Shown here in pieces: positions 1 through 64,000 of a DNA stretch of 64,000 nucleotides. The notes below the pieces were generated by a model. That model was given only the letters and a program-made list of their open reading frames with translations, did no database searches and was not told the origin of the DNA. How positions within the stretch are numbered: position 1 is the stretch's first letter; each line of letters begins with the position of its first letter. The DNA lies in the IMG/VR virus record IMGVR_UViG_3300006750_000005, positions 1 through 64,000 of that record; one strand, given 5' to 3'. A program made the translations under genes and the position numbers. This stretch comes from a virus.

Positions 1-1662
1 CTCATATTTAACTACAATTTCTGGCGGCTCTGTAAACAATATTGGCTTTTTTGCAAAAAAACAATCAAGTATTTCTTCTATTCGATCATAATCCCAAAAA
101 GGTATTTCCAATAAAGTCATGTTGTTTTCAATACACCATTTCTTCTTAACAAAATCACGCCTTATTGCCTTTCTGAAATTTATTTTGTCACCATGTTCTT
201 TTTTTGAACCAAAAGAAACTGGACTATAATGCTGCTGCCCATGATACTCTATTAAACATTGTTCCTCTCCTCTTGCCACAGAAAAATCAAATTTACTATT
301 TTTTATCTCAGACTTCTTAAATCTGTATTGATGTTCTTTCTCTATATTGTTTGATTCCAAATAAATTCCAATTCTTTTTTCTCCCTTAGATTCACTACAA
401 AAAGGACACCCATTATTAGATCTTCCGTTAACTGTTGCTTTCCATTCATGATCAACATCACACTTCCACCAAACCATCTTGTGACTTCCAATTGTAACCT
501 CGTTAGGAACAGAATTATCATTTTTATTCGGATGCCATTGCTTAACCAAATCTGGTCGTATAGTGGACAAACAATTTGATAGGACAACCTTTCTGCCAGC
601 ACAACAAGGACAACCTGTTCCGTTTGCTCGATCTCTCACCAATGCCTCCCATTCATGATCATCGGCAACATCACATTTCCACCATGCCTTATAAGCACTT
701 CCAGACGTTATATCAGTTGTACTAATATTAATATTTTTATTTTTATGCCATTGATTAGCCAGCTTTGGATGTGTGGCGGACAAACAGTTTGATGGAACAG
801 CTTTTTGTCCACCACAACAAGGACAGCCACTTCTTCCGTTTGATCTATTATTAGATGTAGACTCCCATTCATGATCATCGGCAACATTGCATTTCCACCA
901 AAACTTCCTATTGCTTCCTGCCACTATATCATCAGCAGTAATATCTCCGTTTTTATCAGGGTGCCACTGTTTAGCCAAATCTGGGTGTGTGGTGGACAAG
1001 CAATTTGATAGGACAACCTTTCGTCCACTACAACAAGGGCATCCATTTCCATTGTTTTTTGACCTGCTACTCACTATTGCTTCCCATTCATGATCATCAG
1101 AAACATCACACTTCCACCATGCCCTTTTATGGCTTCCCGCTGTCACACAACTGGCAGTGCAATCATTTTTATCGGGGTGCCACTGCTTAGCCAAATCTGG
1201 GTGTGTAGTGGACAAGCAATTTGATAGGACAACCTTTCGTCCATTACAACAAGGACAACCTTTTCCTTCTGCCCTACTATTTACTGCTGCTTCCCATTCA
1301 TGATCATCAACAACATCGCATCTCCACCACACTTTTTTGCAACTACTGCCAGCCGTTATATCATTGGCAGTAAGATCTCCGTTTTTATCGGGGTGCCACT
1401 GCTTAGACAAGTTTGGGTGTGTCGTAGTCAAACAATTTGATGGGACAACCTTTTGCCCCACACAACAAGGACAACCACTGCCATTAATTCGATTGAAAAT
1501 AGAAGCCTCCCATTCATGGTCATCTCTAACATTGCATTTCCACCACACTTTCTTATTGCTTCCGCAAGTAAAATCTATTGGCTTTAATTTTCCATTTTTT
1601 TGTGGATGCCATTGCTTAGCTATAGGCGAGTCTTTTACTGTGTTTTTAATCTCTATCCTCAC
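1..1662 (-). CDS. Zinc-ribbon-repeat protein with C-terminal Vsr-like nuclease domain (3' end cut by window edge)
   Basis: The frame is open from a GTG at 1662 to the left edge (554 codons, no stop seen), so the C-terminus lies outside the window. Six copies of a ~72-residue unit follow one another; each has WHP-x-K, then WWKC, DDHEW and CPCC, the pattern of the treble-clef zinc-ribbon family PF14311 (DUF4379). After the last unit comes a different domain with FDF, IEYHGQQHY and a late FWDYD, resembling the Vsr/EDxHD-type nuclease fold of some phage homing endonucleases. The reading is that the repeats bind DNA and the tail cuts it, but this is inference. The start is uncertain: AGAGGA lies only two bases before the GTG, and no ATG is in frame nearby. 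It overlaps the upstream gene by 17 bases. Confidence 0.75.
   Translation of the reverse strand, partial: MRIEIKNTVKDSPIAKQWHPQKNGKLKPIDFTCGSNKKVWWKCNVRDDHEWEASIFNRINGSGCPCCVGQKVVPSNCLTTTHPNLSKQWHPDKNGDLTANDITAGSSCKKVWWRCDVVDDHEWEAAVNSRAEGKGCPCCNGRKVVLSNCLSTTHPDLAKQWHPDKNDCTASCVTAGSHKRAWWKCDVSDDHEWEAIVSSRSKNNGNGCPCCSGRKVVLSNCLSTTHPDLAKQWHPDKNGDITADDIVAGSNRKFWWKCNVADDHEWESTSNNRSNGRSGCPCCGGQKAVPSNCLSATHPKLANQWHKNKNINISTTDITSGSAYKAWWKCDVADDHEWEALVRDRANGTGCPCCAGRKVVLSNCLSTIRPDLVKQWHPNKNDNSVPNEVTIGSHKMVWWKCDVDHEWKATVNGRSNNGCPFCSESKGEKRIGIYLESNNIEKEHQYRFKKSEIKNSKFDFSVARGEEQCLIEYHGQQHYSPVSFGSKKEHGDKINFRKAIRRDFVKKKWCIENNMTLLEIPFWDYDRIEEILDCFFAKKPILFTEPPEIVVKYE
400..1625 (-). repeat. Six tandem ~216-bp coding repeats (zinc-ribbon units)
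   Basis: The DNA coding for the zinc-ribbon units repeats with a period of about 213-219 bp. Marker cores such as the CCATTCATG stretch recur near 451, 648, 871, 1087, 1297 and 1513. The copies are diverged at third positions but keep the frame, so this is a protein-coding tandem repeat and not a CRISPR or satellite. Confidence 0.8.
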
Positions 1663-2179
1663 AGTCCTCTTGAGTCACGATCTTTTTAAGACCTTCATCA
1701 AATTCCTCATCTTCTGGCCATTCAAAGCCTTCTGGGATAACGATTTTTGACTTAATCATACTTCCGTCATCCATTGTTGTAACAAATTCATTTAAATTTC
1801 TTACACTAATACAGGACCAATGTGGATCATCTGGTATGTTCTCTCTGTCTGTGTAATAGAAATATTCAACCGTCATCTCGTAATCCTTATCAGCAACTTC
1901 TGACTCGCTCATGCCAGAAATTAAATCTTTCACCATCTCTTTAGGCACACGAACTGAATCCAGAAATACGGCACCGTGGAAGTTTTTCATTACGCTACAT
2001 GCGGCAACCGCCTTGTCTTTCTTCAAAAGGTCGATAATATCCCATTTCATGTGGGTGTTAACGAAAGAGGCTTTAGCTTTATATGATGCCATGACCTGTC
2101 CAGGCTTTATTTTATTTCTTCTTACATCAAAGAAATACTCTTCAAAGTTTTCTTCGGTAATTATAAGTTCTTCTGTCAT
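1646..2179 (-). CDS. Hypothetical protein, 177 aa
   Basis: Not recognised. The protein is acidic and begins MTEELIITEENFEEYFF. A mixed alpha/beta pattern and a run of Asp/Glu at the C-terminus (EWPEDEEFDEG) can be seen, but no signal peptide, membrane segment or metal-binding motif. A strong GGAGG precedes the ATG. The first codons lie inside a local tandem duplication, so a 21-codon remnant frame sits directly upstream. Its 3' end overlaps the start of the zinc-ribbon nuclease gene, suggesting co-transcription and coupled translation. Confidence 0.7.
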   Translation of the reverse strand: MTEELIITEENFEEYFFDVRRNKIKPGQVMASYKAKASFVNTHMKWDIIDLLKKDKAVAACSVMKNFHGAVFLDSVRVPKEMVKDLISGMSESEVADKDYEMTVEYFYYTDRENIPDDPHWSCISVRNLNEFVTTMDDGSMIKSKIVIPEGFEWPEDEEFDEGLKKIVTQEDCEDRD

Positions 2180-2274
2180 TTAACGTACCTCCATCAATTC
2201 ATACAAAAAAGTTTTCTTCGGCGTAACTACAAGTTCTTCCATCATTCAACGTGCCTCCATCAATTCATACAAAA
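2144..2274. repeat. Tandem duplication of a gene junction (~64 and ~67 bp)
   Basis: Positions 2144-2207 and 2208-2274 are imperfect copies, sharing for example CTCCATCAATTCATACAAAA. Each copy carries the end of one gene (LYELMEAR or LYELMEVR, then stop) followed by the start of the next (MMEEL or MTEEL). The duplication leaves a 21-codon reading frame at 2180..2245 on the minus strand that joins a second start to a second gene end. This looks like slippage at a gene boundary rather than a functional gene. Confidence 0.8.
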
Positions 2275-2923
2275 CTGGCTGCATATCTATCACATCTGAC
2301 TGGCGTTTAGCATCCATAGAAGTAAAGAAACATGGCAATTCATCCGACCATTTTTTTTCATCAAGACCAAGATACTCCATGAGATCGAACATGGTGAGTT
2401 GAATAGAGTTGTCATCTTTTCGAAAAAATTTGCACAACTTCTTTTCACTCATCCTTATGCCAGTGTCTTCCTCTCCTTGTAGGACAACTTTCCTTGGAGG
2501 ACGTGAAGCTACCATTGTGCGAATGCGAGGATGCCCTTTAATATTCCAGCCTGTATCGGTTCGTTCGTGATCCACACGATAATATTTCCCCAAGTCCAGC
2601 ATTGGCATTTTATCTTCATCATATTCTGGAGGCGGACCATCTGTTCCCCACCAAACCCTATCAAAATCAGGCTCCGGTTTCGTATGTCCAACGATCTCGA
2701 TTGTGCGAGGCATTGTCTGAAAGTTGTCGAAGTAAATTTGCATGTGATAACCAATGCTGTCTTCTGGATTCATCTTCAGCAACTCCTCTATCTCATCCTT
2801 GCGGTAGCGTCTATGCCCGCCTGCGGTCTTCACAGGCTTAAGAATGCCTTGGTTCTCCAACTCAAACAAAGTGGTGTGCGACAATTTATAATACTGCTTA
2901 ACTTCTGCGGGGCGTAAAAGCAT
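2246..2923 (-). CDS. MerR-type helix-turn-helix protein
   Basis: Residues 1-45 form a MerR/excisionase-like winged helix: a helix-turn-helix from residue 4 to about 24, then the wing with the characteristic GGHRRYR at 35-41. The remaining ~180 residues are not recognised; they lack the Cys metal site of metal-sensing MerR proteins and are not a plain dimerisation helix. The family binds promoter or attachment DNA, so a regulator of neighbouring phage genes is the likely role. The ATG at 2923 has a good GGAGG. Two 13-bp boxes lie just upstream and could be its own operator. Confidence 0.75.
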   Translation of the reverse strand: MLLRPAEVKQYYKLSHTTLFELENQGILKPVKTAGGHRRYRKDEIEELLKMNPEDSIGYHMQIYFDNFQTMPRTIEIVGHTKPEPDFDRVWWGTDGPPPEYDEDKMPMLDLGKYYRVDHERTDTGWNIKGHPRIRTMVASRPPRKVVLQGEEDTGIRMSEKKLCKFFRKDDNSIQLTMFDLMEYLGLDEKKWSDELPCFFTSMDAKRQSDVIDMQPVLYELMEAR

Positions 2924-2961
2924 AGTGCCTCCAAATTAGGTTTCAAGTATCTATGCTGCAC

Positions 2962-3003
2962 ATTATATTTTTTTTGACGGTTTTGAATTATTTTTGACGG
3001 TTT
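2962..3003 (-). promoter_or_regulatory. Two TTTTTGACGGTTT boxes 20 bp apart with a TATAAT, upstream of the MerR-like gene
   Basis: TTTTTGACGGTTT occurs exactly twice, at 2971-2983 and 2991-3003, two helical turns apart, so both copies face the same side of the helix. On the minus strand a TATAAT (2967-2962) follows, about 40 bases before the MerR-like start. No standard -35 stands 17 bases upstream of it; the boxes occupy that place. An activator- or repressor-controlled promoter is inferred. Confidence 0.45.
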
Positions 3004-3044
3004 CAATAAATAAGGGGCGTTTTATTTAAATTTACGTTTAAATA

Positions 3045-5609
3045 TCATCCCTTCTGATCCTCTCCTATCATAGTCAAAAATTCATCATCAGTTGGTGGCG
3101 GTTCAATTTTTTCATGTTTATGCACTCCAGGCTGCATTACCACAACCCTGAAATCACCGCTTTTGTCCACTTTCTTGCTTTTTCCGTATGCATTCTTTCC
3201 GTATGACTCTAATGTGTATCCCTTAAATCCTTGTTGAGGCGATGTGACCCTAACTCTAAGCAACTTTCCAGTCACAAATTCATCTTTCCAATTTTCATAA
3301 TCATCATTCCATATTGTGACTTTTTCTTTTTCTTGATTTGCATCTTCCATTTCTGCCACCCAACGGAACCCTTTTCCGCTTCTGAAATCAACCCTTTGGA
3401 AGCTAATGACTTCTGCCTCTACTGGACCTACCGCCTGTCTTCCAAGAATCTCTGCCTCATGATTTAATTTTTCGAAAGTATTTCCTGGCTTGTAATTAGG
3501 ACTTAATGTAACAAGAGGAATCCAACGAAATCCATAAAAAGCCTTTTCCGCTTTTTCTATATTTGTCAAATATTCCATTATTTGATCTTCAATATAAATA
3601 TCATGTTCATCAGGATTGAAGTCTTCGATTCTGATTGGATTAAGCCTTTCTTTTTCAATCTTGTTTTCGAGTTGCATTTTGGATTTATTCATCTTCTTTA
3701 TTACTTTTTCTTTTTCATGATCATCTCCAATCCTTTCAAAGTCTGCAATATCTAATTTGCACTTTTGCTGCGTCTTTTCGAATCTCTTCCTTCTGTCATC
3801 TCTTTTCTTTAGTTCTGTCTTATAATATTCATAAAACTTGTAAAGAGTTATTGGGTTAGTGTCTCCAAACATTCTAAGACAGATCAATGGCTTCAATAGA
3901 TTCAATTCTGTTCCAACTCTATCCATAAAATCTTGCAAGGAAGTGTAAAGTCCATTTACATCTCTCTCCATTACAATCTTAGATGCAGGTACTTCTCCAA
4001 TTCCTTTTATTGTTGATATTCCCTGGTATATTCTATCCTTGTCTTCGTCCTTTACTATTGCAGACACGTCACTTGATTTGTTTAGGTCTGCTCCCACAAC
4101 ACTGATTCCGAATGAGATTGCATCATTTTTATAATTCTGTATTTTATCTTCATTTGCTTCGCATTGCAAAATACCATTGAAAAATTCTAGGTGGTAATTC
4201 GCCTTTAGATAAAGAAGTCTGGCGGTAACGTCAGAATAAGCAACGGCGTGGGATTTGTTGAAGGCATATCCGGCGAAGGATTCCACTTGATCCCACAACT
4301 CTGTTACAGCTTCTTCTGTCCATCCTAAAGTTTTTTGTCCGTTTTCAATAAACATATCACGATACTTTTTGAAAACCGATACTTTCTTTTTAGAAATTGC
4401 TTTAATTAATGCATAACCATCTCGCAAAGGAATTAAACCAACTGCATTTGCAATTTGCATACACTGCTCTTGATATACAAGCGTTCCATATGTTGATCCA
4501 AGAATTTTTTCTAGGACAGGGTGAATTTCATACTTTTCACGACCACTAGCTCTGTTGCAATATTTTGTATGCATTAAATTCTCTAATGGTCCTGGCCGGT
4601 ATAATGCCGTGTAAGCAACTATGTCATCAAAACTTTTAACGCCCCCAAAAGAAGCCAGTGAACGAATCCCGTCTGAGTCAAATTGAAATATTCCTTTCAT
4701 TCTTCCAGCACTTCCCAAAGCCATTGCTTTAGGGTCGTTTAAATATTTCTTATCCGTCCAGTCTTCTTGTCCTGGCAAGGCACAAAAAGATTCCATTCCA
4801 TAACGCTCTTTGATACTTTCCGTTATTTTTGCAACTTTGTCGATATTCGAAATAACCAACAAGTCAAACTTAATTAGTCCCATTGGTCCTAAATCTTGAG
4901 CATGCAATCCTTCTACCCAAGAAGATGTGACATTTCCTCCACTGTCGATTACTAATGGGATCAATTCATCTAATCTCTGATTAGCAATAATTAAACCACC
5001 AGCATGCTTTCCTCTACTTCTGTTTCTGTCGATAAGCCTACGTGCTGCCTCTGCCACATCTGGATGGTCTTCACAATACTGTTTTAGAGGTTTATAGACT
5101 TGAAGTGCAGTTTCCCATGTCATTAGGTCGCCTTCATCGTCTTTTAGCTTAATGCTTTTGGTGATATTCAAAACTTCATTTCGATCTAAGCCATGAACCT
5201 TAGCCATGTCAATCAATGAACTTTTGATTCCAAACGTATTATAACTTGCAATATTACAAACGTTTTCTTTTCCGAAGTGTTTTGGTGCCCAATCGTTTTT
5301 AAGATAATCCCTAACTGGTCTTAGGTAATCAATGTCAATGTCTGGGAAGTCTCCCATTTCTGTTTCAGGTTCTTCATCTACATTGAAAGAATGACTTTCA
5401 TCAAGATCGAGCAATTCAACGATCATAAGATTGTTTTCGTTGGCTGGATACTTTGCGCCTTTGTCGTAGAGATCAAGAAAGTAGTCATATTCGCCCTTGG
5501 CTTCGACTTCCCACAATTCCTCCTTCATTCGCTTCTTGTGCTTATCATCCAGCATATCTTTAGCACGCATCTTTTCTTTGCATATATCTAAAAAACGTTG
5601 CTTACTCAA
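3045..5609 (-). CDS. dnaE: DNA polymerase III alpha, C-terminal part (palm catalytic site to C-terminus)
   Basis: This holds the polymerase half of a C-family replicase. PDIDIDY at residues 89-95 is the catalytic Asp motif of the palm. It is followed by family landmarks: VAYTALYRPGPL, then SHAVAYSDVTARLLYLKA, and a C-terminal OB-like region with long charged stretches. The PHP domain and the GPGRGSA motif that normally precede the palm are absent and lie in a separate gene 14 kb away (19414-21495). The start is a TTG with AAGGAG eight bases upstream. The first ~55 residues, including KRMKEELWEVEAKGEYDYFL, resemble the pre-palm segment that is also present in the other half, so the two pieces may overlap in homology. 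No split-intein sequence is seen at this N-terminus. Confidence 0.85.
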   Translation of the reverse strand: MSKQRFLDICKEKMRAKDMLDDKHKKRMKEELWEVEAKGEYDYFLDLYDKGAKYPANENNLMIVELLDLDESHSFNVDEEPETEMGDFPDIDIDYLRPVRDYLKNDWAPKHFGKENVCNIASYNTFGIKSSLIDMAKVHGLDRNEVLNITKSIKLKDDEGDLMTWETALQVYKPLKQYCEDHPDVAEAARRLIDRNRSRGKHAGGLIIANQRLDELIPLVIDSGGNVTSSWVEGLHAQDLGPMGLIKFDLLVISNIDKVAKITESIKERYGMESFCALPGQEDWTDKKYLNDPKAMALGSAGRMKGIFQFDSDGIRSLASFGGVKSFDDIVAYTALYRPGPLENLMHTKYCNRASGREKYEIHPVLEKILGSTYGTLVYQEQCMQIANAVGLIPLRDGYALIKAISKKKVSVFKKYRDMFIENGQKTLGWTEEAVTELWDQVESFAGYAFNKSHAVAYSDVTARLLYLKANYHLEFFNGILQCEANEDKIQNYKNDAISFGISVVGADLNKSSDVSAIVKDEDKDRIYQGISTIKGIGEVPASKIVMERDVNGLYTSLQDFMDRVGTELNLLKPLICLRMFGDTNPITLYKFYEYYKTELKKRDDRRKRFEKTQQKCKLDIADFERIGDDHEKEKVIKKMNKSKMQLENKIEKERLNPIRIEDFNPDEHDIYIEDQIMEYLTNIEKAEKAFYGFRWIPLVTLSPNYKPGNTFEKLNHEAEILGRQAVGPVEAEVISFQRVDFRSGKGFRWVAEMEDANQEKEKVTIWNDDYENWKDEFVTGKLLRVRVTSPQQGFKGYTLESYGKNAYGKSKKVDKSGDFRVVVMQPGVHKHEKIEPPPTDDEFLTMIGEDQKG

Positions 5610-5674
5610 TCTTCTTCTCCTTTTTCTTCACCTATAGCTCTTTTAATATAAACCATACCACATACAGAGGCTCA

Positions 5675-7660
5675 ATGAAAGTTCTAGTTGTCCCAACCAT
5701 ACGTGAAAATTGCATTTTAGAATTCCTCAACTCCTGGGAATCAAGGAAAGACTGGGATGAAATCATAATAGTAGAAGACAACCCTACTAAAACATTCGAC
5801 ATCAACTGCAAATATCATTACTCTTGGAATGAAATTCATGAAGATTTACAAGATAATGCCTGGATAATCTCCAAAAGGGACAGTGCAATAAGAAGTTACG
5901 GATTCCTTAAAGCACACCAAATGGGGGCGCAATTTATTTTTACCCTAGATGATGACTGTTTGCCAGGGACATCTGAGCTTTTTTGCGAAGAACACATTGA
6001 TTCAATCACAAAAGCTCCAAAATGGCGACCTTCTATTCCAGGCACAAGAACAAGGGGATTGCCATATTACAATCTTGGAACTTTAGATAATGTGGTCGCA
6101 AATATGGGATTATGGGAAGGAATACCAGATTGGGACTCGATACAACAGATTTCAGGCAGTATTCCAGATATACATCTGCCCAAAGATAACTACATCATCC
6201 CTAAAGGGCAGTATTTCCCTCTGTGTTTTTTAGAAAAACAATTAGTTACCAAAAGTGATGGAACTGTAATTCGTATTGAAAAACTAATTCCAGACAATGA
6301 AATTATAACAAACTCAAACGAAATACATCCAATTAATGCAGTTATAAGAAGTCATGTAAATAATAAAAAATGTCAAGAAATAAAAATAGCTGGCAGGAGA
6401 CAGTCCATAAAAACCACCGATGATCATGAGATATTGACATTAAATGGATACAAAAAGGCCAAAAACATAAAAAAGGGAGACTTCTTAGCTTCTCCCATTT
6501 TAAAAAATTTCAAAAAAAACATACTATCTGACGATGAAATGTATGCAATCGGACTATTTTTGGCGGAAGGCAATTTCACAAAATCAAAAAAAATGAAAAA
6601 CATTCACAATTTCAGTGGTGTTGCATTTTCTCTTCACGCAAAAGAAATTGACACACTTGGCAAATTTATTATAAATTTCTTAAAAACAAGATTCAACAAA
6701 GAATCTAAAATTAACATTTCAAACAACAAACTTCGAATTGAATGCTATGGAAAGCATATAGCTTTTTGGTTTTTCAATTGGTGCGGGCAATACTCTTATT
6801 CAAAAAAAATAAATTGTGATTTGATAAGATGTAAAAACATTAAAAAACTAATGTCTGGCTATTTTGCTGGAGATGGGCATGTTGGAACAAACAGAAATAG
6901 ACCATATTGCAACTTAAAAACAATAAGTTGGGACTTGGCAAATCAAATTAAATATTTAATTTCTAGTTTGGGATTTTACTGTTCTTTAAATGAATATCAG
7001 CCAAAATCAAAAAACAAAAAAAGAGCTTATCAAATATCTTTATACGGAGATCAAGCAAGCGAATTCATCAACAATGTATTGGAAGTAAAAGGAAAATGGA
7101 AAAAAAAGAATGAAAGCACTCCATCAAAGTGGAGAAAAAATGATTCCTACATTTATTTTAAAGTAGAAAAAACATCAAATTTCAATCACAGTGGATATGT
7201 TTACAACTTAAACGTCAAAGACAATCACACATACACCATAAACAATTGTGTTGTTAAAAATTGTGGCATGAATTTGGCTTTCAGAGGATTTATGGCTGTT
7301 ACATCCTTCTTTCCTCTAATGGGGCAGGACAGCCCTTACAGGCGATTTGATGACATATGGTTTGGCATAATATTTAAAAAAATATGCGACCATCTTGATC
7401 TTTCAATCTCAGTGGGACGACCATTTATAAATCACACAAGAGCCAGCACCCCTCTTGTGAACTTGGTCAAAGAAGCTCCTGGGATTGCTGCGAACGAAAA
7501 CTTCTGGGAACTTATAGATTCCATTCAATTGACTGGCGAAGGATTTCGGACAGGACCAAAGAAATGTATCATAGAGATAGGGAAAGGATTAGAGGAATCC
7601 ACTGATGAATATTTCTCTAAGTTAGGACGAGCAATGCAGATATGGGCGGATTATTTTTAA
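5675..7660 (+). CDS. RGP/GT75-like glycosyltransferase interrupted by an intein
   Basis: Without the intein (residues 184-529) the 315-residue protein matches the reversibly glycosylated polypeptide / UDP-arabinopyranose mutase family (GT75). DDDC near residue 92, the IPKGQYFPL segment, CGMNLAF, RFDDIWFG, and the RASTPLVNL region all occur in family order. Plant members interconvert UDP-arabinopyranose and UDP-arabinofuranose; phage homologues may modify a nucleotide sugar, DNA or surface glycan. The intein sits exactly between PL and the conserved CGMNLAF, an active-site strand, as inteins usually do. It is transcribed opposite to both neighbours. A weak GAGG precedes the ATG. The exact sugar cannot be read from the sequence. 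Confidence 0.8.
   Translation: MKVLVVPTIRENCILEFLNSWESRKDWDEIIIVEDNPTKTFDINCKYHYSWNEIHEDLQDNAWIISKRDSAIRSYGFLKAHQMGAQFIFTLDDDCLPGTSELFCEEHIDSITKAPKWRPSIPGTRTRGLPYYNLGTLDNVVANMGLWEGIPDWDSIQQISGSIPDIHLPKDNYIIPKGQYFPLCFLEKQLVTKSDGTVIRIEKLIPDNEIITNSNEIHPINAVIRSHVNNKKCQEIKIAGRRQSIKTTDDHEILTLNGYKKAKNIKKGDFLASPILKNFKKNILSDDEMYAIGLFLAEGNFTKSKKMKNIHNFSGVAFSLHAKEIDTLGKFIINFLKTRFNKESKINISNNKLRIECYGKHIAFWFFNWCGQYSYSKKINCDLIRCKNIKKLMSGYFAGDGHVGTNRNRPYCNLKTISWDLANQIKYLISSLGFYCSLNEYQPKSKNKKRAYQISLYGDQASEFINNVLEVKGKWKKKNESTPSKWRKNDSYIYFKVEKTSNFNHSGYVYNLNVKDNHTYTINNCVVKNCGMNLAFRGFMAVTSFFPLMGQDSPYRRFDDIWFGIIFKKICDHLDLSISVGRPFINHTRASTPLVNLVKEAPGIAANENFWELIDSIQLTGEGFRTGPKKCIIEIGKGLEESTDEYFSKLGRAMQIWADYF
6224..7261 (+). 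mobile_element. Intein with LAGLIDADG endonuclease in the GT75-like gene (346 aa)
   Basis: The insert starts with Cys184 of the precursor and ends VVKN just before Cys530, which is the +1 residue of the C-extein (CGMNLAF). The block B-like TTDDHEILT and terminal block with HTYTINNCVVKN fit an intein. Two LAGLIDADG-type helices, IGLFLAEGN and LMSGYFAGDGHVG, mark a homing endonuclease. The DNA is clearly more A-rich than the flanks, a sign of separate origin. The residue before the final Asn is Lys rather than the common His, which is tolerated in some inteins. Confidence 0.85.
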
Positions 7661-7869
7661 AGATTGCCCAGCCATCCATTCGACAACGAAATATGCTTGC
7701 TCCACGATGTCATGATGCTCCGCTTTATTCTACATGGAACTCTAGAATCCCCTGGATTTTCGTCTTCCATGTATCGAGCCCAATCATTTTTCAAAGAGGT
7801 GATTGCAGGAGCAGTATGTGCTTCATAGAATGATGTCGCCCATAAAGATGCCCATCTTATTTTGCCCAT
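7657..7869 (-). CDS. Small W-x-x-Y family protein, 70 aa
   Basis: Last gene of the minus-strand array of small related proteins. It keeps the signature LKNDWARYMED, followed by ENPGDSR. The second signature, usually SWCxYI, survives only as TSWSKHI. It converges with the glycosyltransferase gene and overlaps its last four bases. Function unknown. Confidence 0.5.
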   Translation of the reverse strand: MGKIRWASLWATSFYEAHTAPAITSLKNDWARYMEDENPGDSRVPCRIKRSIMTSWSKHISLSNGWLGNL

Positions 7870-7902
7870 AACTGTCTTTCTGCAAATAATAGTAAAGATT
7901 TG

Positions 7903-8385
7903 TTAATCCATATAATATGGATCTACATTGTTTGAAATATCTTCAATTACTTCTGCATCTATTTCCGCTACTATCTCTCTAGCAAGGACTTCAGATAATT
8001 TGGCTGCTGCATCAATATTATGAACCGCTCTAAGATCTTCCTGTGCTTCTCGTGACCAAACAGCTTTTAGCTTTCGGCTTTGTGGGGCTACAGGAACTAC
8101 GTCTAGATATGGATTGTGATAAAAACTATGTACTCGAACCTCAGAATCGTAAACGCTTGATGAAAAAGCTAATCCTCCTTCTTCGCAGTAACCTGTCCAT
8201 CCTTGAAGAAGATTTTTGCTCACTTCAAAAGCAGGATTGTCAAAAGGAATTTTAACTTCTTTTTCTGGGTATGTTGGCATCTCCGAATAACGAGAAACGC
8301 CCAACACCGTTCCATGATATACGTCACACATAGGACAATCTACGTGTTCTGCAAATGAACGTAAAATTTTGTTAATCAATTTCAA
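7903..8385 (-). CDS. W-x-x-Y family protein, long form, 160 aa
   Basis: The longest array member. The first ~60 residues contain CPMC and are not shared with the others. Family signatures follow: LLQGWTGYCEEGG, then KAVWSREAQEDLRAVHN, where the array motif W-S-x-E-x-x-x-D appears with an extended C-terminus rich in Glu, Asp and Ala. It overlaps the next gene upstream by 14 bases, indicating one transcript for the array. No membrane segment or catalytic motif is visible. Confidence 0.6.
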   Translation of the reverse strand: MKLINKILRSFAEHVDCPMCDVYHGTVLGVSRYSEMPTYPEKEVKIPFDNPAFEVSKNLLQGWTGYCEEGGLAFSSSVYDSEVRVHSFYHNPYLDVVPVAPQSRKLKAVWSREAQEDLRAVHNIDAAAKLSEVLAREIVAEIDAEVIEDISNNVDPYYMD

Positions 8386-8671
8386 AATCCCCTAAAGACT
8401 TCACAGACTTATAATCTTCTTCTAGTTCATAAGTCCACTCCATTTTTAATTTTCTCGTAGTTGCGACTATTTCTTCTGACTCTATGAAGAGTTGTATCTC
8501 TGGAAAGTAGTGTTCTTCTGGCAAATCCAACCCTTCATAAGACGACCAGCCATCAATCAAATTTCCTCTTGTTCCTCCGTAATTAAAATCATATCCTACG
8601 CCCGCCCAATTATCAACATTGAGAACCTCTGTTTGGAAAGAATATAAAATGTTGGTAATCATAAACAACAA
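8372..8671 (-). CDS. Small W-x-x-Y family protein, 99 aa
   Basis: Array member with LIDGWSSYEG and a second signature KMEWTYELEEDYKSV. Between the two lies a variable segment. It overlaps both neighbours by 13-14 bases. Function unknown; see the finding on the array. Confidence 0.6.
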   Translation of the reverse strand: MLFMITNILYSFQTEVLNVDNWAGVGYDFNYGGTRGNLIDGWSSYEGLDLPEEHYFPEIQLFIESEEIVATTRKLKMEWTYELEEDYKSVKSLGDFEID

Positions 8672-8901
8672 GCCTTCATAATCTCTAAGTGATCTTCATT
8701 TATATAATCGCACCATGACGCCTCGGCTGACCATACTGCTCTCCATGCCAAATCTTCTCTCGAAATTCTGTGTCGAAGGAGAACAGACTCTTCTCCAACA
8801 TATCTTCTCCAAGACTCTAGCAAGACAGGCATCTCTCCATAAGGATAATCCAAAGTCAATTCATTGTTCAAATTTTCAATATCACCTCGAATTTCTTGCA
8901 T
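8659..8901 (-). CDS. Small W-x-x-Y family protein, 80 aa
   Basis: Clear family member: LLESWRRYVGEES, then AVWSAEASWCDYINEDH. The double tryptophan with Asp-Tyr-Ile is the second signature in its fullest form. Its first bases overlap the end of the upstream copy, inside a short repeated DNA element (TTCTTGCATAACTCTCCCA) also found at the start of the next junction. Confidence 0.65.
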   Translation of the reverse strand: MQEIRGDIENLNNELTLDYPYGEMPVLLESWRRYVGEESVLLRHRISREDLAWRAVWSAEASWCDYINEDHLEIMKACCL

Positions 8902-9106
8902 AACTCTCCCATGATCCCTTCAAATACCATACTGCGTTAACCACTTCATCTGGTGCGGGAGCTAACATCCAAACAACTCCAAACATTGTTCTAGAAGGTG
9001 AAAATTCTTCTCCCATATATCTTCTCCAGGCATCTGCCAACCTAGACATCTCCCCAGAATGTCCCGCCAATATTTCACTGATTTCTTGCATAACTCTCCC
9101 AATCAT
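8882..9106 (-). CDS. Small W-x-x-Y family protein, 74 aa
   Basis: Family signatures LADAWRRYMGEEFS and AVWYLKGSWESYARN. It is closest to the 80-aa neighbour downstream, and both start with MQEI shortly after the first methionine. The real start may be MQEI rather than the upstream Met; the upstream five residues overlap the preceding gene. Confidence 0.65.
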   Translation of the reverse strand: MIGRVMQEISEILAGHSGEMSRLADAWRRYMGEEFSPSRTMFGVVWMLAPAPDEVVNAVWYLKGSWESYARNSR

Positions 9107-9311
9107 CCAACATAGTGTGAGGGCGTTTTAATTGATCTAATACGTCCAAGTATGGAGTATAAACACGCAGGTAATCTTTAATACCGAAATGAACCCTTGT
9201 ATGTGGCCTAACGGCTTCTCCATTATAGTCTACGCCAGGATCATCCCAGCGATCTATCACATATGTTATGTTGCCTGTTTCTACTGCAACATTGTCTAAT
9301 CTAACTAACAT
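9075..9311 (-). CDS. Small W-x-x-Y family protein, 78 aa
   Basis: Only the C-terminal signature is well kept, MLDDWESYARNQ, almost the same ending as the 74-aa neighbour. The first half (VIDRWDDPG) is diverged. It overlaps the downstream copy by 32 bases, so the shared ending lies in duplicated DNA. Confidence 0.6.
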   Translation of the reverse strand: MLVRLDNVAVETGNITYVIDRWDDPGVDYNGEAVRPHTRVHFGIKDYLRVYTPYLDVLDQLKRPHTMLDDWESYARNQ

Positions 9312-9314
9312 GTT

Positions 9315-9674
9315 TTACCCTGGCCATGGAGGACAATTGTGATCTTTTAATGACATGACAGCTTCTTTTAGATCTTCTAAGGCGAATTCACCCTTTTCTA
9401 CATCTTCATCTTTCACAAAACAACAATAACAACTAATTCGAACCTTGTCGTCTTCCGTTGGATGTAATTCAATAATTCCACGGCTATAAGGTCGTGGCGA
9501 GTTCTCATCGCCTTTCACGCGAACTCTAATAACCTTTGTGTATTCGCCAGTGTCTTTGCCTAAAGCTCTTAGCATTGCTCCTGAAGAGTACCATGCATCT
9601 GCAAGTTCATGAACATCATAAACTGGTTTCTCAAGACCATCCAAAGCATTTAAGATTTCTTCATTTGTAATCAT
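9315..9674 (-). CDS. Hypothetical protein in the small-gene array, 119 aa
   Basis: Sits inside the array but is mostly different from it. It begins MITNEEILNALDGLE and has ELADAWYSSGAM, a possible trace of the first family signature. The rest is a beta-rich segment (KVIRVRVKGDE, IIELHP, KVRISCYCC). Function unknown. Confidence 0.6.
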   Translation of the reverse strand: MITNEEILNALDGLEKPVYDVHELADAWYSSGAMLRALGKDTGEYTKVIRVRVKGDENSPRPYSRGIIELHPTEDDKVRISCYCCFVKDEDVEKGEFALEDLKEAVMSLKDHNCPPWPG

Positions 9675-9686
9675 AATATTCCACCT

Positions 9687-9971
9687 TTATATCCCTTTCA
9701 TTATACGAATCATATTCTCCACATAATCCTTCCAAGAAAGATATTGTGGATCAAATATGTTTTCATATGATTCGTCTATGTAATTGCACCAAGATTGCTT
9801 GCATGTCCTGACTGAAGCATCTGCTCTGCTGATTATACCAAAAGGATGAGAAGCAACTTCGCCATCTTCATACCTCTTCCAAGCAATTGTCAACTTTCCA
9901 ATTTCTTCAAGCGGATATGGATATGGATATGGAAACACGTCAACATCTGAAATTGAATCTACTATGAACAT
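9687..9971 (-). CDS. Small W-x-x-Y family protein, 94 aa
   Basis: Family member with LTIAWKRYEDGE and QSWCNYIDESYENI, plus a third echo LSWKDYVEN near the C-terminus. Near the N-terminus is a PYPYPYP run caused by a small in-frame tandem repeat (GGATAT units at about 9918-9935). Its start overlaps the stop of the upstream gene by one base. Confidence 0.65.
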   Translation of the reverse strand: MFIVDSISDVDVFPYPYPYPLEEIGKLTIAWKRYEDGEVASHPFGIISRADASVRTCKQSWCNYIDESYENIFDPQYLSWKDYVENMIRIMKGI

Positions 9972-10276
9972 TATTGAACATACCTGTATTTTAAATAAAA
10001 AATAGATGCAGCATTTTTTAACGGCTGAACATCAACAATCTTGTTCGCAATAAGTTGCGGATAGGCTCTGCGAACAGGAATGGAAATTCTATCAAAACAT
10101 CCAATTCCGTATTCTTCTTCTAAACTATCCTCATTTATATAATTACACCAAGAGTCTTTGATCAAACTCCTTTTGCTGCCAAAGGGCGGGAGTGACTTTT
10201 CTTCTTTTTCAAAATTAGACCAATCAGAAATTACATTTATTACGATTGGACTGTTGTATTTATTTATTTCACTCAT
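9971..10276 (-). CDS. Small W-x-x-Y family protein, 101 aa
   Basis: Family signatures are ISDWSNFEKEEKS and KDSWCNYINEDSLEE. The C-terminal third has RISIPVRRAYPQLI, which also appears in degraded form just upstream, so this extension was duplicated too. The ATG overlaps that remnant's stop. Function unknown. Confidence 0.65.
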   Translation of the reverse strand: MSEINKYNSPIVINVISDWSNFEKEEKSLPPFGSKRSLIKDSWCNYINEDSLEEEYGIGCFDRISIPVRRAYPQLIANKIVDVQPLKNAASIFYLKYRYVQ

Positions 10277-10347
10277 GATTGAGTATCAGTTGTGGATAAA
10301 CTCTACGCATTAAAGGCAATGTAATGCCAATGCACCAAATATGATAA
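10267..10347 (-). pseudogene. Decayed copy of a W-x-x-Y family C-terminus
   Basis: A 26-codon open stretch with no start codon of its own reads ITLPLMRRVYPQLI, matching ISIPVRRAYPQLI of the intact gene next to it. It is preceded by a stop. This is best explained as the remains of a tandem copy. Confidence 0.5.
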
Positions 10348-10372
10348 TTCTAAATATTCCATAATTCATAAC

Positions 10373-10603
10373 TCATTCTGGGTATAACAATTCTATGATT
10401 TCATAATAATCTTGATCTATAAAATCGCACCAAGAACCTCTAATCGACCATGATGAACTGGTATGGCTCGCAGTTTTTTGTGCTTTGTCGCATTCCTCAA
10501 ATCTACTCCAAGCATACATCGCACTCGTTATGGAGGAGGACTTAAACTCCAACACACATGTGCTCCACTCTCCAAGAAATATTTCATAGCAGGGATTAAT
10601 CAT
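10373..10603 (-). CDS. Small W-x-x-Y family protein, 76 aa
   Basis: Signatures YAWSRFEECD and RGSWCDFIDQDYYEII; here Phe replaces Tyr at both signature positions, a conservative change. It overlaps the upstream copy by eight bases. Function unknown. Confidence 0.65.
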   Translation of the reverse strand: MINPCYEIFLGEWSTCVLEFKSSSITSAMYAWSRFEECDKAQKTASHTSSSWSIRGSWCDFIDQDYYEIIELLYPE

Positions 10604-10832
10604 TTAATTTTCCCTCCATATAACTTTCCCAATTGTCTATAATAAAAACATTCTTTGGCAACGTATAGGTGCAAAAAATGGGATCACAAATAAGTGTTCC
10701 CCATGCATGAACAGATTCATTTATAGAGGCGAGTGGCAACCGGCTACGTGGAACTCCCCACCAATATCTCGCCACATCTCTCGCCGCTCTCGCTTCCCGC
10801 TTCTTTCTTCTTCTACGAGTTGAATTAACCAT
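10596..10832 (-). CDS. Small W-x-x-Y family protein with basic N-terminus, 78 aa
   Basis: Begins MVNSTRRRRKKREAR, a strongly basic leader identical in the next copy upstream. Later parts keep VHAWGTL and IIDNWESYMEG. Its start overlaps the stop of the neighbour by eight bases, inside a 46-bp exact direct repeat. The basic leader might bind nucleic acid; nothing else points to a function. Confidence 0.65.
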   Translation of the reverse strand: MVNSTRRRRKKREARAARDVARYWWGVPRSRLPLASINESVHAWGTLICDPIFCTYTLPKNVFIIDNWESYMEGKLND

Positions 10833-10840
10833 CTATATAA
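10795..10840. repeat. 46-bp direct repeat, copy 1
   Basis: Identical over 46 bp to 11087-11132. Both copies span the end of one small gene (IDG or its equivalent) and the start and basic leader of the next. Perfect identity points to a recent duplication. Confidence 0.9.
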
Positions 10841-11124
10841 GTTCCCCAATCTCTCAGAAGCTCTTTCATTGAAAAATGCGGTCGCCATAACGGATTCGGT
10901 CTTTCATTAATGGAATATCTTTCCCATCCGTTAATTTGACAAAGTATACTGCGTCTGGATTGAGAAAGAAGACTGCTATAACGATAACCATAGTCATCGC
11001 ATTCAAAAATCATCAAAGCTGCATGCTCTTTAGTTTCGCGATTCGTTTTTTTATGTTCATTATGCAATTGCTCTACACGACGAGCCTCCCGCTTCTTTCT
11101 TCTTCTACGAGTTGAATTAACCAT
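10825..11124 (-). CDS. Small W-x-x-Y family protein with basic N-terminus, 99 aa
   Basis: Shares the first 15 residues with its downstream neighbour, then diverges. INGWERYSINERP and LLRDWGTYIDG are the two family signatures. It follows the decayed copy at 11117-11342, whose last codons overlap this ATG. Confidence 0.65.
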   Translation of the reverse strand: MVNSTRRRRKKREARRVEQLHNEHKKTNRETKEHAALMIFECDDYGYRYSSLLSQSRRSILCQINGWERYSINERPNPLWRPHFSMKELLRDWGTYIDG

Positions 11125-11132
11125 CTATATAA
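11087..11132. repeat. 46-bp direct repeat, copy 2
   Basis: Second copy of the repeat at 10795-10840, offset by 292 bp, close to the size of one array gene. Confidence 0.9.
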
Positions 11133-11342
11133 TTTTCCCAATCGTCCATAATTTCTTTTGTTAGATTGTTGGGATGCCTTTCATTATCATGTCACTCACT
11201 GTTCCGCCCACCATAAAAAATGATTTTCCTCACCAACATACTTGCACCACGAATTATTCAGCGACCAGGAAGTCCGACTTGCTCGCATAGCATGAGAAAA
11301 TAAAAGACAATCATTCTTGCTAAATATGCACCAAGAATACAT
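11117..11342 (-). pseudogene. Frame-broken W-x-x-Y family gene
   Basis: From an ATG at 11342 a 48-codon frame reads SWSLNNSWCKYVGEENHF, a good second signature, then stops at 11196. In another frame further on, NERHPNNLTKEIMDDW followed by ENYIDG matches NERPNPLW...LLRDWGTYIDG of the next gene. The two pieces together look like one array gene split by a frameshift. The first part could still be translated as a short protein. Confidence 0.6.
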
Positions 11343-11346
11343 TGCT

Positions 11347-11691
11347 CTACTTGTTGTCATCACTCATCATTCCATTAAGATCATCTGCCAATGACTCAGC
11401 CAATATCCACCCCAAAGCATTTGGTCGCAATCTGGCAACGGGGGAAATGACATCTGCTCTGTCTGTGAAATGCGGATCTAAAGATCCTTGCTTCCATAAA
11501 TCAGCTACAGTAACGCCATAATAAACTAATAATTTACGCCCCTCGTATGTCGTACAATCTTCGTACTTAAGCTCAATCATTACGACATTACCTTCCTCTT
11601 TTACTGTAATGATTTCGTACTTATCAGGATTGGGGTTTGGAGCGGGCGCAGAAACGCCGGAAGAAGATCTTCTAAATGGACCGATGCCCAT
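11347..11691 (-). CDS. Hypothetical protein, 114 aa
   Basis: Start placed at the ATG giving MGIGPFRRSSSGVSAP, with AAGGG nine bases upstream and the preceding gene ending just before. A Pro/Asn linker (APAPNPNPDKYE) is followed by a compact alpha/beta region with CTTYEGRKLLVYYGVTV and a conserved-looking RPNALGWILA. The family is not recognised. It overlaps nothing and precedes the broken array gene. Confidence 0.65.
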   Translation of the reverse strand: MGIGPFRRSSSGVSAPAPNPNPDKYEIITVKEEGNVVMIELKYEDCTTYEGRKLLVYYGVTVADLWKQGSLDPHFTDRADVISPVARLRPNALGWILAESLADDLNGMMSDDNK

Positions 11692-11695
11692 AATA

Positions 11696-12076
11696 CTAGC
11701 CCTTATTAGCAATGATGATTTTGTAGCTCGACACATTAGGCAATCCCAACATATCTCTAATCTCACCTATTGTATCAGAATATGCATTTAGCCAAAAGTG
11801 ATCTTTGTCTGAATGTACATAATTTTCATATTCAAAGGAAGTCTTCTTTCCCTCTAGATTACCCCAATTGCCCTGTATTTTCTCGGAGTCAGAAACGACT
11901 ATATGAGGAGGAGCGGTTGGAATGGTGTAAGAAACGTTCTTAGGGATAAGCTTAACATAATATTCAACTATATCCTTGTCTACCTCGACAACGACAACAG
12001 GGGGCTTCTTGAATCGCAAGAAGCCCACAGACTTATGCCTCACTGATTCACTGAACAGCCACTCTTTGAATTTCAT
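11696..12076 (-). CDS. Hypothetical protein with capsid-targeting-like N-terminus, 126 aa
   Basis: Begins MKFKEWLFSE, one of the clearest examples of the shared N-terminal motif in this window (M-K-x-F/W-x-x-W/F-L-x-E). In T4 such leaders target proteins into the prohead and are cut after Glu by gp21. The remaining part is a soluble beta-rich domain (PPVVVVEVDKDIVEYYVKLI) of unknown family. AGGATAA precedes the ATG. Confidence 0.7.
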   Translation of the reverse strand: MKFKEWLFSESVRHKSVGFLRFKKPPVVVVEVDKDIVEYYVKLIPKNVSYTIPTAPPHIVVSDSEKIQGNWGNLEGKKTSFEYENYVHSDKDHFWLNAYSDTIGEIRDMLGLPNVSSYKIIIANKG

Positions 12077-12084
12077 CTTTAAAA

Positions 12085-12393
12085 TTATCCTGCTTGGGTT
12101 TGCTGCCTAAGAAGATTTACGTATCTCATTCTTTCGCCTGCGTCTGGATACAAAGTCATAATTACATCTCCCAAAATCTTAAATCTCTGATTTGGATCGA
12201 GAGTTGATGCCTTTGCCTGCAATTGTGATAAGAAGTAATCTTCTTTAGCTCCCATGGCTCCTACGCTTTTGTTTGCGTAACGCATGTCGTTTTCTGGTGG
12301 AGCAGCTTGAGCACCAGCAGGTGCAGCCCCAGCATTACTTGGATTTTGCCCTGTGGAGTCTAATTCTACGATATGTTGTTGGAAACTTTTCAT
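12085..12393 (-). CDS. Hypothetical protein with capsid-targeting-like N-terminus, 102 aa
   Basis: The ATG at 12393 gives MKSFQQHIVELDS, with the LxE-like site I-V-E. An Ala/Pro-rich linker (NAGAAPAGAQAAPPE) follows, then an alpha-helical C-terminus ending in LLRQQTQAG. An upstream Met (MCM) is possible. Family not recognised; a structural or internal head protein is an inference from the leader and linker. Confidence 0.65.
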   Translation of the reverse strand: MKSFQQHIVELDSTGQNPSNAGAAPAGAQAAPPENDMRYANKSVGAMGAKEDYFLSQLQAKASTLDPNQRFKILGDVIMTLYPDAGERMRYVNLLRQQTQAG

Positions 12394-12412
12394 ACACATA
12401 TCTAGCCTATTG

Positions 12413-12420
12413 ACTAAATA
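12413..12420 (+). promoter_or_regulatory. Late-promoter-like box ACTAAATA
   Basis: Resembles the T4 late box TATAAATA. It ends exactly five bases before the ATG at 12426, so a T4-type start would fall on the A of ATG. No Shine-Dalgarno is present. Confidence 0.5.
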
Positions 12421-12425
12421 AATAC

Positions 12426-12722
12426 ATGAAATTCAAACTGTGGCTAGAAAATACATCAAAATTTCGATACATCGGACAATGTGACCGATTGAGAAAATGT
12501 GGTGGAGAGGATAATTGGCAGGAAATGATGGCTAAAAAACAGCCTGTCACAAAAGAAGAATTCGAATCTGCCTGCGATGTGTCTCCTTTATTAGATGAAG
12601 ACGAAACATTAGATGGCTGGCTATCAGGAAATAAAGATCACGCTTTCTTCAAAAGTGTGTGGGAAAGGAGCCCAGCCTACTTCATTCAAACCCATGGGTT
12701 TGAATTCATATTCTCAACTTAA
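12426..12722 (+). CDS. Hypothetical protein with capsid-targeting-like N-terminus, 98 aa
   Basis: Begins MKFKLWLEN. The rest is a small mostly helical acidic protein with CDRLRKCGGEDNW. It converges with the GT4 gene and overlaps its end by nine bases. It likely starts on a leaderless message from the box at 12413-12420. Confidence 0.65.
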   Translation: MKFKLWLENTSKFRYIGQCDRLRKCGGEDNWQEMMAKKQPVTKEEFESACDVSPLLDEDETLDGWLSGNKDHAFFKSVWERSPAYFIQTHGFEFIFST

Positions 12723-13700
12723 TCCTTTATATACAGCCTCAATGTCGTCAGAGATAACACCCCAATCCAAATCTCTCATTGTATCAAAGCCATTTTGGAT
12801 CATATTGTAATACCTCACCTTATCTTCGTATAGGGCGTTTATATTTTTAACAATCAAATCAGGATCTCTTTCGTCCAGCAGAACACAATTGTCATCTGTG
12901 GCGTATTCTTTAGGACCACGAGAGTTGACGCCCACAACTGGCGTTCCTAGACACATGCTCTCCGCTATAACACGGCACCATGTCTCAAACTTGCTTGTGT
13001 GTAGCATTATCGTAGATGAAGCGATTAATTCGCACTTTTCGGCAAATGGTGGATCAAAGAAAAACTCATCGCAAATTAAATCATCATTCTTCTGAGCAGC
13101 TACCAATCTAGTGTTCCATCCCTTCATCCTCTTGAACACTTCCTGCATCAATGGAATGTCTTTAAGAATGTTGAAATACGAAGCCAAAAACACTAATGTG
13201 GGGCGTTTAAAATTTTTATTTAAATCGCTATGTTGGTTGAACTTGTCGAAATCAATTCCATATGGAATCTTAACCACTTCACAATCATGCTTAGCCTTAA
13301 GAATCTTCTTCAATGGCTCATTATGCACAATAAACCTTGTCTTGTCATAAAGCCTGTCTATTATCTCATTGAACTGAGGCTGTATGAGTTTGTCATACAT
13401 CTGACAGAAGTGAACTGTATTGTCATGCTTAATTAACTCCACCTCAAAAAGAGACGATAACCCAGCACTTACAATCAGGTCGTATTCAGAAAAGTCTCTT
13501 TCAGACAAGTCTGTCTTGTCTTGCTTTAGGACTCTATTTTTAAAATGAATTAAAGGATGTTCCCATTCTTCGCAGTTTGATTCGCAGGACGCGAACACAT
13601 CCACTTCGTGACCACACTCTTTGAGGATTGATATGTTTTTGTTGATCCCTCTTGTGCCACCAGAATTGGCAAGGTCATTTTGAATGAAGGCTATTTTCAT
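12714..13700 (-). CDS. Glycosyltransferase, GT4 (group 1) type
   Basis: A GT-B fold enzyme. The N-terminus MKIAFIQNDLANSGGTRGI is the usual first strand with the Gly-rich loop. The C-terminal half has the nucleotide-sugar site HTSKFETWCRVIAESMCLGTPVV, which matches the E-x7-E motif of GT4, then GPKEYATDDNCVLL. At 328 residues it is a little shorter than typical members, with a reduced N-terminal domain. Sugar and acceptor are not readable; modification of virion, DNA or host surface glycans are all possible. It is followed by no gene on its strand for the array and preceded by the tmRNA terminator. Confidence 0.8.
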   Translation of the reverse strand: MKIAFIQNDLANSGGTRGINKNISILKECGHEVDVFASCESNCEEWEHPLIHFKNRVLKQDKTDLSERDFSEYDLIVSAGLSSLFEVELIKHDNTVHFCQMYDKLIQPQFNEIIDRLYDKTRFIVHNEPLKKILKAKHDCEVVKIPYGIDFDKFNQHSDLNKNFKRPTLVFLASYFNILKDIPLMQEVFKRMKGWNTRLVAAQKNDDLICDEFFFDPPFAEKCELIASSTIMLHTSKFETWCRVIAESMCLGTPVVGVNSRGPKEYATDDNCVLLDERDPDLIVKNINALYEDKVRYYNMIQNGFDTMRDLDWGVISDDIEAVYKGLS

Positions 13701-13725
13701 AATCTAAATTAGTATTTAAAATAAA

Positions 13726-13759
13726 AAACGCCGACCATCTACAAAGATGGTCGGCGTTT
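13726..13759 (-). terminator. Terminator of the tmRNA gene (works in both directions)
   Basis: A perfect 15-bp stem, AAACGCCGACCATCT with its complement, around a 4-base loop, with A/T tracts on both sides. It lies directly after the tmRNA 3' end. Confidence 0.85.
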
Positions 13760-13763
13760 ATAG

Positions 13764-14123
13764 TGGAGATGGAGGACATCGAAATCCTCGTCCTTAACTA
13801 CAAACTTCACAAATGTCTACGTGCGTATTTCTTGTTCAATCTTACCTAGTCACAGCACAAGAACAAAGCTGTTTTAAGGCCAGTAAAATCTAATCTTACT
13901 CAAAGCGTATTCACAAGACTTTGAGAGTAGTCAATTTTTGCGACAAGACTTCAGACCCCATTAACTAAGGGTTCATTGTCCTGGGTTACTTATTTCTAAG
14001 CAGCCATTGAAAAATTTTCATTTGTAACAAATAAAAATGTAAGCCAGATTTTTAAGTGGCCATCTGGCCAACCACTGCACGCAATTTGTGGGTTAAATAG
14101 CAAGTCGAAACCAATTCATCCCC
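13764..14123 (-). ncRNA. ssrA: Transfer-messenger RNA (tmRNA)
   Basis: The 5' end GGGGATG pairs with CATCTCC near the 3' end to make the 7-bp acceptor stem (one G-U), followed by discriminator A and an encoded CTA, so CCA would need editing or addition. AATTGGTTTCGAC matches the conserved D-arm-like start, and GAGGATTTCGATGTCCTC is the T-arm with an 8-base instead of 7-base loop. Internally, a reading frame gives the tag VTNENFSMAA and stop (13996-14028), comparable with the E. coli tag ANDENYALAA. The length of 360 nt is typical. tmRNA rescues stalled ribosomes and marks the nascent protein for Clp proteolysis. The gene lies just downstream of a small gene and a GAAACCG hairpin and was probably processed from a longer transcript. 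Confidence 0.92.
13996..14028 (-). other. tmRNA tag reading frame, VTNENFSMAA
   Basis: Ten codons and TAG within the tmRNA. The N-E-N-F core and the A-A end align with known tags; the third-last residue is Met instead of Leu. The resume codon is assumed to be GTT by alignment with other tags. Confidence 0.8.
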
Positions 14124-14128
14124 TTGCT

Positions 14129-14148
14129 GAAACCGCCGAAACGGTTTC
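14129..14148 (-). other. Hairpin just upstream of the tmRNA
   Basis: GAAACCG and CGGTTTC form a 7-bp stem five bases before the mature 5' end. It may be part of the precursor removed by RNase P. Confidence 0.4.
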
Positions 14149-14176
14149 GTTACTCATCCTACACATGGCAGGTGAG

Positions 14177-14365
14177 CTAATCCATCGAACGATCAATTGA
14201 ATTCTTTGCAATACGACGTTCAGCCCTATTGGTAATTCTCTTGGTATTCTCTGAATTATGTTTTCCTTGTTTTGTACTAGGACAATTCATTCCAGAGCCA
14301 TTGCCGTAACGACGACTCCAGTAATCATATCCTGGTCCTTTGCTTCCCTTATTAGTTCTGCTCAT
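14177..14365 (-). CDS. Small conserved phage protein, 62 aa
   Basis: Begins MSRTNKGSKGPGYDYWSRR, a Gly/Arg-rich start that recurs in small proteins of unrelated large phages as I recall it. The C-terminus is basic (KRITNRAERRIAKN), suggesting nucleic-acid contact. No catalytic motif. It lies immediately upstream of the tmRNA and may share its transcript. Confidence 0.7.
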   Translation of the reverse strand: MSRTNKGSKGPGYDYWSRRYGNGSGMNCPSTKQGKHNSENTKRITNRAERRIAKNSIDRSMD

Positions 14366-14406
14366 ATATTAAGTATACTCCACAGTCGCTAATTTGTCAA
14401 TAATAT

Positions 14407-14592
14407 TTAATCGCCACGAAAAAGTTCGTAAAGTAACCTTACTCCAAAAAACGCCATAAATAACCCAAGAGTAGAACCAAGTATTGCAAATGGAATGTCT
14501 CCAGAAATGCCTATACTAACAGCAGACCATGCCATGCATGACCCTACAATAGTCAAAAATATTGATGTTACGTAACTCGCTAATTTGTCCAT
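14407..14592 (-). CDS. Small membrane protein, 61 aa
   Basis: The ATG at 14592 gives MDKLASYVTSIFL, overlapping the end of the upstream gene, which is the usual coupling here. Two hydrophobic spans can be seen, from about residue 6 to 25 and from 31 to 53, ending in a charged LLYELFRGD. A holin-like or other inner-membrane role is possible but not shown. Confidence 0.6.
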   Translation of the reverse strand: MDKLASYVTSIFLTIVGSCMAWSAVSIGISGDIPFAILGSTLGLFMAFFGVRLLYELFRGD

Positions 14593-14813
14593 CCACCCTG
14601 CCCCACCTGCTCTGTTGGCTCTGTCTGCTCCACTGGCTGGCACGTAGGATTACTCCACACCCGCTCTGTCTGCTCCATCTGTTCTATTTTTTGCTCTAGA
14701 TCTTCAATCTTGTTTTCATTTTCTTGAGCCATATCGCAACCTCTCCAAATGCACAAAAACAAGATGATAAAAATTATGCATCCACAACCGCCACCATCAG
14801 TTTCATCACTCAT
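14580..14813 (-). CDS. Small membrane-anchored coiled-coil protein, 77 aa
   Basis: MSDETDGGGCGC is followed by a single hydrophobic span (IIFIILFLCIW), then a short coiled coil NKIEDLEQKIEQMEQTE and a repetitive Gln/Glu/Pro/Thr tail (PVEQTEPTEQVGQ). GGAGG precedes the start. The topology with one membrane span and a coiled coil would fit a small lysis accessory protein (spanin-like), but the evidence is weak. Confidence 0.6.
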   Translation of the reverse strand: MSDETDGGGCGCIIFIILFLCIWRGCDMAQENENKIEDLEQKIEQMEQTERVWSNPTCQPVEQTEPTEQVGQGGWTN

Positions 14814-14835
14814 TGTTGGTTCCTCCTATAAAATT

Positions 14836-14865
14836 GCACCAACCCCTGGAACCAGGAGTTGGTGC
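14836..14865 (-). terminator. Hairpin between small membrane genes, possible terminator
   Basis: GCACCAAC with CCTGG on one side and the matching strand on the other make a 14-bp stem including one G-T pair, followed on the minus strand by AATTTTAT. A second, weaker Gly-codon-poor hairpin (CTTGC...GCAAG) lies at about 14872-14900. Attenuation between neighbouring genes is possible. Confidence 0.45.
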
Positions 14866-14921
14866 CGATTCTCGCTTGCGGTGAGCATGCGAGCAAGCTA
14901 GGCATTGCACCTAACCCATTC

Positions 14922-15119
14922 TTACTTTGAAGCCACAAGCACCTGCCCTACAATCATGCACGCCACAACCCCTATGTGATGATAAAGGTTGTACCAAAGA
15001 TGATACATCTCACACCAAAACATAGATGTTGGCTCTGTTACTGGCACTGGACATATAAAGTACAACCAAATACCATAGAGAAAGCCAAACAAAATTAACA
15101 GCAGTCCTACCAATTTCAT
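14922..15119 (-). CDS. Small membrane protein, 65 aa
   Basis: Starts MKLVGLLLILFGFLYGIWLYF at 15119, two bases after the stop of the lipoprotein gene. A first hydrophobic span is followed by a short periplasmic-like loop and a second span HIGVVACMIVGQVLV. A longer frame through this region that starts further upstream is out of frame with the lipoprotein and was not used. Confidence 0.6.
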   Translation of the reverse strand: MKLVGLLLILFGFLYGIWLYFICPVPVTEPTSMFWCEMYHLWYNLYHHIGVVACMIVGQVLVASK

Positions 15120-15120
15120 T

Positions 15121-15411
15121 TTATTTCCTATCTGTTTCTTTTGGAAGAAGTTCCATTGTCTTTTTAGCTTCTTGAACCTCTGCGTGCAATGCATCTGTAA
15201 AACTTTTAATAGATGCATCCATTTCTTCTTGAGTAAGCATTCTAGATTCTGGAATTTCTGGGGCAGGAGGAATTGGACCATGTGCAACAAAATCATCTGG
15301 CACAATCTGACTAGAAACTGGGGTAATGACTTCTGGCTCAGTAACCTCTGCTGGTCTACAACCACACACACACAAAGTTAACATAACGATAGCAAAAATT
15401 CTTTTCATCAC
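15121..15411 (-). CDS. Lipoprotein, 96 aa
   Basis: MMKRIFAIVMLTLCVCGC is a lipoprotein signal peptide with the Cys of a lipobox-like VCGC (less usual than LxGC). After a Pro/Glu-rich linker (RPAEVTEPEV, PIPPAPEIPE) comes a helix with QEEMDASIKSFTDALHAE. With the adjacent small membrane proteins it could belong to a lysis cassette as an outer-membrane spanin. This is inference. Confidence 0.65.
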   Translation of the reverse strand: MMKRIFAIVMLTLCVCGCRPAEVTEPEVITPVSSQIVPDDFVAHGPIPPAPEIPESRMLTQEEMDASIKSFTDALHAEVQEAKKTMELLPKETDRK

Positions 15412-15437
15412 AAAACTCTCTCATTTGTTTGTAGGAA

Positions 15438-15517
15438 GTGACGACCGCTAGGAAGGAGGTCTTGCGGTCGTCACCGAGACTGGCGAGCATTGGGGGGGCG
15501 GGTATGCTCACTGTCTC
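15438..15517. other. Two strong hairpins in the leader of the lipoprotein gene
   Basis: Positions 15438-15448 and 15464-15474 pair perfectly over 11 bp (GTGACGACCGC). Next to it, GAGAC and GAGCAT at 15476-15490 pair with ATGCTC and GTCTC at 15504-15517, enclosing a run of seven G. The minus-strand leader of the lipoprotein would fold strongly; on the plus strand the second hairpin is followed by seven T and could act as a terminator. GC content is well above the surroundings. Confidence 0.5.
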
Positions 15518-15541
15518 TTTTTTTGTTTCATCTATCAAACT

Positions 15542-15967
15542 CTAGTAAGATTTGGCAAACTTGTCAACCTGAATAATGCTCTGATTGTCATTATCGAGGT
15601 ATTTCCCATCAACTTTGCTCCAAAAACTCTTTGATCTTCTGTCCCAGCCCCGTCCATGGTCGTTTTTTTTAAGATATTTTGTTCGATACAACTCGACCAA
15701 TTTTTTGCCTATTCCCTGTTCTCTGTACAGTGTGGTGACAAAGATCATTGGAAATCCGTAGTAATCTTTAGACCTAACAAGCCATCCGACAACATTTTCT
15801 TTGTAAACGCACACAAAATATTCGAATCTGGAAGGATCGCCCTTAACCAACGGCTTAATCAGCCCCGTTTTGAGCGAAAGGCTGTCTGCCAAAGCACTTA
15901 CGCCACCATAACAGGTTAGGTCTTTTGCTTCTAATGGTCCATAAAATTGGCGTTTTCCTGTGGTCAT
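15542..15967 (-). CDS. GNAT-family acetyltransferase-like protein
   Basis: A 141-residue protein with the core GNAT pattern: strand VVGWLVRSKDYYGFPMIFVTTL, then the acetyl-CoA loop REQGIGKKLVELYR (motif A, R/Q-x-x-G-x-G). GNAT enzymes move acetyl groups to amines on small molecules or proteins. The C-terminus DNDNQSIIQVDKF is a usual final strand. The substrate cannot be told. Confidence 0.75.
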   Translation of the reverse strand: MTTGKRQFYGPLEAKDLTCYGGVSALADSLSLKTGLIKPLVKGDPSRFEYFVCVYKENVVGWLVRSKDYYGFPMIFVTTLYREQGIGKKLVELYRTKYLKKNDHGRGWDRRSKSFWSKVDGKYLDNDNQSIIQVDKFAKSY

Positions 15968-16051
15968 ACTCCATTATACTTCATAAAATGGGAATTGTCA
16001 GAAGATTTATGTCAGATAAGTGATTCTCGGTCAATAGTCAAGGAGAAGAAA

Positions 16052-16219
16052 GTGAATAAGTATGAATTCGTATTGGCTTACGCCGATAAATTAGCGGAAC
16101 TCAACAATCAGCATATCGGTGATGAAGGTTGGCTGATGGACGAGTTAAGCAAACTTTCTGACTATGCTTACTTGGGGGAGGAAGACATAGAGATTAAGGA
16201 TAAAAAGGGAAATGATTGA
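16052..16219 (+). CDS. Hypothetical small protein, 55 aa
   Basis: GTG start at 16052 preceded by AAGGAGA at good distance; the frame extends further up but without such a site. Reads VNKYEFVLAYADKLAELN, a helical acidic protein. It overlaps the next gene by eight bases. Confidence 0.6.
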   Translation: MNKYEFVLAYADKLAELNNQHIGDEGWLMDELSKLSDYAYLGEEDIEIKDKKGND

Positions 16220-16442
16220 CATTGTACTTATGACTCTTTTGATTGCTGGAGCAATAAGCTTATGTATCCTTACGATTTTGAAGAAGGACATAATGCCATT
16301 CATAATAATGTTTGCGATGGTGTGGATTTTTCGTTTAGGTTTCACACCCACTCCTCCACCTCCGCCAGAACACCCCCCTCATCCAGGCTTTCCTTTTTTG
16401 AATGCAGAAGATTTTGACGATTATGATAAAGGCGACAATTAA
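16212..16442 (+). CDS. Small membrane protein with proline-rich tail, 76 aa
   Basis: Two hydrophobic spans, MIDIVLMTLLIAGAISLCIL and IMPFIIMFAMVWIF, then a tail with TPTPPPPPEHPPHPG and an acidic end. Coupled to the gene before it. Function unknown. Confidence 0.6.
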   Translation: MIDIVLMTLLIAGAISLCILTILKKDIMPFIIMFAMVWIFRLGFTPTPPPPPEHPPHPGFPFLNAEDFDDYDKGDN

Positions 16443-16466
16443 CAATTGACGATTAAGGAAAATTAA

Positions 16467-16595
16467 ATGAACAAAATGAAATACCTCTACTACAGCACAT
16501 TACACGATCTAGGAATTGACGAATGGGCAATTCCAATGTTTGCAATAATTCTAGTGGCAACACTAACAATTATTTACGTTGCAAAAAAAATTTAA
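16467..16595 (+). CDS. Small membrane protein, 42 aa
   Basis: MNKMKYLYYSTLHDLGIDEW, then a single span AIPMFAIILVATLTIIYVA and KKI. TAAGGAAAA precedes the ATG. Third gene of a small plus-strand membrane-protein operon. It converges with the LamG-like gene. Confidence 0.55.
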   Translation: MNKMKYLYYSTLHDLGIDEWAIPMFAIILVATLTIIYVAKKI

Positions 16596-17839
16596 GTCCC
16601 ATTAGGATGGACATACCAATCACCATCTGATGGACAAATTCCAAAATCATACCAAGAAGATATTCCAAATGGATCTGCTTGGATTTCACCTGTGCAAGTA
16701 ACAGATGCAAAATTTCCAGAAGCTCCACGTATCGGGTCCGAAGGACTACAGCACCCGCTACAGGGATCATCTGTGTTGTTGATCAACAAGACCTCAAGCG
16801 TACACCCCGAAACATCAACAAGCACATGGTACTTTCTATCGTCCAATGCATTGCTGCATCCTCCAGGCGAACCAAACACATCGTCTACAGAACTCCATAT
16901 TTCGTAATCTGTTCCACTACAATCAAAAGCCCCTTGATATGTAACTTCGTACCTTGCATTGAGATAAGTAGTGCAAACAGAGCAGCTTCCATTTGTAAAA
17001 TTACGACCCTCTACATCAAATGTGATTGGCCATTCGCAGGATGGAGATCCACAAACCTCTTGATCACAGATGGAAACTTTAGCACTAAAATCATCCCACG
17101 TAATAGAAGTCGCGGAAGGGTATAGTGACACAATCCCAACATAAGTTCCCGTAGTTGGAAACATAGCCCCTGTTGTAACTTCATCTATTTCTAAACTCCC
17201 ATCAAGCCACACTTTTATTGTTCCATCATAAATTCTGCATCTTAGATCAAAAGTTGAACTTGAAAGATTTGACGTTGACGCAGAATAAATTGATGTGTAT
17301 TCGTATCCAAACATTCCGTCAGCAACAGAAGCAACCTGAACCTCCCAATCACTTCCCGAACATTCATTAGTTACAATAACTGCTATGAAATCTGGGCCAG
17401 TTCCAGTCCCTCTAACAATAATTCCAGATGGGCATGTAGACGAATTAGATATTGTTGCCGACACATCATGATCAACGCATCCAATATCAATCCAATATCC
17501 ATTATCGTCCAAACCAGGAAATGCTGAGTCTGACTCTGCCTTATTACTTTCAATAGTAGTTGCATCATCCTGAACAGCAATCCAATCATGACCTGAATCA
17601 GTTGTATGAGCCGTAAGTGCAGTTCCGTTTGAATCTGTGAATGAATCTGTAATTTCCGCACAATCACATACAGTATCGCAACACCCACAACAATCAAAGC
17701 AAGATGTGTCTCCTGTCAAATTAAACAAACCATGCTTATTCTGAAGTCTATAAAATGCTTTGAGCCTAGACAACTCTTGTTGCCTCTTTCTCATGAGGAT
17801 TTTACGAGCCATCAATTTACGAATAGGAATTTTAGTCAT
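16592..17839 (-). CDS. Cys-rich protein with LamG/concanavalin-like domain
   Basis: A basic N-terminus (residues 1-38) is followed by a Cys cluster FDCCGCCDTVCDC. Then comes a beta-sandwich-like segment beginning DSFTDSNGTALTAHTTDSG and including VWLDGSLEIDEV and ITWDDFSAKV, typical of LamG-like carbohydrate-binding domains. A second Cys-rich part (CEWPITF, CSVCTTYLNARYEVTY, CSGCCSPSD) ends in PNGT. There is no signal peptide. A virion surface or tail-associated binding protein is the likeliest reading. Its base and residue use (Thr, Ser, Gly, Cys) differ from neighbours. Confidence 0.6.
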   Translation of the reverse strand: MTKIPIRKLMARKILMRKRQQELSRLKAFYRLQNKHGLFNLTGDTSCFDCCGCCDTVCDCAEITDSFTDSNGTALTAHTTDSGHDWIAVQDDATTIESNKAESDSAFPGLDDNGYWIDIGCVDHDVSATISNSSTCPSGIIVRGTGTGPDFIAVIVTNECSGSDWEVQVASVADGMFGYEYTSIYSASTSNLSSSTFDLRCRIYDGTIKVWLDGSLEIDEVTTGAMFPTTGTYVGIVSLYPSATSITWDDFSAKVSICDQEVCGSPSCEWPITFDVEGRNFTNGSCSVCTTYLNARYEVTYQGAFDCSGTDYEIWSSVDDVFGSPGGCSNALDDRKYHVLVDVSGCTLEVLLINNTDDPCSGCCSPSDPIRGASGNFASVTCTGEIQADPFGISSWYDFGICPSDGDWYVHPNGT

Positions 17840-17884
17840 ACAGATATTTATTTACTATAATATATAAAATAAAGGAGTTTTAAT

Positions 17885-18055
17885 ATGAAACGAGATACAT
17901 CAAACAGCATATTAGGTGGAGTTTGCTCTGGTATTGCAAATCACTTCAAAATTGATACATCATTGGTACGAATAGCGTTTTTGGCTGCATTTTTGTTTGC
18001 AGGAGTTGGGCCATTGCTTTATTTACTAATGTGGGTAATAATTCCAGCAGAGTAG
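17885..18055 (+). CDS. PspC-domain membrane protein, 56 aa
   Basis: MKRDTSNSILGGVCSGIANH followed by FKIDTSLVRIAF and a hydrophobic end LLYLLMWVIIPAE is the complete PspC domain core. In bacteria PspC acts at the inner membrane in the phage-shock response; here the domain stands alone. AAAGGAG lies at a suitable distance. Not an obvious phage function, so it may act on the host envelope response. Confidence 0.85.
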   Translation: MKRDTSNSILGGVCSGIANHFKIDTSLVRIAFLAAFLFAGVGPLLYLLMWVIIPAE

Positions 18056-18129
18056 AAAATAATAAAATTACTAGATTATATACAATAAATCATCTTCAAT
18101 CCAAATAAGGTCGAAGCAGGAGAAAACAA

Positions 18130-19068
18130 ATGTCAGAAGAAAAATTCCCATCCTTTAACGAATATATGAGTTCGACTGGAAAAACATTGGAAAAAGCACC
18201 TGTAGAAAAGGTTGCTGATTATAAAGGTCCAAAACCAAACAGCCCACAAAAAAGTGGTGCATGGCCAGAATCAGCCGACAGTAAGGGCAAAAAGAAGCCT
18301 GCGGGCTCGCCAAGCCCATATTCTGGACCTGGAACAGATCCCGGTTTGGCAAAAGCCGAAAAAGGGTTTGGAGACGAAGGAGACAAAAAGCTTATTTACA
18401 CTCCTGGCACAGAAGCCGTAACTGACAAAGAAGGCGGAAGCAAGAAGTCAAGTTGGCCTAAAACTCAAACTGAGCAGTTCATTGATGCTACCAAAGACAT
18501 GTCAACTCAGGAATTCACCACTTTCATGGCGGAAAGAACCACTCGTGGCGGAATAGAATTCGAGGCTGTTAAATATGTTGCATCCAATCCAATTGCACTT
18601 AAAGACCTAATTAGAGAAGCTAAAAGAGCCGGGAGCTTGGGAATCGTTGCAGAAGCAATGCTTTCTGTGCCAGACGCACACTCCGCTCTAGTCAAAGCTT
18701 TGGCTGAAAACGAACTATTGAAAGCTAATTTTGTTGAGGCTCTTGAAGTAAAAATGCTTGAAGCCGTTGGACCACCTTTACATAAAGACAAAGAAGATGA
18801 AGATGATGGAATGGGAGATGTCCATGGCGATGATGACACCATGGGAAACGGACCAGAAGATGATCATGATTTAGATCACGAACATGATGACGAAGATGAA
18901 GACGATGATGACGACCTTGACATGGATGGCGAAGATGAGGATGATGGCGATCTTGATCTTGACGGTCCTGAACCATCACCAGATGAAACATTGGATGGAG
19001 GAGAAGGTGGTCCACCCATTGACGACGAAACAATGACAAAACTAAAGAAGTTTATGAAGGGTCTTTAA
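18130..19068 (+). CDS. Acidic scaffold-like protein, 312 aa
   Basis: Starts MSEEKFPSFNEYMSS, which loosely fits the capsid-targeting leader. Residues 25-110 are a low-complexity Pro/Lys/Ser/Gly linker. Residues ~115-215 form a helical domain (ALKDLIREAKRAGSLGIVAE). Then comes a long Asp/Glu-rich run and a short basic amphipathic helix LKKFMKGL at the end. A helical core with an acidic stretch and a basic C-terminal helix recalls phage scaffolding or prohead-core proteins. No family was recognised. AGGAG precedes the ATG. Confidence 0.6.
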   Translation: MSEEKFPSFNEYMSSTGKTLEKAPVEKVADYKGPKPNSPQKSGAWPESADSKGKKKPAGSPSPYSGPGTDPGLAKAEKGFGDEGDKKLIYTPGTEAVTDKEGGSKKSSWPKTQTEQFIDATKDMSTQEFTTFMAERTTRGGIEFEAVKYVASNPIALKDLIREAKRAGSLGIVAEAMLSVPDAHSALVKALAENELLKANFVEALEVKMLEAVGPPLHKDKEDEDDGMGDVHGDDDTMGNGPEDDHDLDHEHDDEDEDDDDDLDMDGEDEDDGDLDLDGPEPSPDETLDGGEGGPPIDDETMTKLKKFMKGL

Positions 19069-19417
19069 GAGGCTCAATACAACTTACACGTAAGTCAAAC
19101 GGCGATATGTAACAGTCGCCTACTCTGTAATCAGCGTAGGCGACTGTTTTCTTTTGTATATACAGTTTAACATTGCACTCGTCATTGCTGCGTAGCTCCA
19201 TGTAATAAACTCGTTTATCATCTTTTCTATACTTTTGATCTTCTGGCATGTGAAAACTACTCTTCACAATTTGACCTTCATCAAATTCAATGTAAGGGCC
19301 ACGACCTCCACATACCACCCTATTACACCCTGTGGCTACATGAGTTCCGCCTTTGGTGTAAAACCTCCAAGAGCATCCTTTAATTGGAATTTGTAACCTG
19401 TCCTCGTAATCTGTCAT
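19052..19417 (-). CDS. Conserved hypothetical protein, 121 aa
   Basis: ATG at 19417 overlaps the stop of the polymerase gene (ATGA), so it is translationally coupled. Beta-rich, with CSWRFYTKGGTHVATGC and CYISPFDLRV. The C-terminus converges with the scaffold-like gene. It probably belongs to the replication transcript, but the family is not named here. Confidence 0.65.
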   Translation of the reverse strand: MTDYEDRLQIPIKGCSWRFYTKGGTHVATGCNRVVCGGRGPYIEFDEGQIVKSSFHMPEDQKYRKDDKRVYYMELRSNDECNVKLYIQKKTVAYADYRVGDCYISPFDLRVSCIEPLKDPS

Positions 19418-21495
19418 TTTTCGCACCCTACTGGGTCGATATTTTTATATCTTAATTTGATTGATTTACCGCCCCTGGCTTCGCTCAGGAAGCGACTAAA
19501 CAAAAGGTCATGTTTGATTGGGTCGATGTCAGTAATGCCCAAACAGTAGCATGTGAGAGCGCCTACGGCTGAATTATGCACTAGACAGGTTGAAGTTAGA
19601 TAATTATGCTCATCTCCCTCAACGGTTAGGTCATAAACCGATGGAATTACAGGCGGAATTGTCTTTTTCTTCTTAATTCTTAGCAAGTACCCCCCACTTT
19701 CAAGTGGTTGAGCATACTCCTCATTAATTTCATTTTTCAATATGTCAACCAAATGCTTTGACTCAGGGCAGAAGACCCAATCTCCTTCCTCTATATCATT
19801 TGCCTCTTTCCATTCCAACTCTTTGTCTGAACTTTTGGTAGAAAGAACTTTGTGATCTTTGGTAAAAGTAGCACCAATAACATCTCCATAAAAGCATTTC
19901 AGCTTAATCATCTCTTCCTTGTTCGGATATTTCAATACATCAACAACTTTTACGACTTCTCCTTTACGATTAATGACTGTATCCCCAATTTCTACAAACT
20001 TAATCTTCTTGTAGTTTTTAATGCTTTCTATGTAGATGAATGTATCTGGAGACAAGCATCCTCTGCCTGGACCAACAGCTTCGCTTCCGTCACCCCATCC
20101 AAGGATCTGCGGAGAAGCACGACGGGCTTCATCGGTCATTGCCTTCTGTATCAAAAAGTAAGAAGAAAATCCCTTTCTGCATATCAAACTATACTCTTCT
20201 TTAATTCTCATTTGATATTTTTTAGTTTTAGGAAGTCCACGGAATTTAAAGCCTTCCATTACAACATCCTTAAGTTTTTCATTAGCGTCATCAATGTCTG
20301 GCAGCTTGAGAGTTCTATCAAGATTAACATCAACCATTTCGCAAACCTTGACTGTATTCGCCTTAGCTTGTTTGAAAAGATCATAGTCAATTATGTCTGA
20401 GTAATCGGATTCCCATTTCTGATTTAGCTCATCTTCCGATTTCATCCAAAGATTCTGGTCCTGCAATTCGAACAGATCTTCCGCTTCTCCTGCTGCGACC
20501 TTCCTCTCAACTTCCTGAATTGTGCTTTTTTGATTTACCATCAACGAAAGCCTCTGGTAGTGAGAATCCTCTGGGTTGCAGTAATGGCAGTCGTTTGTGA
20601 TGATTAAAGGAATTCCATACTTGTCGTGCGCTTTAAGAATAAATGCATCGTATGGCTTTTGCTTTTTAAAATCCAACAACATAAGTTCTAGGCGAAAATT
20701 TTCACCAAACATACGATGATATTTTTCTACCATCCTGAAGGCAGCTTCTTCGCCAAATTTGTCAAAGGCTTGTCCAATCTCGCTCAAATAACAGCACGAG
20801 GTGAACATGATCCCTTCTTTGTGTGCCATTATTTGCTCATGATTAACTCTTGGCTTATAATAAAACCCTTCAGTCCAGCCCCATGATGTAAGACGAACAA
20901 GGTTTTTATATCCTTGATTAGTATAAGCAATTGCCAAAAGATGATAAGACTTTCTTAATTTATCGGATTCGCCTTTGGCACTAAATTCTTTCTTCCTTTC
21001 ATCCCAATCCATTTTTGCTGTTTGGTATGGGCTAAGGTAAAGCTCGCAAGCAAAAATTGGCTTAATGCCATTATCGTCACAAGCTTTTACCTGTCTTGGA
21101 ATAGCAGCCATCATTCCATGATCTGAGACAGTCAAAAATCTTTGATTGATCTTTGTCGCTCGAAGCGCATATTCTTCTGCCGTTCCATATCCGTCAAGTA
21201 AACTGAACACAAAAAATTTTCCCAAAATTTTCTAATGGGGGTGGACTATCTCTTCGCCATAACATTAAGTCTTAGGCGCTGGACGCTCTTGCCTGTAATT
21301 AAGAGGGCTTAACCTCTCAGGTAGTCTCTGCACGTTCCTAAAGTGTACTTTAGGCTTCGCTCAGGATTGCCCTCGACTTTACGTTAGGGGTTCCCTGAAT
21401 TCATCCAGTTTTCTTAGCAGCTTTCGCAAACTAAGCGACCTCAGTTAATCGGTGTGTAAGTGGAGATTTTCAAAGCCACATATTTCATGTCTCAT
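19414..21495 (-). CDS. dnaE: DNA polymerase III alpha, N-terminal part (PHP domain); contains a group I intron and an intein
   Basis: Exon 1 is 21448-21495 (MRHEICGFENLHLHTD) with AAAGGA upstream; exon 2 is 19414-21207 and continues FSLLDGYG. Together they rebuild the PHP start HLHTDFSLLDG. Further PHP metal ligands are present (VSDHG, ACELYL, TNDCHYC), so the exonuclease site looks intact. The protein runs to GPGRG, is interrupted by a 162-aa mini-intein, resumes SAVGALTCYCLGITDIDP and ends soon after LLFSRFLSEARGG. The palm with its catalytic Asp lies in the separate gene at 3045-5609. The mature chain is about 451 residues. Without intron splicing, translation stops after 16 codons. Confidence 0.88.
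19573..20058 (-). mobile_element. Mini-intein in the Pol III alpha N-terminal gene (162 aa)
   Basis: Begins CLSPDTFIYIES and ends LVHN before Ser+1 of SAVGAL. FTKDHKVLST is the block B-like TxxH region. It has no LAGLIDADG segment, so it cannot home by itself. It sits at the GPGRG|SA motif in the nucleotide-binding region of the replicase. Confidence 0.9.
21208..21447 (-). ncRNA. Group I self-splicing intron (240 nt, no ORF)
   Basis: On the minus strand the intron begins TAACTGAGGTCGC and ends TTTTGTG. The exon end ACCGAT pairs with GTCGCT (P1, with the usual U-G at the splice site and one mismatch). ACTGAG pairs perfectly with the first six bases of exon 2, TTCAGT (P10). The core shows GGGCAATCCTGAGCGAAGCC, GTGCAGAGACTA and AGATAGTCC, giving P7 between GACTA and TAGTC; the form recalls the tRNA-Leu-type introns. 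Removal restores the polymerase reading frame. Confidence 0.92.
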
Positions 21496-21579
21496 AAACA
21501 ATTCCTTTACTATTTAAATAAATTTCAAATTCTCTTTCATCATATTTGCCACTGTACATCATTCATACATTATAAACAA

Positions 21580-21607
21580 AAAACGCCCCTAATGCTAGGG
21601 GCGTTTT
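21580..21607 (-). terminator. Bidirectional terminator upstream of the polymerase gene
   Basis: AAAACGCCCCTA, loop ATGC, and the exact complement form a 12-bp stem with A/T ends. It would end the ClpP-side transcript before the polymerase gene, which must then have its own promoter; a TATAAT lies at 21574-21569. Confidence 0.8.
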
Positions 21608-21674
21608 AATTTTATTTTTACGACAAGTTTTAATTTTATTTTTACGACAAGTTTTAATTTTATTTTTACGACAC
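21603..21674. repeat. Three tandem 24-bp repeats
   Basis: GTTTTAATTTTATTTTTACG followed by ACAA repeats at 21603-21626, 21627-21650 and 21651-21674; only the last base differs. A partial fourth copy TTTTTGCGACAAGACTT follows to 21692. AT-rich with a CGACAA core. A protein-binding array, promoter region or replication-related site is possible. Confidence 0.85.
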
Positions 21675-21704
21675 TTTTTGCGACAAGACTTTTTTCAACA
21701 AGTC

Positions 21705-21908
21705 TTACATTCCATCTAAGTCAGATATTTTTTTGAATCTTGGTCGATCACAGTTCTTATGAATTATTCTTATTTCTGGTGCGATTTCTTCCCACTGTCT
21801 TTTGCTCAACTCAGAAATATTAGATATTCCATATCGCAGCATTATCATATTTCTTACCTGTTCGGCAAAATTTCTTTTATTTCGGGTTATCAACCAGTTG
21901 TTTTTCAT
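21705..21908 (-). CDS. Hypothetical small protein, 67 aa
   Basis: Basic, helical, reading MKNNWLITRNKRNFAEQVRN, no motif recognised. Last gene of the operon that begins with PrkA or ClpP. It ends just before the 24-bp repeats. Confidence 0.5.
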   Translation of the reverse strand: MKNNWLITRNKRNFAEQVRNMIMLRYGISNISELSKRQWEEIAPEIRIIHKNCDRPRFKKISDLDGM

Positions 21909-21915
21909 TCAAGGC

Positions 21916-22161
21916 TTAGGTTCCTTCTTGCATTTTCCCATCAAAAACTATTGGCTTTTGACTTTCATCAAACATAATCTTTTCTTTTTCCGCTCTATCA
22001 TACAATTCTTTTTTCTTAGCGGCATATTCATCATACTTAACTTTAAATTCTTCTGACAGAACTTTCATTTCTTCGTGAATTGCAGAAATATTTTTAGAGA
22101 ACAAAACGAACTCATCGCTCAAGACATCATCTATGTTTATCATCGCTAATACATCATCCAT
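21916..22161 (-). CDS. Coiled-coil protein, 81 aa
   Basis: After a short N-terminus, residues ~22-65 form a charged coiled coil (EEFKVKYDEYAAKKKELYD). No membrane segment. It starts two bases after the ClpP stop, so it is in the same operon. Possibly a ClpP-associated or structural factor; not known. Confidence 0.6.
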   Translation of the reverse strand: MDDVLAMINIDDVLSDEFVLFSKNISAIHEEMKVLSEEFKVKYDEYAAKKKELYDRAEKEKIMFDESQKPIVFDGKMQEGT

Positions 22162-22163
22162 AA

Positions 22164-22856
22164 TTATTTTCGCTTCTTAACAGATTTTTTAATTTTTTCA
22201 ATTGTTTCGAATCCTTTCTCTCCCATAATCCCATCCATAAAACCATATTCAACAGATTCATCGGCAGTGATCCACCAATCTGTGAAGTATCTCATTTTCT
22301 TATCTAGGAAGTTAAGTATTTGCCTGTCAGACATTTCTGAGAAGTAATCAGTTTCCTTGCATCTTTCCAGATAAATTTGCAGCATCTTCTTGTTCGCTCT
22401 TTCATTCCAATCAATAGTAGATTTAGCCGATGTAGAAATTTCGTCCACGGAAATGCTTCCATAATGGATCATAAAATCTGCTGTTGGCATTATGACTCGC
22501 TTATCAGCCGCTTGTGGTATCACACTACTCATAGATTGCGCATGAGCATAAGCTATCAAGGCTATTGGGCATGGCGAAACTTTTATGGCATCGTAAATAG
22601 CTATTCCATCGTTCCACTCTCCCCCAATTGTGTGCATGTGAATTACAATCGGATCATTACTCTGCCTTTCCAAATGGTGCAAATTTTTTATAAAAGTTGT
22701 TGCCATTCTATATTCAACTCCAGGTTCTTCGCTTTCCTGGTAATACCCATGCAAGTATACCTCCCTTGAAGGGACATTAACATTCACAGTATGAATATCA
22801 TGCAATAAATCTTCCCGTTGTTGGAACAACTTCTTTTTATCACGACCGTTAGCCAT
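22164..22856 (-). CDS. clpP: ClpP-like serine protease
   Basis: Clp/crotonase fold. Nucleophile Ser108 in AHAQSMSS, catalytic His131 in FMIHYG 23 residues later, and the substrate-binding glycine pair in HTIGGEWNDG all fit ClpP (Gly-rich loop, G-x-A/Q-x-S-M). The start at 22856 (MANGRD) was chosen because AGGAGG lies eight bases upstream; the GTG three codons earlier overlaps that site. ClpP makes a barrel protease fed by ClpX/ClpA; phage members may also act in head maturation. Its place beside the PrkA-YeaH-SpoVR set and in a genome with tmRNA suggests control of protein turnover. No Clp ATPase is seen in the window. Confidence 0.82.
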   Translation of the reverse strand: MANGRDKKKLFQQREDLLHDIHTVNVNVPSREVYLHGYYQESEEPGVEYRMATTFIKNLHHLERQSNDPIVIHMHTIGGEWNDGIAIYDAIKVSPCPIALIAYAHAQSMSSVIPQAADKRVIMPTADFMIHYGSISVDEISTSAKSTIDWNERANKKMLQIYLERCKETDYFSEMSDRQILNFLDKKMRYFTDWWITADESVEYGFMDGIMGEKGFETIEKIKKSVKKRK

Positions 22857-22924
22857 ATAATTCACCTCCTACATATAGTTATAGTAGGATATTTAAAAAG
22901 GTGAATTAATAAAATCAAAAATCA

Positions 22925-22953
22925 CGTAAGTCGTTTACAGCACACAACTTACG
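22925..22953 (-). terminator. Hairpin after the SpoVR gene
   Basis: CGTAAGT and ACTTACG pair around a 15-base loop, followed on the minus strand by GTGATTTTTGATTTT. Weak terminator between SpoVR and ClpP. Confidence 0.5.
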
Positions 22954-24567
22954 CTATATATCTTCACCTTCAAATTCCTCTCTTGTAAACCATGCAACGT
23001 CTTTATCTGCATCCTCACCTGTAGCGACACAAACAAACTCTTCACCTTCTTTGTTTCTGGTGGACAATGCTACTGGATTCTTCCACAATCTATAAATAGA
23101 CGACAATGACTCTTTGACATAAGGATCATAAAGCGGTCTTCCGTCGTCATCGAAATGCTCCAACAAAAACACTCCCTTGCCACGATAATTGGGATCAACA
23201 AGACGAATATCTGGCAGTCCGCCGTTCAAATGGTTTTGCATCAGCTTTTGCTTTATGGTTTTAAAATCTTTGTTTGCTATAACATACTCTCCATTAGGTC
23301 TTTTCTCCCATTCAAAGAACTCTTTCTCTACACAGAACTCTGGAGTGAAAAACTCATGAATGGCTGTATAATCATCATGACACTTTCGAACTTCAAAAAC
23401 CTTTTCTTTCCCAAGACCTAATTCCAAATCCCAATCTTTTCTCTCTTGCATGTTAGTGCAGGCATCAAATTCAGGACCGAAACGACCTTTATTCCAACGT
23501 TCCTCAATGTCAAGAAACAGTTCAAAGCCAAGCTTGTATGGATTCATGGAATACTTGCCACCAAGAACTCCTGCTTTATGGTCTGCGTACTCAATAATCC
23601 CAGATCCAGACTTTTCTCCATCTAGAGTGGCATATCCTTGTCGAGCCATAATATTATAATCAACATAACTAGCCCATCCTTCATTGAGAGTTTTTGTAAT
23701 TCTTTGAGGAGAAAAATACAAAGCCTCATCATAAAGCATGTCTACAATGTCTGCCTGCCATGGTTTAAGAGGCGCGTTATCTCTCAAGTACCCTAATATA
23801 TTTCGGGTCGGTTTTTTAAATAACTCTATCTCCTCGGCAGCTTCTATCTTTTTGATCCTCTGATTCTCTTTATCTTTCCAAGACTGAGGATTCATCCAGT
23901 CTTCCATATAATCATGACCTTCTGGCACGTCTATATGTCGAGCATGGTGATACTCTCTCTTGTCTTTAAGATTAAGGTCTTTACTTTCCCTTCTCTGCCA
24001 AGCTTGTGCTGGGTCTACAAGAGTGTCTAGTCTCATAACGTGATCAATGAACTCTGTAACTCTCTCATTTCCCCACCTTGACATATATCTGCGTATACGG
24101 GTTCCATGATTAGCCAACGTGTTCATCATGTTGTGAGTTTCAGATTGAGTTGGCGCAAAACGAACATTGTTTTTAAAGAAATCATTATGACCAGTTGCGT
24201 GAGCCAAAACAGTCACGTTATCAACTAATGTATTTGAATTCAAGAAATATATATAACAAGGATTTGTATTGATGACCATTTCATAAATACGATGCATTCC
24301 ATGCTCAAACCCTACAGACAACTTCTCATACTCCATTCCCCACTTCCAATGTGGGTATCGAACTGGGAAGCCTCCATATGCAGCCACTTCACTGATCTCA
24401 GAATAATCCAACCATTGCACGACAGTAGGCCAAAAATCTAAACCAAAATCTCTGCATGCTTGCAAAATCTCTGGGATCAATCTCTTCATCTCTTCTGGTG
24501 GCTTTACGCCTGGGATAGTATTGCTACCAACCAACAGTGCGTTACCTCTCATCAAACTCTTTGCCAT
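22954..24567 (-). CDS. SpoVR family protein
   Basis: At 537 residues it matches SpoVR/YcgB in full length. Landmarks in order: DFWPTVVQWLDYSEISEVAAY, FPVRYPHWKWGMEYEKL, NTNPCYIYFLNSNTLVDNV, AHATGHNDFFKNN, PWQADIVDMLYDEALYFSPQ and LNEGWASYVDY. The His-rich HATGHNDF and EGWA parts are invariant in the family as I recall it. In bacteria SpoVR takes part in spore cortex formation or in stationary-phase stress with PrkA and YeaH; its biochemistry is unknown. It is the third gene of the PrkA-YeaH-SpoVR order, with 11 bases to YeaH. Confidence 0.93.
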   Translation of the reverse strand: MAKSLMRGNALLVGSNTIPGVKPPEEMKRLIPEILQACRDFGLDFWPTVVQWLDYSEISEVAAYGGFPVRYPHWKWGMEYEKLSVGFEHGMHRIYEMVINTNPCYIYFLNSNTLVDNVTVLAHATGHNDFFKNNVRFAPTQSETHNMMNTLANHGTRIRRYMSRWGNERVTEFIDHVMRLDTLVDPAQAWQRRESKDLNLKDKREYHHARHIDVPEGHDYMEDWMNPQSWKDKENQRIKKIEAAEEIELFKKPTRNILGYLRDNAPLKPWQADIVDMLYDEALYFSPQRITKTLNEGWASYVDYNIMARQGYATLDGEKSGSGIIEYADHKAGVLGGKYSMNPYKLGFELFLDIEERWNKGRFGPEFDACTNMQERKDWDLELGLGKEKVFEVRKCHDDYTAIHEFFTPEFCVEKEFFEWEKRPNGEYVIANKDFKTIKQKLMQNHLNGGLPDIRLVDPNYRGKGVFLLEHFDDDGRPLYDPYVKESLSSIYRLWKNPVALSTRNKEGEEFVCVATGEDADKDVAWFTREEFEGEDI

Positions 24568-24578
24568 TGCTATCTCTC

Positions 24579-25772
24579 TTATGCTGTAATTTGGTTTTTG
24601 CCTAGTAAGTCTTTAATCGCCTTTGTGACAGCTTCATCACGATCCTCAGTTGTCAAACCCTTCCATCCAGCACCATCACCAATTGCTGTCGTTTTAATAT
24701 GTCCTGGGTTTAATATTCCGTTTTCAAGAGAATCATCAACAAATCTCTTCAAGCTGTTATCGTAATTGTAGCTATAAACTTGTGTGAGTCCAATGAAATT
24801 AACGTTTTGTGGACCAAGAAACTTATTTATAGTACCAGCAAACACGTCATTGTCGCCACGAATGTTATCGCCATCAGTAAAATAGAACACATACACATTC
24901 CACTTCTTGGGATTGAATCTGTCCTCTAAGTTCTTGGCAATCAAATTCATAGCAGACGAACACATTGTTCCTCCACCATAACGATAGTTGTAAAACTTGT
25001 CTTCGTCAACTTCTTGTGCAGCCCAATCGTGCCAGACATAGACTCGCTCAACCTTTTTATAAAACTGTCTAATCCAAACATCAATCCACCAACTCATATC
25101 ACTTACAATTTCGCACTTCTTTTCGTCCATGGAACCAGATCCATCACGAGCGAAAAATATAACTGCATTACTTGCAGGTTTATGATGCTCTGTATATTGA
25201 CGATACCTGAAGTCACTCTTTTGCGGAGTGATCATTCTCATTGGATCAGGAAATCCTGGCAACGTGTGAAGATTATCCCAATCTCCAGAAGCGGCTGTTC
25301 TCTTCAATGCTTGTTGAAGAGTTTTTCTTCCATGCCTTAATGAATTAGGACCTTGAAGAGAAAGACTGTTGTATCTCAAAAAAGTTTCTTCGACAGTATC
25401 ATTGTCTTTTGGTTTCATCGGAGGAAGTTCAAGTTCTCCAGCCATGAATTTCAAGACTTCTTCCAAGTCTAATTGAATTTCAATGCCTTCGCCTTCGCCT
25501 TCACCAGCTTCATTCCCCTTACCTTGACCATCATCGTCCTTGCCAATTACTTGCCCCTTCTTCCCTGGTCCTCTGGCAATTCCTCCACCACCAGAATCTC
25601 CAAAAACAAGATGAGGAATGTCAAGCTCTGGAATTGCAATTGATATTTTTCCGTTCTTACTTCTTCTTGGAAATATCTGACCTGTCTTCACATGCTTCTT
25701 CAAGGCTTTGCGAATTCTTCCAGACACCACATCACGAAATTGTTTATGATCTTGTTCTATTCTTCTTGGCAC
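24579..25772 (-). CDS. yeaH: YeaH / DUF444 protein (VWA-like)
   Basis: The start is GTG 25772, giving MPRRIEQDHKQFRD, the family N-terminus, with GGAG eight bases upstream; the longer frame adds 27 residues unlike the family. Then GRIRKALKKHV, a Gly-rich acidic linker (residues ~75-115), LRHGRKTLQQAL, and a von Willebrand A-like domain with DGSGSMDEKK (MIDAS DxSxS) and YGGGTMCSSAMN. The C-terminus keeps FYFTDGDN. In bacteria it works with the kinase PrkA/YeaG under starvation. The gene is 11 bases from SpoVR and 89 from PrkA. Confidence 0.92.
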   Translation of the reverse strand: MPRRIEQDHKQFRDVVSGRIRKALKKHVKTGQIFPRRSKNGKISIAIPELDIPHLVFGDSGGGGIARGPGKKGQVIGKDDDGQGKGNEAGEGEGEGIEIQLDLEEVLKFMAGELELPPMKPKDNDTVEETFLRYNSLSLQGPNSLRHGRKTLQQALKRTAASGDWDNLHTLPGFPDPMRMITPQKSDFRYRQYTEHHKPASNAVIFFARDGSGSMDEKKCEIVSDMSWWIDVWIRQFYKKVERVYVWHDWAAQEVDEDKFYNYRYGGGTMCSSAMNLIAKNLEDRFNPKKWNVYVFYFTDGDNIRGDNDVFAGTINKFLGPQNVNFIGLTQVYSYNYDNSLKRFVDDSLENGILNPGHIKTTAIGDGAGWKGLTTEDRDEAVTKAIKDLLGKNQITA

Positions 25773-25797
25773 TTTAATACTCCAACTATAAAAGATA

Positions 25798-25828
25798 AGG
25801 CTCGCCCGCCCACAGGACGAGCGAGCCT
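25798..25828 (-). other. Hairpin between PrkA and YeaH
   Basis: AGGCTCGC and GCGAGCCT make an 8-bp GC-rich stem in the 89-base spacer. No T-tract follows on the minus strand, so it is more likely an mRNA-stabilising or processing hairpin than a terminator. Confidence 0.5.
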
Positions 25829-25861
25829 CACACAGGATAATAGATTTGAACAATGAGACGA

Positions 25862-27928
25862 TTACTCGTCGTCAATGTCGCCTCTCGCAAAGATTCCACC
25901 AACATGCTCCAAAACGTCACGAGCAGATTCGTCATTATAACCGAACTGTTCAATCAAACGAGTTTTCAAAAGGTCAATCTTTTTCTGGGTGTCAGGATCA
26001 ACAACATTAGCTGCATCGCTCAATGCGGACAACTTGACCTGATCCTTTGTGTCTTCGAAAAGCTTCATTTCCAAAGCCTTCTTAAGCTGAGTATTTGAGT
26101 CCCACTTAAACTCTTTGCCTTCGTGGGAATAATCTCCAATAAACTCTGAAACAGATCGTCTATAATCATCTGCCTTGATGGAAGCAATTCCAATCTTCTC
26201 TTCAATCGAACGCATCAATCTTTCGTCAGGCTCTTGATCTCGACCAGTAAACTTATTTCTAATCTTTGATCCACGATTGTGAGCCATAACATTATCAATG
26301 TATTGAGTGCAAAGACGAATGATGGCATTTTCATCTGCAACCAAAGCTTTCTGAACTTCTGACTTCACAACTTCGTCATACTCTTTGATGGTAAGCTCAA
26401 CTGCTGTCTCATACTTTGCACGGTCCTCTTCATTGTCTATCAATGATGATTGTCCAAGCCCTTCTCTGATCTCATTCAAAACCATGAATGGGTTTATGTA
26501 AGCATGATTGTCACTCAAGCAATTAGAGATTTTATCCTGAACATATCTGGCACTTACGCCCTTGTTCATTCCTTCATCTAAATACTTGTCTTTCAACTCT
26601 TTGACTTTATCTTCGGTCCAACCAGGAAGGTATTGACCATCATAAAGCTTGGCTTTCTCCACCAAGTCTTTCAACTCATTGTCGCCACCATCTTCAAGTC
26701 TAGTCAAAACAGCCCACAAAGCAGCCATCTCTAAGGTGTGAGGAGCTACGTGCTGCTTGATGTTGTCAGGACTATAATCCTGCTGCAACACTTTTAATTC
26801 GTCTGATATAGTCAAAAGATAAGGAACATCAATTTTAATAGTTCTATCTCTCAAAGCTTCCATGTGAGGATTAGACTTCAACTTTTCAAATTCTGGCTGG
26901 TTTGTATGACCAATCAAAACTTCATCAATTGTCACCTTGGCAAACTTCTTTGGCTTAATCGAATGATCCTGAGTTGCTTCCAACAGATCGTACAAAAACT
27001 CCTGTTGCAATTTGAGCATTTCAATAAATTCAACTACGCCCCTGTTTCCTACGCAGAATTCTCCATCAAAATTAAACGCACGAGGATCACTGTCAGATCC
27101 CCAATGAGCAATTTGAGAATAGTCAATATCGCCAGTCAATTCTGTGGCATCTTGATTCTTCTCATCTTTTGGTTGGAATGTAGCAATCCCAACTCTATCG
27201 GCTTCGGAATAAACCATTCTAACCACACTGATGTGTTCTGCCAAAACTTTTTCCAAGTCTCCATCATACCTCTTAAGCAAAAGCTCCATGAAAAGTTTGC
27301 ATCTTGGATTCAACTCTCCCTCACACTTTAATGTGTATGGAGCGTCACCGTCATTTTGTTCAACAATAATATCGTTCAACTCTTTAAGAACTTCTTCTCT
27401 AAGTTCTTGAGGGAGCAACTTCAAAGGATCTTCATGCATTGGACTCATGCATTCTTCTTTGGTGTAAATTCCGTTTTGTCCAACAGGAAGGTTGACCCAC
27501 TTATAACTGTACCAAGCGCCATCATCAGTGTTAGAGTAATTCTCCAATCCCCTTTTCATCAGGCGGCAAATCGTTGACTTGGAAGATCCAACTGGTCCAT
27601 GCAAAAGAAGAACTCTCTTCTCTGTTCCAAATCCTCCAGCAGCACCTCTAATGAATTTCATCAATTCATCAAGAGTTTGCTCCAAACCAAAAATTGGAAT
27701 TTTGGGATTATCAAAGAAATTATAATGAACGAGCTTCTTTCTATATCTCTCAAATTCATGAGTCCCGTCAGCCATGATCATATCATACAACTTTTGAAAA
27801 GCTGTGCGAACTAGGGCAGGTCGCTCATATGCTGCGTCTAAATATTCCGAGAAAGAAAGTTCTTCATTTAGATTTTTAAATTTTTCGGTGTTAAATCGCC
27901 CAGCGATTCTCTGCAAACGGTTTTCCAT
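25862..27928 (-). CDS. prkA: PrkA-type serine protein kinase (AAA domain)
   Basis: At 688 residues it matches PrkA/YeaG. Start at MENRLQRIAG with AGGA eight bases upstream. The N-terminal AAA-type domain has PIFGLEQTLDELMKFIR, Walker A GPVGSSKST, and KWVNLPVG. Later come IDYSQIAHWGSDSDPRAFNF, GNRGVVEFIEMLK, VLIGHTNQPEFEKL and RDRTIKIDVPYL. The C-terminal part, with INPFMVLNEIREGL, is the PrkA C-terminal domain. Bacterial homologues phosphorylate proteins or act as a AAA protease-like factor in stationary-phase response. First gene of the trio. Confidence 0.93.
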   Translation of the reverse strand: MENRLQRIAGRFNTEKFKNLNEELSFSEYLDAAYERPALVRTAFQKLYDMIMADGTHEFERYRKKLVHYNFFDNPKIPIFGLEQTLDELMKFIRGAAGGFGTEKRVLLLHGPVGSSKSTICRLMKRGLENYSNTDDGAWYSYKWVNLPVGQNGIYTKEECMSPMHEDPLKLLPQELREEVLKELNDIIVEQNDGDAPYTLKCEGELNPRCKLFMELLLKRYDGDLEKVLAEHISVVRMVYSEADRVGIATFQPKDEKNQDATELTGDIDYSQIAHWGSDSDPRAFNFDGEFCVGNRGVVEFIEMLKLQQEFLYDLLEATQDHSIKPKKFAKVTIDEVLIGHTNQPEFEKLKSNPHMEALRDRTIKIDVPYLLTISDELKVLQQDYSPDNIKQHVAPHTLEMAALWAVLTRLEDGGDNELKDLVEKAKLYDGQYLPGWTEDKVKELKDKYLDEGMNKGVSARYVQDKISNCLSDNHAYINPFMVLNEIREGLGQSSLIDNEEDRAKYETAVELTIKEYDEVVKSEVQKALVADENAIIRLCTQYIDNVMAHNRGSKIRNKFTGRDQEPDERLMRSIEEKIGIASIKADDYRRSVSEFIGDYSHEGKEFKWDSNTQLKKALEMKLFEDTKDQVKLSALSDAANVVDPDTQKKIDLLKTRLIEQFGYNDESARDVLEHVGGIFARGDIDDE

Positions 27929-28014
27929 AATCATTATCCTGTGAAATAGAAACAAACTTAAGATGCTTCTAATTTAAGAGATAATGACAGCCGTATCAAT
28001 AGCTAAATTAAATT

Positions 28015-28374
28015 TTATTTAACTTTGCCAAAGTATTTTCCACCTTGAACATCTTTGTCATTATTAGTTGGGTCATACTTATAAGGATCTTCGCCATCCT
28101 TTTCTTTGGAGAGAGCATGAGCCCTGTCCGCTTCGGCAGTTTTTGTTTTATGTCTGTACCGATAATCGTGAGAATTGTTGTATCTATCGGTGCCTACAGG
28201 GTTTGAGAACGTAAAAGCTAACGATCCCACTATCTTATTCTTGTCTTTCGACCCACACTCTGGGCATTCTGCATCTTCCCTGATTTCTTCTAATGTGCGT
28301 TCTTCCCCATATGCCTTTCTAATCAATTCTTCCCATTGATTTTCACACTTCTTACATTCAAACGGTTGGATCAT
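28015..28374 (-). CDS. FmdB-like zinc-ribbon protein, 119 aa
   Basis: Residues 6-42 form a zinc ribbon, ECKKCENQWEELI and later CPECGS, like the FmdB/regulatory zinc-ribbon family. The rest is Asp/Lys/Asn-rich and low in hydrophobic residues (SHDYRYRHKTKTAEADRAHA), ending GGKYFGKVK. It overlaps the upstream gene by 17 bases. Role unknown; DNA or RNA contact is likely. Confidence 0.65.
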   Translation of the reverse strand: MIQPFECKKCENQWEELIRKAYGEERTLEEIREDAECPECGSKDKNKIVGSLAFTFSNPVGTDRYNNSHDYRYRHKTKTAEADRAHALSKEKDGEDPYKYDPTNNDKDVQGGKYFGKVK

Positions 28375-28678
28375 CTTCTTTGCCTTTCAGAAGACTTTCA
28401 TCTTCTTTTATAATAACTATTTCATTAAGTTCACTATATGCCTCTTTGATAATGCGAATTTTACGCTTCAAAGGCATAAATCTCCAGCCAAAAGTCTTTT
28501 CGGCTAGTTTTATTGCTACAGAAAGCAATCTTATATTTAAATCTTGTTCAATCGCATCTAGCTGCAATACGCCCAATATGTCATTTTTTATGTATGGCTC
28601 ATCATCTTCAAACTCGAACATATAATCTGCCTCATCTTGAAACTCTTCGCCTTCTTCGTCAAAAAAATATCTTCGCAT
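28358..28678 (-). CDS. Hypothetical protein, 106 aa
   Basis: Acidic N-terminus (FFDEEGEEFQDEADYMFEFE), then a helical part with AEKTFGWRFMPLKRKIRII. Not recognised. Coupled to the zinc-ribbon gene. Confidence 0.6.
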   Translation of the reverse strand: MRRYFFDEEGEEFQDEADYMFEFEDDEPYIKNDILGVLQLDAIEQDLNIRLLSVAIKLAEKTFGWRFMPLKRKIRIIKEAYSELNEIVIIKEDESLLKGKEDDPTV

Positions 28679-28731
28679 TTTGCCTTCAGGTGTTATAGTT
28701 GTGATGATTGTATCTATACAACATAAAGGAG

Positions 28732-28938
28732 TTAAATGGCAATTATTTCATCTGTTTCTGCGTCCATAATCACAAATTGATCGTGATACTCTTCTGCACC
28801 TATAGCATTAAGATACTCATGGCAAGATTTCAACATCTCCTGAGCTTCTTTCAAATCCTCAGAACACCATAAGCCATATCGTGGGTGATTAAGCTTTCGC
28901 TTAAACATTTTATTATAAAGAATGTAAGCTTTTTTCAT
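28732..28938 (-). CDS. Hypothetical small protein, 68 aa
   Basis: Reads MKKAYILYNKMFKRKLNHPR, YGLWCSEDLKEAQEML and ends IIAI; an alpha/beta mini-protein similar in size to many T4-like small accessory proteins. It overlaps the next gene by four bases (ATGA). Confidence 0.55.
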   Translation of the reverse strand: MKKAYILYNKMFKRKLNHPRYGLWCSEDLKEAQEMLKSCHEYLNAIGAEEYHDQFVIMDAETDEIIAI

Positions 28939-29162
28939 TTACCAATAACGCCTGAACGAGGTTTTTTCATTTTCCCTGCGCTTGCTGATGACCCCTTCAC
29001 CTTCATTGGACCTGGAGGGAAAGGGATTACGTCCCTGGCAGGGTTTACCGCACGCACGCTTCCAATCATAGAAGGATTTATGCCAACTCTATTGCCACCA
29101 TGTTTTCCGTTGCCAACTTCAAGCAAGTTCTTTTCATTTAAAAATTCGTGAAAAGTTATCAT
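28935..29162 (-). CDS. Small protein with capsid-targeting-like N-terminus, 75 aa
   Basis: Begins MITFHEFLNEKNLLEVG, with FLNE matching the (I/L)-x-E cleavage pattern and a second L-x-E following. The remainder is basic, Gly/Pro/Lys-rich and unstructured (PFPPGPMKVKGSSASAGKMKKP), as in internal head proteins. Overlaps both neighbours by four bases. Confidence 0.6.
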   Translation of the reverse strand: MITFHEFLNEKNLLEVGNGKHGGNRVGINPSMIGSVRAVNPARDVIPFPPGPMKVKGSSASAGKMKKPRSGVIGK

Positions 29163-29431
29163 TTCTTCTTCTGCTTTTTCTTTTGATAAGAAGGGCTCCC
29201 AGTTGCGTCCTTTGGATTAACGGCAGAATTAGCAGCCTGAGGATTATCCTTAGCAGCCTGCAATGTAGCATTGTTAATAACCGCTTTTGGATCAACCTTA
29301 GCTGCTCCAGCCATCTTGTTGGCACCCAACTTCTGATCAATGTTTTGCTGAAAGTCTTTTTGGAAATTAGCGTTATTCATTTGTTCGTTTTCACGAATAT
29401 TCAACCAATCTGTAAATTTTAAAATAGCCAT
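29159..29431 (-). CDS. Small protein with capsid-targeting-like N-terminus, 90 aa
   Basis: Begins MAILKFTDWLNIREN. A Gln/Asn/Ala-rich helical middle (QKDFQQNIDQKLGANKM, QAAKDNPQAANSAV) ends in a lysine tail KKKQKKK. The message probably starts at the ATG from the box at 29437-29444, as no Shine-Dalgarno is present. Candidate internal head protein. Confidence 0.65.
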   Translation of the reverse strand: MAILKFTDWLNIRENEQMNNANFQKDFQQNIDQKLGANKMAGAAKVDPKAVINNATLQAAKDNPQAANSAVNPKDATGSPSYQKKKQKKK

Positions 29432-29436
29432 GTAAG

Positions 29437-29444
29437 TATTTAGA
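29437..29444 (-). promoter_or_regulatory. Late-promoter-like box TCTAAATA
   Basis: On the minus strand the box is separated from the ATG at 29431 by exactly five bases (CTTAC). Same spacing as at 12413, 30461 and 33412. Confidence 0.5.
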
Positions 29445-29703
29445 TTTTTTCAACCTTTTCTTCACCATTCTCTCGATAAATCAAAACTCTGCCCGCCGTA
29501 GACATAAACTTTCCAACAACCTCAATTTTGCCAGAATGTATCTTTCTGTGGCATTTACAGCAGCAAACAAGAGAATTGTAGTGTGTATACTTTCCTCCTT
29601 CTGCACCAGGAACTATCCTGTGAACGTCCAAAAGATCCAAATCCATCTCTTCGCAAAAAAAGCATTTTTTCTGTTGCCTTTTCCATTCCTGTTTTTTTCC
29701 CAT
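29440..29703 (-). CDS. HNH endonuclease
   Basis: CFFCEEMDLDLLDVHRIVPG, then HYNSLVCCCKCHRKIH, is the HNH fold with its two CxxC zinc knuckles; the VHRI and NSL and KIH parts give the His-Asn-His triad. Start at MGKKQEWKRQQ. Free-standing HNH genes in phages are often homing or DNA-packaging-linked nucleases. Small (87 aa), with no extra DNA-binding domain. Confidence 0.75.
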   Translation of the reverse strand: MGKKQEWKRQQKKCFFCEEMDLDLLDVHRIVPGAEGGKYTHYNSLVCCCKCHRKIHSGKIEVVGKFMSTAGRVLIYRENGEEKVEKI

Positions 29704-29718
29704 TTTTATACCATCCTG

Positions 29719-29726
29719 GCTAAATA
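29719..29726 (+). promoter_or_regulatory. Late-promoter-like box GCTAAATA
   Basis: Located 28 bases before the lipoprotein ATG with a normal Shine-Dalgarno in between. Same core as the leaderless-type boxes, but with an ordinary leader. Confidence 0.35.
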
Positions 29727-29754
29727 AACACATACAAACATAAAGGAGTATGAT

Positions 29755-29901
29755 ATGAAAACTTTAATAACTGTATTCGCAGGATTAGCGCTTTGTATCG
29801 CCTTAGTCGGATGTAGCGACTGCTCAAGCGTATTCACAACTGATTGTGATGGAGCTTGCGAAGTGTGCGACTGTGACGACTGTGGCTGCGAAGCTAAATA
29901 A
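29755..29901 (+). CDS. Cys-rich small lipoprotein, 48 aa
   Basis: MKTLITVFAGLALCIALVGC is a lipoprotein signal with a clear LVGC lipobox. The mature part is only ~29 residues and has nine further Cys-like residues in pairs (CEVCDCDDCGC). AAAGGAG precedes the ATG. A metal-binding or disulphide-rich surface peptide is possible. Confidence 0.65.
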   Translation: MKTLITVFAGLALCIALVGCSDCSSVFTTDCDGACEVCDCDDCGCEAK

Positions 29902-29914
29902 TCAGGAGATTGAG

Positions 29915-30088
29915 ATGAAGACTTGGAAAACGTTTCTAGAAGAAAAAAATGGTGACGACTTGAAAAAGCCGACCACTAAGAAGACTAATTGCTGGTATTG
30001 CAACAATAAGATCAAAGATGGGGAAGCCCTGGAGGTCGGTGGCAAAAATTATTGTTCCGACCATTGCTTTAAGTCACGCAGCAACTAG
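29915..30088 (+). CDS. Small zinc-finger protein with capsid-targeting-like N-terminus, 57 aa
   Basis: MKTWKTFLEEKNGDDLKKP, then CWYCNNKIKDGEALEVGG and CSDHCF, a Cys4-type treble clef. AGGAG lies before this ATG; a longer frame upstream overlaps the lipoprotein and was rejected. Its first 40 bases are nearly repeated 190 bp downstream. Confidence 0.65.
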   Translation: MKTWKTFLEEKNGDDLKKPTTKKTNCWYCNNKIKDGEALEVGGKNYCSDHCFKSRSN

Positions 30089-30110
30089 GAATTAAAGTCG
30101 GGAGATTGAG

Positions 30111-30350
30111 ATGAAAACTTGGAAAACGTTTGTAGAAGGGAAAAATTGTGGCTGTAGCTGCTCATGTTGCAAAGATGGATGCTGCACCAAATCATTTCAC
30201 AGCAAGTGGAAAGACTTCAAAACTGGAAACGGATCTTGCTGCAAAAGCTGCAAATGTTGCAATGGAACGTCAGGGCAAGAAAGTCCAAAAAGCAAAGAGG
30301 CGGGAAAAAACGCATCAAGGCAACGATGGAAGGATGCATCAGCAAGTTAG
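30111..30350 (+). CDS. Cys-rich protein with capsid-targeting-like N-terminus, 79 aa (frame uncertain)
   Basis: MKTWKTFVEGKNCGCSCSCC starts like the preceding gene and has GGGAGA at the same distance, so the start is supported by duplication. The following 16 Cys come from GCTGC/TGCAAA-type DNA. The +1 frame over the same DNA (30148-30372) reads an Ala/Lys-rich helical protein and may be the ancestral frame after a one-base change. Both are given as possible. Confidence 0.45.
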   Translation: MKTWKTFVEGKNCGCSCSCCKDGCCTKSFHSKWKDFKTGNGSCCKSCKCCNGTSGQESPKSKEAGKNASRQRWKDASAS

Positions 30351-30404
30351 GGCGTTTTTAAAAATTCACTAAAGTTCGCTACTTTAGAAGCCTTCGGGCA
30401 GGCG

Positions 30405-30437
30405 AAAAAGCCCCCGTTCAAAGAACGGGGGCTTTTT
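30405..30437. terminator. Bidirectional terminator
   Basis: AAAAAGCCCCCGTTC, loop AAA, and its exact complement ending in TTTTT. It ends the plus-strand operon of small Cys-rich genes. Confidence 0.88.
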
Positions 30438-30460
30438 ACTTTTTAAATACACTGTAAATG

Positions 30461-30468
30461 GTTAAATA
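30461..30468 (+). promoter_or_regulatory. Late-promoter-like box GTTAAATA
   Basis: Separated from the ATG at 30474 by exactly five bases (CTTGT); no Shine-Dalgarno in between. Confidence 0.5.
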
Positions 30469-30473
30469 CTTGT

Positions 30474-32738
30474 ATGGCTATGAGATTCAGTACATTCTTA
30501 GAGATAAAAGACAACGACCTTCAAGACGCCCTACATTGGTGGGATGAAAATGAAGGGGAGATAAATCCTAGTGATTTATCATTTGGTCATATGTTCGGAA
30601 ACAAATACAGAATAATATTAGACCAGAATAAAGATAACGATCTTTTAAAAATTGACAAACTGCTGAATTCAAAAGGATATTTTCCAGATTGGTCTACCGG
30701 ATTGGCTGGCTACGAAAAAGAAACTAATCGAGGACCAAAGACCATGCAGGTCAAGGTCACAAAAGTATTAAACAAGTTAAATCCATCCCTAGCTGCATGG
30801 TTGTCTAACTTTCTAATGCATTCTAAAAAATCTCATGGAGAAGATTTTTGGAAGTATGGAGTCGAGCCAGCAATGAGGAAAGCCAAGCAATCCGATTCTT
30901 TTGCAACAATAATATCTCGTCACCCACTTGACATTATTCGCATGAGCGACCACACCAACATAACCTCTTGTCACTCGCCTGACGATTCGTATTTTCCTTG
31001 TGCAATATTAGAGGCAATTCACGGAGGACCAGTTTCTTACTTAGTGAAAAAATCAAACTTAGAAGGTCTAGACGAAGAAGACTTACAAAGTCCAGACTTT
31101 TTCCATGATGAGGATAGAGGCGTAGAAGGTCCAAGCCCATTAGCAAGAATGCGACTAAGAAGATATTCTCCAAAAGACGCAGATAGCCATGAATTAAAGT
31201 CTGGGAAAAGGGATTTATTGATTCCAGATAAAGCCACTTATGGAGATACCGTAAACGCAAAGGCTGTTGGCTTTGGACCACAAGTAATGAGTTGGGCTAG
31301 GAATGAACAAAAAGATGCATTAAAAAAAACGCCCAAGATGGACGATTATGTATTGAGGGGCGGATATTACAGAGATCACAATGATGGAAGTTTGTGGAAT
31401 TCATTTTTTGAATTAAAAGGCAAAGACAAAATACATGGCGATGCTGAATACGGTAGCGAATTCGAAAAAAATGACGACCGTTACCAACAGGGCAACAGAG
31501 AACAAATTTGGACTGAAGAGGCAGACCAAATGTATGCCGATTTTGTTAAAAAATTAACAAGCGACAAAAAAAGAAGTGGAAGTAGATCTAAAATATCCGC
31601 ACACCACAGCGTAGATGCAATTGGAGGCTATGGTTATGGCGAGGAAAATGAGGAATTTGAAGTAAAATACTCTGGAGAAGTATCATTTTATTTCCCTGAT
31701 AAATTGATAAATGGAGATCCAAAAACAGCGTCGAGAAGAATAGACGTAAATCAATTAAAAGAGGTGTTAGAAGATGCAGTTGACGACAACTATCAGTCCA
31801 TCAGCACTTCTGTGTCGGGCAGCACCCTAAGCATCACATTGAGCTTCGCGAAAGAAAAAGTAGACAGTTGGGAAGAAGATTCTTTGGGTCCAGATCCATA
31901 TGGAGAATTTTTGGATCATCTTCTATCTGTAGATAAAATCTATAACAAATTAGAAGAGGGAATTAGACACGAACTGTCAGAGCAAGAAGTCCTAAAGCCA
32001 ACAGGGTCATCTAATTGGGTCAATAAAGCTGTAGAAGACGATGAGAAGAATAAAATCAAATACTTCCGAATAGAGGATGCTGGGTATGGAAAAACCACAG
32101 CGACATACACTTTGGAAATGCCTGAGCATGGGTACATGGTCAGATTCAAGGATAAATTTCCATTAGTTAAAAAACAAAATGCGTATGGATACCAAGGCGA
32201 GCAGTTTATTATCGACCTAACAAAACCTCCATTCAACAAAATACCAAAAGCAATAGAGGATCTAGTCAACCCAAAAGAAATTCAAAAAACTCTGCCTGGG
32301 ATGAAGTTCAAAAATTTCGTCTTAAGAGATGAGGGCGGTCCTAAATATTCTCTAGAAATAACGCCTAGCAAAAAAAGCACATGGATGGACAAAAGTTGGA
32401 ACAGATTAAAAATTGAATTTTCTTGGGATGTCAATAAAAACAAAAACCAAGCAAAAGCAACATACAAAAACATGATGGCAATGGACAAAATCATTCCTAA
32501 AATAAAAAATGTTGCGTCCATAGAATTCATGAAAGTTATGACAGAATTCAAAAACTCTATAGATCCTAACTGGCATGAAAAAGACGTTCAAGGACCACCA
32601 AAAGGTTACGGGAATTACCCATCTCGTCCATATGACACAATACGGGGACCTGGAAGAAAATTCAGAAACGTTCAAGGCATGATACCTCAAGTCGCTGATT
32701 ACTACAAAGACCTAGAGGACAAAAAATATGAAACTTAA
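30474..32738 (+). CDS. Large hypothetical protein with capsid-targeting-like N-terminus, 754 aa
   Basis: Begins MAMRFSTFLEIKD. Not assigned to a family. A striking conserved-looking stretch is IISRHPLDIIRMSDHTNITS followed by CHSPDDSYFPCAILEA (residues ~145-182), with paired His, Asp and Cys that could form an active or metal site. The rest is soluble, Lys/Asp-rich, with several long acidic stretches and a C-terminal region rich in basic residues. If the leader is a capsid-targeting sequence, this may be a virion-packaged enzyme delivered with the DNA. The mRNA is probably leaderless. It overlaps the next, opposite gene by four bases. Confidence 0.65.
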   Translation: MAMRFSTFLEIKDNDLQDALHWWDENEGEINPSDLSFGHMFGNKYRIILDQNKDNDLLKIDKLLNSKGYFPDWSTGLAGYEKETNRGPKTMQVKVTKVLNKLNPSLAAWLSNFLMHSKKSHGEDFWKYGVEPAMRKAKQSDSFATIISRHPLDIIRMSDHTNITSCHSPDDSYFPCAILEAIHGGPVSYLVKKSNLEGLDEEDLQSPDFFHDEDRGVEGPSPLARMRLRRYSPKDADSHELKSGKRDLLIPDKATYGDTVNAKAVGFGPQVMSWARNEQKDALKKTPKMDDYVLRGGYYRDHNDGSLWNSFFELKGKDKIHGDAEYGSEFEKNDDRYQQGNREQIWTEEADQMYADFVKKLTSDKKRSGSRSKISAHHSVDAIGGYGYGEENEEFEVKYSGEVSFYFPDKLINGDPKTASRRIDVNQLKEVLEDAVDDNYQSISTSVSGSTLSITLSFAKEKVDSWEEDSLGPDPYGEFLDHLLSVDKIYNKLEEGIRHELSEQEVLKPTGSSNWVNKAVEDDEKNKIKYFRIEDAGYGKTTATYTLEMPEHGYMVRFKDKFPLVKKQNAYGYQGEQFIIDLTKPPFNKIPKAIEDLVNPKEIQKTLPGMKFKNFVLRDEGGPKYSLEITPSKKSTWMDKSWNRLKIEFSWDVNKNKNQAKATYKNMMAMDKIIPKIKNVASIEFMKVMTEFKNSIDPNWHEKDVQGPPKGYGNYPSRPYDTIRGPGRKFRNVQGMIPQVADYYKDLEDKKYET

Positions 32739-33406
32739 AACACGAATTTAGACATTATTCGATATTTAATGTTTAAGGCATTCATCAAAAGCTGGACCTC
32801 TCTAAAGCATTCATCTCTACCACCACCACAGAGATACCCATTGTTAAATCTTCTTAATTGCAATAAATCAATATGAGGAAGATTGATTGAATCATGCAAA
32901 GGAACCTCCTCATCGCCAAATATTTCTTCCAGTAAATCTTCTGGAAGTTCCCTAGAATCATAAACACGGTTTGTAATCATTGCACGTATTGTCTGAATAA
33001 TCTTACTTTCTTCTACTCCGTTATCCATCCAACCTCTGAAAAAGGCGTACCCTTTATCATAGAATGTGATGTTGTTCAAAAGACGAAAAACCTCTGACAT
33101 AGATTCATGGGATTCTTCATCACCATAAGAATCATAAGGGTCATAGTATTCCGCCTCCTCTCCCGTCATCGCTGTGGCTAACCAAGCCTTAATTGACTCC
33201 TCATTGTCCTTTGATCCAACGCTTTCGCCATTGAAAAAGTATAAGACTTTTTTACCTTTAGAAATCATTTGGGTGAGAAAACTGGCGAAATCACCTACAT
33301 CGAAACCAATGCCGTTATCATATTCCGGCTGAATATCAACCACGATAGTGTTGTTGGCATTATATTGCCCATATCTTTCAGCTAAAAGCCATTTTTTGAA
33401 ATCCAT
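32735..33406 (-). CDS. Hypothetical protein with capsid-targeting-like N-terminus, 223 aa
   Basis: MDFKKWLLAERYGQ fits the leader (WLLAE). Then NTIVVDIQPEYDNGIGFD starts like an alpha/beta hydrolase such as isochorismatase (first strand ending in Asp), and KVLYFFNGESVG follows as a second strand. The C-terminal CGGGRDECFREVQLLMNALN has a Cys and helix in the place of the isochorismatase nucleophile, but the match is weak. Probably leaderless from the box at 33412-33419. Confidence 0.6.
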   Translation of the reverse strand: MDFKKWLLAERYGQYNANNTIVVDIQPEYDNGIGFDVGDFASFLTQMISKGKKVLYFFNGESVGSKDNEESIKAWLATAMTGEEAEYYDPYDSYGDEESHESMSEVFRLLNNITFYDKGYAFFRGWMDNGVEESKIIQTIRAMITNRVYDSRELPEDLLEEIFGDEEVPLHDSINLPHIDLLQLRRFNNGYLCGGGRDECFREVQLLMNALNIKYRIMSKFVF

Positions 33407-33411
33407 GAGTA

Positions 33412-33419
33412 TATTTAGA
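33412..33419 (-). promoter_or_regulatory. Late-promoter-like box TCTAAATA
   Basis: Five bases (TACTC) separate it from the ATG at 33406 on the minus strand; no Shine-Dalgarno. Confidence 0.5.
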
Positions 33420-33433
33420 TGCTTGATTTCAAA

Positions 33434-34075
33434 TTACTTTAATCGCTCTAATCTTCTTTCTTTATACCATCGTTTTTCTGCCACATTCATTGACAACGCA
33501 CGCTTAGGTCCAGCGAAGTGCAAGAAATTGCACTTATCTTTATTCGCCTCCATTTTACGGTATCTAGTCCCATAAATTCCGCCATATATTAAATTAAATG
33601 AGTCTGGGAGTGAATTTATTGGAATTTCGTTTTCTTCAATATGAGAATTAAATGGACCTTGCTCATAATAAAAAATTGCTTTATTTGGATCAAATTTATT
33701 TTCATAAAACAAATTCAATTCATCCCACCAACATCTTGGCATTGCCCAAACCCCGGTATTCCATCCATCGAAAATCCCATTATCCCTACAAAGAGAAATA
33801 GCATCCTTTGACAGAAAATCATGGACTGGCTGAGCCCATGGGAAAGGCATAATATCAGCGTCTATCACTAATGCAACTTCCGTTTTGCAAACTCTAGTTG
33901 CCATTATTTTTTGCCAGTGAGGGGAGCGACGGTCTTTTGGATGTTCTGTTATCAATCCAAATTTATAACCATGCGTTTTCGCATACTCTTCTATTATTGG
34001 CAATGTAATTTCAAAATACGGAAGTGACCCACAAGCCACCACATAAATCGTCAACTCTTCAGGATCAATAGACAT
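33434..34075 (-). CDS. Glycosyltransferase, GT-A fold (GT8/GT34-like)
   Basis: TIYVVACGSLPYFEITLPII is a first strand with a sugar-nucleotide loop, and ALVIDADIMPFPWAQP contains the DAD (DxD) metal site. GIFDGWNTGVWAMPR and the ending LHFAGPKRAL fit the GT8 or GT34 families. Sugar and acceptor unknown. It may act with HldE or the GT75-like enzyme on the same glycan. Confidence 0.75.
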   Translation of the reverse strand: MSIDPEELTIYVVACGSLPYFEITLPIIEEYAKTHGYKFGLITEHPKDRRSPHWQKIMATRVCKTEVALVIDADIMPFPWAQPVHDFLSKDAISLCRDNGIFDGWNTGVWAMPRCWWDELNLFYENKFDPNKAIFYYEQGPFNSHIEENEIPINSLPDSFNLIYGGIYGTRYRKMEANKDKCNFLHFAGPKRALSMNVAEKRWYKERRLERLK

Positions 34076-34083
34076 ATAAATTT

Positions 34084-35121
34084 CTAACTAGAGCGTTGTG
34101 AAACGTTGCCAATAGTTGTAAAACCAACTTTTTTAGTTTCAAACTCTTCGCCACCTTTGACAGCCTCTCTCATAGAACTCAATGTCTCTACAGCATCTTC
34201 ATAATCATCGCCTAAGATGCAAACTGCCACAAACAACTCTTTGAGATGTGCGATTGAAAACCCTTCTGTGTCTTCAACCCATCTATCAACATCGACTTCC
34301 AACTCTTTGATCTTATCGTCTCCACCAATAATGTGCTTAAAGTACATTTCTCTGGAGTTTGCGTCTGGATGTCCTATTTTAAATCTTTTATCAAAACGAC
34401 TGGGACGATTAATTATTCTAGCACCAAGACGATCTGGATAATTAGTAGTAGCCAAAAATACAACTTTCTCAATTCTCTCTACGCCATCCAATACATTAAG
34501 AACTTCTGACTCACTATATATCTGTAAAGTAGCATCAATGTCTTCCATCAAAACTACGATAGGAGTCTCTGGCTGTATCTCTCTGATAGCCCGAATGCCT
34601 TGAGTAAATATGCCTGGGTGTCCAAACTTAATTACTATTCCATCTCTGTCAATCACATCTTTAATTATGATCTGAATAGTGCAACTCTTTCCGCTGCCAG
34701 GAGGCCCCCACAACATAATCCCTCTTTTGTGAGCTAAATTATACTCCTTAAAACGTTCTTCTTTTTCCCAAAAGTTTTGGATCTCATTGATGACCTTTTC
34801 AGAGTTGGTTTGAGGGAATCGCAACAAACCATCAACATTGATTGGAACCTTCTCAAAATAAAGACCTCTTTGAGGAGAAATCTGAACATCGTAAACTCCA
34901 CAAGGAAGAGAGTTAGCAGTTTTTCCCGAAGGGAAAAATTGCTTCCCGTCTGGGGAGGTCCATTGCGTAGATGCTCCTGGCTTTGCATCCTCTGTGGCGT
35001 GATCTGGATCTACCGCTATCACATCCTGAGCGTAACGAGGCTCAGGCGGGGAACTGCTATCGAAACTGTCATCCTCTAAAAATTCTTGCAACTCAATGTC
35101 GTCGTCAGAAAGCATTCTCAT
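34084..35121 (-). CDS. AAA+ ATPase
   Basis: Walker A GPPGSGKS, Walker B VVLMEDIDATL, sensor 1 LATTNYPDRL and arginine residues NRPSRFDKRF show a classic AAA (FtsH/BCS1/katanin group) ATPase. The first ~90 residues (Asp/Glu/Pro-rich) are a substrate or partner region. ATG 35121 was preferred over a TTG two codons upstream. It overlaps the stop of the YhaM-like gene. Such phage AAA proteins act in protein unfolding or in nucleic-acid remodelling; substrate unknown. Confidence 0.85.
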   Translation of the reverse strand: MRMLSDDDIELQEFLEDDSFDSSSPPEPRYAQDVIAVDPDHATEDAKPGASTQWTSPDGKQFFPSGKTANSLPCGVYDVQISPQRGLYFEKVPINVDGLLRFPQTNSEKVINEIQNFWEKEERFKEYNLAHKRGIMLWGPPGSGKSCTIQIIIKDVIDRDGIVIKFGHPGIFTQGIRAIREIQPETPIVVLMEDIDATLQIYSESEVLNVLDGVERIEKVVFLATTNYPDRLGARIINRPSRFDKRFKIGHPDANSREMYFKHIIGGDDKIKELEVDVDRWVEDTEGFSIAHLKELFVAVCILGDDYEDAVETLSSMREAVKGGEEFETKKVGFTTIGNVSQRSS

Positions 35122-35123
35122 AA

Positions 35124-36122
35124 TCAATTTAACCTATCTTGTACGTACTTGCTAAGCCCTAAACTTCCGAAGTAAAGATCGCCATAGATCTTAAACTCAT
35201 CTTCGACAGCTTGATGATTGTCAATGTATTCGCCTAACTTCTTTTCCATCATTCCATTGCGAGAAGAAATGTAATCCGCTCTACTAAGAATCCCAGCCTC
35301 AATTGATTGAACTGTCTTATAACTTCCCCACTCTAACAAACCATGATGAGAAGCAATGCAATGCAAAATTTCATCTATGAACTTCTCAGAAATCCCTTCC
35401 ATTTCTTCGCCAACTGATTTCACAAGATGCATTCCATAAAACATATGACCAATGCTTTTCTCTTGATGAACAGAAGCAGCCAATCCTAGCTCATTAATGC
35501 GGTACGTGTCAACCTTGCCAATATCATGAAGAATGGCAGATGCATACAAAACATCAGTGTTGACAAACCCATACCTTTTTTTACTATGAGCCGCTATCAC
35601 CTTACAAAGATCTAAAACCTCTGATGTGTGAACCAAAAGACCGCCTTGATATGCATGATGAACATTAGTCGCAGCAGGGGATTGCATCAACTTTTCACGA
35701 TCTAGCTTTACCAGACAATTTTTTATGAATTCAAAATGAACTGGGTCTTCCCAAAGATCTTCATCAAACAAAATGCCTTTTGCCTCAGCAAGCTCCTCTT
35801 CTGTAGCCTTGGGCGGCTCTGCTATTTGCTTTACATCATCTGGCAAATCTTCAAGACTTGTGCGAACAAACCCTCCTGCCGTTATCTTTATACTTCCATA
35901 TTGAGCCAATTCATCTTTGAAGTCGTGTATGGCAATTATGTCTGCCAGTTGCGGAAATGCAAGGTTTTCCTCGCAGCCTTGAGGTGGAGCATCCCACATC
36001 ATTCCTTTAATGTCGCCCTGCATTGTTCGCAAGGTCAATTGCAGAAAGAATCTGCCCTGAGTTTTGGTGGGACGATGCTTTGCATCAATCACCAATGCGT
36101 ATAGTGGATTTGGTAGTGCCAT
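35124..36122 (-). CDS. YhaM-like 3'-5' exoribonuclease (OB fold + HD)
   Basis: N-terminal OB-like strand set (LVIDAKHRPTKTQGRFFLQL), a helical linker, then the HD domain with HHAYQGGLLVHTSEVLDLC, ASAILHDIGKVDTYRI and CIASHHGLLEWGS. The H...HD...H...H...D pattern is complete, so the metal site looks active. Bacillus YhaM and Cbf1 trim RNA and single-strand DNA 3' ends. At 332 residues it has the usual length. Upstream of the AAA gene with four-base overlap. Confidence 0.85.
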   Translation of the reverse strand: MALPNPLYALVIDAKHRPTKTQGRFFLQLTLRTMQGDIKGMMWDAPPQGCEENLAFPQLADIIAIHDFKDELAQYGSIKITAGGFVRTSLEDLPDDVKQIAEPPKATEEELAEAKGILFDEDLWEDPVHFEFIKNCLVKLDREKLMQSPAATNVHHAYQGGLLVHTSEVLDLCKVIAAHSKKRYGFVNTDVLYASAILHDIGKVDTYRINELGLAASVHQEKSIGHMFYGMHLVKSVGEEMEGISEKFIDEILHCIASHHGLLEWGSYKTVQSIEAGILSRADYISSRNGMMEKKLGEYIDNHQAVEDEFKIYGDLYFGSLGLSKYVQDRLN

Positions 36123-36178
36123 GTTTTATATCCTATGCAATCATTTTTCTAAATTGTATAAAATTAAAACGCCCATGT

Positions 36179-37624
36179 CTAGTCCTTCTTGTCAATTTCT
36201 TCTAATGATTTGAAAGTCCTTTTAATCATTTCGGTAGTAGACACACCCTCAACCAAAGGAACTATGAAAGTCTCTTTGACCAGTTCCGAAGATCTTATCT
36301 GATCTTTCGTATAATCGCCACCTTTAATCAAACAATCTGGGCTGATTTCTTTTATCAAGTCATAAGGACTATCTTCTTCAAAGGGAATAATATAATCAAC
36401 ATCCTCTATTGATGCCAATACTTCCATACGATCTTCCAAGCAATTGATTGGACGACTTTCCCCTTTGAGGCGTTTCACACTGGCATCTGAGTTTACCAAT
36501 ACAACCAATTTATCGGCTTTAGTCTTTGCAAACTTAAATGTCTTCAAATAGCCCACATGAATCAAATCCCAGCAACCGTTCGTACAGGCTAATGTGAAGC
36601 CTCTTCCTTTTAAGTCGTCTGGAGTCACAACTTTCGCTTCACGCCCTCTGAGAAGCTGTGAGGGGCGTACAGGGTGGTTTCTACGCTCTCTGACATAAAT
36701 TCCTCCCGCTCTGTCTGCGATTTGGGAAGATTCATACACATCATGACCTTTTGCGAACGCCATAGCGAGATATGCTACAAAACAATCACCAGCACCAATG
36801 ACGCTTGGCAATTGATTATAGGCACCTGATCTATATGTCCAAAACGGCTCTTTGGTAAAGTTTTTCTCGTTATATCCAGAAACACCATCTTCGCCACGAG
36901 TTACAATTACCTGATGGTCGCGAGTTCCATCAATCAACGCATTGTGAAGAAACGTCAATTGCTCCTGCCAACAATCCAGACCAGAGAAATCTTTGGCTTC
37001 CTTAGAATTAGGCTTAAATACCGTGCATCCCTTCCATTGCTCGATTGGACCTGTTTTTGGATCAACTATGACTGGAATCCCTTTGTCACGACAATGACAA
37101 ATAATACGTCTGGCAAAGTAAGGTCCATTATAATTAAAAACGCCCTTATTGTAATCGCTCAAAATGACCACATCGGGGCGGTTTAATTTTACTTCCTTTT
37201 TGAATTTCTCATAAAGTTCATCTCTCAGTTCATCAGATCCACAGTCTGGCACTTCGACATCATATCTAAAAACTGGGAAATGTCCGTCATAAAATCGTTT
37301 TTTACGAGGAATAGCTGAATCTTTGAGGCAAGCTGAGTGAACTTTAAAATTATCAAATTCACTTAGAGTCGATATAGCCTCTTCATCTGCGAAGCAAAAA
37401 AGATCCACATCCACATTGGCATGTCTCATCTGATATGCTACATTTGCCGCTCCCCCTGGTTTTACAGAGGTCGGACTAGAATCTTCTGCTTTTACCACTG
37501 GAATTGGGAATTCGGGTGATATTCGTTCGACTGATACACTATAATACTGATCTATAACGCAATCGCCAACCACAGCGACACGGATTTTTTTATTGTTTTC
37601 TACAAATTTTGAAAATAACTCCAT
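36179..37624 (-). CDS. hldE: HldE-like bifunctional heptose kinase / nucleotidyltransferase
   Basis: Start at MELFSKFVENNKK; a longer frame upstream is unlike the family. The ribokinase-type N-terminal domain (to ~residue 315) has VAVVGDCVIDQYY, SVKPGGAANVAYQ and the catalytic VIGAGDCFVAYLA. The C-terminal cytidylyltransferase-type domain begins TLACTNGCWDLIHVGYLKTF. In HldE the two parts phosphorylate and then adenylylate D,D-heptose-7-phosphate for LPS inner core. Here the nucleotidyl motif HxGH is changed to HVGY (CAT to TAT), which may weaken or change that activity. ISPDCLIKGGDYTKDQIRSS near the end is typical. Confidence 0.85.
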   Translation of the reverse strand: MELFSKFVENNKKIRVAVVGDCVIDQYYSVSVERISPEFPIPVVKAEDSSPTSVKPGGAANVAYQMRHANVDVDLFCFADEEAISTLSEFDNFKVHSACLKDSAIPRKKRFYDGHFPVFRYDVEVPDCGSDELRDELYEKFKKEVKLNRPDVVILSDYNKGVFNYNGPYFARRIICHCRDKGIPVIVDPKTGPIEQWKGCTVFKPNSKEAKDFSGLDCWQEQLTFLHNALIDGTRDHQVIVTRGEDGVSGYNEKNFTKEPFWTYRSGAYNQLPSVIGAGDCFVAYLAMAFAKGHDVYESSQIADRAGGIYVRERRNHPVRPSQLLRGREAKVVTPDDLKGRGFTLACTNGCWDLIHVGYLKTFKFAKTKADKLVVLVNSDASVKRLKGESRPINCLEDRMEVLASIEDVDYIIPFEEDSPYDLIKEISPDCLIKGGDYTKDQIRSSELVKETFIVPLVEGVSTTEMIKRTFKSLEEIDKKD

Positions 37625-37664
37625 GCGTATATAAGAGTACAATTCGACATATATTGGAGAAAAC

Positions 37665-38309
37665 ATGAAAGTTGTAGCCTTGTCCGACATGCATGGACAT
37701 TTACCGAAAATACCCAAAGACGCTGATCTAGTTTTAATTGCTGGCGATATTTGCCCAGGAATGCCTGCAAAACTTCAAACTCATTGGCTTCGCACAGTTT
37801 TAAAAACATGGCTTAAAAAGATTGAATCTCCTGTTTTTGCTTGTGCTGGAAACCATGATTGGCCATTCTATGGACTTGAATATCCAAACCTAAAGAAAGA
37901 GGTTCAAGAAATGGATCTGCCCTGGACTTATCTAGAAGATTCTGGGGCTGAATTCGAAGGTCTTAAAATATGGGGAACACCCTGGCAAAGAGAGTTCTAT
38001 GATTGGGCTTTCAACTTGAAAGAGGAAGAACTTCCTGAGAAATGGGCATTAATTCCTGATGACACTGACATCTTAATTTCTCACAGTCCGCCAAAAGGTT
38101 TTGGAGATGCCACCTTGCGAGGTGAAGCAGTTGGTTCATTTGCTCTTTTAGATAAAATCAATGACATTAAACCAAAACTCTCTGTCTTTGGTCACATTCA
38201 TCCTGGTCGTGGACAATGGGATTTCAATGGAACCATCTTAGCTAATGTAACTGTCGTCAACGAACAGTACGAGATGGTTTACGAACCAATGGAAATTGAG
38301 ATAACCTAA
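37665..38309 (+). CDS. Calcineurin-like metallophosphoesterase
   Basis: All five metal motifs are present: VVALSDMHGH, LIAGDICPG, CAGNHDW, LISHSPP and FGHIHPGRG. At 214 residues it has the usual small size of cytoplasmic phosphoesterases (YfcE or MPP239 type). It may hydrolyse a phosphodiester or nucleotide. TTGGAG precedes the start. Divergent from HldE. Confidence 0.88.
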   Translation: MKVVALSDMHGHLPKIPKDADLVLIAGDICPGMPAKLQTHWLRTVLKTWLKKIESPVFACAGNHDWPFYGLEYPNLKKEVQEMDLPWTYLEDSGAEFEGLKIWGTPWQREFYDWAFNLKEEELPEKWALIPDDTDILISHSPPKGFGDATLRGEAVGSFALLDKINDIKPKLSVFGHIHPGRGQWDFNGTILANVTVVNEQYEMVYEPMEIEIT

Positions 38310-38328
38310 TTTCTCCTGTTAAAAAAAA

Positions 38329-38363
38329 TACGCTTAAACCGACAACACATCAGTTTAAGCGTA
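38329..38363 (+). terminator. Terminator after the phosphoesterase
   Basis: TACGCTTAAAC pairs with GTTTAAGCGTA around a 13-base loop; eight A precede it, so it also works for the opposite operon. Confidence 0.75.
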
Positions 38364-38412
38364 TTACAGGGAGAACAGCAACGGTACGAAACGACCGTCT
38401 GATTCCATAAAA

Positions 38413-38622
38413 TCAAGAGATTTTCCAGTCATCTCCCGATTTAGCGATTTTCTGTGCCGTGGCAATTAATTCGGCATACAATCTAACTTCATCAGGTGTC
38501 ATTTCAACGCCACTTTCGGCTGCTAAGTTGCGAACCAAAAGAACGTCTCCGTCATTTATAAGAGAGTAGTCTTGTTTGTAGTTTCCACACTTTTCTATAA
38601 ATTTTTTTATTTTATCGTTCAT
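38413..38622 (-). CDS. Hypothetical small protein, 69 aa
   Basis: ATG at 38622 reads MNDKIKKFIEKCGNYKQDYS, then ends with a helical VRLYAELIATAQKIAKSG. The frame before this Met belongs to another gene. Unknown; last gene of the thymidylate operon. Confidence 0.55.
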   Translation of the reverse strand: MNDKIKKFIEKCGNYKQDYSLINDGDVLLVRNLAAESGVEMTPDEVRLYAELIATAQKIAKSGDDWKIS

Positions 38623-38623
38623 T

Positions 38624-38782
38624 TCAATATAACTCGTCATTAAATGTAACAGGTCTTGGAACTTTGCAAGTAGACTTATCGTACTCATCGAGCATTCCCT
38701 TTTGCCACCAAGGTTTATTCTCAACAAGTTCTGAAACTTTGGATAATGCTTTTAACAATTTTTCTCTTTGGTCATCGTTCAT
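38624..38782 (-). CDS. Hypothetical small protein, 52 aa
   Basis: ATG 38782 lies within the end of DHFR (shared ATGA-like overlap), typical coupling. Reads MNDDQREKLLKALSKVSELV and PWWQKGMLDEYDKS. Unknown. Confidence 0.55.
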   Translation of the reverse strand: MNDDQREKLLKALSKVSELVENKPWWQKGMLDEYDKSTCKVPRPVTFNDELY

Positions 38783-39248
38783 AACACACCACATCAAATC
38801 CTTCATATTTTTCTATTGAAGTTTCTTTCCAACACTCTTCCAATTCTGGAAAGAAAGTATCTCCTTCATGATTTCCATGCACCTTAGAAACTATTATCTT
38901 ATCAACGACATTCTTTTCAAGAGCAAGACGATATATTTGTTCGCCACCAATAATGAATATCTCTTTGTCTGGCACATGGCTTTTCGCCCAATCAATTGAA
39001 TCTTCTAGTTCAGAGAACCAACCATCCCTCTTCTTGGTTTTCGCCCGACGACTCAATACAATATTTTGTCGATTTGGCAAAGGGCGAAATTTGTCTGGGA
39101 GCGATAGGTACGTCTTTTTCCCCATTATTACAACTTGATTGGTCGTTCTTTTTTTAAAAAGCTTGAAATCTTCTGGGAGACGCCAAGGAATTGAGCCATT
39201 ATTTCCAATGACCCTTCCTTCATCATACGCAACAATAATTGTTATCAC
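38772..39248 (-). CDS. folA: Dihydrofolate reductase
   Basis: MITIIVAYDEGRVIGNNGSI is the family start, followed by PWRLPEDFKLFKKRT, VVIMGKKTYLSLPDKFRPLP and IVLSRR. IFIIGGEQIYRLAL is the NADPH-binding GG-x-x-IY motif. Catalytic Asp is in LPEDFK. At 158 residues it is a normal size. It recycles dihydrofolate made by ThyA in the same operon, giving the phage its own thymidylate cycle. Confidence 0.95.
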   Translation of the reverse strand: MITIIVAYDEGRVIGNNGSIPWRLPEDFKLFKKRTTNQVVIMGKKTYLSLPDKFRPLPNRQNIVLSRRAKTKKRDGWFSELEDSIDWAKSHVPDKEIFIIGGEQIYRLALEKNVVDKIIVSKVHGNHEGDTFFPELEECWKETSIEKYEGFDVVCYER

Positions 39249-39251
39249 ATA

Positions 39252-39395
39252 TCACCTTTTCTTTATTTTAGCACGTTTCCAGGGACTATTTCCTCCCCAA
39301 TGTTTCAAAGCCTTTTGAAACCTTACTTCTAATTCATCCTTCTGTGTGTTTTTCTTGTCTTTTTCTTCACGCTTATTAAGCCATCTGTTTTTCAT
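39252..39395 (-). CDS. Small basic protein, 47 aa
   Basis: MKNRWLNKREEKDKKNTQKD, Lys/Arg-rich, overlapping the ThyA stop by four bases (ATGA). Lies between ThyA and DHFR. No motif. Confidence 0.55.
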   Translation of the reverse strand: MKNRWLNKREEKDKKNTQKDELEVRFQKALKHWGGNSPWKRAKIKKR

Positions 39396-40264
39396 ACTGC
39401 TACCGGGATTTTAATTTTCTCCTGTGGTTCATAGTCCTTGATCTTAAAATGATCTAAACTATAAGAGTCTATATCGTTAGCTTTTTCAAGTTCCAAGGAT
39501 GGAGAATCTGGCTTAGAGCGTGACAAATACTCTTCTACGGCGTCTATTTGGTTCACATAAATATGACTATCTGCCGTAGAGTGAATGAATTCATATGGCT
39601 CTAATCCTACCTGTTGAGCCATCATGTATATGAACGCACTGTAAAATTGCACGTTTGCAGGTGTCCCAATAGGAAAATCTGCGCTTCTCTGTGACAGCAT
39701 TCCACTCAATTTATTTTCATGAACAAAGAACTGAAAAGTGTAATGACAAGGGGCAAGCTTCATCTCACTTAACTGCAATGGATTCCATAAAGAAAACAAA
39801 ATTCTTCTTGAGTTGGGGTCGTTTTTTAATAAATCAAGCATATACTCTAGTTGATCAAATCCGCCATATCCATAAGCCCCTACTTGAGACTCATCTTCTA
39901 TTCCCTTATTGTAGTTTCCACCAAAATGGCGTAATTGAAACCCGTAGATTGGACCTAAACTACCTTCTTCGAAATGATACTTATCTTCAAACTCTTTATC
40001 GACCCAAGGCGTCCAAATATTTGAACCAAGCTCTTGCAACTTTTTATTATTCGTGCTTCCTGATATAAGCCAAAGAAGTTCAGCAAATATTGATTTAGGC
40101 CAAACCTTGCGACCTGTAATTAGAGGGAACTTCTCATCTATTCTATAACGGGACTGCATTCCAAAGACAGCCAACGTATCCACGCCAGTTCTATTCTCTT
40201 TTCTAACTCCGTTTTCAAGAATGTATCTCAAGCCATCATCGTATGGCTGCATTATGTAACACAT
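39392..40264 (-). CDS. thyA: Thymidylate synthase
   Basis: Classic ThyA: VRKENRTGVDTLAVFGMQSR, WPKSIFAELLWLISG, GPIYGFQLRHFG, nucleophile in LAPCHYTFQFFV, QRSADFPIGTPANVQFYS and HIYVNQID. All catalytic residues are in place, including the dUMP-binding Arg and the Asn of the folate site. 290 residues. A second Met (MQPYDD) may be the true start. It makes dTMP from dUMP with methylene-THF. Confidence 0.96.
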   Translation of the reverse strand: MCYIMQPYDDGLRYILENGVRKENRTGVDTLAVFGMQSRYRIDEKFPLITGRKVWPKSIFAELLWLISGSTNNKKLQELGSNIWTPWVDKEFEDKYHFEEGSLGPIYGFQLRHFGGNYNKGIEDESQVGAYGYGGFDQLEYMLDLLKNDPNSRRILFSLWNPLQLSEMKLAPCHYTFQFFVHENKLSGMLSQRSADFPIGTPANVQFYSAFIYMMAQQVGLEPYEFIHSTADSHIYVNQIDAVEEYLSRSKPDSPSLELEKANDIDSYSLDHFKIKDYEPQEKIKIPVAV

Positions 40265-40504
40265 TTATCTTCCAGACATTTCTAAAAATTTATCTATTGC
40301 TTCATCGCAGTTTTCGTACTCTTCGTATGTTCCATCGCCTTCATCTGCGTCAGAAGAACAACAAATCACATATGGAGTAGGATCTCCCTCCTTGTAGCCC
40401 ATTGGTCCATTAGCCCAATACAGGCTGTAATATCCTTCGTCAACAATAAATTCATTTTCAAGAATGAATTTAATTGATTCCCTTAACTCTTCTTTCTCAT
40501 GCAT
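40265..40504 (-). CDS. Hypothetical small protein, 79 aa
   Basis: Acidic, reading MHEKEELRESIKFILENEFI, then ICCSSDADEGDGTYEEYENC. No motif. Coupled with ThyA downstream. Confidence 0.6.
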   Translation of the reverse strand: MHEKEELRESIKFILENEFIVDEGYYSLYWANGPMGYKEGDPTPYVICCSSDADEGDGTYEEYENCDEAIDKFLEMSGR

Positions 40505-40506
40505 CT

Positions 40507-40620
40507 CTAATCGCCTTCTTTTATCTTTTCAACTGCTTCAAAACTTCCGCAGTTAGAACATTTGATTTCAAATTCATCTACCGGAGAATCACATACTGGA
40601 CAATAAACCCACGCTACCAT
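40507..40620 (-). CDS. Tiny zinc-ribbon protein, 37 aa
   Basis: MVAWVYCPVCDSPVDEFEIK followed by CSNCGSFEAVEKIKEGD has two CxxC knuckles 16 residues apart, enough for one zinc ribbon. First gene of the ThyA-DHFR operon; the leader carries a strong palindrome. It may be an autoregulator or an RNA-polymerase-binding factor. Confidence 0.7.
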   Translation of the reverse strand: MVAWVYCPVCDSPVDEFEIKCSNCGSFEAVEKIKEGD

Positions 40621-40633
40621 GCTTTTTATTCCT

Positions 40634-40666
40634 ATCGCGCAATGAATCGCGCAATAATTGCGCGAT
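40634..40666 (-). promoter_or_regulatory. Palindromic leader element (ATCGCGCAAT triple)
   Basis: ATCGCGCAAT at 40634-40643 and 40646-40655, with its complement at 40657-40666. Either direct copy can pair with the inverted copy, so two alternative hairpins are possible. Located between the predicted transcription start and the ATG of the zinc-ribbon gene. GC-rich against an AT-rich background. Confidence 0.6.
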
Positions 40667-40677
40667 AACTAGGCTAC

Positions 40678-40706
40678 ATTATAATCCGATAGAATGCTGG
40701 AATCAA
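40678..40706 (-). promoter_or_regulatory. Sigma70-type promoter of the ThyA-DHFR operon
   Basis: On the minus strand TTGATT, 17 bases, TATAAT. The -35 overlaps the end of the gene upstream. Confidence 0.7.
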
Positions 40707-41044
40707 CCCGAAGTTGCGAAAGATTGTGCGCATTTGCTACACATTGAATTTATCGACAATTCTTTTGATGAAGTTTTGCCTTTGCACTTTGGACAAATAT
40801 TTCTAGACCGTGCTTGAGGTGGGACTGGCACAGATGCAACAGATGCAGTGCTTGTAGATTCGTTCTTCTTTTTGCCCTTCTTCTTTTTAAAGAATGGATC
40901 TTCTTCGCCCCATGGACCCAACCACTGTCTAGTGACCATTGGGAGAGTCTTTCTGGCGAATCCTGCTACGCAACTTGTGCTTGTAGACACTTCATTCTGG
41001 CTGTTCTCTTCTTCTGCCAACCATTCTTTAAAGTTTTTGATCAT
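40703..41044 (-). CDS. Zinc-ribbon protein with capsid-targeting-like N-terminus, 113 aa
   Basis: MIKNFKEWLAEEENSQNE is a full leader with WLAEEE. A low-complexity part with FFKKKKGKKKNESTSTASV and PVPPQARS follows, then a zinc ribbon ICPKCKGKTSSKEL and MCSKCAQ. AAGGAAA precedes the ATG. Unknown; possibly packaged in the head. Confidence 0.65.
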   Translation of the reverse strand: MIKNFKEWLAEEENSQNEVSTSTSCVAGFARKTLPMVTRQWLGPWGEEDPFFKKKKGKKKNESTSTASVASVPVPPQARSRNICPKCKGKTSSKELSINSMCSKCAQSFATSG

Positions 41045-41055
41045 AATTAATTTCC

Positions 41056-41523
41056 TTAGAAAGGCAATCCGCCGCCCATGCCACCCATATCACCACCGCC
41101 ACCAGCACCAGCAGCAGCCGCAGACCAGCCTTGACTTAGAATATCTTGCAGTGATGCTCCGCTTTTGGTCTTAGAGTCTAATGGCAAAACCATTCTTTTT
41201 TCTTCTCGCTCCCATCCTGGCACTGTTTTCATTTTATCTTTTCCAGCCTTTCTCAAAACCTTATCATTAAGGTTTGGGCTGAAAGTGTCATCAATAACAA
41301 CAGTAACGGTCTTGTCCGTTATGCTGCCAGGAACGATCTTCACTGGCAACAGACTATGATAAGTTCCATCAGGAAGTTTTATATCAGCTATCATAATTGG
41401 CTCGCGAGAGTAAAATTGGGATAAATCATCGCCACTGATACCCAATTCATCTCCCATAGTTCCTGCCACAGTGGGAGTTTCCGCCTTTTCAACGAATATA
41501 CTAAATCCTGATAAATCACTCAT
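41056..41523 (-). CDS. Hypothetical protein with Gly-rich tail, 155 aa
   Basis: Begins MSDLSGFSIFVEKAE. A beta-rich middle (IADIKLPDGTYHSLLPVKIV) and a C-terminal tail WSAAAAGAGGGGDMGGMGGG rich in Gly/Ala. Glycine tails of this kind occur in ssDNA-binding and structural proteins. The family is not recognised. A TCTATATA box lies upstream. Confidence 0.6.
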   Translation of the reverse strand: MSDLSGFSIFVEKAETPTVAGTMGDELGISGDDLSQFYSREPIMIADIKLPDGTYHSLLPVKIVPGSITDKTVTVVIDDTFSPNLNDKVLRKAGKDKMKTVPGWEREEKRMVLPLDSKTKSGASLQDILSQGWSAAAAGAGGGGDMGGMGGGLPF

Positions 41524-41550
41524 ATAACTTATATAGACTAAGCTTATATA

Positions 41551-41581
41551 AAAAAAGCCCGCTCATCGAGCGGGCTTTTTT
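41551..41581. terminator. Bidirectional terminator
   Basis: AAAAAAGCCCGCTC, loop ATC, and the exact complement ending TTTTTT. Separates the rIIA-like gene from the Gly-rich gene. Confidence 0.88.
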
Positions 41582-41601
41582 ACGTTGGAACTTTTATTCT
41601 T

Positions 41602-43989
41602 CTATTCTTCTCTACGAATAGATTTTACTTTCTCAATCAAATTAACAGCTTGAATTGAATTTAGCCACGATGTAATTGCCTTATTTATGCCCCAGTCTAT
41701 GGCATCACGATAAATCGTGTTGTCATCTTCGTCTAAATCCTCAGAGGTGACTTCCTCCCACCCCTCAAGCCTCGCGGCGTCTTTTCCGATAAAATCAATC
41801 ACCCCTTTGGCAATACTTTCCATGCTTTGATACAATTCCATCAACAATTTTTGTGTTTTGCTTCCAACCTCATCTGGGTAATCGTAAACTAACAATTTAT
41901 CGTTTTTTAAATTCAACCAGATTTGACCATTTACATTATGCCAAGTCACCGCAATTTCTGGATGACGATCTTCATACGGATCGACATCAAGATTTCCTCC
42001 TGTCGCTTTTTTCACCTCTTTATTTTTTCTTTTCACCTCTTTATTTCCCTTGGGCTTGGCAGGCACATCAACAACCTTTCCAATGAGATATGTACTTTGA
42101 TTATCAGCCTGACAATGTAATCCCCTAGTGGGCACGAAATTGTGGCAGCGATTATATTCTTCCTTTTCACAATGCACCCATTTATCGTCTTCAAGCTTTA
42201 GCAACGGAGAAACTTTAATGTTGAATAGAGGAAAACTTTCATCCTCCTTTAGCTTCCCTTGTTTAACAAGGCTCTTTCGCAGTTTGTTATATCCCTTTTT
42301 GAATTCGTCACTGCCCATACGTGCCATGGCGTTGCCATCCATTGGTCTGATCTCAAATCCACGACTGTGGTGCGCCAACTTCAATTTCGACACAAAACAC
42401 CCCTTGATGTTGTGCCAAATGGCAATCGTATAATTCTTGTCAGCTTCAAATTTTTGGTTGGACTTATTTCCGGCTACAACATCGTACACGACAACATCCT
42501 TGTCGTTTTTTACCTTTCCATCAAGGGAATCAAACAAAATAGGAACACGCTTATTTCTACTGGCTGGAAAGTGTTCGTCAAACCATTTCTTCATGGCAGA
42601 TCCCGCAGGAGTGGTCCCCACCAAAGGAGCAGCAGCTTCCGTCACAGCATTCATTATCTTGTTACTCTTTTCACGATCAAAAAGAAAGTCTGCGCGACGA
42701 TTGAGTACATTGCTGAAGTAGAACGGTGTGATTTGATGGATTTTACCATCTTTATCTTTAGGCAACCGATAGCTACGAACATCAGTTATTTTTACCATTA
42801 ATATCACGAAAGAATTTCCATCACCAGTTCCACCATTTTCGTAGCGAAACCCCATGTTTCTAAGTAGGTTTGCCGTTTGTCCGTTGTGCCCGAAACTAAC
42901 AGCGTTATCATCAAATCTCAAAAATCGTTCTTCATCGTCGCCTTTGGAATCGCCTTCATGTTTATTGCCTAAAGCAGAGCAGACTAGGTAATTCGTGTTA
43001 ACAGGTCTTAATCCTGACCCAGAGCCACCATCTTTCTTAAATAATGGTTTGCCATTTGGAGTCTTGCCTTCACTATCACGAATATTAATCATCCAATGAC
43101 CACTGTTTTGGTTCTTAGGCGAAGGGAATGCGTACACTTCGACTGTTGCCGAAACATCAAAAATTTGTCCATCAATCTTGATGTCGATTTGTTTAACTTC
43201 AAATGGAAAAACTGCTTCACAGTATCGTTCATTATATTCTTTTAGGGAAGTTACACGCCGTTTGGCAGCGCCACGATTTCCAACATCGTCACGATTTCCT
43301 TTGATATACTCATCCAGCGGACCTTTCTTGATTGGATCGTAAATTCCCTCCGTAAAAGTAAAAGTCATATGGTTATTCGATATGCCTGGAGACAACCACT
43401 GAATCATATTCATATGGGTGACATTAGCGCTCTGTTTAGTTTCGGGGATCTTAAAGGCATAAACGACCGTAAACTCTTCTAACATTGCTCCAACGATTGG
43501 TCGCAAGTCAGCAACAAAAGTCAATTCATCCTCAATTACCCAATCATTATTATTGAAGTCTGGACGTGCAGAAGCAGCTTTCCAACCCTCTTCTTTTGTA
43601 TTGCTGGCAATGTAAACCTTTGGATCGTGACAAAGATAAGAACCAGTAAATGAAATTCCGCTACCTTGAAAAGCCCATCCTTTGCCACCGCTTTGATTAG
43701 GTGTGAGTCCATTTTCTTTGACATCAGTGGTATTTTTGAACGGCTGATCCGTATTGTGCATGAAAATACAAACACGTTCCCCATTCACTGTCGTAACCAA
43801 TTGATGAGCTTTGGTTGCTCCATATGCAATAGCATTTGCCGCACATTCTCTGGCGACAATCGCAATGTTTTGCGGGAAATTAGCGTCCCCTTTAATAGGA
43901 AGAGAAGAAGGTCCATAGCCAGTGGGGGTCTTTTTCGACATCTGTTGGTAGTAGTGAGAAATTTTTTTCGACATTTTGTGGACATCCAT
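41602..43989 (-). CDS. rIIA: rIIA-like GHKL ATPase
   Basis: The N-terminal part has the GHKL (gyrase/Hsp90/kinase/MutL) ATP site: NIAIVARECAANAIAYGA as the N box, VCIFMHNTDQPF as the Asp motif, and SGGKGWAFQGSG as the G box. The 795-residue length and this layout fit T4 rIIA, though no clear rIIB neighbour is seen. T4 rIIA is a membrane-associated lysis-timing factor also needed against Rex. A topoisomerase or Hsp90-type role is less likely as those domains were not seen. The last third contains a Lys/Gln-rich linker (KPKGNKEVKRKNKEVKKA). Confidence 0.7.
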   Translation of the reverse strand: MDVHKMSKKISHYYQQMSKKTPTGYGPSSLPIKGDANFPQNIAIVARECAANAIAYGATKAHQLVTTVNGERVCIFMHNTDQPFKNTTDVKENGLTPNQSGGKGWAFQGSGISFTGSYLCHDPKVYIASNTKEEGWKAASARPDFNNNDWVIEDELTFVADLRPIVGAMLEEFTVVYAFKIPETKQSANVTHMNMIQWLSPGISNNHMTFTFTEGIYDPIKKGPLDEYIKGNRDDVGNRGAAKRRVTSLKEYNERYCEAVFPFEVKQIDIKIDGQIFDVSATVEVYAFPSPKNQNSGHWMINIRDSEGKTPNGKPLFKKDGGSGSGLRPVNTNYLVCSALGNKHEGDSKGDDEERFLRFDDNAVSFGHNGQTANLLRNMGFRYENGGTGDGNSFVILMVKITDVRSYRLPKDKDGKIHQITPFYFSNVLNRRADFLFDREKSNKIMNAVTEAAAPLVGTTPAGSAMKKWFDEHFPASRNKRVPILFDSLDGKVKNDKDVVVYDVVAGNKSNQKFEADKNYTIAIWHNIKGCFVSKLKLAHHSRGFEIRPMDGNAMARMGSDEFKKGYNKLRKSLVKQGKLKEDESFPLFNIKVSPLLKLEDDKWVHCEKEEYNRCHNFVPTRGLHCQADNQSTYLIGKVVDVPAKPKGNKEVKRKNKEVKKATGGNLDVDPYEDRHPEIAVTWHNVNGQIWLNLKNDKLLVYDYPDEVGSKTQKLLMELYQSMESIAKGVIDFIGKDAARLEGWEEVTSEDLDEDDNTIYRDAIDWGINKAITSWLNSIQAVNLIEKVKSIRREE

Positions 43990-44087
43990 TTACAATAGGT
44001 AATGATAAAATCACTTCCAAACGCGAAATTGCGTAACTCCACTATTCTACTTCAAATATGGACAATTGGTAAGAAGATTCCAAACAG

Positions 44088-44801
44088 TCAATCAGATTTT
44101 TTAGGATTTTCCCAAATAACTTCACTGGAATAGGACTTTCCCCTACTCCCAGGCGTGGATTTAATCTTGGCAAATGGCTTAAACGGAAGCCAATCGGCAC
44201 CTTTTCGTTCACAAACGATAGTCTGCCCTTGCCTACTTTGACACCATTTTGCCAATTTTTCGTATTCATCAAGTCTGTGTCGGTAATATCTACCGCAATC
44301 ACCCATATAAGGTGGGTCTACGAACCAAGTGGCGTCAACATCGGGGCAATTTTCATAACTACTATTGTGAATTTCCCAATGTTTTATCTCCTTAACCTGA
44401 GTGGCAATCCTTTCTTTGATGGCTTCCCCCCAAAAGGAGTTAGGTCGCAATCCCGACCGCATCCATGAAGATGGCGTAGGATTTGGCCTTGTGGTTCCCT
44501 TGTTTAACCAAAAACCAATTAGCCATTTTGCTTCTTGTGGAATCTTGTGGTCATCAACGTGCTTTACCTCAGTTGGCAAATTTCGAATTTCGGTTTCTGA
44601 GGATTTGATCAAATAATCCCACAATCCACATATCGTTTCATCAACATCATACAGCTTTACATCTAGATTGTGATGTCGAATAGAATATCCAGCCGCGCCA
44701 GCAAAAGGCTCGATTATAGTTTTTTTGGTTGGCGCAGGGTATCGTTTGCCAACACGCCATTTGCCGCCATAATAACAAAAGAAAGGATATAGGTTTTTCA
44801 C
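44088..44801 (-). CDS. dam: DNA adenine methyltransferase (D12 class, Dam-like)
   Basis: Motif I is IIEPFAGAAGYSIRH for SAM binding, and motif IV is WFVDPPYMGD, the catalytic DPPY. YYGGKWRVGKRYPAP is the characteristic N-terminus of the D12 class. 237 residues, slightly shorter than E. coli Dam. GTG start. It probably adds N6-methyl groups to GATC-like sites to protect phage DNA from restriction. An TCTAAATA box lies shortly upstream (44814-44821). Confidence 0.9.
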   Translation of the reverse strand: MKNLYPFFCYYGGKWRVGKRYPAPTKKTIIEPFAGAAGYSIRHHNLDVKLYDVDETICGLWDYLIKSSETEIRNLPTEVKHVDDHKIPQEAKWLIGFWLNKGTTRPNPTPSSWMRSGLRPNSFWGEAIKERIATQVKEIKHWEIHNSSYENCPDVDATWFVDPPYMGDCGRYYRHRLDEYEKLAKWCQSRQGQTIVCERKGADWLPFKPFAKIKSTPGSRGKSYSSEVIWENPKKSD

Positions 44802-44813
44802 TCAATATAATAG

Positions 44814-44821
44814 TATTTAGA
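44814..44821 (-). promoter_or_regulatory. Late-promoter-like box TCTAAATA upstream of Dam
   Basis: Thirteen bases before the GTG start, so the predicted leader is about 7 bases. Same core as the boxes before capsid-leader genes. Confidence 0.4.
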
Positions 44822-44874
44822 TCCAGAAAATTAGACACTATATAATATATGAACGTTTTTGCAAAGGTTTAAAT

Positions 44875-45279
44875 ATGAAATCATTTAGAGACTTAATGGA
44901 CGATTGGGATGATGTCCTATCAGAAGAATGTACAGATGCCATCAAATCAATGGTGGGACACCCAGGATTTGTTCTTTTTCTAAAGCGAGGCAATGACATC
45001 TTTGCTGCGCCGGAAGAAAGCAGAATTGTGTTTGCTAAAATGAAATCCGATGATGAAGATGATATTTGGAAAAAAGAAGCAAGTTTTATGGGAATGGACT
45101 TGGCTAGAGCATTGGGTGGCGAGAAAATGCAAAGTCTCTTTGGAATGGGCGATATGAAAGGTCTTGAAGTTATGCCAGACAAAGACATTATCTGCAAGCT
45201 TCTAGGGAAAATAGCAAAAAAGGCTGACGATCCAATATCTGGGATCAAAAAAGTCTTAGCCTCATTAGGGGAAGAATGA
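44875..45279 (+). CDS. Hypothetical protein with capsid-targeting-like N-terminus, 134 aa
   Basis: MKSFRDLMDDWDDVLSEEC with the LSEE cleavage-like site. The middle has GFVLFLKRGNDIFAAPEESR and a helical end with KKVLASLGEE. AAAGG precedes the ATG. Overlaps the next gene by four bases, so co-translated with a nuclease. Confidence 0.6.
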   Translation: MKSFRDLMDDWDDVLSEECTDAIKSMVGHPGFVLFLKRGNDIFAAPEESRIVFAKMKSDDEDDIWKKEASFMGMDLARALGGEKMQSLFGMGDMKGLEVMPDKDIICKLLGKIAKKADDPISGIKKVLASLGEE

Positions 45280-45920
45280 CATTACCTTTTCAAAACTCTA
45301 ATCAAAGAAAATATCGCTGCTTTGTATGCGAAGAAGAATTCGAAGAATACGGCGAATACAGAGAACATATTATAGGAGATCATGAAGAAGGGAGAGAATA
45401 TATAGTTTGCAAAATATGTGCCGCTCCTGTTCGTGATGTCAAGATGCACTTCAAAGCAAAACACAAAGGATCGCCTGTCCAACCAGGACTGCTAAAGGCG
45501 CTGGTATGGAAAGATACCGGAGGAAGAAAAAGGAAAAAGAAACCCAGCTTTAGGAGCGGAGATTTCGTATCAGCAAAAAATGGAGGAAAACTCATTCATT
45601 ATCGCTCTGGTTGGGAATGCAAATGCTATGAACTTCTAGAAGAATGGGACAAAGTAGTTGCTTACGCAGGAGAGCCTATAAGGATACCATACCTTTGGAT
45701 GGGAGAAGAAAGAACCTATAAGCCAGACATTGTTATAGATTATGCAGACGGGCGTAGGGAAGTTTGGGAAATCAAACCAGCAAATCAAACAAACCTAAAA
45801 CAAAATAAAGCTAAGTGGCATTCAGCAAAAGAATACTGCCATATGAGAGATTGGGAGTTTATCGTCATTACAGAAAAGGGTCTTAACAAATTAAGGATGC
45901 TCGTAAATGAATCTATTTAA
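45276..45920 (+). CDS. Zinc-finger / PD-(D/E)XK (TnsA-like) nuclease, 214 aa
   Basis: Residues ~12-62 hold two C2H2-type fingers, YRCFVCEEEFEEYGEYREHI and VCKICAAPVRDVKMHFKAKH. After a basic linker (GRKRKKKPSF), residues ~105-200 form a TnsA-type PD-(D/E)XK fold: GWECKCYELLEEWDKV, YKPDIVIDY and REVWEIKPA give E...D...E-x-K. Phage TnsA-like enzymes serve in head completion or in DNA cutting. Zinc fingers joined to this fold are uncommon. Overlaps the caspase-like gene by 14 bases. Confidence 0.78.
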   Translation: MTLPFQNSNQRKYRCFVCEEEFEEYGEYREHIIGDHEEGREYIVCKICAAPVRDVKMHFKAKHKGSPVQPGLLKALVWKDTGGRKRKKKPSFRSGDFVSAKNGGKLIHYRSGWECKCYELLEEWDKVVAYAGEPIRIPYLWMGEERTYKPDIVIDYADGRREVWEIKPANQTNLKQNKAKWHSAKEYCHMRDWEFIVITEKGLNKLRMLVNESI

Positions 45921-46806
45921 AAAAACACTGTTGATTACGTTGACGATAACTCTTGTAGCTTCAATGTTAATGTTGTTAATCAAAAATAAAACGACCCTTG
46001 AGATTGAAACACCAGACAATTCCACAGAACATTATGTTGGAACAGTATCTCTAAGCAACCATACGTCCATAAGAATAATAGTTCTTAAACACTGTCGTGA
46101 AAGAGTAGCTGATAGCGAAAGCACTGGCGTTCTACAAGCAGCAAACTTCGCTGCAACAAAAGGACTTAAAATAACCGACCTTGGACAACACCATGTTGAC
46201 AGAGACGGAGAATTAAAGGTGGCTTGGGGCGAAAAATTAACTTTAAATGGACTTAAAGATTTTATAAATGAACAAATGAAAGTAAGTGCCAAAAACGGCG
46301 ACACCCTTGTCATCTACACTACTGGACATGGCAACAAAAACGGAAGCGTGCAAATACTAGGAAGAAGGGACGCTATTGCAAGAATCTTCGCAGAGGCAGC
46401 AGAGGAAAACAATCAAGAGACTTTATGGTGGCAATCCAGTTGCTTTGCAGAGGCAGGACTTCCTAAAATATCAACACTAAACAACAAACAGCAATCTTTG
46501 TTCTCCATGATCGCAAGCTCAGACAAAACTCGCAGCAGCTATTGGCATGATCAAACAGAGCCTATGAAAAAGGTGTTCTTAGCAATTGCCAATCAAAGCA
46601 AAGAATTAGACCAAGATCAAAATGACATTGTATCTGGAGGGGAGTTGAGACAGTATTTAAAAAAATACGCCCCAAGAGTTATTTTGTTCGTAAAAGACGA
46701 ACAAGAGGCAATCTTTGGATGGTTTGATCTAGCAAACTCTCTCCCCATCATAGACAGGAATGGAGAGAAGTTGCCAGAAAATCACATTCCACTTCCCACT
46801 CTTTAA
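45907..46806 (+). CDS. Membrane-anchored caspase-like (clan CD) protein
   Basis: Residues 7-25 are a single membrane-spanning helix (TLLITLTITLVASMLMLLI) without a signal-cleavage site, so the rest faces one side. LVIYTTGHGN has His141 and WWQSSCFAEAG has Cys179; the spacing and strand context match the His-Cys dyad of the caspase/legumain fold. Residues 235-246, DQDQNDIVSGGE, fit an EF-hand-like calcium loop (D1, D3, N5, V8, E12). A calcium-gated protease like some metacaspases is a possibility. The exact family is not named; the catalytic reading is inference. 299 residues. Confidence 0.68.
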   Translation: MNLFKKTLLITLTITLVASMLMLLIKNKTTLEIETPDNSTEHYVGTVSLSNHTSIRIIVLKHCRERVADSESTGVLQAANFAATKGLKITDLGQHHVDRDGELKVAWGEKLTLNGLKDFINEQMKVSAKNGDTLVIYTTGHGNKNGSVQILGRRDAIARIFAEAAEENNQETLWWQSSCFAEAGLPKISTLNNKQQSLFSMIASSDKTRSSYWHDQTEPMKKVFLAIANQSKELDQDQNDIVSGGELRQYLKKYAPRVILFVKDEQEAIFGWFDLANSLPIIDRNGEKLPENHIPLPTL

Positions 46807-47048
46807 CGTCCGAAGAATAAGGATGCAAACTCTTTATATCCTTCGCCATCACCGTTCTCAAGACCTTCCCACAGACTTTCTATGCTGTGTGGGTCCATTA
46901 GAAGCTCATTTCTCATCCACTCAACAATAACCCTTGTGTTTGACTCAGAAGCAAGTCCATATTTTTTGCAAATTCTCTTAACACAATTGTCAGTCAACAC
47001 TTTGCCATAATCAAAATCGTCGCCATAATCGTCATCATTGTTTTTCAT
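46803..47048 (-). CDS. Hypothetical small protein, 81 aa
   Basis: Acidic start MKNNDDDYGDDFDYGK and a helical rest with KRICKKYGLASESNTR. No motif. Overlaps the caspase-like gene's end by four bases. Confidence 0.55.
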   Translation of the reverse strand: MKNNDDDYGDDFDYGKVLTDNCVKRICKKYGLASESNTRVIVEWMRNELLMDPHSIESLWEGLENGDGEGYKEFASLFFGR

Positions 47049-47052
47049 AGTA

Positions 47053-47499
47053 TTAACTCTTTTTCATAACTTGCTTTGCTATGTTAGAAACGCCTTTTTC
47101 AACATCTTTCACTACGTCTCTTAGTGATTCTTTTAATTGTTTAATCTCTTCATCATTATAACCCATAGTCGTAGACTCTTTGAAAATTGCATGAGTCGTA
47201 ATAGGCATATCTTTATACTCTTTTATGTCGCCATTCTTTTCTATCGCCTGATTTTCATAAGGTGCGGCAATCCGTCTATACAATTCTTGCTTTACGCACT
47301 CTAGCACGCCTATAGCACGATTTATGTGCTTGTAACGTATAGTTCCATCTTCAAGATCAAATGTCTGTGCTAGAATTCTGCTTACTACATAATTGGCATC
47401 GCCTTCACGGTCATCCATTTCTGCTTTTTGCATCTGATTAACTACACGATCAATTTCAGGATCAAAATCTTCACGTCTATCATTTACTACGTATGGCAT
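47053..47499 (-). CDS. DUF6899-like conserved phage protein
   Basis: MPYVVNDRREDFDPEIDRVV, DANYVVSRILAQTF, IGVLECVKQELYRRIAAPYE and KNGD are the family landmarks seen in many phages and prophages. Role unknown. 148 residues, with a longer C-terminus of a coiled, charged kind. Confidence 0.82.
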   Translation of the reverse strand: MPYVVNDRREDFDPEIDRVVNQMQKAEMDDREGDANYVVSRILAQTFDLEDGTIRYKHINRAIGVLECVKQELYRRIAAPYENQAIEKNGDIKEYKDMPITTHAIFKESTTMGYNDEEIKQLKESLRDVVKDVEKGVSNIAKQVMKKS

Positions 47500-47510
47500 T
47501 ATTTTGCCTC

Positions 47511-47783
47511 CTATCTACGTCGTTTCTTTTTTTTACTCTTTCGCTTCTTCGGCGGGTTTAAGTGCTTTTCACACGCACGCTGTGCTGGCGATTTCTTCCT
47601 GTGTCGAGATATTATCTTGTTGGGCAAGAATATCGCATAAAAAACTGTTCCCATTTCTGAAAACTTGCCAACAGCTTCAATGACATGATACCTTTTACAT
47701 CGGCTCTCCCAAATGCGACGTTTTGACAATTGCGTCTCGTCACGCTTGGCTCGCTTCCAGTCTATTGGTTCTTTTTTTGCCAT
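47511..47783 (-). CDS. Small basic protein, 90 aa
   Basis: MAKKEPIDWKRAKRDETQLS and the tail LNPPKKRKSKKKKRRR give a strongly basic protein; GKFSEMGTVFYAIFLPNKII is the hydrophobic part. A DNA- or RNA-binding protein is likely. Overlaps the kinase gene by 22 bases. Confidence 0.55.
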   Translation of the reverse strand: MAKKEPIDWKRAKRDETQLSKRRIWESRCKRYHVIEAVGKFSEMGTVFYAIFLPNKIISRHRKKSPAQRACEKHLNPPKKRKSKKKKRRR

Positions 47784-48250
47784 TGATAATGAACTATTTC
47801 ATCGAACCCTTCTTCAAACGTGGGCTTTTTATATTTATGGAAAAATTTATCTGCTACACCTAGCCAATATTCGTAATCATGCCCACGCATGTTGTCGCCT
47901 TGACGCCTCTCAGCATGGATGCTTGGTTCTTCGAATTCAAAAACAACAGCATGACACACTGCATCAAAACTATCTGACATGCCAATCCATCGTCTTCTAC
48001 TGTTGGGCGTTAAATTTAGTCCTCTGTCAATTATTATATCACGTCCGAGAGCCAAACCCAAGGTCAGTATTTGATTTTCCACAGCTTTATAAAGTGGTTT
48101 TAAATTTTCATCGTACAGTGTGTAAATGTCACAATGAACTGCATTGACTATTGAATCATCATTTATAATTAAAGCACCTTCATTAGCACGCTTGCGACAG
48201 TATGTACTTTTTCCGCTGGCTATGTTTCCTATGAGGATTTCTGTTTTCAT
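47762..48250 (-). CDS. Polynucleotide-kinase-like P-loop kinase
   Basis: MKTEILIGNIASGKSTYCRK is the P-loop, with GGAGCC before the ATG. IIIDRGLNLTP is the Walker-B-like part with the acceptor site, and ERRQGDNMRGHDYEYW is the lid. It resembles the kinase domain of T4 PseT and similar AAA-like RNA-repair kinases, but lacks the phosphatase domain. 162 residues. Confidence 0.72.
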   Translation of the reverse strand: MKTEILIGNIASGKSTYCRKRANEGALIINDDSIVNAVHCDIYTLYDENLKPLYKAVENQILTLGLALGRDIIIDRGLNLTPNSRRRWIGMSDSFDAVCHAVVFEFEEPSIHAERRQGDNMRGHDYEYWLGVADKFFHKYKKPTFEEGFDEIVHYQWQKKNQ

Positions 48251-48267
48251 GCTTTGGCTCCAAACAA

Positions 48268-48450
48268 TCAATCCTTTAGAGAATCTAAAACAATATCGCT
48301 GTTAGACATCACCAGTTCGCCAATATCCTTCAACACACCAGTAGCCCGTCCATAGGACATTTCGTACTGATAGTGGTCATTTTTAGTTAAATCTTCAAAC
48401 TTTTCAATCATACTTTCAATTTCGTTTGCAATCTCTGCTTTAGTTTTCAT
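48268..48450 (-). CDS. Hypothetical small helical protein, 60 aa
   Basis: MKTKAEIANEIESMIEKFED and GVLKDIGELVMSNSD; a small acidic helical protein. Overlaps the next gene by four bases. Confidence 0.5.
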   Translation of the reverse strand: MKTKAEIANEIESMIEKFEDLTKNDHYQYEMSYGRATGVLKDIGELVMSNSDIVLDSLKD

Positions 48451-48935
48451 AATTTAATTTCCCTTAATCCAAATCTTTGTTTTGCACGATAGTATGTTGC
48501 ACGAGACACTTTTTTGCCAATCATTTCACAAAACTTTTCAAGCCTTTCTTTTTCTGAAAAAAATCTTTCGGATTCTGCAATTGCTTGCTGCAAAAATCCC
48601 ACCTTTTTATCTCTCTTTTTTATCTTGTTTAATTTCTTTTTAACTTCCCCTTTTGGGGTTGGCAGCGATTTAAACAATGAGTCTGCGTAATCCAGCAATT
48701 CTTGAATGTTATTTGCCTCAAATACTTCATTAGAAACATATCTCCCTGCCACATTTTCACGCACGCCACGAAGCAGCAAATCTTCATAATTTTGACCCCC
48801 TTGATATTCCCTAATTACAGACACCTCTGGGGATATTGTTTTATAATTTCTCAACCTTGCCTCAACATCAACAGAGTGTCCTAGTTTAACTCTGTTTGGC
48901 AAAAATGGATGAATTTTGATAACATACACTGACAT
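48447..48935 (-). CDS. GIY-YIG-like (T5orf172/MUG113) nuclease
   Basis: SVYVIKIHPFLPNRVKLGHS, then VDVEARLRNYKTISPEVSVI and EDLLLRGVRENVAGRYVSNEV, is the T5orf172 type of GIY-YIG fold (Y...G-x-S...R...E). The C-terminus has KVSRATYYRAKQRFGLREI, a helix-turn-helix for DNA binding. Such genes are usually free-standing homing nucleases in large phages. Confidence 0.75.
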   Translation of the reverse strand: MSVYVIKIHPFLPNRVKLGHSVDVEARLRNYKTISPEVSVIREYQGGQNYEDLLLRGVRENVAGRYVSNEVFEANNIQELLDYADSLFKSLPTPKGEVKKKLNKIKKRDKKVGFLQQAIAESERFFSEKERLEKFCEMIGKKVSRATYYRAKQRFGLREIKL

Positions 48936-48949
48936 CTTTTTTTCCTTAA

Positions 48950-49345
48950 TTAATTTCCTTTAATTATTCTATATGAGTCCTCATCGAAATGTTGCGTGCT
49001 GAATTCAAAAAACTCCAAGTCAGTTTCAGCAATTACCTGATGCACCATGTATCGTGGGACATGAAATATGTCGCCTTGCTTTAAGTACATGACGACTTTG
49101 TTCTTTTCCCACCAATCACGCATTGTGTCTGGGGCGTTATTTTTTATATCTTCTGGGAGTTGAGCGTACCAAATTTCTCCACTTCCTGGTGCTGAAATAT
49201 AAAATGTCTCCGTCTTACTTTTGTGGAAATGCGCACTGAACTTACGTCCGCTTATCATGAAAAGTTTTTTGCCGCAGTATTCTTTTCCATTGGCAATCCA
49301 TAATTCGCTTCCCCAGCCCTTCGGCACGTATTTATTTAATATCAT
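48950..49345 (-). CDS. Cupin sugar-isomerase-like protein
   Basis: GRKFSAHFHKSKTETFYI and KQGDIFHVPRYMVHQVIA are the two cupin metal motifs (H-x-H...E and H). The start MILNKYVPKGWGSELWIANGK with EYCGKKLFMISG resembles phosphomannose isomerase-type or lyxose isomerase cupins that accompany nucleotide-sugar genes. May provide a sugar for HldE or the glycosyltransferases. 131 residues. Confidence 0.75.
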   Translation of the reverse strand: MILNKYVPKGWGSELWIANGKEYCGKKLFMISGRKFSAHFHKSKTETFYISAPGSGEIWYAQLPEDIKNNAPDTMRDWWEKNKVVMYLKQGDIFHVPRYMVHQVIAETDLEFFEFSTQHFDEDSYRIIKGN

Positions 49346-50177
49346 GATTCACCAACTTGGCTCTATGTGTTCCCGCATGTTTTTCAATAAACTCCCAACG
49401 AGAATTCATTAGATCAAATATTTCATCATCTGTTCTTCCTTCGTCAACTAATTTTTCAATCTCAGATCTGTTCTTTTCTCTTAATACTTTTCCTTTGTTG
49501 TCATCAAACGGTCCTGGGTTGTAATTTTTCGTCTTTCCCGTTTTGTTTCTACTGAGAATGTTTGCAACTTCAACCCTTCTCTCTTCCTCTTGCCTGTTCA
49601 TGTGTTCTTTCATTTCTTCATGAGCAGCACTTGCATCAAACTCTGGGATGTTATTTTCTGTTTTTAGCCAACAAAAGTCATGTTCATAGAATGTTATAGT
49701 TGGAGTGTCAATATTTCTATTGCCTCTACTTTCATCAGCAATTATTTCCAGCAGCCTATCTTTATTGACGTATCCCAAACAAGCTCCATTACGCTTATGC
49801 TTGCTAAACTTCATATACACCAACAATCCGTCTGGGCAGGATTTCAACAATTTTTCAACAGAAGATGTATTCTTTCCATTTTGTTTAACCCAGATTATAG
49901 AAATGCGACCATCTTTGTTAAACGTCGATTGAGTGGTTTTTATTTCCAAGCATTCATTTGTCGATGAATAAATACAATCTTGCTTAACACTGTCTTTGCC
50001 ACGATCTTGACTAGCATGTTCAATGTAGTTCGAATGATTTGCTGCCAAAGTCTTTTCATATATCACGCTATTTTCAATATTACTTTCATTTCCTGCTGGC
50101 GGCAAAACAAGTTGCACATCAATGAATGATTTGAGTATATTGTAGGCGTGAATAGTTAAATATTCATATAATGCCAT
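49332..50177 (-). CDS. Putative PD-(D/E)XK nuclease, 281 aa
   Basis: DSVKQDCIYSSTNECLEIKT has the D...E-x-K spacing of restriction-type nucleases. FYEHDFCWLKTENN and a coiled middle HEEMKEHMNRQEEERRVE follow. No methyltransferase partner lies next to it. A restriction-like or homing enzyme is the favoured reading; weak beyond the motif. Confidence 0.5.
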   Translation of the reverse strand: MALYEYLTIHAYNILKSFIDVQLVLPPAGNESNIENSVIYEKTLAANHSNYIEHASQDRGKDSVKQDCIYSSTNECLEIKTTQSTFNKDGRISIIWVKQNGKNTSSVEKLLKSCPDGLLVYMKFSKHKRNGACLGYVNKDRLLEIIADESRGNRNIDTPTITFYEHDFCWLKTENNIPEFDASAAHEEMKEHMNRQEEERRVEVANILSRNKTGKTKNYNPGPFDDNKGKVLREKNRSEIEKLVDEGRTDDEIFDLMNSRWEFIEKHAGTHRAKLVNHDIK

Positions 50178-50225
50178 TTTAAAAAAACCAAGAATAGTAA
50201 AAGTTATTTCGTCTCTTGCATCTCA

Positions 50226-50885
50226 CTAAATGCCAAATTTGTCTTCTACAAACGGCACTACATGATCATTGACTTTTCGATATAGATCCTCTAGATCTGA
50301 GTCATTCTTTAGAAGTATGTCTACGTACTGAATGCCTTCAGGAACGCAACAGTTGTGTGCTGAGCGGCTTAAGTCTATTTTGCCACTAACTTGGTCAGTT
50401 GCATTGCACCAGTCCACTAGAGGGCGAAGCTGAGCCTCTGAGCCGTTAGGGTCATCGTTCTCAAAGCCTGGACGCCAAACTAAGACGTTCATTCCTCCCT
50501 TCTCTGTAACTGTTTTCAATTCATTAATGTAACGACCGTCAGATAGAATGATTGGATCTTCCGTGTCTAAAGCCAATTCAACCCATATAGTTGACCTTAT
50601 TTCACGAAATCCATCTCCAATAAACTGCAAAGATTGACGAACTGGCTTAAGAAAGCCTTCTGGAACTTCGTCTTTCCTTTTCCATTCCTCAATAAAAGCT
50701 CTGTCTTCTTTAAATGCTTGGCAAAAAACATCTTTTACAGCGTTTGCGAATGCAACTCTTTGCCAAGGCTTTTCTTGAGTTCTAGGCCATTCATTTGACC
50801 ATTTAGAATTCAACACTCCTGCCAAAAAGTCAGCGCATGTGTCTTTTCCAGAAGCAAGTTGTCCGCAAAAATTTATAATCTTCAT
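50226..50885 (-). CDS. Deoxynucleoside monophosphate kinase (T4 gp1-like)
   Basis: Start MKIINFCGQLASGKDTCADF with the P-loop G-x4-GKD-T. WQRVAFANAVKDVFCQAF and REIRSTIWVELAL are family parts, as is IILSDGRYINELKTV. It phosphorylates dNMPs for phage DNA synthesis. The ATG lies one base after the stop of the LAGLIDADG gene, so the two are coupled. 219 residues. Confidence 0.85.
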   Translation of the reverse strand: MKIINFCGQLASGKDTCADFLAGVLNSKWSNEWPRTQEKPWQRVAFANAVKDVFCQAFKEDRAFIEEWKRKDEVPEGFLKPVRQSLQFIGDGFREIRSTIWVELALDTEDPIILSDGRYINELKTVTEKGGMNVLVWRPGFENDDPNGSEAQLRPLVDWCNATDQVSGKIDLSRSAHNCCVPEGIQYVDILLKNDSDLEDLYRKVNDHVVPFVEDKFGI

Positions 50886-50886
50886 G

Positions 50887-51654
50887 TTATTTAATCCACT
50901 TATAATCAAAACAATTGAATTCTGGTTTGCCAACATAATCTAAAAAGTCATGCAAACCATCTCTTTTACACAATGAAAGGCGATACTTTGGATAGCCCTT
51001 CTTACTCATTCCCATAAATGTTTTTTTAAATTTTCCATTCCATAAACGACTTTGTATAAAATCAATACAATCTTCTGAAAAAGAATCCGTACAAAATCTC
51101 AAAGTGCATTTATCAATTCTAGTCCCATCACCACATATCCAATTCCTTAAAAGGTTGCGGCAACCTAAATCAACGTCCTTAGGAACGAATTTGACACCTT
51201 CTTCGCCAATGTACCACCTGTTTCTCTCAGAGTAAAAATTGTCGTAAGACAATGTTTCTAACACAAAATCTGATCTATTTTTAACTGGTTTCACGCTTGA
51301 TTTCAATCCATTTTCTTTAAATACATCAAGCAAATTCTCAAGCCACTCTTTGTGGACGCATGACTGTCTGTAAACTGAGGCTAAAGCCCTTCCCCTCGGA
51401 CGTGTCAAATGACCATCTGAAATTAAAAGACCGTCCAAAAACTTAGAAAACTCATCTGAGAACTCATCACATTTCTGCGACCTTTTACGAATTACATGTG
51501 TGCGAATACGATTTGGTCTAGATATTCCATACTTTGACACCACTTCGGAAACAATAGTCTTTCCGCATCCCACTTCACTTGCCACTTCTCTTGTGGAAAG
51601 TCCATCAGCGTATAGAGCAATTATTTTGTCGTGATCATATTTTTGTACGCCCAT
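50887..51654 (-). CDS. Free-standing LAGLIDADG homing endonuclease with HTH
   Basis: Residues ~5-45 are a resolvase-type helix-turn-helix (IIALYADGLSTREVASEVGC). FLDGLLISDGHLTRP and LLRNWICGDGTRID are the two LAGLIDADG helices with their Asp residues, and the ending FNCFDYKWIK is usual for LAGLIDADG-2 proteins. It lies directly upstream of dNMP kinase, so it probably homes near that gene. 255 residues. Confidence 0.85.
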   Translation of the reverse strand: MGVQKYDHDKIIALYADGLSTREVASEVGCGKTIVSEVVSKYGISRPNRIRTHVIRKRSQKCDEFSDEFSKFLDGLLISDGHLTRPRGRALASVYRQSCVHKEWLENLLDVFKENGLKSSVKPVKNRSDFVLETLSYDNFYSERNRWYIGEEGVKFVPKDVDLGCRNLLRNWICGDGTRIDKCTLRFCTDSFSEDCIDFIQSRLWNGKFKKTFMGMSKKGYPKYRLSLCKRDGLHDFLDYVGKPEFNCFDYKWIK

Positions 51655-51667
51655 ATTTAAATTTCCT

Positions 51668-51697
51668 TTGTACTTAATAACTATAATCGGTTATAAT
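51668..51697 (+). promoter_or_regulatory. Probable sigma70-type promoter
   Basis: TTGTAC, 18 bases, TATAAT, 29 bases before the ATG at 51726. Confidence 0.45.
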
Positions 51698-51725
51698 GAC
51701 TAAAATCAATAGGAAAGGAGATAAA

Positions 51726-52049
51726 ATGTCAAAAGAACCTTATTGCAAAAATTGCCGTCTCTACGATGGCAACAAAGGGGAATGCCAAGTAATCATTCTT
51801 CAAGAAGGGGAAAAATATAATTTGCCCGTTTATCCAGATGATAAATGCTTTTTTGAAAGGGAATTTGTTTCAAGTGAACCTAAATTCGACAAAGAAGGCA
51901 ACCCTCGTTCTGCAAAGGAAGAGTCTTGGACGCCTAATGTTCAAGAGGTCAAATGGTGGGTAGAAGATCCCAAAACTGGGAAGAAGACTAAAGGTGATGG
52001 CATTGTAAAAATGCAGTATCCTGAAGGCTTTTTTGGAGAAGAGGATTGA
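51726..52049 (+). CDS. Small Cys-containing protein, 107 aa
   Basis: The ATG at 51726 follows a strong AGGAAAGGAG. YCKNCRLYDGNKGECQVI carries three Cys and may be a rubredoxin-like or zinc-binding knuckle with CFFERE. The rest is soluble and Lys/Glu/Pro-rich, ending GFFGEED. A small conserved phage protein; function unknown. Confidence 0.65.
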   Translation: MSKEPYCKNCRLYDGNKGECQVIILQEGEKYNLPVYPDDKCFFEREFVSSEPKFDKEGNPRSAKEESWTPNVQEVKWWVEDPKTGKKTKGDGIVKMQYPEGFFGEED

Positions 52050-52064
52050 TTGCATATATAAAAT

Positions 52065-52415
52065 ATGCAGAAATTTTCCACATTCCTAGAAAACCTAGAA
52101 GACACTCTTGCGCATCTTGCTAATGCTCAGAGTGGAACTGCTGCCGCATCAATTCGTGGCAAGCAAACTAGTGAGTTAGATCCAGATGATTCTGACAGTG
52201 AACATGTTTTGGATTCTGACCCTGAACTTCGTCGTCTTGCAAAAAGACTTAACAGCATAGGGCAAAACGCATTGAAAAATCGTCACGTAATTAGAATGAT
52301 GCAAATTCTAAAGAAGAACCCTGGCATGGATGCCAACACTGCTGTTGTCATGGCAATGCATGAAATGTTTACCCAGAAGCAATTGCTTTGGAAGCGTCCG
52401 CAACAATCTTCTTAA
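52065..52415 (+). CDS. Hypothetical protein with capsid-targeting-like N-terminus, 116 aa
   Basis: MQKFSTFLENLEDTLAHLAN fits the leader (FLE). A helical C-terminus with NPGMDANTAVVMAMHEMFTQ. It converges with the helicase gene and overlaps its end by 47 bases. Unknown. Confidence 0.6.
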   Translation: MQKFSTFLENLEDTLAHLANAQSGTAAASIRGKQTSELDPDDSDSEHVLDSDPELRRLAKRLNSIGQNALKNRHVIRMMQILKKNPGMDANTAVVMAMHEMFTQKQLLWKRPQQSS

Positions 52416-55400
52416 TTGCATCATCCTTCATGTTTAATGATTTTTTGACTATCTCTGGATTTGCCACAATCATTTCTGGGCTTGTCAGTCCAGCCTTGTA
52501 AAGTTTTGTGGCACGAACCTTTCCAACATTTGGGATTCCGCAAAGACCAACCAAATGTTCTTCTATTCCATAAACCATTCTAGTTCTTATTTTTTTAAAA
52601 AAGTCTTTTTTGCCCCATCGACAACTCATTGTGTCGAGCGCCATCAAAACCTCTGACATGCGAGGATAATCCTGCTGTATACTTCTTTGTAGAGCGGCAA
52701 AAGATTTGCTAGAACGTCCATTCAATAAATTAAAATAAGCGAACCCAGCCTTTATCGCTGGCTCCATTACTTTTGGTCCAAAAATGCGTCCAATCAAACC
52801 AGCATATTGGCTCATTTCCTCCCTCTCAGCTTTGCTAACTATTCCCATTTTATGAGAGTCTATATTCCCCAATGCCATTGAAACCCACAGGTCATTAATC
52901 TCATTGCCGCTATTGAATACTCCAGTAAGAGACTTTCTTAGATCCGCTATGTCAAATGGGGAATAGTAAAACATACTTGCTATCTTTCCAACAGAAGTAC
53001 ATTTGAATTTATTATCCTCAACTTTTATCGCGCCACACATAGACAACAAATTCATTACATTATCAACAACCTCTTCATCAAGTTCTTTATTTTGAAAATG
53101 AGCCAAACTCCTTTCATACCAATCATGAACTCCTTCCATCGTTTGAATTCCTCCATGATGGATCTCGCTAACGATATGGAACGCCAAAACCTTATGATGC
53201 CCTCCTGGGGCTTTGTCCAGCATTTGGGATTGAATATCTTCTGGAACTTGAAGTCGTTCTGACCATTCATCAAATTTACTCTCTGGAAGCAAAATATAAG
53301 CGTCCCCCATTGGATCTAGCCCAACTCTTCCAGCACGACCAATCATTTGAAGGACATCATAATTTGCGACCTCAGAAAGCCCCCTATGAACCCCTGTGAC
53401 GATAACACGACGAGCAGGAAGGTTGCAATTGTGAGAAATGGCTCCACATCCAACATAATTATGAGGAGATTCAACTTCAATTTCTCTGAAATCTCCTCCT
53501 TCACACAAACAAACTTCTTCAACCCTTGACCAGCCAATTGGAGAATCAAATAAATCGTTTAGTGAAGAACGTTTTTCGGTGTTTTTCAGAAACTTATCAA
53601 CAGTTTTTCTATTGCAGTCTGATTTGTTAACAGCGTTCCACAAATCAGTTCCAGAGATTTCTCTAAAATCTTTTGGCTTCATATCATTTTCTTTAATGTG
53701 ATCTAACAAAAGATCTCTTGCTGGGATCAAGTCTTTAGAAAATTTGTTTTCATCAATGCTTTTTATGTACTCTTTCAATCTTTCGTCTTTATCGGGATGT
53801 TTGAACCCTATAAATTCATTAAAAGCAACAACATTTTCATATCCATAAATTCTCAAACGATAAATCCATTCTCTTTTAGCCTTTTGTTTCCTTCCATTTA
53901 TAATTCTATCTTTATTTTTTTTCTTCCCACAAGATGATCTAATTCCATATCCAAGAAGCAAAGACTTGCAAGATTCAATAGCTTTTTCACTAATGCAAGA
54001 CAGACCTACAGAAAGATTTCCATTCCCATGATCTTCCATCCCTCCATCAGCATCAAACCAACCTGACAAAAAACACGAAACTCTTTCGCTGTTTTCATAA
54101 ACTTCTTTAGGAATGTCATGACTTCCATCCCTTCTTCCAATTGGAAGTATTTTTGAAAACTTATCAACAACACTTCTTTTCTTTGTTTGAAAATAATTAA
54201 CATCATCTTTATTGCAACTCAAACTTAAATTAACTCCAAACTCCTTAAAAAAAACACCTTTTACAAATGGTATATGATCAGTTTTTTCTCCCATACATAA
54301 GTTCAGTGAAATTTTATCTTCACCATCTGCATGGTTTCCAGCAAAACACAATGATCCATCTCCAAATGAAAATCCTATTAAATACCAAAAATCACTAAAA
54401 GAACTTTTGCTCCAAATATTTAAATTTTTTGGAACTGCAACAAAATCTCCCTTTTTAATATCAGACACTTTGTTCCAGCAAGGAGAATTGCGACCAATGG
54501 CACTATAAAATAAATGATCTTCAGATACCGTCATCTTCTCGCCACTTTCCAACTTTAAAAACCATCCACTATCTTCATTAAAAGTCCTCGATCCTAACAC
54601 CTTTTTAGGCAAATATTTTCCATCAACCTGAGATAGAAGCGTGTCTCCTTCTTTTACCAAAGACACGTCCTTAAGACTTCCATTCCCCATTAACACTCTA
54701 TCACCATGCTTGTGACATCCCCAAGCCAGAGTAGATGTCGCTATTATGCATCGCAAATCCCCTTTATCCTTAAACCTATTCTGTAGGTCTATTCTTTTCT
54801 CTTTGGTTAGATCTGCGTTATGAAACTCTGCTTCTATGCCATCTCTTTTAAGGGCGCGCTTAACCATCTCTCCTGTATTCTTCGTATGAACAAACACTAA
54901 GAATTTATCGTCTGGGTAATCGTTCACAATCTGTACGGCAGATCCAACTTTTGATAATTCGTTATCTTGGTAACTTCTTGCCCCGTCCCAATATCTTTCA
55001 TAATGAACATTTAACTTACATGGTCTAAACGTAGACTCAATCATGTCTGTATCATTTTTAGTCAATGAATAAGATACCCATTCCGCAATTTGCTTTACAT
55101 TAGGCATTGTTGCGGAAAGCATGACAATACGAGAGTTAGGACTAATCTCACTAAACTTCATCAAACCAGCTTCAAGATGATCTCCTCTTCCTGGGACGGT
55201 TAAAAGGTGGGACTCGTCAACAACAATTGTTTTGACTTCTTTCAACCAATCATTGTTCTCAGATTTATAATTACGACAACGACAATTCAACATTTCTGTC
55301 GTCATGATTATCAAATCGGCATTTGCCAGTTCTTTTTTTCGGCTCGCAGTAAGACGATAATCTCCTGTGCATATTGAAATCTTCAAATCTTTAAAATGAT

Positions 55401-55689
55401 GATTTTCATTTGTCCAATCATCAATCTTCTCTTGAGTCAAAGCTTTAAGAGGACCAAGGTACATTCCCTTCCCTCCACGCACACGTATCTCATGTGCCAA
55501 GTACGCTTCTGCACAAACAGTCTTTCCAGCAGAAGTTGCTGCTGCGATTAAACAACTAGCATCGTGATCATACGTTTCCATCACTCTGCTTTGAAGTGGA
55601 TTGAATTCCTCAAACGGCCATTCCGCATGGGGATAATCTGCTGTCTTTCTTAATTCGTTTTGATCTACGTATCTTTTTACTGGTGGCAT
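52369..55689 (-). CDS. Ski2/Hel308-type DNA/RNA helicase with an intein
   Basis: The extein is 676 residues: motif I SAGKT, motif II VDESHLL, motif III SATMPN, then DKFLVFVHTKN and motif VI QMIGRAGRVGLD. The motif V region STLAWG|CNLPARRVI is interrupted by the intein. A winged-helix/ratchet-like C-terminus ends with a helix-hairpin-helix GIPNVGKVRATKLYKAGL. Hel308 enzymes unwind lagging-strand DNA at forks; Ski2 enzymes act on RNA. The HhH end and replicative context favour DNA. Precursor 1106 residues; start ATG. Confidence 0.88.
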   Translation of the reverse strand: MPPVKRYVDQNELRKTADYPHAEWPFEEFNPLQSRVMETYDHDASCLIAAATSAGKTVCAEAYLAHEIRVRGGKGMYLGPLKALTQEKIDDWTNENHHFKDLKISICTGDYRLTASRKKELANADLIIMTTEMLNCRCRNYKSENNDWLKEVKTIVVDESHLLTVPGRGDHLEAGLMKFSEISPNSRIVMLSATMPNVKQIAEWVSYSLTKNDTDMIESTFRPCKLNVHYERYWDGARSYQDNELSKVGSAVQIVNDYPDDKFLVFVHTKNTGEMVKRALKRDGIEAEFHNADLTKEKRIDLQNRFKDKGDLRCIIATSTLAWGCHKHGDRVLMGNGSLKDVSLVKEGDTLLSQVDGKYLPKKVLGSRTFNEDSGWFLKLESGEKMTVSEDHLFYSAIGRNSPCWNKVSDIKKGDFVAVPKNLNIWSKSSFSDFWYLIGFSFGDGSLCFAGNHADGEDKISLNLCMGEKTDHIPFVKGVFFKEFGVNLSLSCNKDDVNYFQTKKRSVVDKFSKILPIGRRDGSHDIPKEVYENSERVSCFLSGWFDADGGMEDHGNGNLSVGLSCISEKAIESCKSLLLGYGIRSSCGKKKNKDRIINGRKQKAKREWIYRLRIYGYENVVAFNEFIGFKHPDKDERLKEYIKSIDENKFSKDLIPARDLLLDHIKENDMKPKDFREISGTDLWNAVNKSDCNRKTVDKFLKNTEKRSSLNDLFDSPIGWSRVEEVCLCEGGDFREIEVESPHNYVGCGAISHNCNLPARRVIVTGVHRGLSEVANYDVLQMIGRAGRVGLDPMGDAYILLPESKFDEWSERLQVPEDIQSQMLDKAPGGHHKVLAFHIVSEIHHGGIQTMEGVHDWYERSLAHFQNKELDEEVVDNVMNLLSMCGAIKVEDNKFKCTSVGKIASMFYYSPFDIADLRKSLTGVFNSGNEINDLWVSMALGNIDSHKMGIVSKAEREEMSQYAGLIGRIFGPKVMEPAIKAGFAYFNLLNGRSSKSFAALQRSIQQDYPRMSEVLMALDTMSCRWGKKDFFKKIRTRMVYGIEEHLVGLCGIPNVGKVRATKLYKAGLTSPEMIVANPEIVKKSLNMKDDAIKKIVADASKAIASG
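53428..54717 (-). mobile_element. Intein with LAGLIDADG endonuclease in the helicase gene (430 aa)
   Basis: Begins CHKHGDRVLMGNGSLKDVSL and ends GAISHN before Cys+1 of CNLPARR. VSEDHLFYS is the block B His. LIGFSFGDGSLCF and FLSGWFDADGGMED are the homing helices. It sits in helicase motif V, a conserved ATP-coupling strand. Confidence 0.92.
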
Positions 55690-56094
55690 TTATTCTTTCT
55701 CGCAATGACAACTGGCTTTTTCTACAGCAACATCAGATTCAAACATAACTATTTTCTCTGGGGTCACAACACTTATTCTATTTTGTTTCAAAACATCCAA
55801 CAAGTGCTGTGCCAACTCAAACATAAAACTTTCTAAAATTATTCTATCTCTTGGTTTGCGAGGATAGTTTATTACAGCTACCTCCCAACCGTCCTCAGAA
55901 TAATCTCCTGCTCTGTAAGTTGTCGCAGTAACTCTAACTGGGATCAATACATCATCTACCAAATGCTCATTTTGGAAGTCTTTAATCACTTCATGCAATC
56001 TATCAACATCAAACGCAGGTCCATCATAATTCTCTCTTGATCCAATATACAATCTTGCCTCATAATGTGGGGCGTTTTTTATTTTAATATTCAT
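55690..56094 (-). CDS. Hypothetical protein, 134 aa
   Basis: Start MNIKIKNAPHYEARLYIGSR at 56094; the frame before it crosses a terminator. Beta-rich, then FELAQHLLDVLKQNRISV, and a Cys/His end SCHCEKE. Not recognised. Next to the helicase with no gap. Confidence 0.65.
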   Translation of the reverse strand: MNIKIKNAPHYEARLYIGSRENYDGPAFDVDRLHEVIKDFQNEHLVDDVLIPVRVTATTYRAGDYSEDGWEVAVINYPRKPRDRIILESFMFELAQHLLDVLKQNRISVVTPEKIVMFESDVAVEKASCHCEKE

Positions 56095-56115
56095 TAAACC
56101 TCTTTTGTTGTTGTA

Positions 56116-56146
56116 AAAAAAAAGCCCGCCGAAGCGGGCATTTTTC
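56116..56146 (-). terminator. Terminator
   Basis: GCCCGC, loop CGAA, GCGGGC with A/T tracts at both ends; directly after the stop of the gene at 56147-56410. Confidence 0.85.
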
Positions 56147-56410
56147 TTATCTTGCCTGCCGTTTTCTGTCAGAGCGTTTCTCTGACTCTTTTTTAACCTG
56201 ATCTTCCAAGGCGTCAATCAAGTCATTAAAATCTTCGCTATTTGACTGATCCTTTAACAGTCGGTCAAGCTCATTTGATCTACTAAAAACATCCATAATT
56301 TCTGCCACATCGCCTTGCAAGCGTTGTGCGAACCTGGAATTTAAAAATCTCAGTTCCTCTTCGGAAACTCGACTTACATACTCTCTTAAAACTGTATCGG
56401 GATTTTTCAT
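56147..56410 (-). CDS. Hypothetical helical protein, 87 aa
   Basis: ATG 56410 gives MKNPDTVLREYVSRVSEEEL; then a helical DFNDLIDALEDQVKKESEKR and basic end DRKRQAR. An earlier start overlaps the divergent gene. Unknown. Confidence 0.6.
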   Translation of the reverse strand: MKNPDTVLREYVSRVSEEELRFLNSRFAQRLQGDVAEIMDVFSRSNELDRLLKDQSNSEDFNDLIDALEDQVKKESEKRSDRKRQAR

Positions 56411-56426
56411 CTTTTTATAAACCCTC

Positions 56427-56774
56427 ATGAATAAACTTATAAATATAAGCAAACTAGAAAAACTACTTATTGCTCGTTGGGCTGATTTTTTAGATCAAAA
56501 AACAGTCATGGCTTACACGTTAAATTGTGTACGAGACAATAAAGAAAAATTTGAACTTATCGAGGAGTCTGACCTCCCCAATAAGAACGTACAAATATTG
56601 TTATCACAATTTCAATTAGTTGAATTTGGATTTAATTTGTGGATAGATTTTACTGTACCTTCAGAAAACGAAATAACTGTTGGCACAATTGAAGCATTTC
56701 TATCCAACACCGGATCTTTGCGATTAAAAAATATTGTCGGCAATCGTTTTGTTAAACAACTTCCAGCAATCTAA
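56427..56774 (+). CDS. Hypothetical protein, 115 aa
   Basis: MNKLINISKLEKLLIARWAD and a beta-rich end with FGFNLWIDFTVPSENEITVG. Divergent from the 87-aa gene, convergent with the next. Unknown. Confidence 0.55.
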   Translation: MNKLINISKLEKLLIARWADFLDQKTVMAYTLNCVRDNKEKFELIEESDLPNKNVQILLSQFQLVEFGFNLWIDFTVPSENEITVGTIEAFLSNTGSLRLKNIVGNRFVKQLPAI

Positions 56775-57060
56775 TCATATCGCCTTCATCATCCATTTTA
56801 GTATCTTCAAATATTATTGTACTAGGATCGTCTTTAAAACTCAAGCCTAAATTAAAAGAATCCAACAAAATAGCCTTGTCAGTTTTCTCTGCCATTACCC
56901 AACAGTAATCATCATCTTCATTAATTATAATGTTTCCTCGATGATCTTCTTGGGTAATTCCAATACTTAGCTTGATTCCATCTGGTAAAATAATTTCAAC
57001 TGATCCTTTTTCTTTAAGCTGTGTAATCAAAAGGTGCTGAATCTTGTTTACTCTATTCAT
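56752..57060 (-). CDS. Hypothetical protein, 102 aa
   Basis: MNRVNKIQHLLITQLKEKGS followed by alternating strands (VEIILPDGIKLSIGITQED). Overlaps the convergent gene by 23 bases. Unknown. Confidence 0.55.
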   Translation of the reverse strand: MNRVNKIQHLLITQLKEKGSVEIILPDGIKLSIGITQEDHRGNIIINEDDDYCWVMAEKTDKAILLDSFNLGLSFKDDPSTIIFEDTKMDDEGDMIRLLEVV

Positions 57061-57131
57061 GGTTCGATCCTCTACAAAACAAGGTAAGGTTATCTTGTTT
57101 TATATAGGATTTGATAATACTTGAAAATCAA

Positions 57132-57584
57132 TTAATAATATCGAACTTGATTAGGGTTCATATACGTGTATTCGTAGCCTTCATACTCCAAATGTTCTAC
57201 CTCTTCCTCCTCTTGATAGGGATAAGGCTTTAACTCTCCTTCGTTATCTTCCATTAAAGTCCAACAGTATATTTTCCGTTTATCTTTATAGATTTCTATT
57301 AATGATAGATTATCTGTTCCAAGTGCTTTGCGAGCTACCTTAAAAACAACATTAAAGGGAAGAAATGGTGCGTTTGCTCCCATTATTTGAAAAGTGACAA
57401 GTTTATAAGTTCCATAATCGGCTTTATTGTAGTGAATCTGCAATTTATACCCATCTACATAAGCTTCTATGGATTTAAATAAATTAACCTCATCTTCAAC
57501 ATGAGGAGGAGACATAGGGTAGTTGTATGGAACTAAGCGTTCTCCCAAAGCCTTCAAATTTCTTAAACTTTCATCAATGTCCAT
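57132..57584 (-). CDS. Hypothetical protein, 150 aa
   Basis: MDIDESLRNLKALGERLVPY, then a beta-rich part VNLFKSIEAYVDGYKLQIHY, and a Tyr/Glu-rich end HLEYEGYEYTYMNPNQVRYY. Not recognised. Confidence 0.6.
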   Translation of the reverse strand: MDIDESLRNLKALGERLVPYNYPMSPPHVEDEVNLFKSIEAYVDGYKLQIHYNKADYGTYKLVTFQIMGANAPFLPFNVVFKVARKALGTDNLSLIEIYKDKRKIYCWTLMEDNEGELKPYPYQEEEEVEHLEYEGYEYTYMNPNQVRYY

Positions 57585-57682
57585 AATATTATATATTCAA
57601 TCCAAAATTTAACTTAGTAATTATGTAATTTAAAAAAAATAGCATATATAATTGCCTCGCCCATTTTTTTTAAATTTTATAC

Positions 57683-57711
57683 TTGCGAACGTTCTCATTA
57701 TTTTCTATAAT
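57683..57711 (+). promoter_or_regulatory. Sigma70-type promoter
   Basis: TTGCGA, 17 bases, TATAAT, 20 bases before the ATG at 57732 with AGGAG between. Confidence 0.7.
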
Positions 57712-57731
57712 TATCGCAATAGGAGTTTACC

Positions 57732-58214
57732 ATGAACAAATGTCTAATGATCGACACCCCCGATCACAAATTATTTACATCCGAAGAAAATTACCCCAGT
57801 TTAATTGAGTTCTCAAGAGCTTTAGGAGCAGAAGTCTCGCTTGTTGAGTTTGAAGGAGGCGAATTATGCGACATGAGTGAATTAGCGTCAAAGCTATGCA
57901 GTCCAGAGCCATCTAAAGACGAAAGAGGCTATGAAGTCATACAAACCAAAATACCACGCGCTGGAAGACCTAAAAAGCTGTCTGGGGAAGCCAAAGCCCT
58001 TGACCGAACTGGGCGGGTAACATCATTCATCGAAGCTGAGTTCCTAGTTGGAAATGAGGTTTGCTTTAAGAATTTAAAAAGCAAATTTAAAAACTACAAC
58101 ATAAACGATGAATCTTTGTCTGATCATCTTCAAAGTATTAAAAAATCATTGTCAGATCGTGGATACAACATCCAAGAAACCATGCCTAAGACTTATCGTG
58201 TAATTCTTGACTAG
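57732..58214 (+). CDS. Hypothetical protein, 160 aa
   Basis: MNKCLMIDTPDHKLFTSEEN, a linker with PRAGRPKKLSGEAKALDR (AT-hook-like GRPKK), then KNLKSKFKNYNINDESLSDH as a helical C-terminus. It has its own early-type promoter, so it may be an early DNA-binding protein. Overlaps the convergent gene by 29 bases. Confidence 0.65.
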   Translation: MNKCLMIDTPDHKLFTSEENYPSLIEFSRALGAEVSLVEFEGGELCDMSELASKLCSPEPSKDERGYEVIQTKIPRAGRPKKLSGEAKALDRTGRVTSFIEAEFLVGNEVCFKNLKSKFKNYNINDESLSDHLQSIKKSLSDRGYNIQETMPKTYRVILD

Positions 58215-58794
58215 ATTCCCATTTGATCTCATCACGATCATTGTGATGCCTTGCCATCACAAACAGCAAATCACTTAAGCGATTTATGTAGGTCAAAAGA
58301 AGTTTGTCGCTATCACTATGAGTTGGAAACGGTCCAAAAAAAGCCATTTCTGATAAGTCAATTTTTTGAGCAAGAGCATTTAAAAAGCAACCAACAACCT
58401 TTGTCTCTACTCGCCTACAAATTGTGCGAGCGTGATGCAAGTGAACCGACCCCTTTGACCCATGGGGCAATATAAAATTTTCTAACGGTTCACTCTTGCT
58501 TTCATAATGATCAATACTCTCTTCAATAGATGATATTCTTTTTGACCAAAAATCATCATCTCTATTTCCGCTAGAAATATTAAATCCAAACTCAAAAATA
58601 TCTCTTTGAACATCAATCAACAAAGCATGGGCATCAAAATCATAAAATGAACTCATCACAACTCCAAGATATGAACAAAGCTCATCTAAAGCCCCGCCTA
58701 ATTCAATGAATTCATCGCTTTTATTTACTCTACATGAAAGCAAAGGTGAAAAGGTTTCTCCAAAATCACCAGTTTTTGTGTAAATTTTAGGCAT
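58186..58794 (-). CDS. Cob(I)alamin adenosyltransferase (PduO type)
   Basis: KIYTKTGDFGETFSP is the family start (T-K-T/R-G-D-x-G-x-T). RVNKSDEFIELGGALDELCS, then LPHGSKGSVHLHHARTICRR and INRLSDLLFVMARHHN are the cobalamin/ATP binding landmarks. It adds adenosyl to cob(I)alamin, giving coenzyme B12. A B12-dependent class II ribonucleotide reductase would need it, but none is in this window. 202 residues. Overlaps the next gene by eight bases. Confidence 0.88.
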   Translation of the reverse strand: MPKIYTKTGDFGETFSPLLSCRVNKSDEFIELGGALDELCSYLGVVMSSFYDFDAHALLIDVQRDIFEFGFNISSGNRDDDFWSKRISSIEESIDHYESKSEPLENFILPHGSKGSVHLHHARTICRRVETKVVGCFLNALAQKIDLSEMAFFGPFPTHSDSDKLLLTYINRLSDLLFVMARHHNDRDEIKWESSQELHDKS

Positions 58795-59845
58795 AATTAT
58801 CGTGTGTTCGATTAACTCTAATGAACGTAGTTTTCTTACTCAAGTCTTTCAAACATTTAGCTCCTACATATGAACATGTACTACGCAGTCCTCCCGTAAT
58901 TTGCTGCAACGTACCCGCCACAGGTCCCTTATAAGGCACTGTGACACATTTGCCTTCAGATGCCCTATGACCTCTCAAACCGCCGTTATACTTGTCCTGA
59001 GCCTCTTTGGAGGACATTCCATAAAACTCTAGCGATTCTTTTTCCAAATCGGAATGCCCGTCATAGCCCTCTACCTCCTTGAAATTCCACCTTCCCTCAC
59101 ATTCATCATGCCCAGCAAGGAATCCTCCAAGCATTACAAAATCAGCGCCAGCACCAAAAGCTTTTGCCACGTCTCCTGGTTGTCTGATTCCTCCATCGCT
59201 ACAAATGTGACCGCCTAATCCATGTGCTGCGTCTGAGCACTCTATGATGCTAGAAAGTTGGGGAAATCCTATAGCCGTTACCGTTCTTGTGAGGCATGTA
59301 CTTCCGCTCCCAATTCCGCATTTTATAATATCTGCCCCACCAGATAGCAACAGACTTTCTACCATTTCTCTAGTGCATACATTTCCAGCCATAATTGTAG
59401 ATTGGGGAAACTTTTCACGCACTTCTAACACCTTCTTCTCAAAGACATTCATGTACCCATTAGCAACATCAATGCATATACAAGGAATAGACTCAGCCCT
59501 TTCTGCGACCTTATCTATCTTTTTAAAATCGCTATCAGATATTCCCATTGTGTAAAACACATCATACTTGCCATCAGTTGAGAAAAACTCAGACAATTGA
59601 TCGACAGAATAGTGCTTGTGAAGTGCAGTCAAAGATCCTTCATTTGACATAGCTTTCGACATGGCAAATGTTCCAATACAACTCATATTGGCCGCTACTA
59701 CAGGGACACCTCTAAAGGTATTTTTTGAATTAAGAAAAGTATATTCTCTAAACAAGTCTACGTCTGAACGACTAGAATTGTCGGACCTTTTAGGTCTAAT
59801 TAAAACATCAGAAAAGTCAAGCTTTACATCTTGTTCAATTTGCAT
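58787..59845 (-). CDS. guaC: GMP reductase
   Basis: LDFSDVLIRPKRSD, AANMSCIGTFAMSKAM, CICIDVANGYMNVFE, IKCGIGSGSTCLTRTV and ICSDGGIRQPGDVAKAFGAG are the IMPDH/GMPR barrel; catalytic Cys is in GSTCLTR. GGLRSTCSYVGA near the end and the lack of a CBS insert favour GuaC over IMPDH. It turns GMP into IMP with NADPH, so it can shift host purines to adenine. 352 residues. Confidence 0.88.
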   Translation of the reverse strand: MQIEQDVKLDFSDVLIRPKRSDNSSRSDVDLFREYTFLNSKNTFRGVPVVAANMSCIGTFAMSKAMSNEGSLTALHKHYSVDQLSEFFSTDGKYDVFYTMGISDSDFKKIDKVAERAESIPCICIDVANGYMNVFEKKVLEVREKFPQSTIMAGNVCTREMVESLLLSGGADIIKCGIGSGSTCLTRTVTAIGFPQLSSIIECSDAAHGLGGHICSDGGIRQPGDVAKAFGAGADFVMLGGFLAGHDECEGRWNFKEVEGYDGHSDLEKESLEFYGMSSKEAQDKYNGGLRGHRASEGKCVTVPYKGPVAGTLQQITGGLRSTCSYVGAKCLKDLSKKTTFIRVNRTHDNYA

Positions 59846-59855
59846 TCAACACTTC

Positions 59856-61061
59856 CTACTTCATTAAATCCTCGTTTTGATCAACGACAGCCACTTCAAC
59901 AGTTTTGTCACTATTAGTAAGAGCAATTGCTTCTTCAAAATCCGAAAAATATTTACGAACTTGGTCAGCATCGTCTGCATCAACCAATTTTGGATGTTCA
60001 AATAACAACTCCATAGGAATCGTATTTCTTGAAAGGGCGGATTTAAATTTTACATTTTCGCTGCCAGCGTATTCAGGCTTAACTTCATAATTTCCACCTG
60101 TTCCTGGCGTTATTCTTTCGGATTGAATCAATGCCGTCAATAAACCGCCAGTAGGATCAATTCCACGATCAAAATATAATGGAATCCCACCTTCATTTGT
60201 AGATGTTGGAATTTCAAGAAACGGAGTATTGGACCTGTTCTTTTTGTTGGCAACTTTAATATTAACGCCCAACGGCTTCTTCAACTCCTTGTCTTCAATC
60301 TTCTTATGTGCAGAAGTTCTAACTCTGCAAGATGCATAAAACTCCAAAGACTTCCCTCCCGGTGTTATTTCTGGATTTCCGTACATAACTCCAATTTGCA
60401 TACGTGTTTGATTAATGATAAACAATGTAGCATTTTCTTTTTGAAGTATGGGCGTTAATTTTCTTAACTCTTTGCCAATAATCTTCGCCCTTTCTCCTGG
60501 CTGTTCCTTTGCTCCAACGACTCGCTTCCATTCGGCATCGTTATACTCTTCCCCAAGATCGGTTTCTCTAAGCTCTCTTTCACATGGAGATACTGTAATC
60601 GAATCGTACACCACACAGATAGGAACATCTGGTCCTTTAACTTCTCTGATCTTCCTTATTACATTTGTTATTTTTGCAAACGCCCTCTCTAGCGTCTCTG
60701 GCGTATATCTAATAAGCCTGTTTAGATCAATATGTCCAGCACGCTCTGCAAAGTCAGGGTTTAATGCATTTTCTGTATCTAAAAGAATTGCATAACCATC
60801 AGCCTTTTGCGTGCCTCCCAAAATAGTCATTCCCCAAAGAGACTTAGCCGATGCTGATGGTCCATAAAATTCTGTTATTCTTCCGCCTGGAATTCCACCA
60901 CCAATAAACCTTCCAGAGCAAACAAAATTCATTGCCAAATTGCCAGTATCAATATAATATGTCACTGTCTCTGCGTTAGCAACTACTTCTCCACCAAACT
61001 CTGATGCCAACTCATTGAAAATATCATCATCGGTTTTCTTCTTAGATTTCTTCTTCGCCAT
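59856..61061 (-). CDS. RecA/UvsX-type recombinase
   Basis: Basic start MAKKKSKKKTDDD; then SGRFIGGGIPGGRITEFYGP, Walker A GPSASAKSL (Gly to Ala, as seen in UvsX-type loops), VVYDSITV as Walker B, and LFIINQTRMQIGVMYG as L1/L2 area with NPEITPGGKSLEFYAS. The ATP loop resembles T4 UvsX more than bacterial RecA. 401 residues, with an acidic C-terminal tail. Recombination-dependent replication and repair. Confidence 0.9.
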   Translation of the reverse strand: MAKKKSKKKTDDDIFNELASEFGGEVVANAETVTYYIDTGNLAMNFVCSGRFIGGGIPGGRITEFYGPSASAKSLWGMTILGGTQKADGYAILLDTENALNPDFAERAGHIDLNRLIRYTPETLERAFAKITNVIRKIREVKGPDVPICVVYDSITVSPCERELRETDLGEEYNDAEWKRVVGAKEQPGERAKIIGKELRKLTPILQKENATLFIINQTRMQIGVMYGNPEITPGGKSLEFYASCRVRTSAHKKIEDKELKKPLGVNIKVANKKNRSNTPFLEIPTSTNEGGIPLYFDRGIDPTGGLLTALIQSERITPGTGGNYEVKPEYAGSENVKFKSALSRNTIPMELLFEHPKLVDADDADQVRKYFSDFEEAIALTNSDKTVEVAVVDQNEDLMK

Positions 61062-61082
61062 TTTTATCTCTTTATATGTTAA

Positions 61083-61673
61083 TTATTCTATGCCTGCATT
61101 GGCAAGTATTCTTTTAGCCTTTTCAACTTCCTTACGAAGCTTGTCTTCCTGCCTTTTCTTTTTGGCGGCAGACTTTCTATCCTTCGCCCTCTTAAGGCTG
61201 GCTAGTTCATCTGTATAAACCTTCTTTTGTCTTGCATCAAAAGTCTTCTTCAACGAAGTCTTGCCAATAGATTGCACAATTTTAACATTGTCATTAGCCA
61301 ATTCTCTAATCACATGATCTGTCAAGTTTTCTAAATCAACTTCCTGCAAGTCCCTAGCATAACGAGTGTCAGAGTAATAATACCTCTTTTCCGCCTTCAA
61401 CTTTTCTTCTCTGTCTTTTATTTCCTTCAAGTTGACCCAACCCTTTTCTTTAAGTGATTTATTTAAATTTTCATCACTATCTTCAAGAGTCTTTATTGCC
61501 AAGGAATTTATGTCCCTCTTCAAATCAAAATTGCCTTTAGATAAGGCAATTAAGTCATCCATGGAATTGATTTCCTGCACCCTCATATCAGGCTCACAAC
61601 AACAATTGTCATCATAACCACGATCATAGCACTCGCAACTATTTGCATTTACTAAAATTAATTTGTAGGACAT
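61083..61673 (-). CDS. Hypothetical coiled-coil protein, 196 aa
   Basis: Cys-rich start NSCECYDRGYDDNCCCEPDM, then a helical region and a strongly charged coiled coil at the end (KRAKDRKSAAKKKRQEDKL). No homologue recalled. Between SSB and RecA, so possibly a UvsY-like mediator or replication accessory; that is inference from position only. Confidence 0.55.
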   Translation of the reverse strand: MSYKLILVNANSCECYDRGYDDNCCCEPDMRVQEINSMDDLIALSKGNFDLKRDINSLAIKTLEDSDENLNKSLKEKGWVNLKEIKDREEKLKAEKRYYYSDTRYARDLQEVDLENLTDHVIRELANDNVKIVQSIGKTSLKKTFDARQKKVYTDELASLKRAKDRKSAAKKKRQEDKLRKEVEKAKRILANAGIE

Positions 61674-61701
61674 TTCGCACCTAATTTAAAAAAAGCGACC
61701 C

Positions 61702-61736
61702 TCGCCTACCGCCATCCAGTCGCATGCGGTAGGCGA
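61702..61736 (-). terminator. Terminator of the SSB gene
   Basis: TCGCCTACCGC and its complement form an 11-bp stem; on the minus strand it is followed by GGGTCGCTTTTTTT. Confidence 0.8.
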
Positions 61737-61747
61737 AAGCCAACTAA

Positions 61748-62776
61748 TTACATTCCTTGAATATCATTCCAGAAATCATCTTCGATAAGTGTTTCACCAC
61801 CATCAGGCTTGACTTCTGTAGCTGTAGAAGCAGCCACCTCTTCTTTTACTTCAGACTTAGTTTCGACACTAGCGGCAGGAGTATCTACAGGAGCATCCAC
61901 TTTAACCACTTCCATCTCAACTTTTGTCTCAGTTTTAATCTGAAAATCTTTCGGATTATAAGAAGATGTACTTGCACCTGTTGGCTTGATGATGCCAAGA
62001 TGGATCTGCAACTTTTCCTTAAGTTCTTCAAAAGGAAGAACTCTTCTCAAAGCGGCAATGTCATGCAAGTTTTCTGCCCACTTAGCACGATCCTCTGGAC
62101 TTCCAATTGAAGATGGATCGAGAAAACGAGTCTTGCTGTAGTCTGGGAATTGACCTTTTTGATCCTTGTAGATCCTCAATGTGCGACCTTCATCTAAGTC
62201 GGTCACATCACCCATTTTTGGAATTCCCTTATCTTCATTTCCTGTGAAGGAATTGATGATAGTCTCATGCACTGTTACGCCAACAGAAAGAATCTTGTTG
62301 TCGTTGTCTACAGCATCGTTGTCAGATCTTCCGACCACAACAACATTGTAATAAAAACGAGCAATAGGCTTTAGCTTCCTGGCATCGTTCTTTTTAGCTT
62401 CTGCTTCTGGATGACGACCTTCTTTGTCAAGTTGGTCTGCCTCTTTCCACAGATGAGTATAATGAAGATTTGCGGGACAATCTTCTTCGCCTTCTGGGGC
62501 TACCCAGTATCCGCCTTTCAACACTCTGCGAGAGTGGTATGATCGAGGATTAACGCCATTGACGCCTAGCTTGACAAGACGTGTCGGTTGACACAATCCG
62601 CCAGCCATAATTGGCTTGGTCTTATCTGGAGGAAGGACTCGAACGTCCACCCATCCAACACCATCAGGCATTTTTACGAAATTCTTTAAGTAATCTTGGT
62701 TTCCAGGGTTGTCCTTCTTTTGAAGTCTATCCCCTTCGCTTTGTAAGTCATTTAGTTGGTCAAGGTCTAAAGCCAT
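61748..62776 (-). CDS. Single-strand DNA-binding protein (gp32-like)
   Basis: MALDLDQLNDLQSEGDRL, then an OB-like core with VDVRVLPPDKTKP, SRRVLKGGYWVAPEGEEDCP and LKPIARFYYNVVVVGR with several exposed aromatic residues. A long acidic tail (ETKSEVKEEVAASTATEV and EDDFWNDIQGM) is as in gp32/SSB. Cys and His in CPANLHYTHLW could bind zinc as in gp32. 342 residues. Sits next to RecA, with its own promoter and structured leader. Confidence 0.75.
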   Translation of the reverse strand: MALDLDQLNDLQSEGDRLQKKDNPGNQDYLKNFVKMPDGVGWVDVRVLPPDKTKPIMAGGLCQPTRLVKLGVNGVNPRSYHSRRVLKGGYWVAPEGEEDCPANLHYTHLWKEADQLDKEGRHPEAEAKKNDARKLKPIARFYYNVVVVGRSDNDAVDNDNKILSVGVTVHETIINSFTGNEDKGIPKMGDVTDLDEGRTLRIYKDQKGQFPDYSKTRFLDPSSIGSPEDRAKWAENLHDIAALRRVLPFEELKEKLQIHLGIIKPTGASTSSYNPKDFQIKTETKVEMEVVKVDAPVDTPAASVETKSEVKEEVAASTATEVKPDGGETLIEDDFWNDIQGM

Positions 62777-62956
62777 TGTACTTCTCCGGTTGTTGTTAAA
62801 ATAGTTTTTAAGTTACGTTCGTTACTGTGGACTGTCGCAATGAAACTTCCTACCCAATCAACTGCTCTTAAAAAGAGTCTTACACCAAGGCAATAGGCTC
62901 TAACGTATTTCTCGGTCGTCCCGACCGTGCGTAACCTCTAAGAGGACTTTATTCTT
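62777..62956 (-). other. Structured 5' leader of the SSB gene
   Basis: About 180 bases between the predicted transcription start and the ATG. GC-rich hairpin CGGTCG-GGA-CGACCG, a short CCTCTTAGAGG hairpin and CTCTT-TTT-AAGAG can form. GAGAAGTAC precedes the ATG. T4 gp32 represses its own mRNA by binding a pseudoknotted leader, so an autoregulatory leader is a reasonable inference. Confidence 0.5.
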
Positions 62957-62962
62957 TTCATT

Positions 62963-62991
62963 ACTATAAACCGTATCGGAGAAGCAATCAA
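62963..62991 (-). promoter_or_regulatory. Sigma70-type promoter of the SSB gene
   Basis: On the minus strand TTGATT, 17 bases, TATAGT. The same -35 and spacing as the ThyA-DHFR promoter. Confidence 0.65.
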
Positions 62992-63007
62992 TAGACTTTA
63001 ATTAATT

Positions 63008-63448
63008 TTACGATTTTTTATTTTGAGTCGCCAAATGCCTTTCAACTTCCTCTGCCTCTTTCCTGGCTTTCTCTTTCAAATAATTAACCTTTTCATCAAC
63101 TGTCTTAAGACCTTGCGCCTCAAGCTCCTCATTCAACTCTTCTCGCTGAAGATCTTCTTTGATGTGTTCTTCTTCTAAGGCTTCAAGAATTTTCAAGTTA
63201 TGTTCTAATTGCTCAAACGCCTTTCTCTCTCTTTCCTTATCGTTTTCATCTTTGATCTTCTGTTTTTCTGGACTGCGATATGGAGGGTCTGGTTTGTCGA
63301 ACAGTTTAGCCTCAAGATCTAAAGCGGCTTCAATCCTTTTCCTTTCCTTCTCTGTCTTCCTGATAGCCGCTCTTTTGATACGCACCTTTGCCTTGGCATT
63401 GCGTTCTTTTTCTTTCTTCTTTTTAAATTTTCTTTGCTCTTTGTTCAT
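63008..63448 (-). CDS. Basic coiled-coil protein, 146 aa
   Basis: MNKEQRKFKKKKEKERNAKA, then long charged helices (EQLEHNLKILEALEEEHIKE). No motif. The N-terminal third is very lysine-rich, suggesting nucleic-acid binding. Confidence 0.6.
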   Translation of the reverse strand: MNKEQRKFKKKKEKERNAKAKVRIKRAAIRKTEKERKRIEAALDLEAKLFDKPDPPYRSPEKQKIKDENDKERERKAFEQLEHNLKILEALEEEHIKEDLQREELNEELEAQGLKTVDEKVNYLKEKARKEAEEVERHLATQNKKS

Positions 63449-63452
63449 AATT

Positions 63453-64000
63453 TTACCTTAATGCTACCATGCTACCTGGATCTCCGCCCGTATAGCCTTG
63501 ATCTACTGAAAAATCGCCAACCAAACCTCTTCCCTCTGGAACAAAATGATTTGCATGCATGATTTGCTTAACTCCAGTATTATCAACCGTAACGTAAGCA
63601 ATTCCGTGAGCCGCACTGTTTCCAGCATTTCGTTCTTCATAAATTGGATACTTAGTGCCATGCGAAAAATTCAACTTTCGTCTTTTTGCTTCATCTTCAA
63701 GATACTTCTCTGGGTTATAAACCTCATAACGTATAGGAGGCTTTCCATTCAATATCTTACTCTGAGGCTGAGCCTGAGTCTGGTGAGGTGCAGGAACAGC
63801 TTGAGGAACAGCTTGAGGAACAGGAGCTACTGTTGTCTGCACTGCCACTGGAACGGCGACAGGAACTTCATGAGGCATAACCCCCGCTGGAAGTGGCGGT
63901 GCTGGAACCACCTGAACCACGTCTTCACAATGCAGTTTTGCACCTTGATCAAAGCGATATTTCTTATTTTTTAAAATAATACCGCCCTTAGTCTCCTTAA
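63453..64000 (-). CDS. Proline-rich protein, N-terminus cut by window edge
   Basis: The frame stays open to the right edge without a start (reading KKYRFDQGAKLHCED before PAPPLPAGV), so the N-terminus is outside. Residues then run VPVAVPVAVQTTVAPVPQAV, an Ala/Pro/Val-rich repetitive stretch, then a globular C-terminus with IRYEVYNPEKYLEDEAKRR and HGIAYVTVDN. Ends GSMVALR. Perhaps a virion or tail-associated linker protein; not recognised. Confidence 0.65.
   Translation of the reverse strand, partial: KETKGGIILKNKKYRFDQGAKLHCEDVVQVVPAPPLPAGVMPHEVPVAVPVAVQTTVAPVPQAVPQAVPAPHQTQAQPQSKILNGKPPIRYEVYNPEKYLEDEAKRRKLNFSHGTKYPIYEERNAGNSAAHGIAYVTVDNTGVKQIMHANHFVPEGRGLVGDFSVDQGYTGGDPGSMVALR

Follow-up and report, generated by a model that had tools for sequence, protein, structure and literature searches.

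Related systems in bacteria and phages

The closest described counterpart of the viral locus studied here is the bacterial prkA-yeaH-spoVR operon (yeaGH and ycgB in E. coli, also found in Myxococcota, Planctomycetota and Bdellovibrionota), which contains the same families in the same order on one strand. Co-conservation of YcgB, YeaH and YeaG has been reported (PMC2375023), and YeaG and YeaH cooperate to quiesce metabolism in E. coli (PMC10954441). The biochemistry of PrkA, YeaH and SpoVR is obscure in bacteria despite their wide occurrence. The viral locus differs from the bacterial operon in that its proteins form a separate clade, carry virus-fixed residues in SpoVR and YeaH, and include SpoVR copies interrupted by inteins.

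Two other groups of machines resemble the trio in architecture. The MoxR AAA+ and vWA-metallopeptidase pair of group 2.2 jumbo phages, proposed to function in virion assembly (PMC7824862), shares with it an AAA+ motor, a vWA protein and a metallopeptidase-like part, but its vWA protein and peptidase are one fused protein, and MoxR is not of the PrkA family, to which the AAA+ protein of the window belongs, with no MoxR-type Pfam match. Metal-insertion machines of the AAA+/vWA kind, NorQ-NorD among them (PMC13036017, PMC9976466), consist of an AAA+ ring and a vWA partner acting on a client with a metal site; their AAA+ family is different, the client of NorQ-NorD is nitric oxide reductase, and the likeness is architectural only.

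Earlier work on phages treated the genes one at a time, with SpoVR as an auxiliary gene for sporulation (PMC8940887) and PrkA as a kinase, and PrkA and SpoVR were listed separately in the Ralstonia phage RsoM2USA, where they lie around one unannotated 1.36-kb gap (PMC8504454). Among the open-access papers searched, we came across no description of the three genes together as a phage unit, and the main text of Al-Shayeb 2020 makes no mention of PrkA, YeaH or SpoVR. All three families are found close together in the Thermus phages phiYS40, TMA, phiLo, MN1 and Lalka, as in our locus. The Thermus phage genes differ in their order (YeaH-SpoVR-(hypothetical)-PrkA), in a PrkA of only ~30% identity, and in forming a separate lineage in the PrkA tree. 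The huge phage LR745206 has the order PrkA-YeaH-SpoVR, like our locus. However, LR745206, LR756502, LR756504 and RsoM2USA carry a short-form, E. coli-like PrkA (26% identical to ours in the huge-phage copies), which points to a separate acquisition. Further short-form PrkA copies occur on contigs with gp23 and terminase genes; some of the smaller contigs with a short-form copy may come from bacteria. Since the separate captures in other phages keep all three genes, we count them in favor of one functional unit.

The module and its genomic context

The window analyzed is a 64,000-nt stretch (positions 1 to 64,000) of the 69,040-bp IMG/VR virus record IMGVR_UViG_3300006750_000005, which has a single PrkA match. 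Pfam searches bear out the first-pass annotation in identifying complete, adjoining PrkA, YeaH/DUF444 and SpoVR genes on one strand. The minus-strand region 22164-27955 encodes, in the direction of transcription, PrkA, YeaH/DUF444, SpoVR and a ClpP-like protein, the first three being full-length. The features of the locus are as follows.

28358-28678 (-): small function-unassigned protein, conserved upstream neighbor from the gene order of relatives
28015-28374 (-): FmdB-like zinc-ribbon protein (NCBIfam TIGR02605, 9.7e-06, below its cut-off)
25862-27955 (-): PrkA ORF, favored start 27928 with SD-like site (AAA_PrkA 5.5e-80, PrkA C-terminal 1.2e-69)
25795-25831 (-): terminator-like hairpin between PrkA and YeaH (17-bp stem, 3-nt loop, T-rich tail; consensus scan only)
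24579-25853 (-): YeaH/DUF444 ORF, favored GTG start 25772 with SD-like site (DUF444 8.3e-61)
22954-24567 (-): SpoVR, 537 aa, start 24567 (Pfam SpoVR 4.6e-105, plus SpoVR_C)
22164-22865 (-): ClpP-like serine protease ORF, favored start 22856 with SD-like site (Pfam 6.5e-21)
21916-22161 (-): small function-unassigned protein, downstream neighbor conserved in part of the clade from the gene order of relatives
19414-21225 (-): N-terminal half of DNA polymerase III alpha, with an intein at GPGRG; independent clade marker

The FmdB-like gene is the immediate upstream neighbor of PrkA in most relatives. The module lies beside phage replication genes, as first annotated: a split Pol III alpha, UvsX, gp32, a helicase, thymidylate synthase, DHFR and dNMP kinase are nearby. 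No ribosomal or other host core genes were detected among the window proteins scanned (a part of the ORFs), and no tRNA genes were found in the window scan. A scan for the late-promoter sequence TATAAATA gave a frequency not above chance, and hence no signal of late timing. The PADLOC models gave no match for the module, and we rejected an anti-phage defense system on that ground.

The hairpin between PrkA and YeaH may reduce the expression of YeaH and SpoVR relative to PrkA. Across relatives, the spacing between these two genes includes gaps as large as 2.5 kb. The hairpin and the gaps count against a reading of the three proteins as a single machine.

Conservation, gene order and joint loss

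A scan of viral contigs with the PrkA of the window returned 131 relatives. The best 80 of the 131 (58-67% identical) were reduced to 59 non-redundant contigs, 45 of which extend more than 6 kb beyond PrkA. In every one of these 45, PrkA, YeaH and SpoVR follow each other in this order on one strand, so the check suggested by the first-pass annotation, whether large phages keep the gene order, came out positive. The relatives include contigs of 298-527 kb that bear T4-type gp23 capsid genes; among ten large relatives, Gp23 was matched in seven (1e-16 to 3e-89) and Terminase_6N in six. With T4-type capsid and terminase genes in close relatives, the group can be assigned to the tailed huge phages.

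Because sampling by PrkA itself had to be avoided, a second, PrkA-independent scan was keyed on the neighboring N-terminal half of the polymerase, giving 65 loci with at least 9 kb of upstream sequence. All three genes are nearby in 52 of these loci; six have a partial set, truncated in most if not all cases where the sequence examined ends, and seven lack the trio nearby, two of which have it elsewhere in the record. The five remaining records (fragments of 24-104 kb) lack PrkA, YeaH and SpoVR alike. When 13 records were searched with all three Pfam models, the same eight contained PrkA, SpoVR and DUF444 and the same five contained none; loss of a single member was not seen among the records checked. 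In four records (L268, L270, L272 and L277), the FmdB-like neighbor and the polymerase gene are retained while all three module genes are absent, indicating that the trio comes and goes as a unit. Each of the five largest records found through the polymerase (320-527 kb) has one copy. Most of these giant bacterial viruses, a large family, thus still have the complete trio in the same order.

Where a large relative has a gp23 match, more than 25 kb, and mostly more than 100 kb, separate the capsid gene from the module. This distance bears on the idea that PrkA-YeaH and SpoVR act as a virion-assembly chaperone for the folding, processing or maturation of head or tail proteins. Proposed precedents are the jumbo-phage MoxR pair described above, with its similar three-part make-up (PMC7824862), and the archaeal virus ATV. 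In the Thermus phage Lalka8, unlike in the clade of the window, the trio is flanked by head genes on one side and TerL on the other (portal, minor head, vWA, SpoVR, PrkA, then TerL), a context that favors virion assembly over an action on cell physiology, and TerL of phiYS40 is ~1.2 kb past PrkA. The ClpP-like neighbor also has a high NCBIfam score for a ClpP-related head-maturation protease, although below the cut-off. Nonetheless, the module of this clade has replication and nucleotide genes as its neighbors and is distant from capsid and TerL, some close relatives are without all three genes, and the bacterial homologs have no virion to build. We therefore regard a role in virion assembly as unlikely.

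Origin of the viral module

The nearest bacterial PrkA proteins are 50-54% identical to that of the window and come from Myxococcota, Bdellovibrionota, Planctomycetota, Chloroflexota and others; their loci mostly share the PrkA-YeaH-SpoVR gene order. A second, wide PrkA scan left the top loci nearly unchanged. In quick maximum-likelihood trees with SH-aLRT support only, whose cellular side consisted of only the 80 nearest bacterial loci, each of the three proteins shows a single viral clade apart from the cellular copies (SH-aLRT of 99 for PrkA, 100 for YeaH and 100 for SpoVR). The PrkA tree suggested as a check by the first-pass annotation thus does place the viral copies in one clade, and the three genes do not fall inside one host genus, as a recent assembly artifact would have it: their nearest bacterial relatives span many phyla. 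Since the viral clade stands outside the nearest bacterial copies, the capture is old rather than artifactual. Host contamination or a recent assembly artifact is also opposed by phage contigs of 300-500 kb and was rejected. The simplest reading of the trees is that the whole operon was captured once, long ago, from a bacterium and has since descended vertically.

The identity of these relatives is also relevant to whether the trio could be a dormancy or sporulation switch that pushes the host into or out of dormancy. When E. coli starves, YeaGH puts a brake on metabolism (PMC10954441; PMC4664914), PrkA is required for B. anthracis sporulation (PMC13001217), and earlier work interpreted spoVR as a viral gene for sporulation (PMC8940887). 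However, nothing points to a host that forms spores, Myxococcota, Planctomycetota and Bdellovibrionota are among the nearest bacterial relatives, and the trio is present in many non-spore-forming bacterial groups. It is also carried by phages of Thermus, a genus that does not form spores. Host-dormancy control, proposed in the first-pass annotation, is plausible by analogy, the argument being drawn from bacterial phenotypes only, yet we think it improbable that such a switch is what the trio provides. The sporulation reading, like the kinase reading considered below, is poorly supported.

PrkA

PrkA of the window is a long-form AAA+ ATPase (~688 aa) with a PrkA C-terminal domain and a Walker A motif, GPVGSSKST. 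Its membership in the PrkA family is clear (269.5 and 235.3 bits, where the cut-offs are 25), and a solved relative, 9xip (annotated as "serine protein kinase"), spans nearly all of the protein. The family name and the PrkA C-terminal domain would suggest a Ser/Thr kinase that rewires host signaling, with YeaH and SpoVR as substrates or scaffolds. In E. coli YeaG, a change of Lys426 abolishes function (PMC10954441); the corresponding site is an aspartate in nearly all PrkA sequences compared (viral, 38 of 40; nearest cellular, 44 of 45). The kinase and protease activities of B. anthracis PrkA are negligible (PMC13001217). The lack of conservation of Lys426 and these negligible activities favor a motor role. 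The first of these, a comparison of sequences, led us to reject the kinase reading, which we consider very unlikely.

YeaH and SpoVR

YeaH is a vWA-domain protein (DUF444, 206.7 bits) with an intact DxSxS (MIDAS) motif. Residues D237, S239, S241, T296 and D327 are invariant across 25 sequences, while R236 and S251 are fixed in the viral copies, unlike in the cellular ones.

SpoVR matches its family with 352 bits, in addition to SpoVR_C. The residues H123 and H127 (HxxxH) and N295, E296, G297 and A299 (NEGxA) are invariant in 68 sequences, the second motif reading NEGWA(S) at 295-300. Position 303, beside NEGWA, is an aspartate in 34 of 34 viral and a histidine in 34 of 34 cellular sequences; outside the clade, it is an aspartate in phiYS40 and a histidine in two other huge phages. 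A124, N149, Y279 and D303 are fixed in viral copies, unlike in cellular ones. In an AlphaFold model (pLDDT 84.7), H123 and H127 are located on one helix, and E296 and D303 on another. Judging from its conservation, this His/Glu site probably binds a metal.

The arrangement recalls the gluzincin signature (HExxH plus a distal glutamate in a NEG[FW]A helix). NEGWAS is present, but the catalytic glutamate of HExxH is replaced by alanine or valine. Comparison of the SpoVR profile with M1 peptidases gave 32.0, above 119 shuffles (maximum 29.0), yet with a probability of 9%, a weak match. A Foldseek search of the PDB gave no match below E 2.7, hence no significant solved relative by fold, with the zincins lethal factor, Ste24p and IrrE among the weak matches. 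The weak Pfam matches of SpoVR include no zincin family, and sequence searches found no solved relatives of either SpoVR or YeaH. SpoVR may thus be gluzincin-like at most and would not be a standard peptidase; we treat the resemblance as a lead rather than a classification.

Inteins interrupt many viral SpoVR genes at N100|T101, at A299|S300 or at both, these sites being at and next to invariant residues. Relatives with both include:

13292-17395 of L012: SpoVR gene with two inteins
14209-18333 of L041: SpoVR gene with two inteins
11042-15160 of L066: SpoVR gene with two inteins

Inteins are frequent in this phage clade. The window has others in a reversibly-glycosylated-polypeptide-like protein (5675-7660, +) and a DEAD-box helicase (52369-55689, -).

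The ClpP-like neighbor

The gene following SpoVR encodes a ClpP (S14) protein (CLP_protease, 75.5 bits) with an intact S111/H134/D196 triad (numbered from the start at 22865), of which D196 is nearly invariant. The first-pass annotation placed a ClpP-like gene after the trio; the gene is there in the window, but it is not a constant partner. It adjoins the trio in 21 of the 45 contigs with flanking sequence, has a different location or was not detected in other records, and is retained in L277, where the trio is gone. As a result, ClpP is a loosely linked neighbor and was rejected as a fixed member of the module. These linkage data also weigh against PrkA and the phage ClpP forming an unfoldase-peptidase pair that degrades host proteins, an arrangement that the adjacent gene, its intact triad and a former claim, cited in PMC13001217, of weak protease activity in B. 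subtilis PrkA would favor. Such a pair is highly improbable, slightly more so than a kinase.

Proposed function

Our preferred reading, held tentatively and falling a little short of an even chance, is that the trio is one viral unit, a PrkA-YeaH remodeling machine together with SpoVR, which acts on metabolism during infection. PrkA would be the AAA+ motor, YeaH its vWA-domain partner or adaptor, and SpoVR an obligate client or effector with a putative metal-binding His/Glu site. AAA+/vWA pairs drive metal insertion, and NorQ-NorD remodel and metallate their target (PMC13036017); PrkA and YeaH may remodel SpoVR, or a target presented by SpoVR, in a similar way. As PrkA does not belong to the MoxR proteins, this parallel extends to architecture only, a point against the reading. 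The distance from structural genes in this clade and the metabolic brake exerted by YeaGH favor an action on cell physiology during replication. The most likely place of action of the trio would be the cytoplasm during the replication phase, where it would influence the metabolism of host or phage, and not the virion; the outcome could be a metabolic brake or stress response like that of YeaGH in E. coli. Complex formation, metal, target and timing are what we infer for the viral trio.

A more specific version of this remodeling machine is doubtful as a whole, though somewhat less so than virion assembly or a dormancy switch. It holds that the trio is a virus-adapted, metal-dependent AAA+/vWA machine, that SpoVR is a pseudo-peptidase of gluzincin-like type, with a metal site that the change from H303 to D303 retuned in the virus, and that the module is near-universal equipment of giant phages, keeping the infected cell quiet and phage-productive. 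If true, the retuned pseudo-peptidase would offer a route to the biochemistry of the bacterial operon.

What is new here is the gene order and joint loss across a clade, the one viral origin, the SpoVR inteins, the virus-specific residues and the weak gluzincin-like signature of SpoVR. Joint keeping through deep divergence, joint loss and inteins at or beside invariant SpoVR residues show which parts and residues matter, and the phage trios provide sets of divergent natural versions for testing.

Other features of the window

Two genes ~14 kb apart (19414-21225 and 3045-5609, both -) together encode DNA polymerase III alpha. The split falls just before the catalytic PDIDIDY motif, and the N-terminal half ends similarly in the relatives compared. 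Downstream of the module, three 24-bp tandem units (21603-21679) lie beside a symmetric terminator-like hairpin (21580-21607). Two near-identical 53-nt stretches (29902-30150) at the starts of two small genes probably reflect a recent duplication of short ORFs. A cobalamin adenosyltransferase gene (58186-58794, -) adjoins an IMPDH/GMP-reductase-like gene (58787-59845, -) in this phage.

Several unrelated proteins of the window have in common a short N-terminal motif resembling M-K-F-x-x-F/W-L-x-E:

11696-12076 (-): N-terminal-motif protein
12426-12722 (+): N-terminal-motif protein
28935-29162 (-): N-terminal-motif protein
30111-30350 (+): N-terminal-motif protein
30474-32738 (+): N-terminal-motif protein
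32735-33406 (-): N-terminal-motif protein
40703-41044 (-): N-terminal-motif protein
52065-52415 (+): N-terminal-motif protein

We take this motif to resemble the capsid-targeting leader of the T4 internal proteins. By this analogy, the proteins that carry it, including one of 754 aa, may be packaged and injected.
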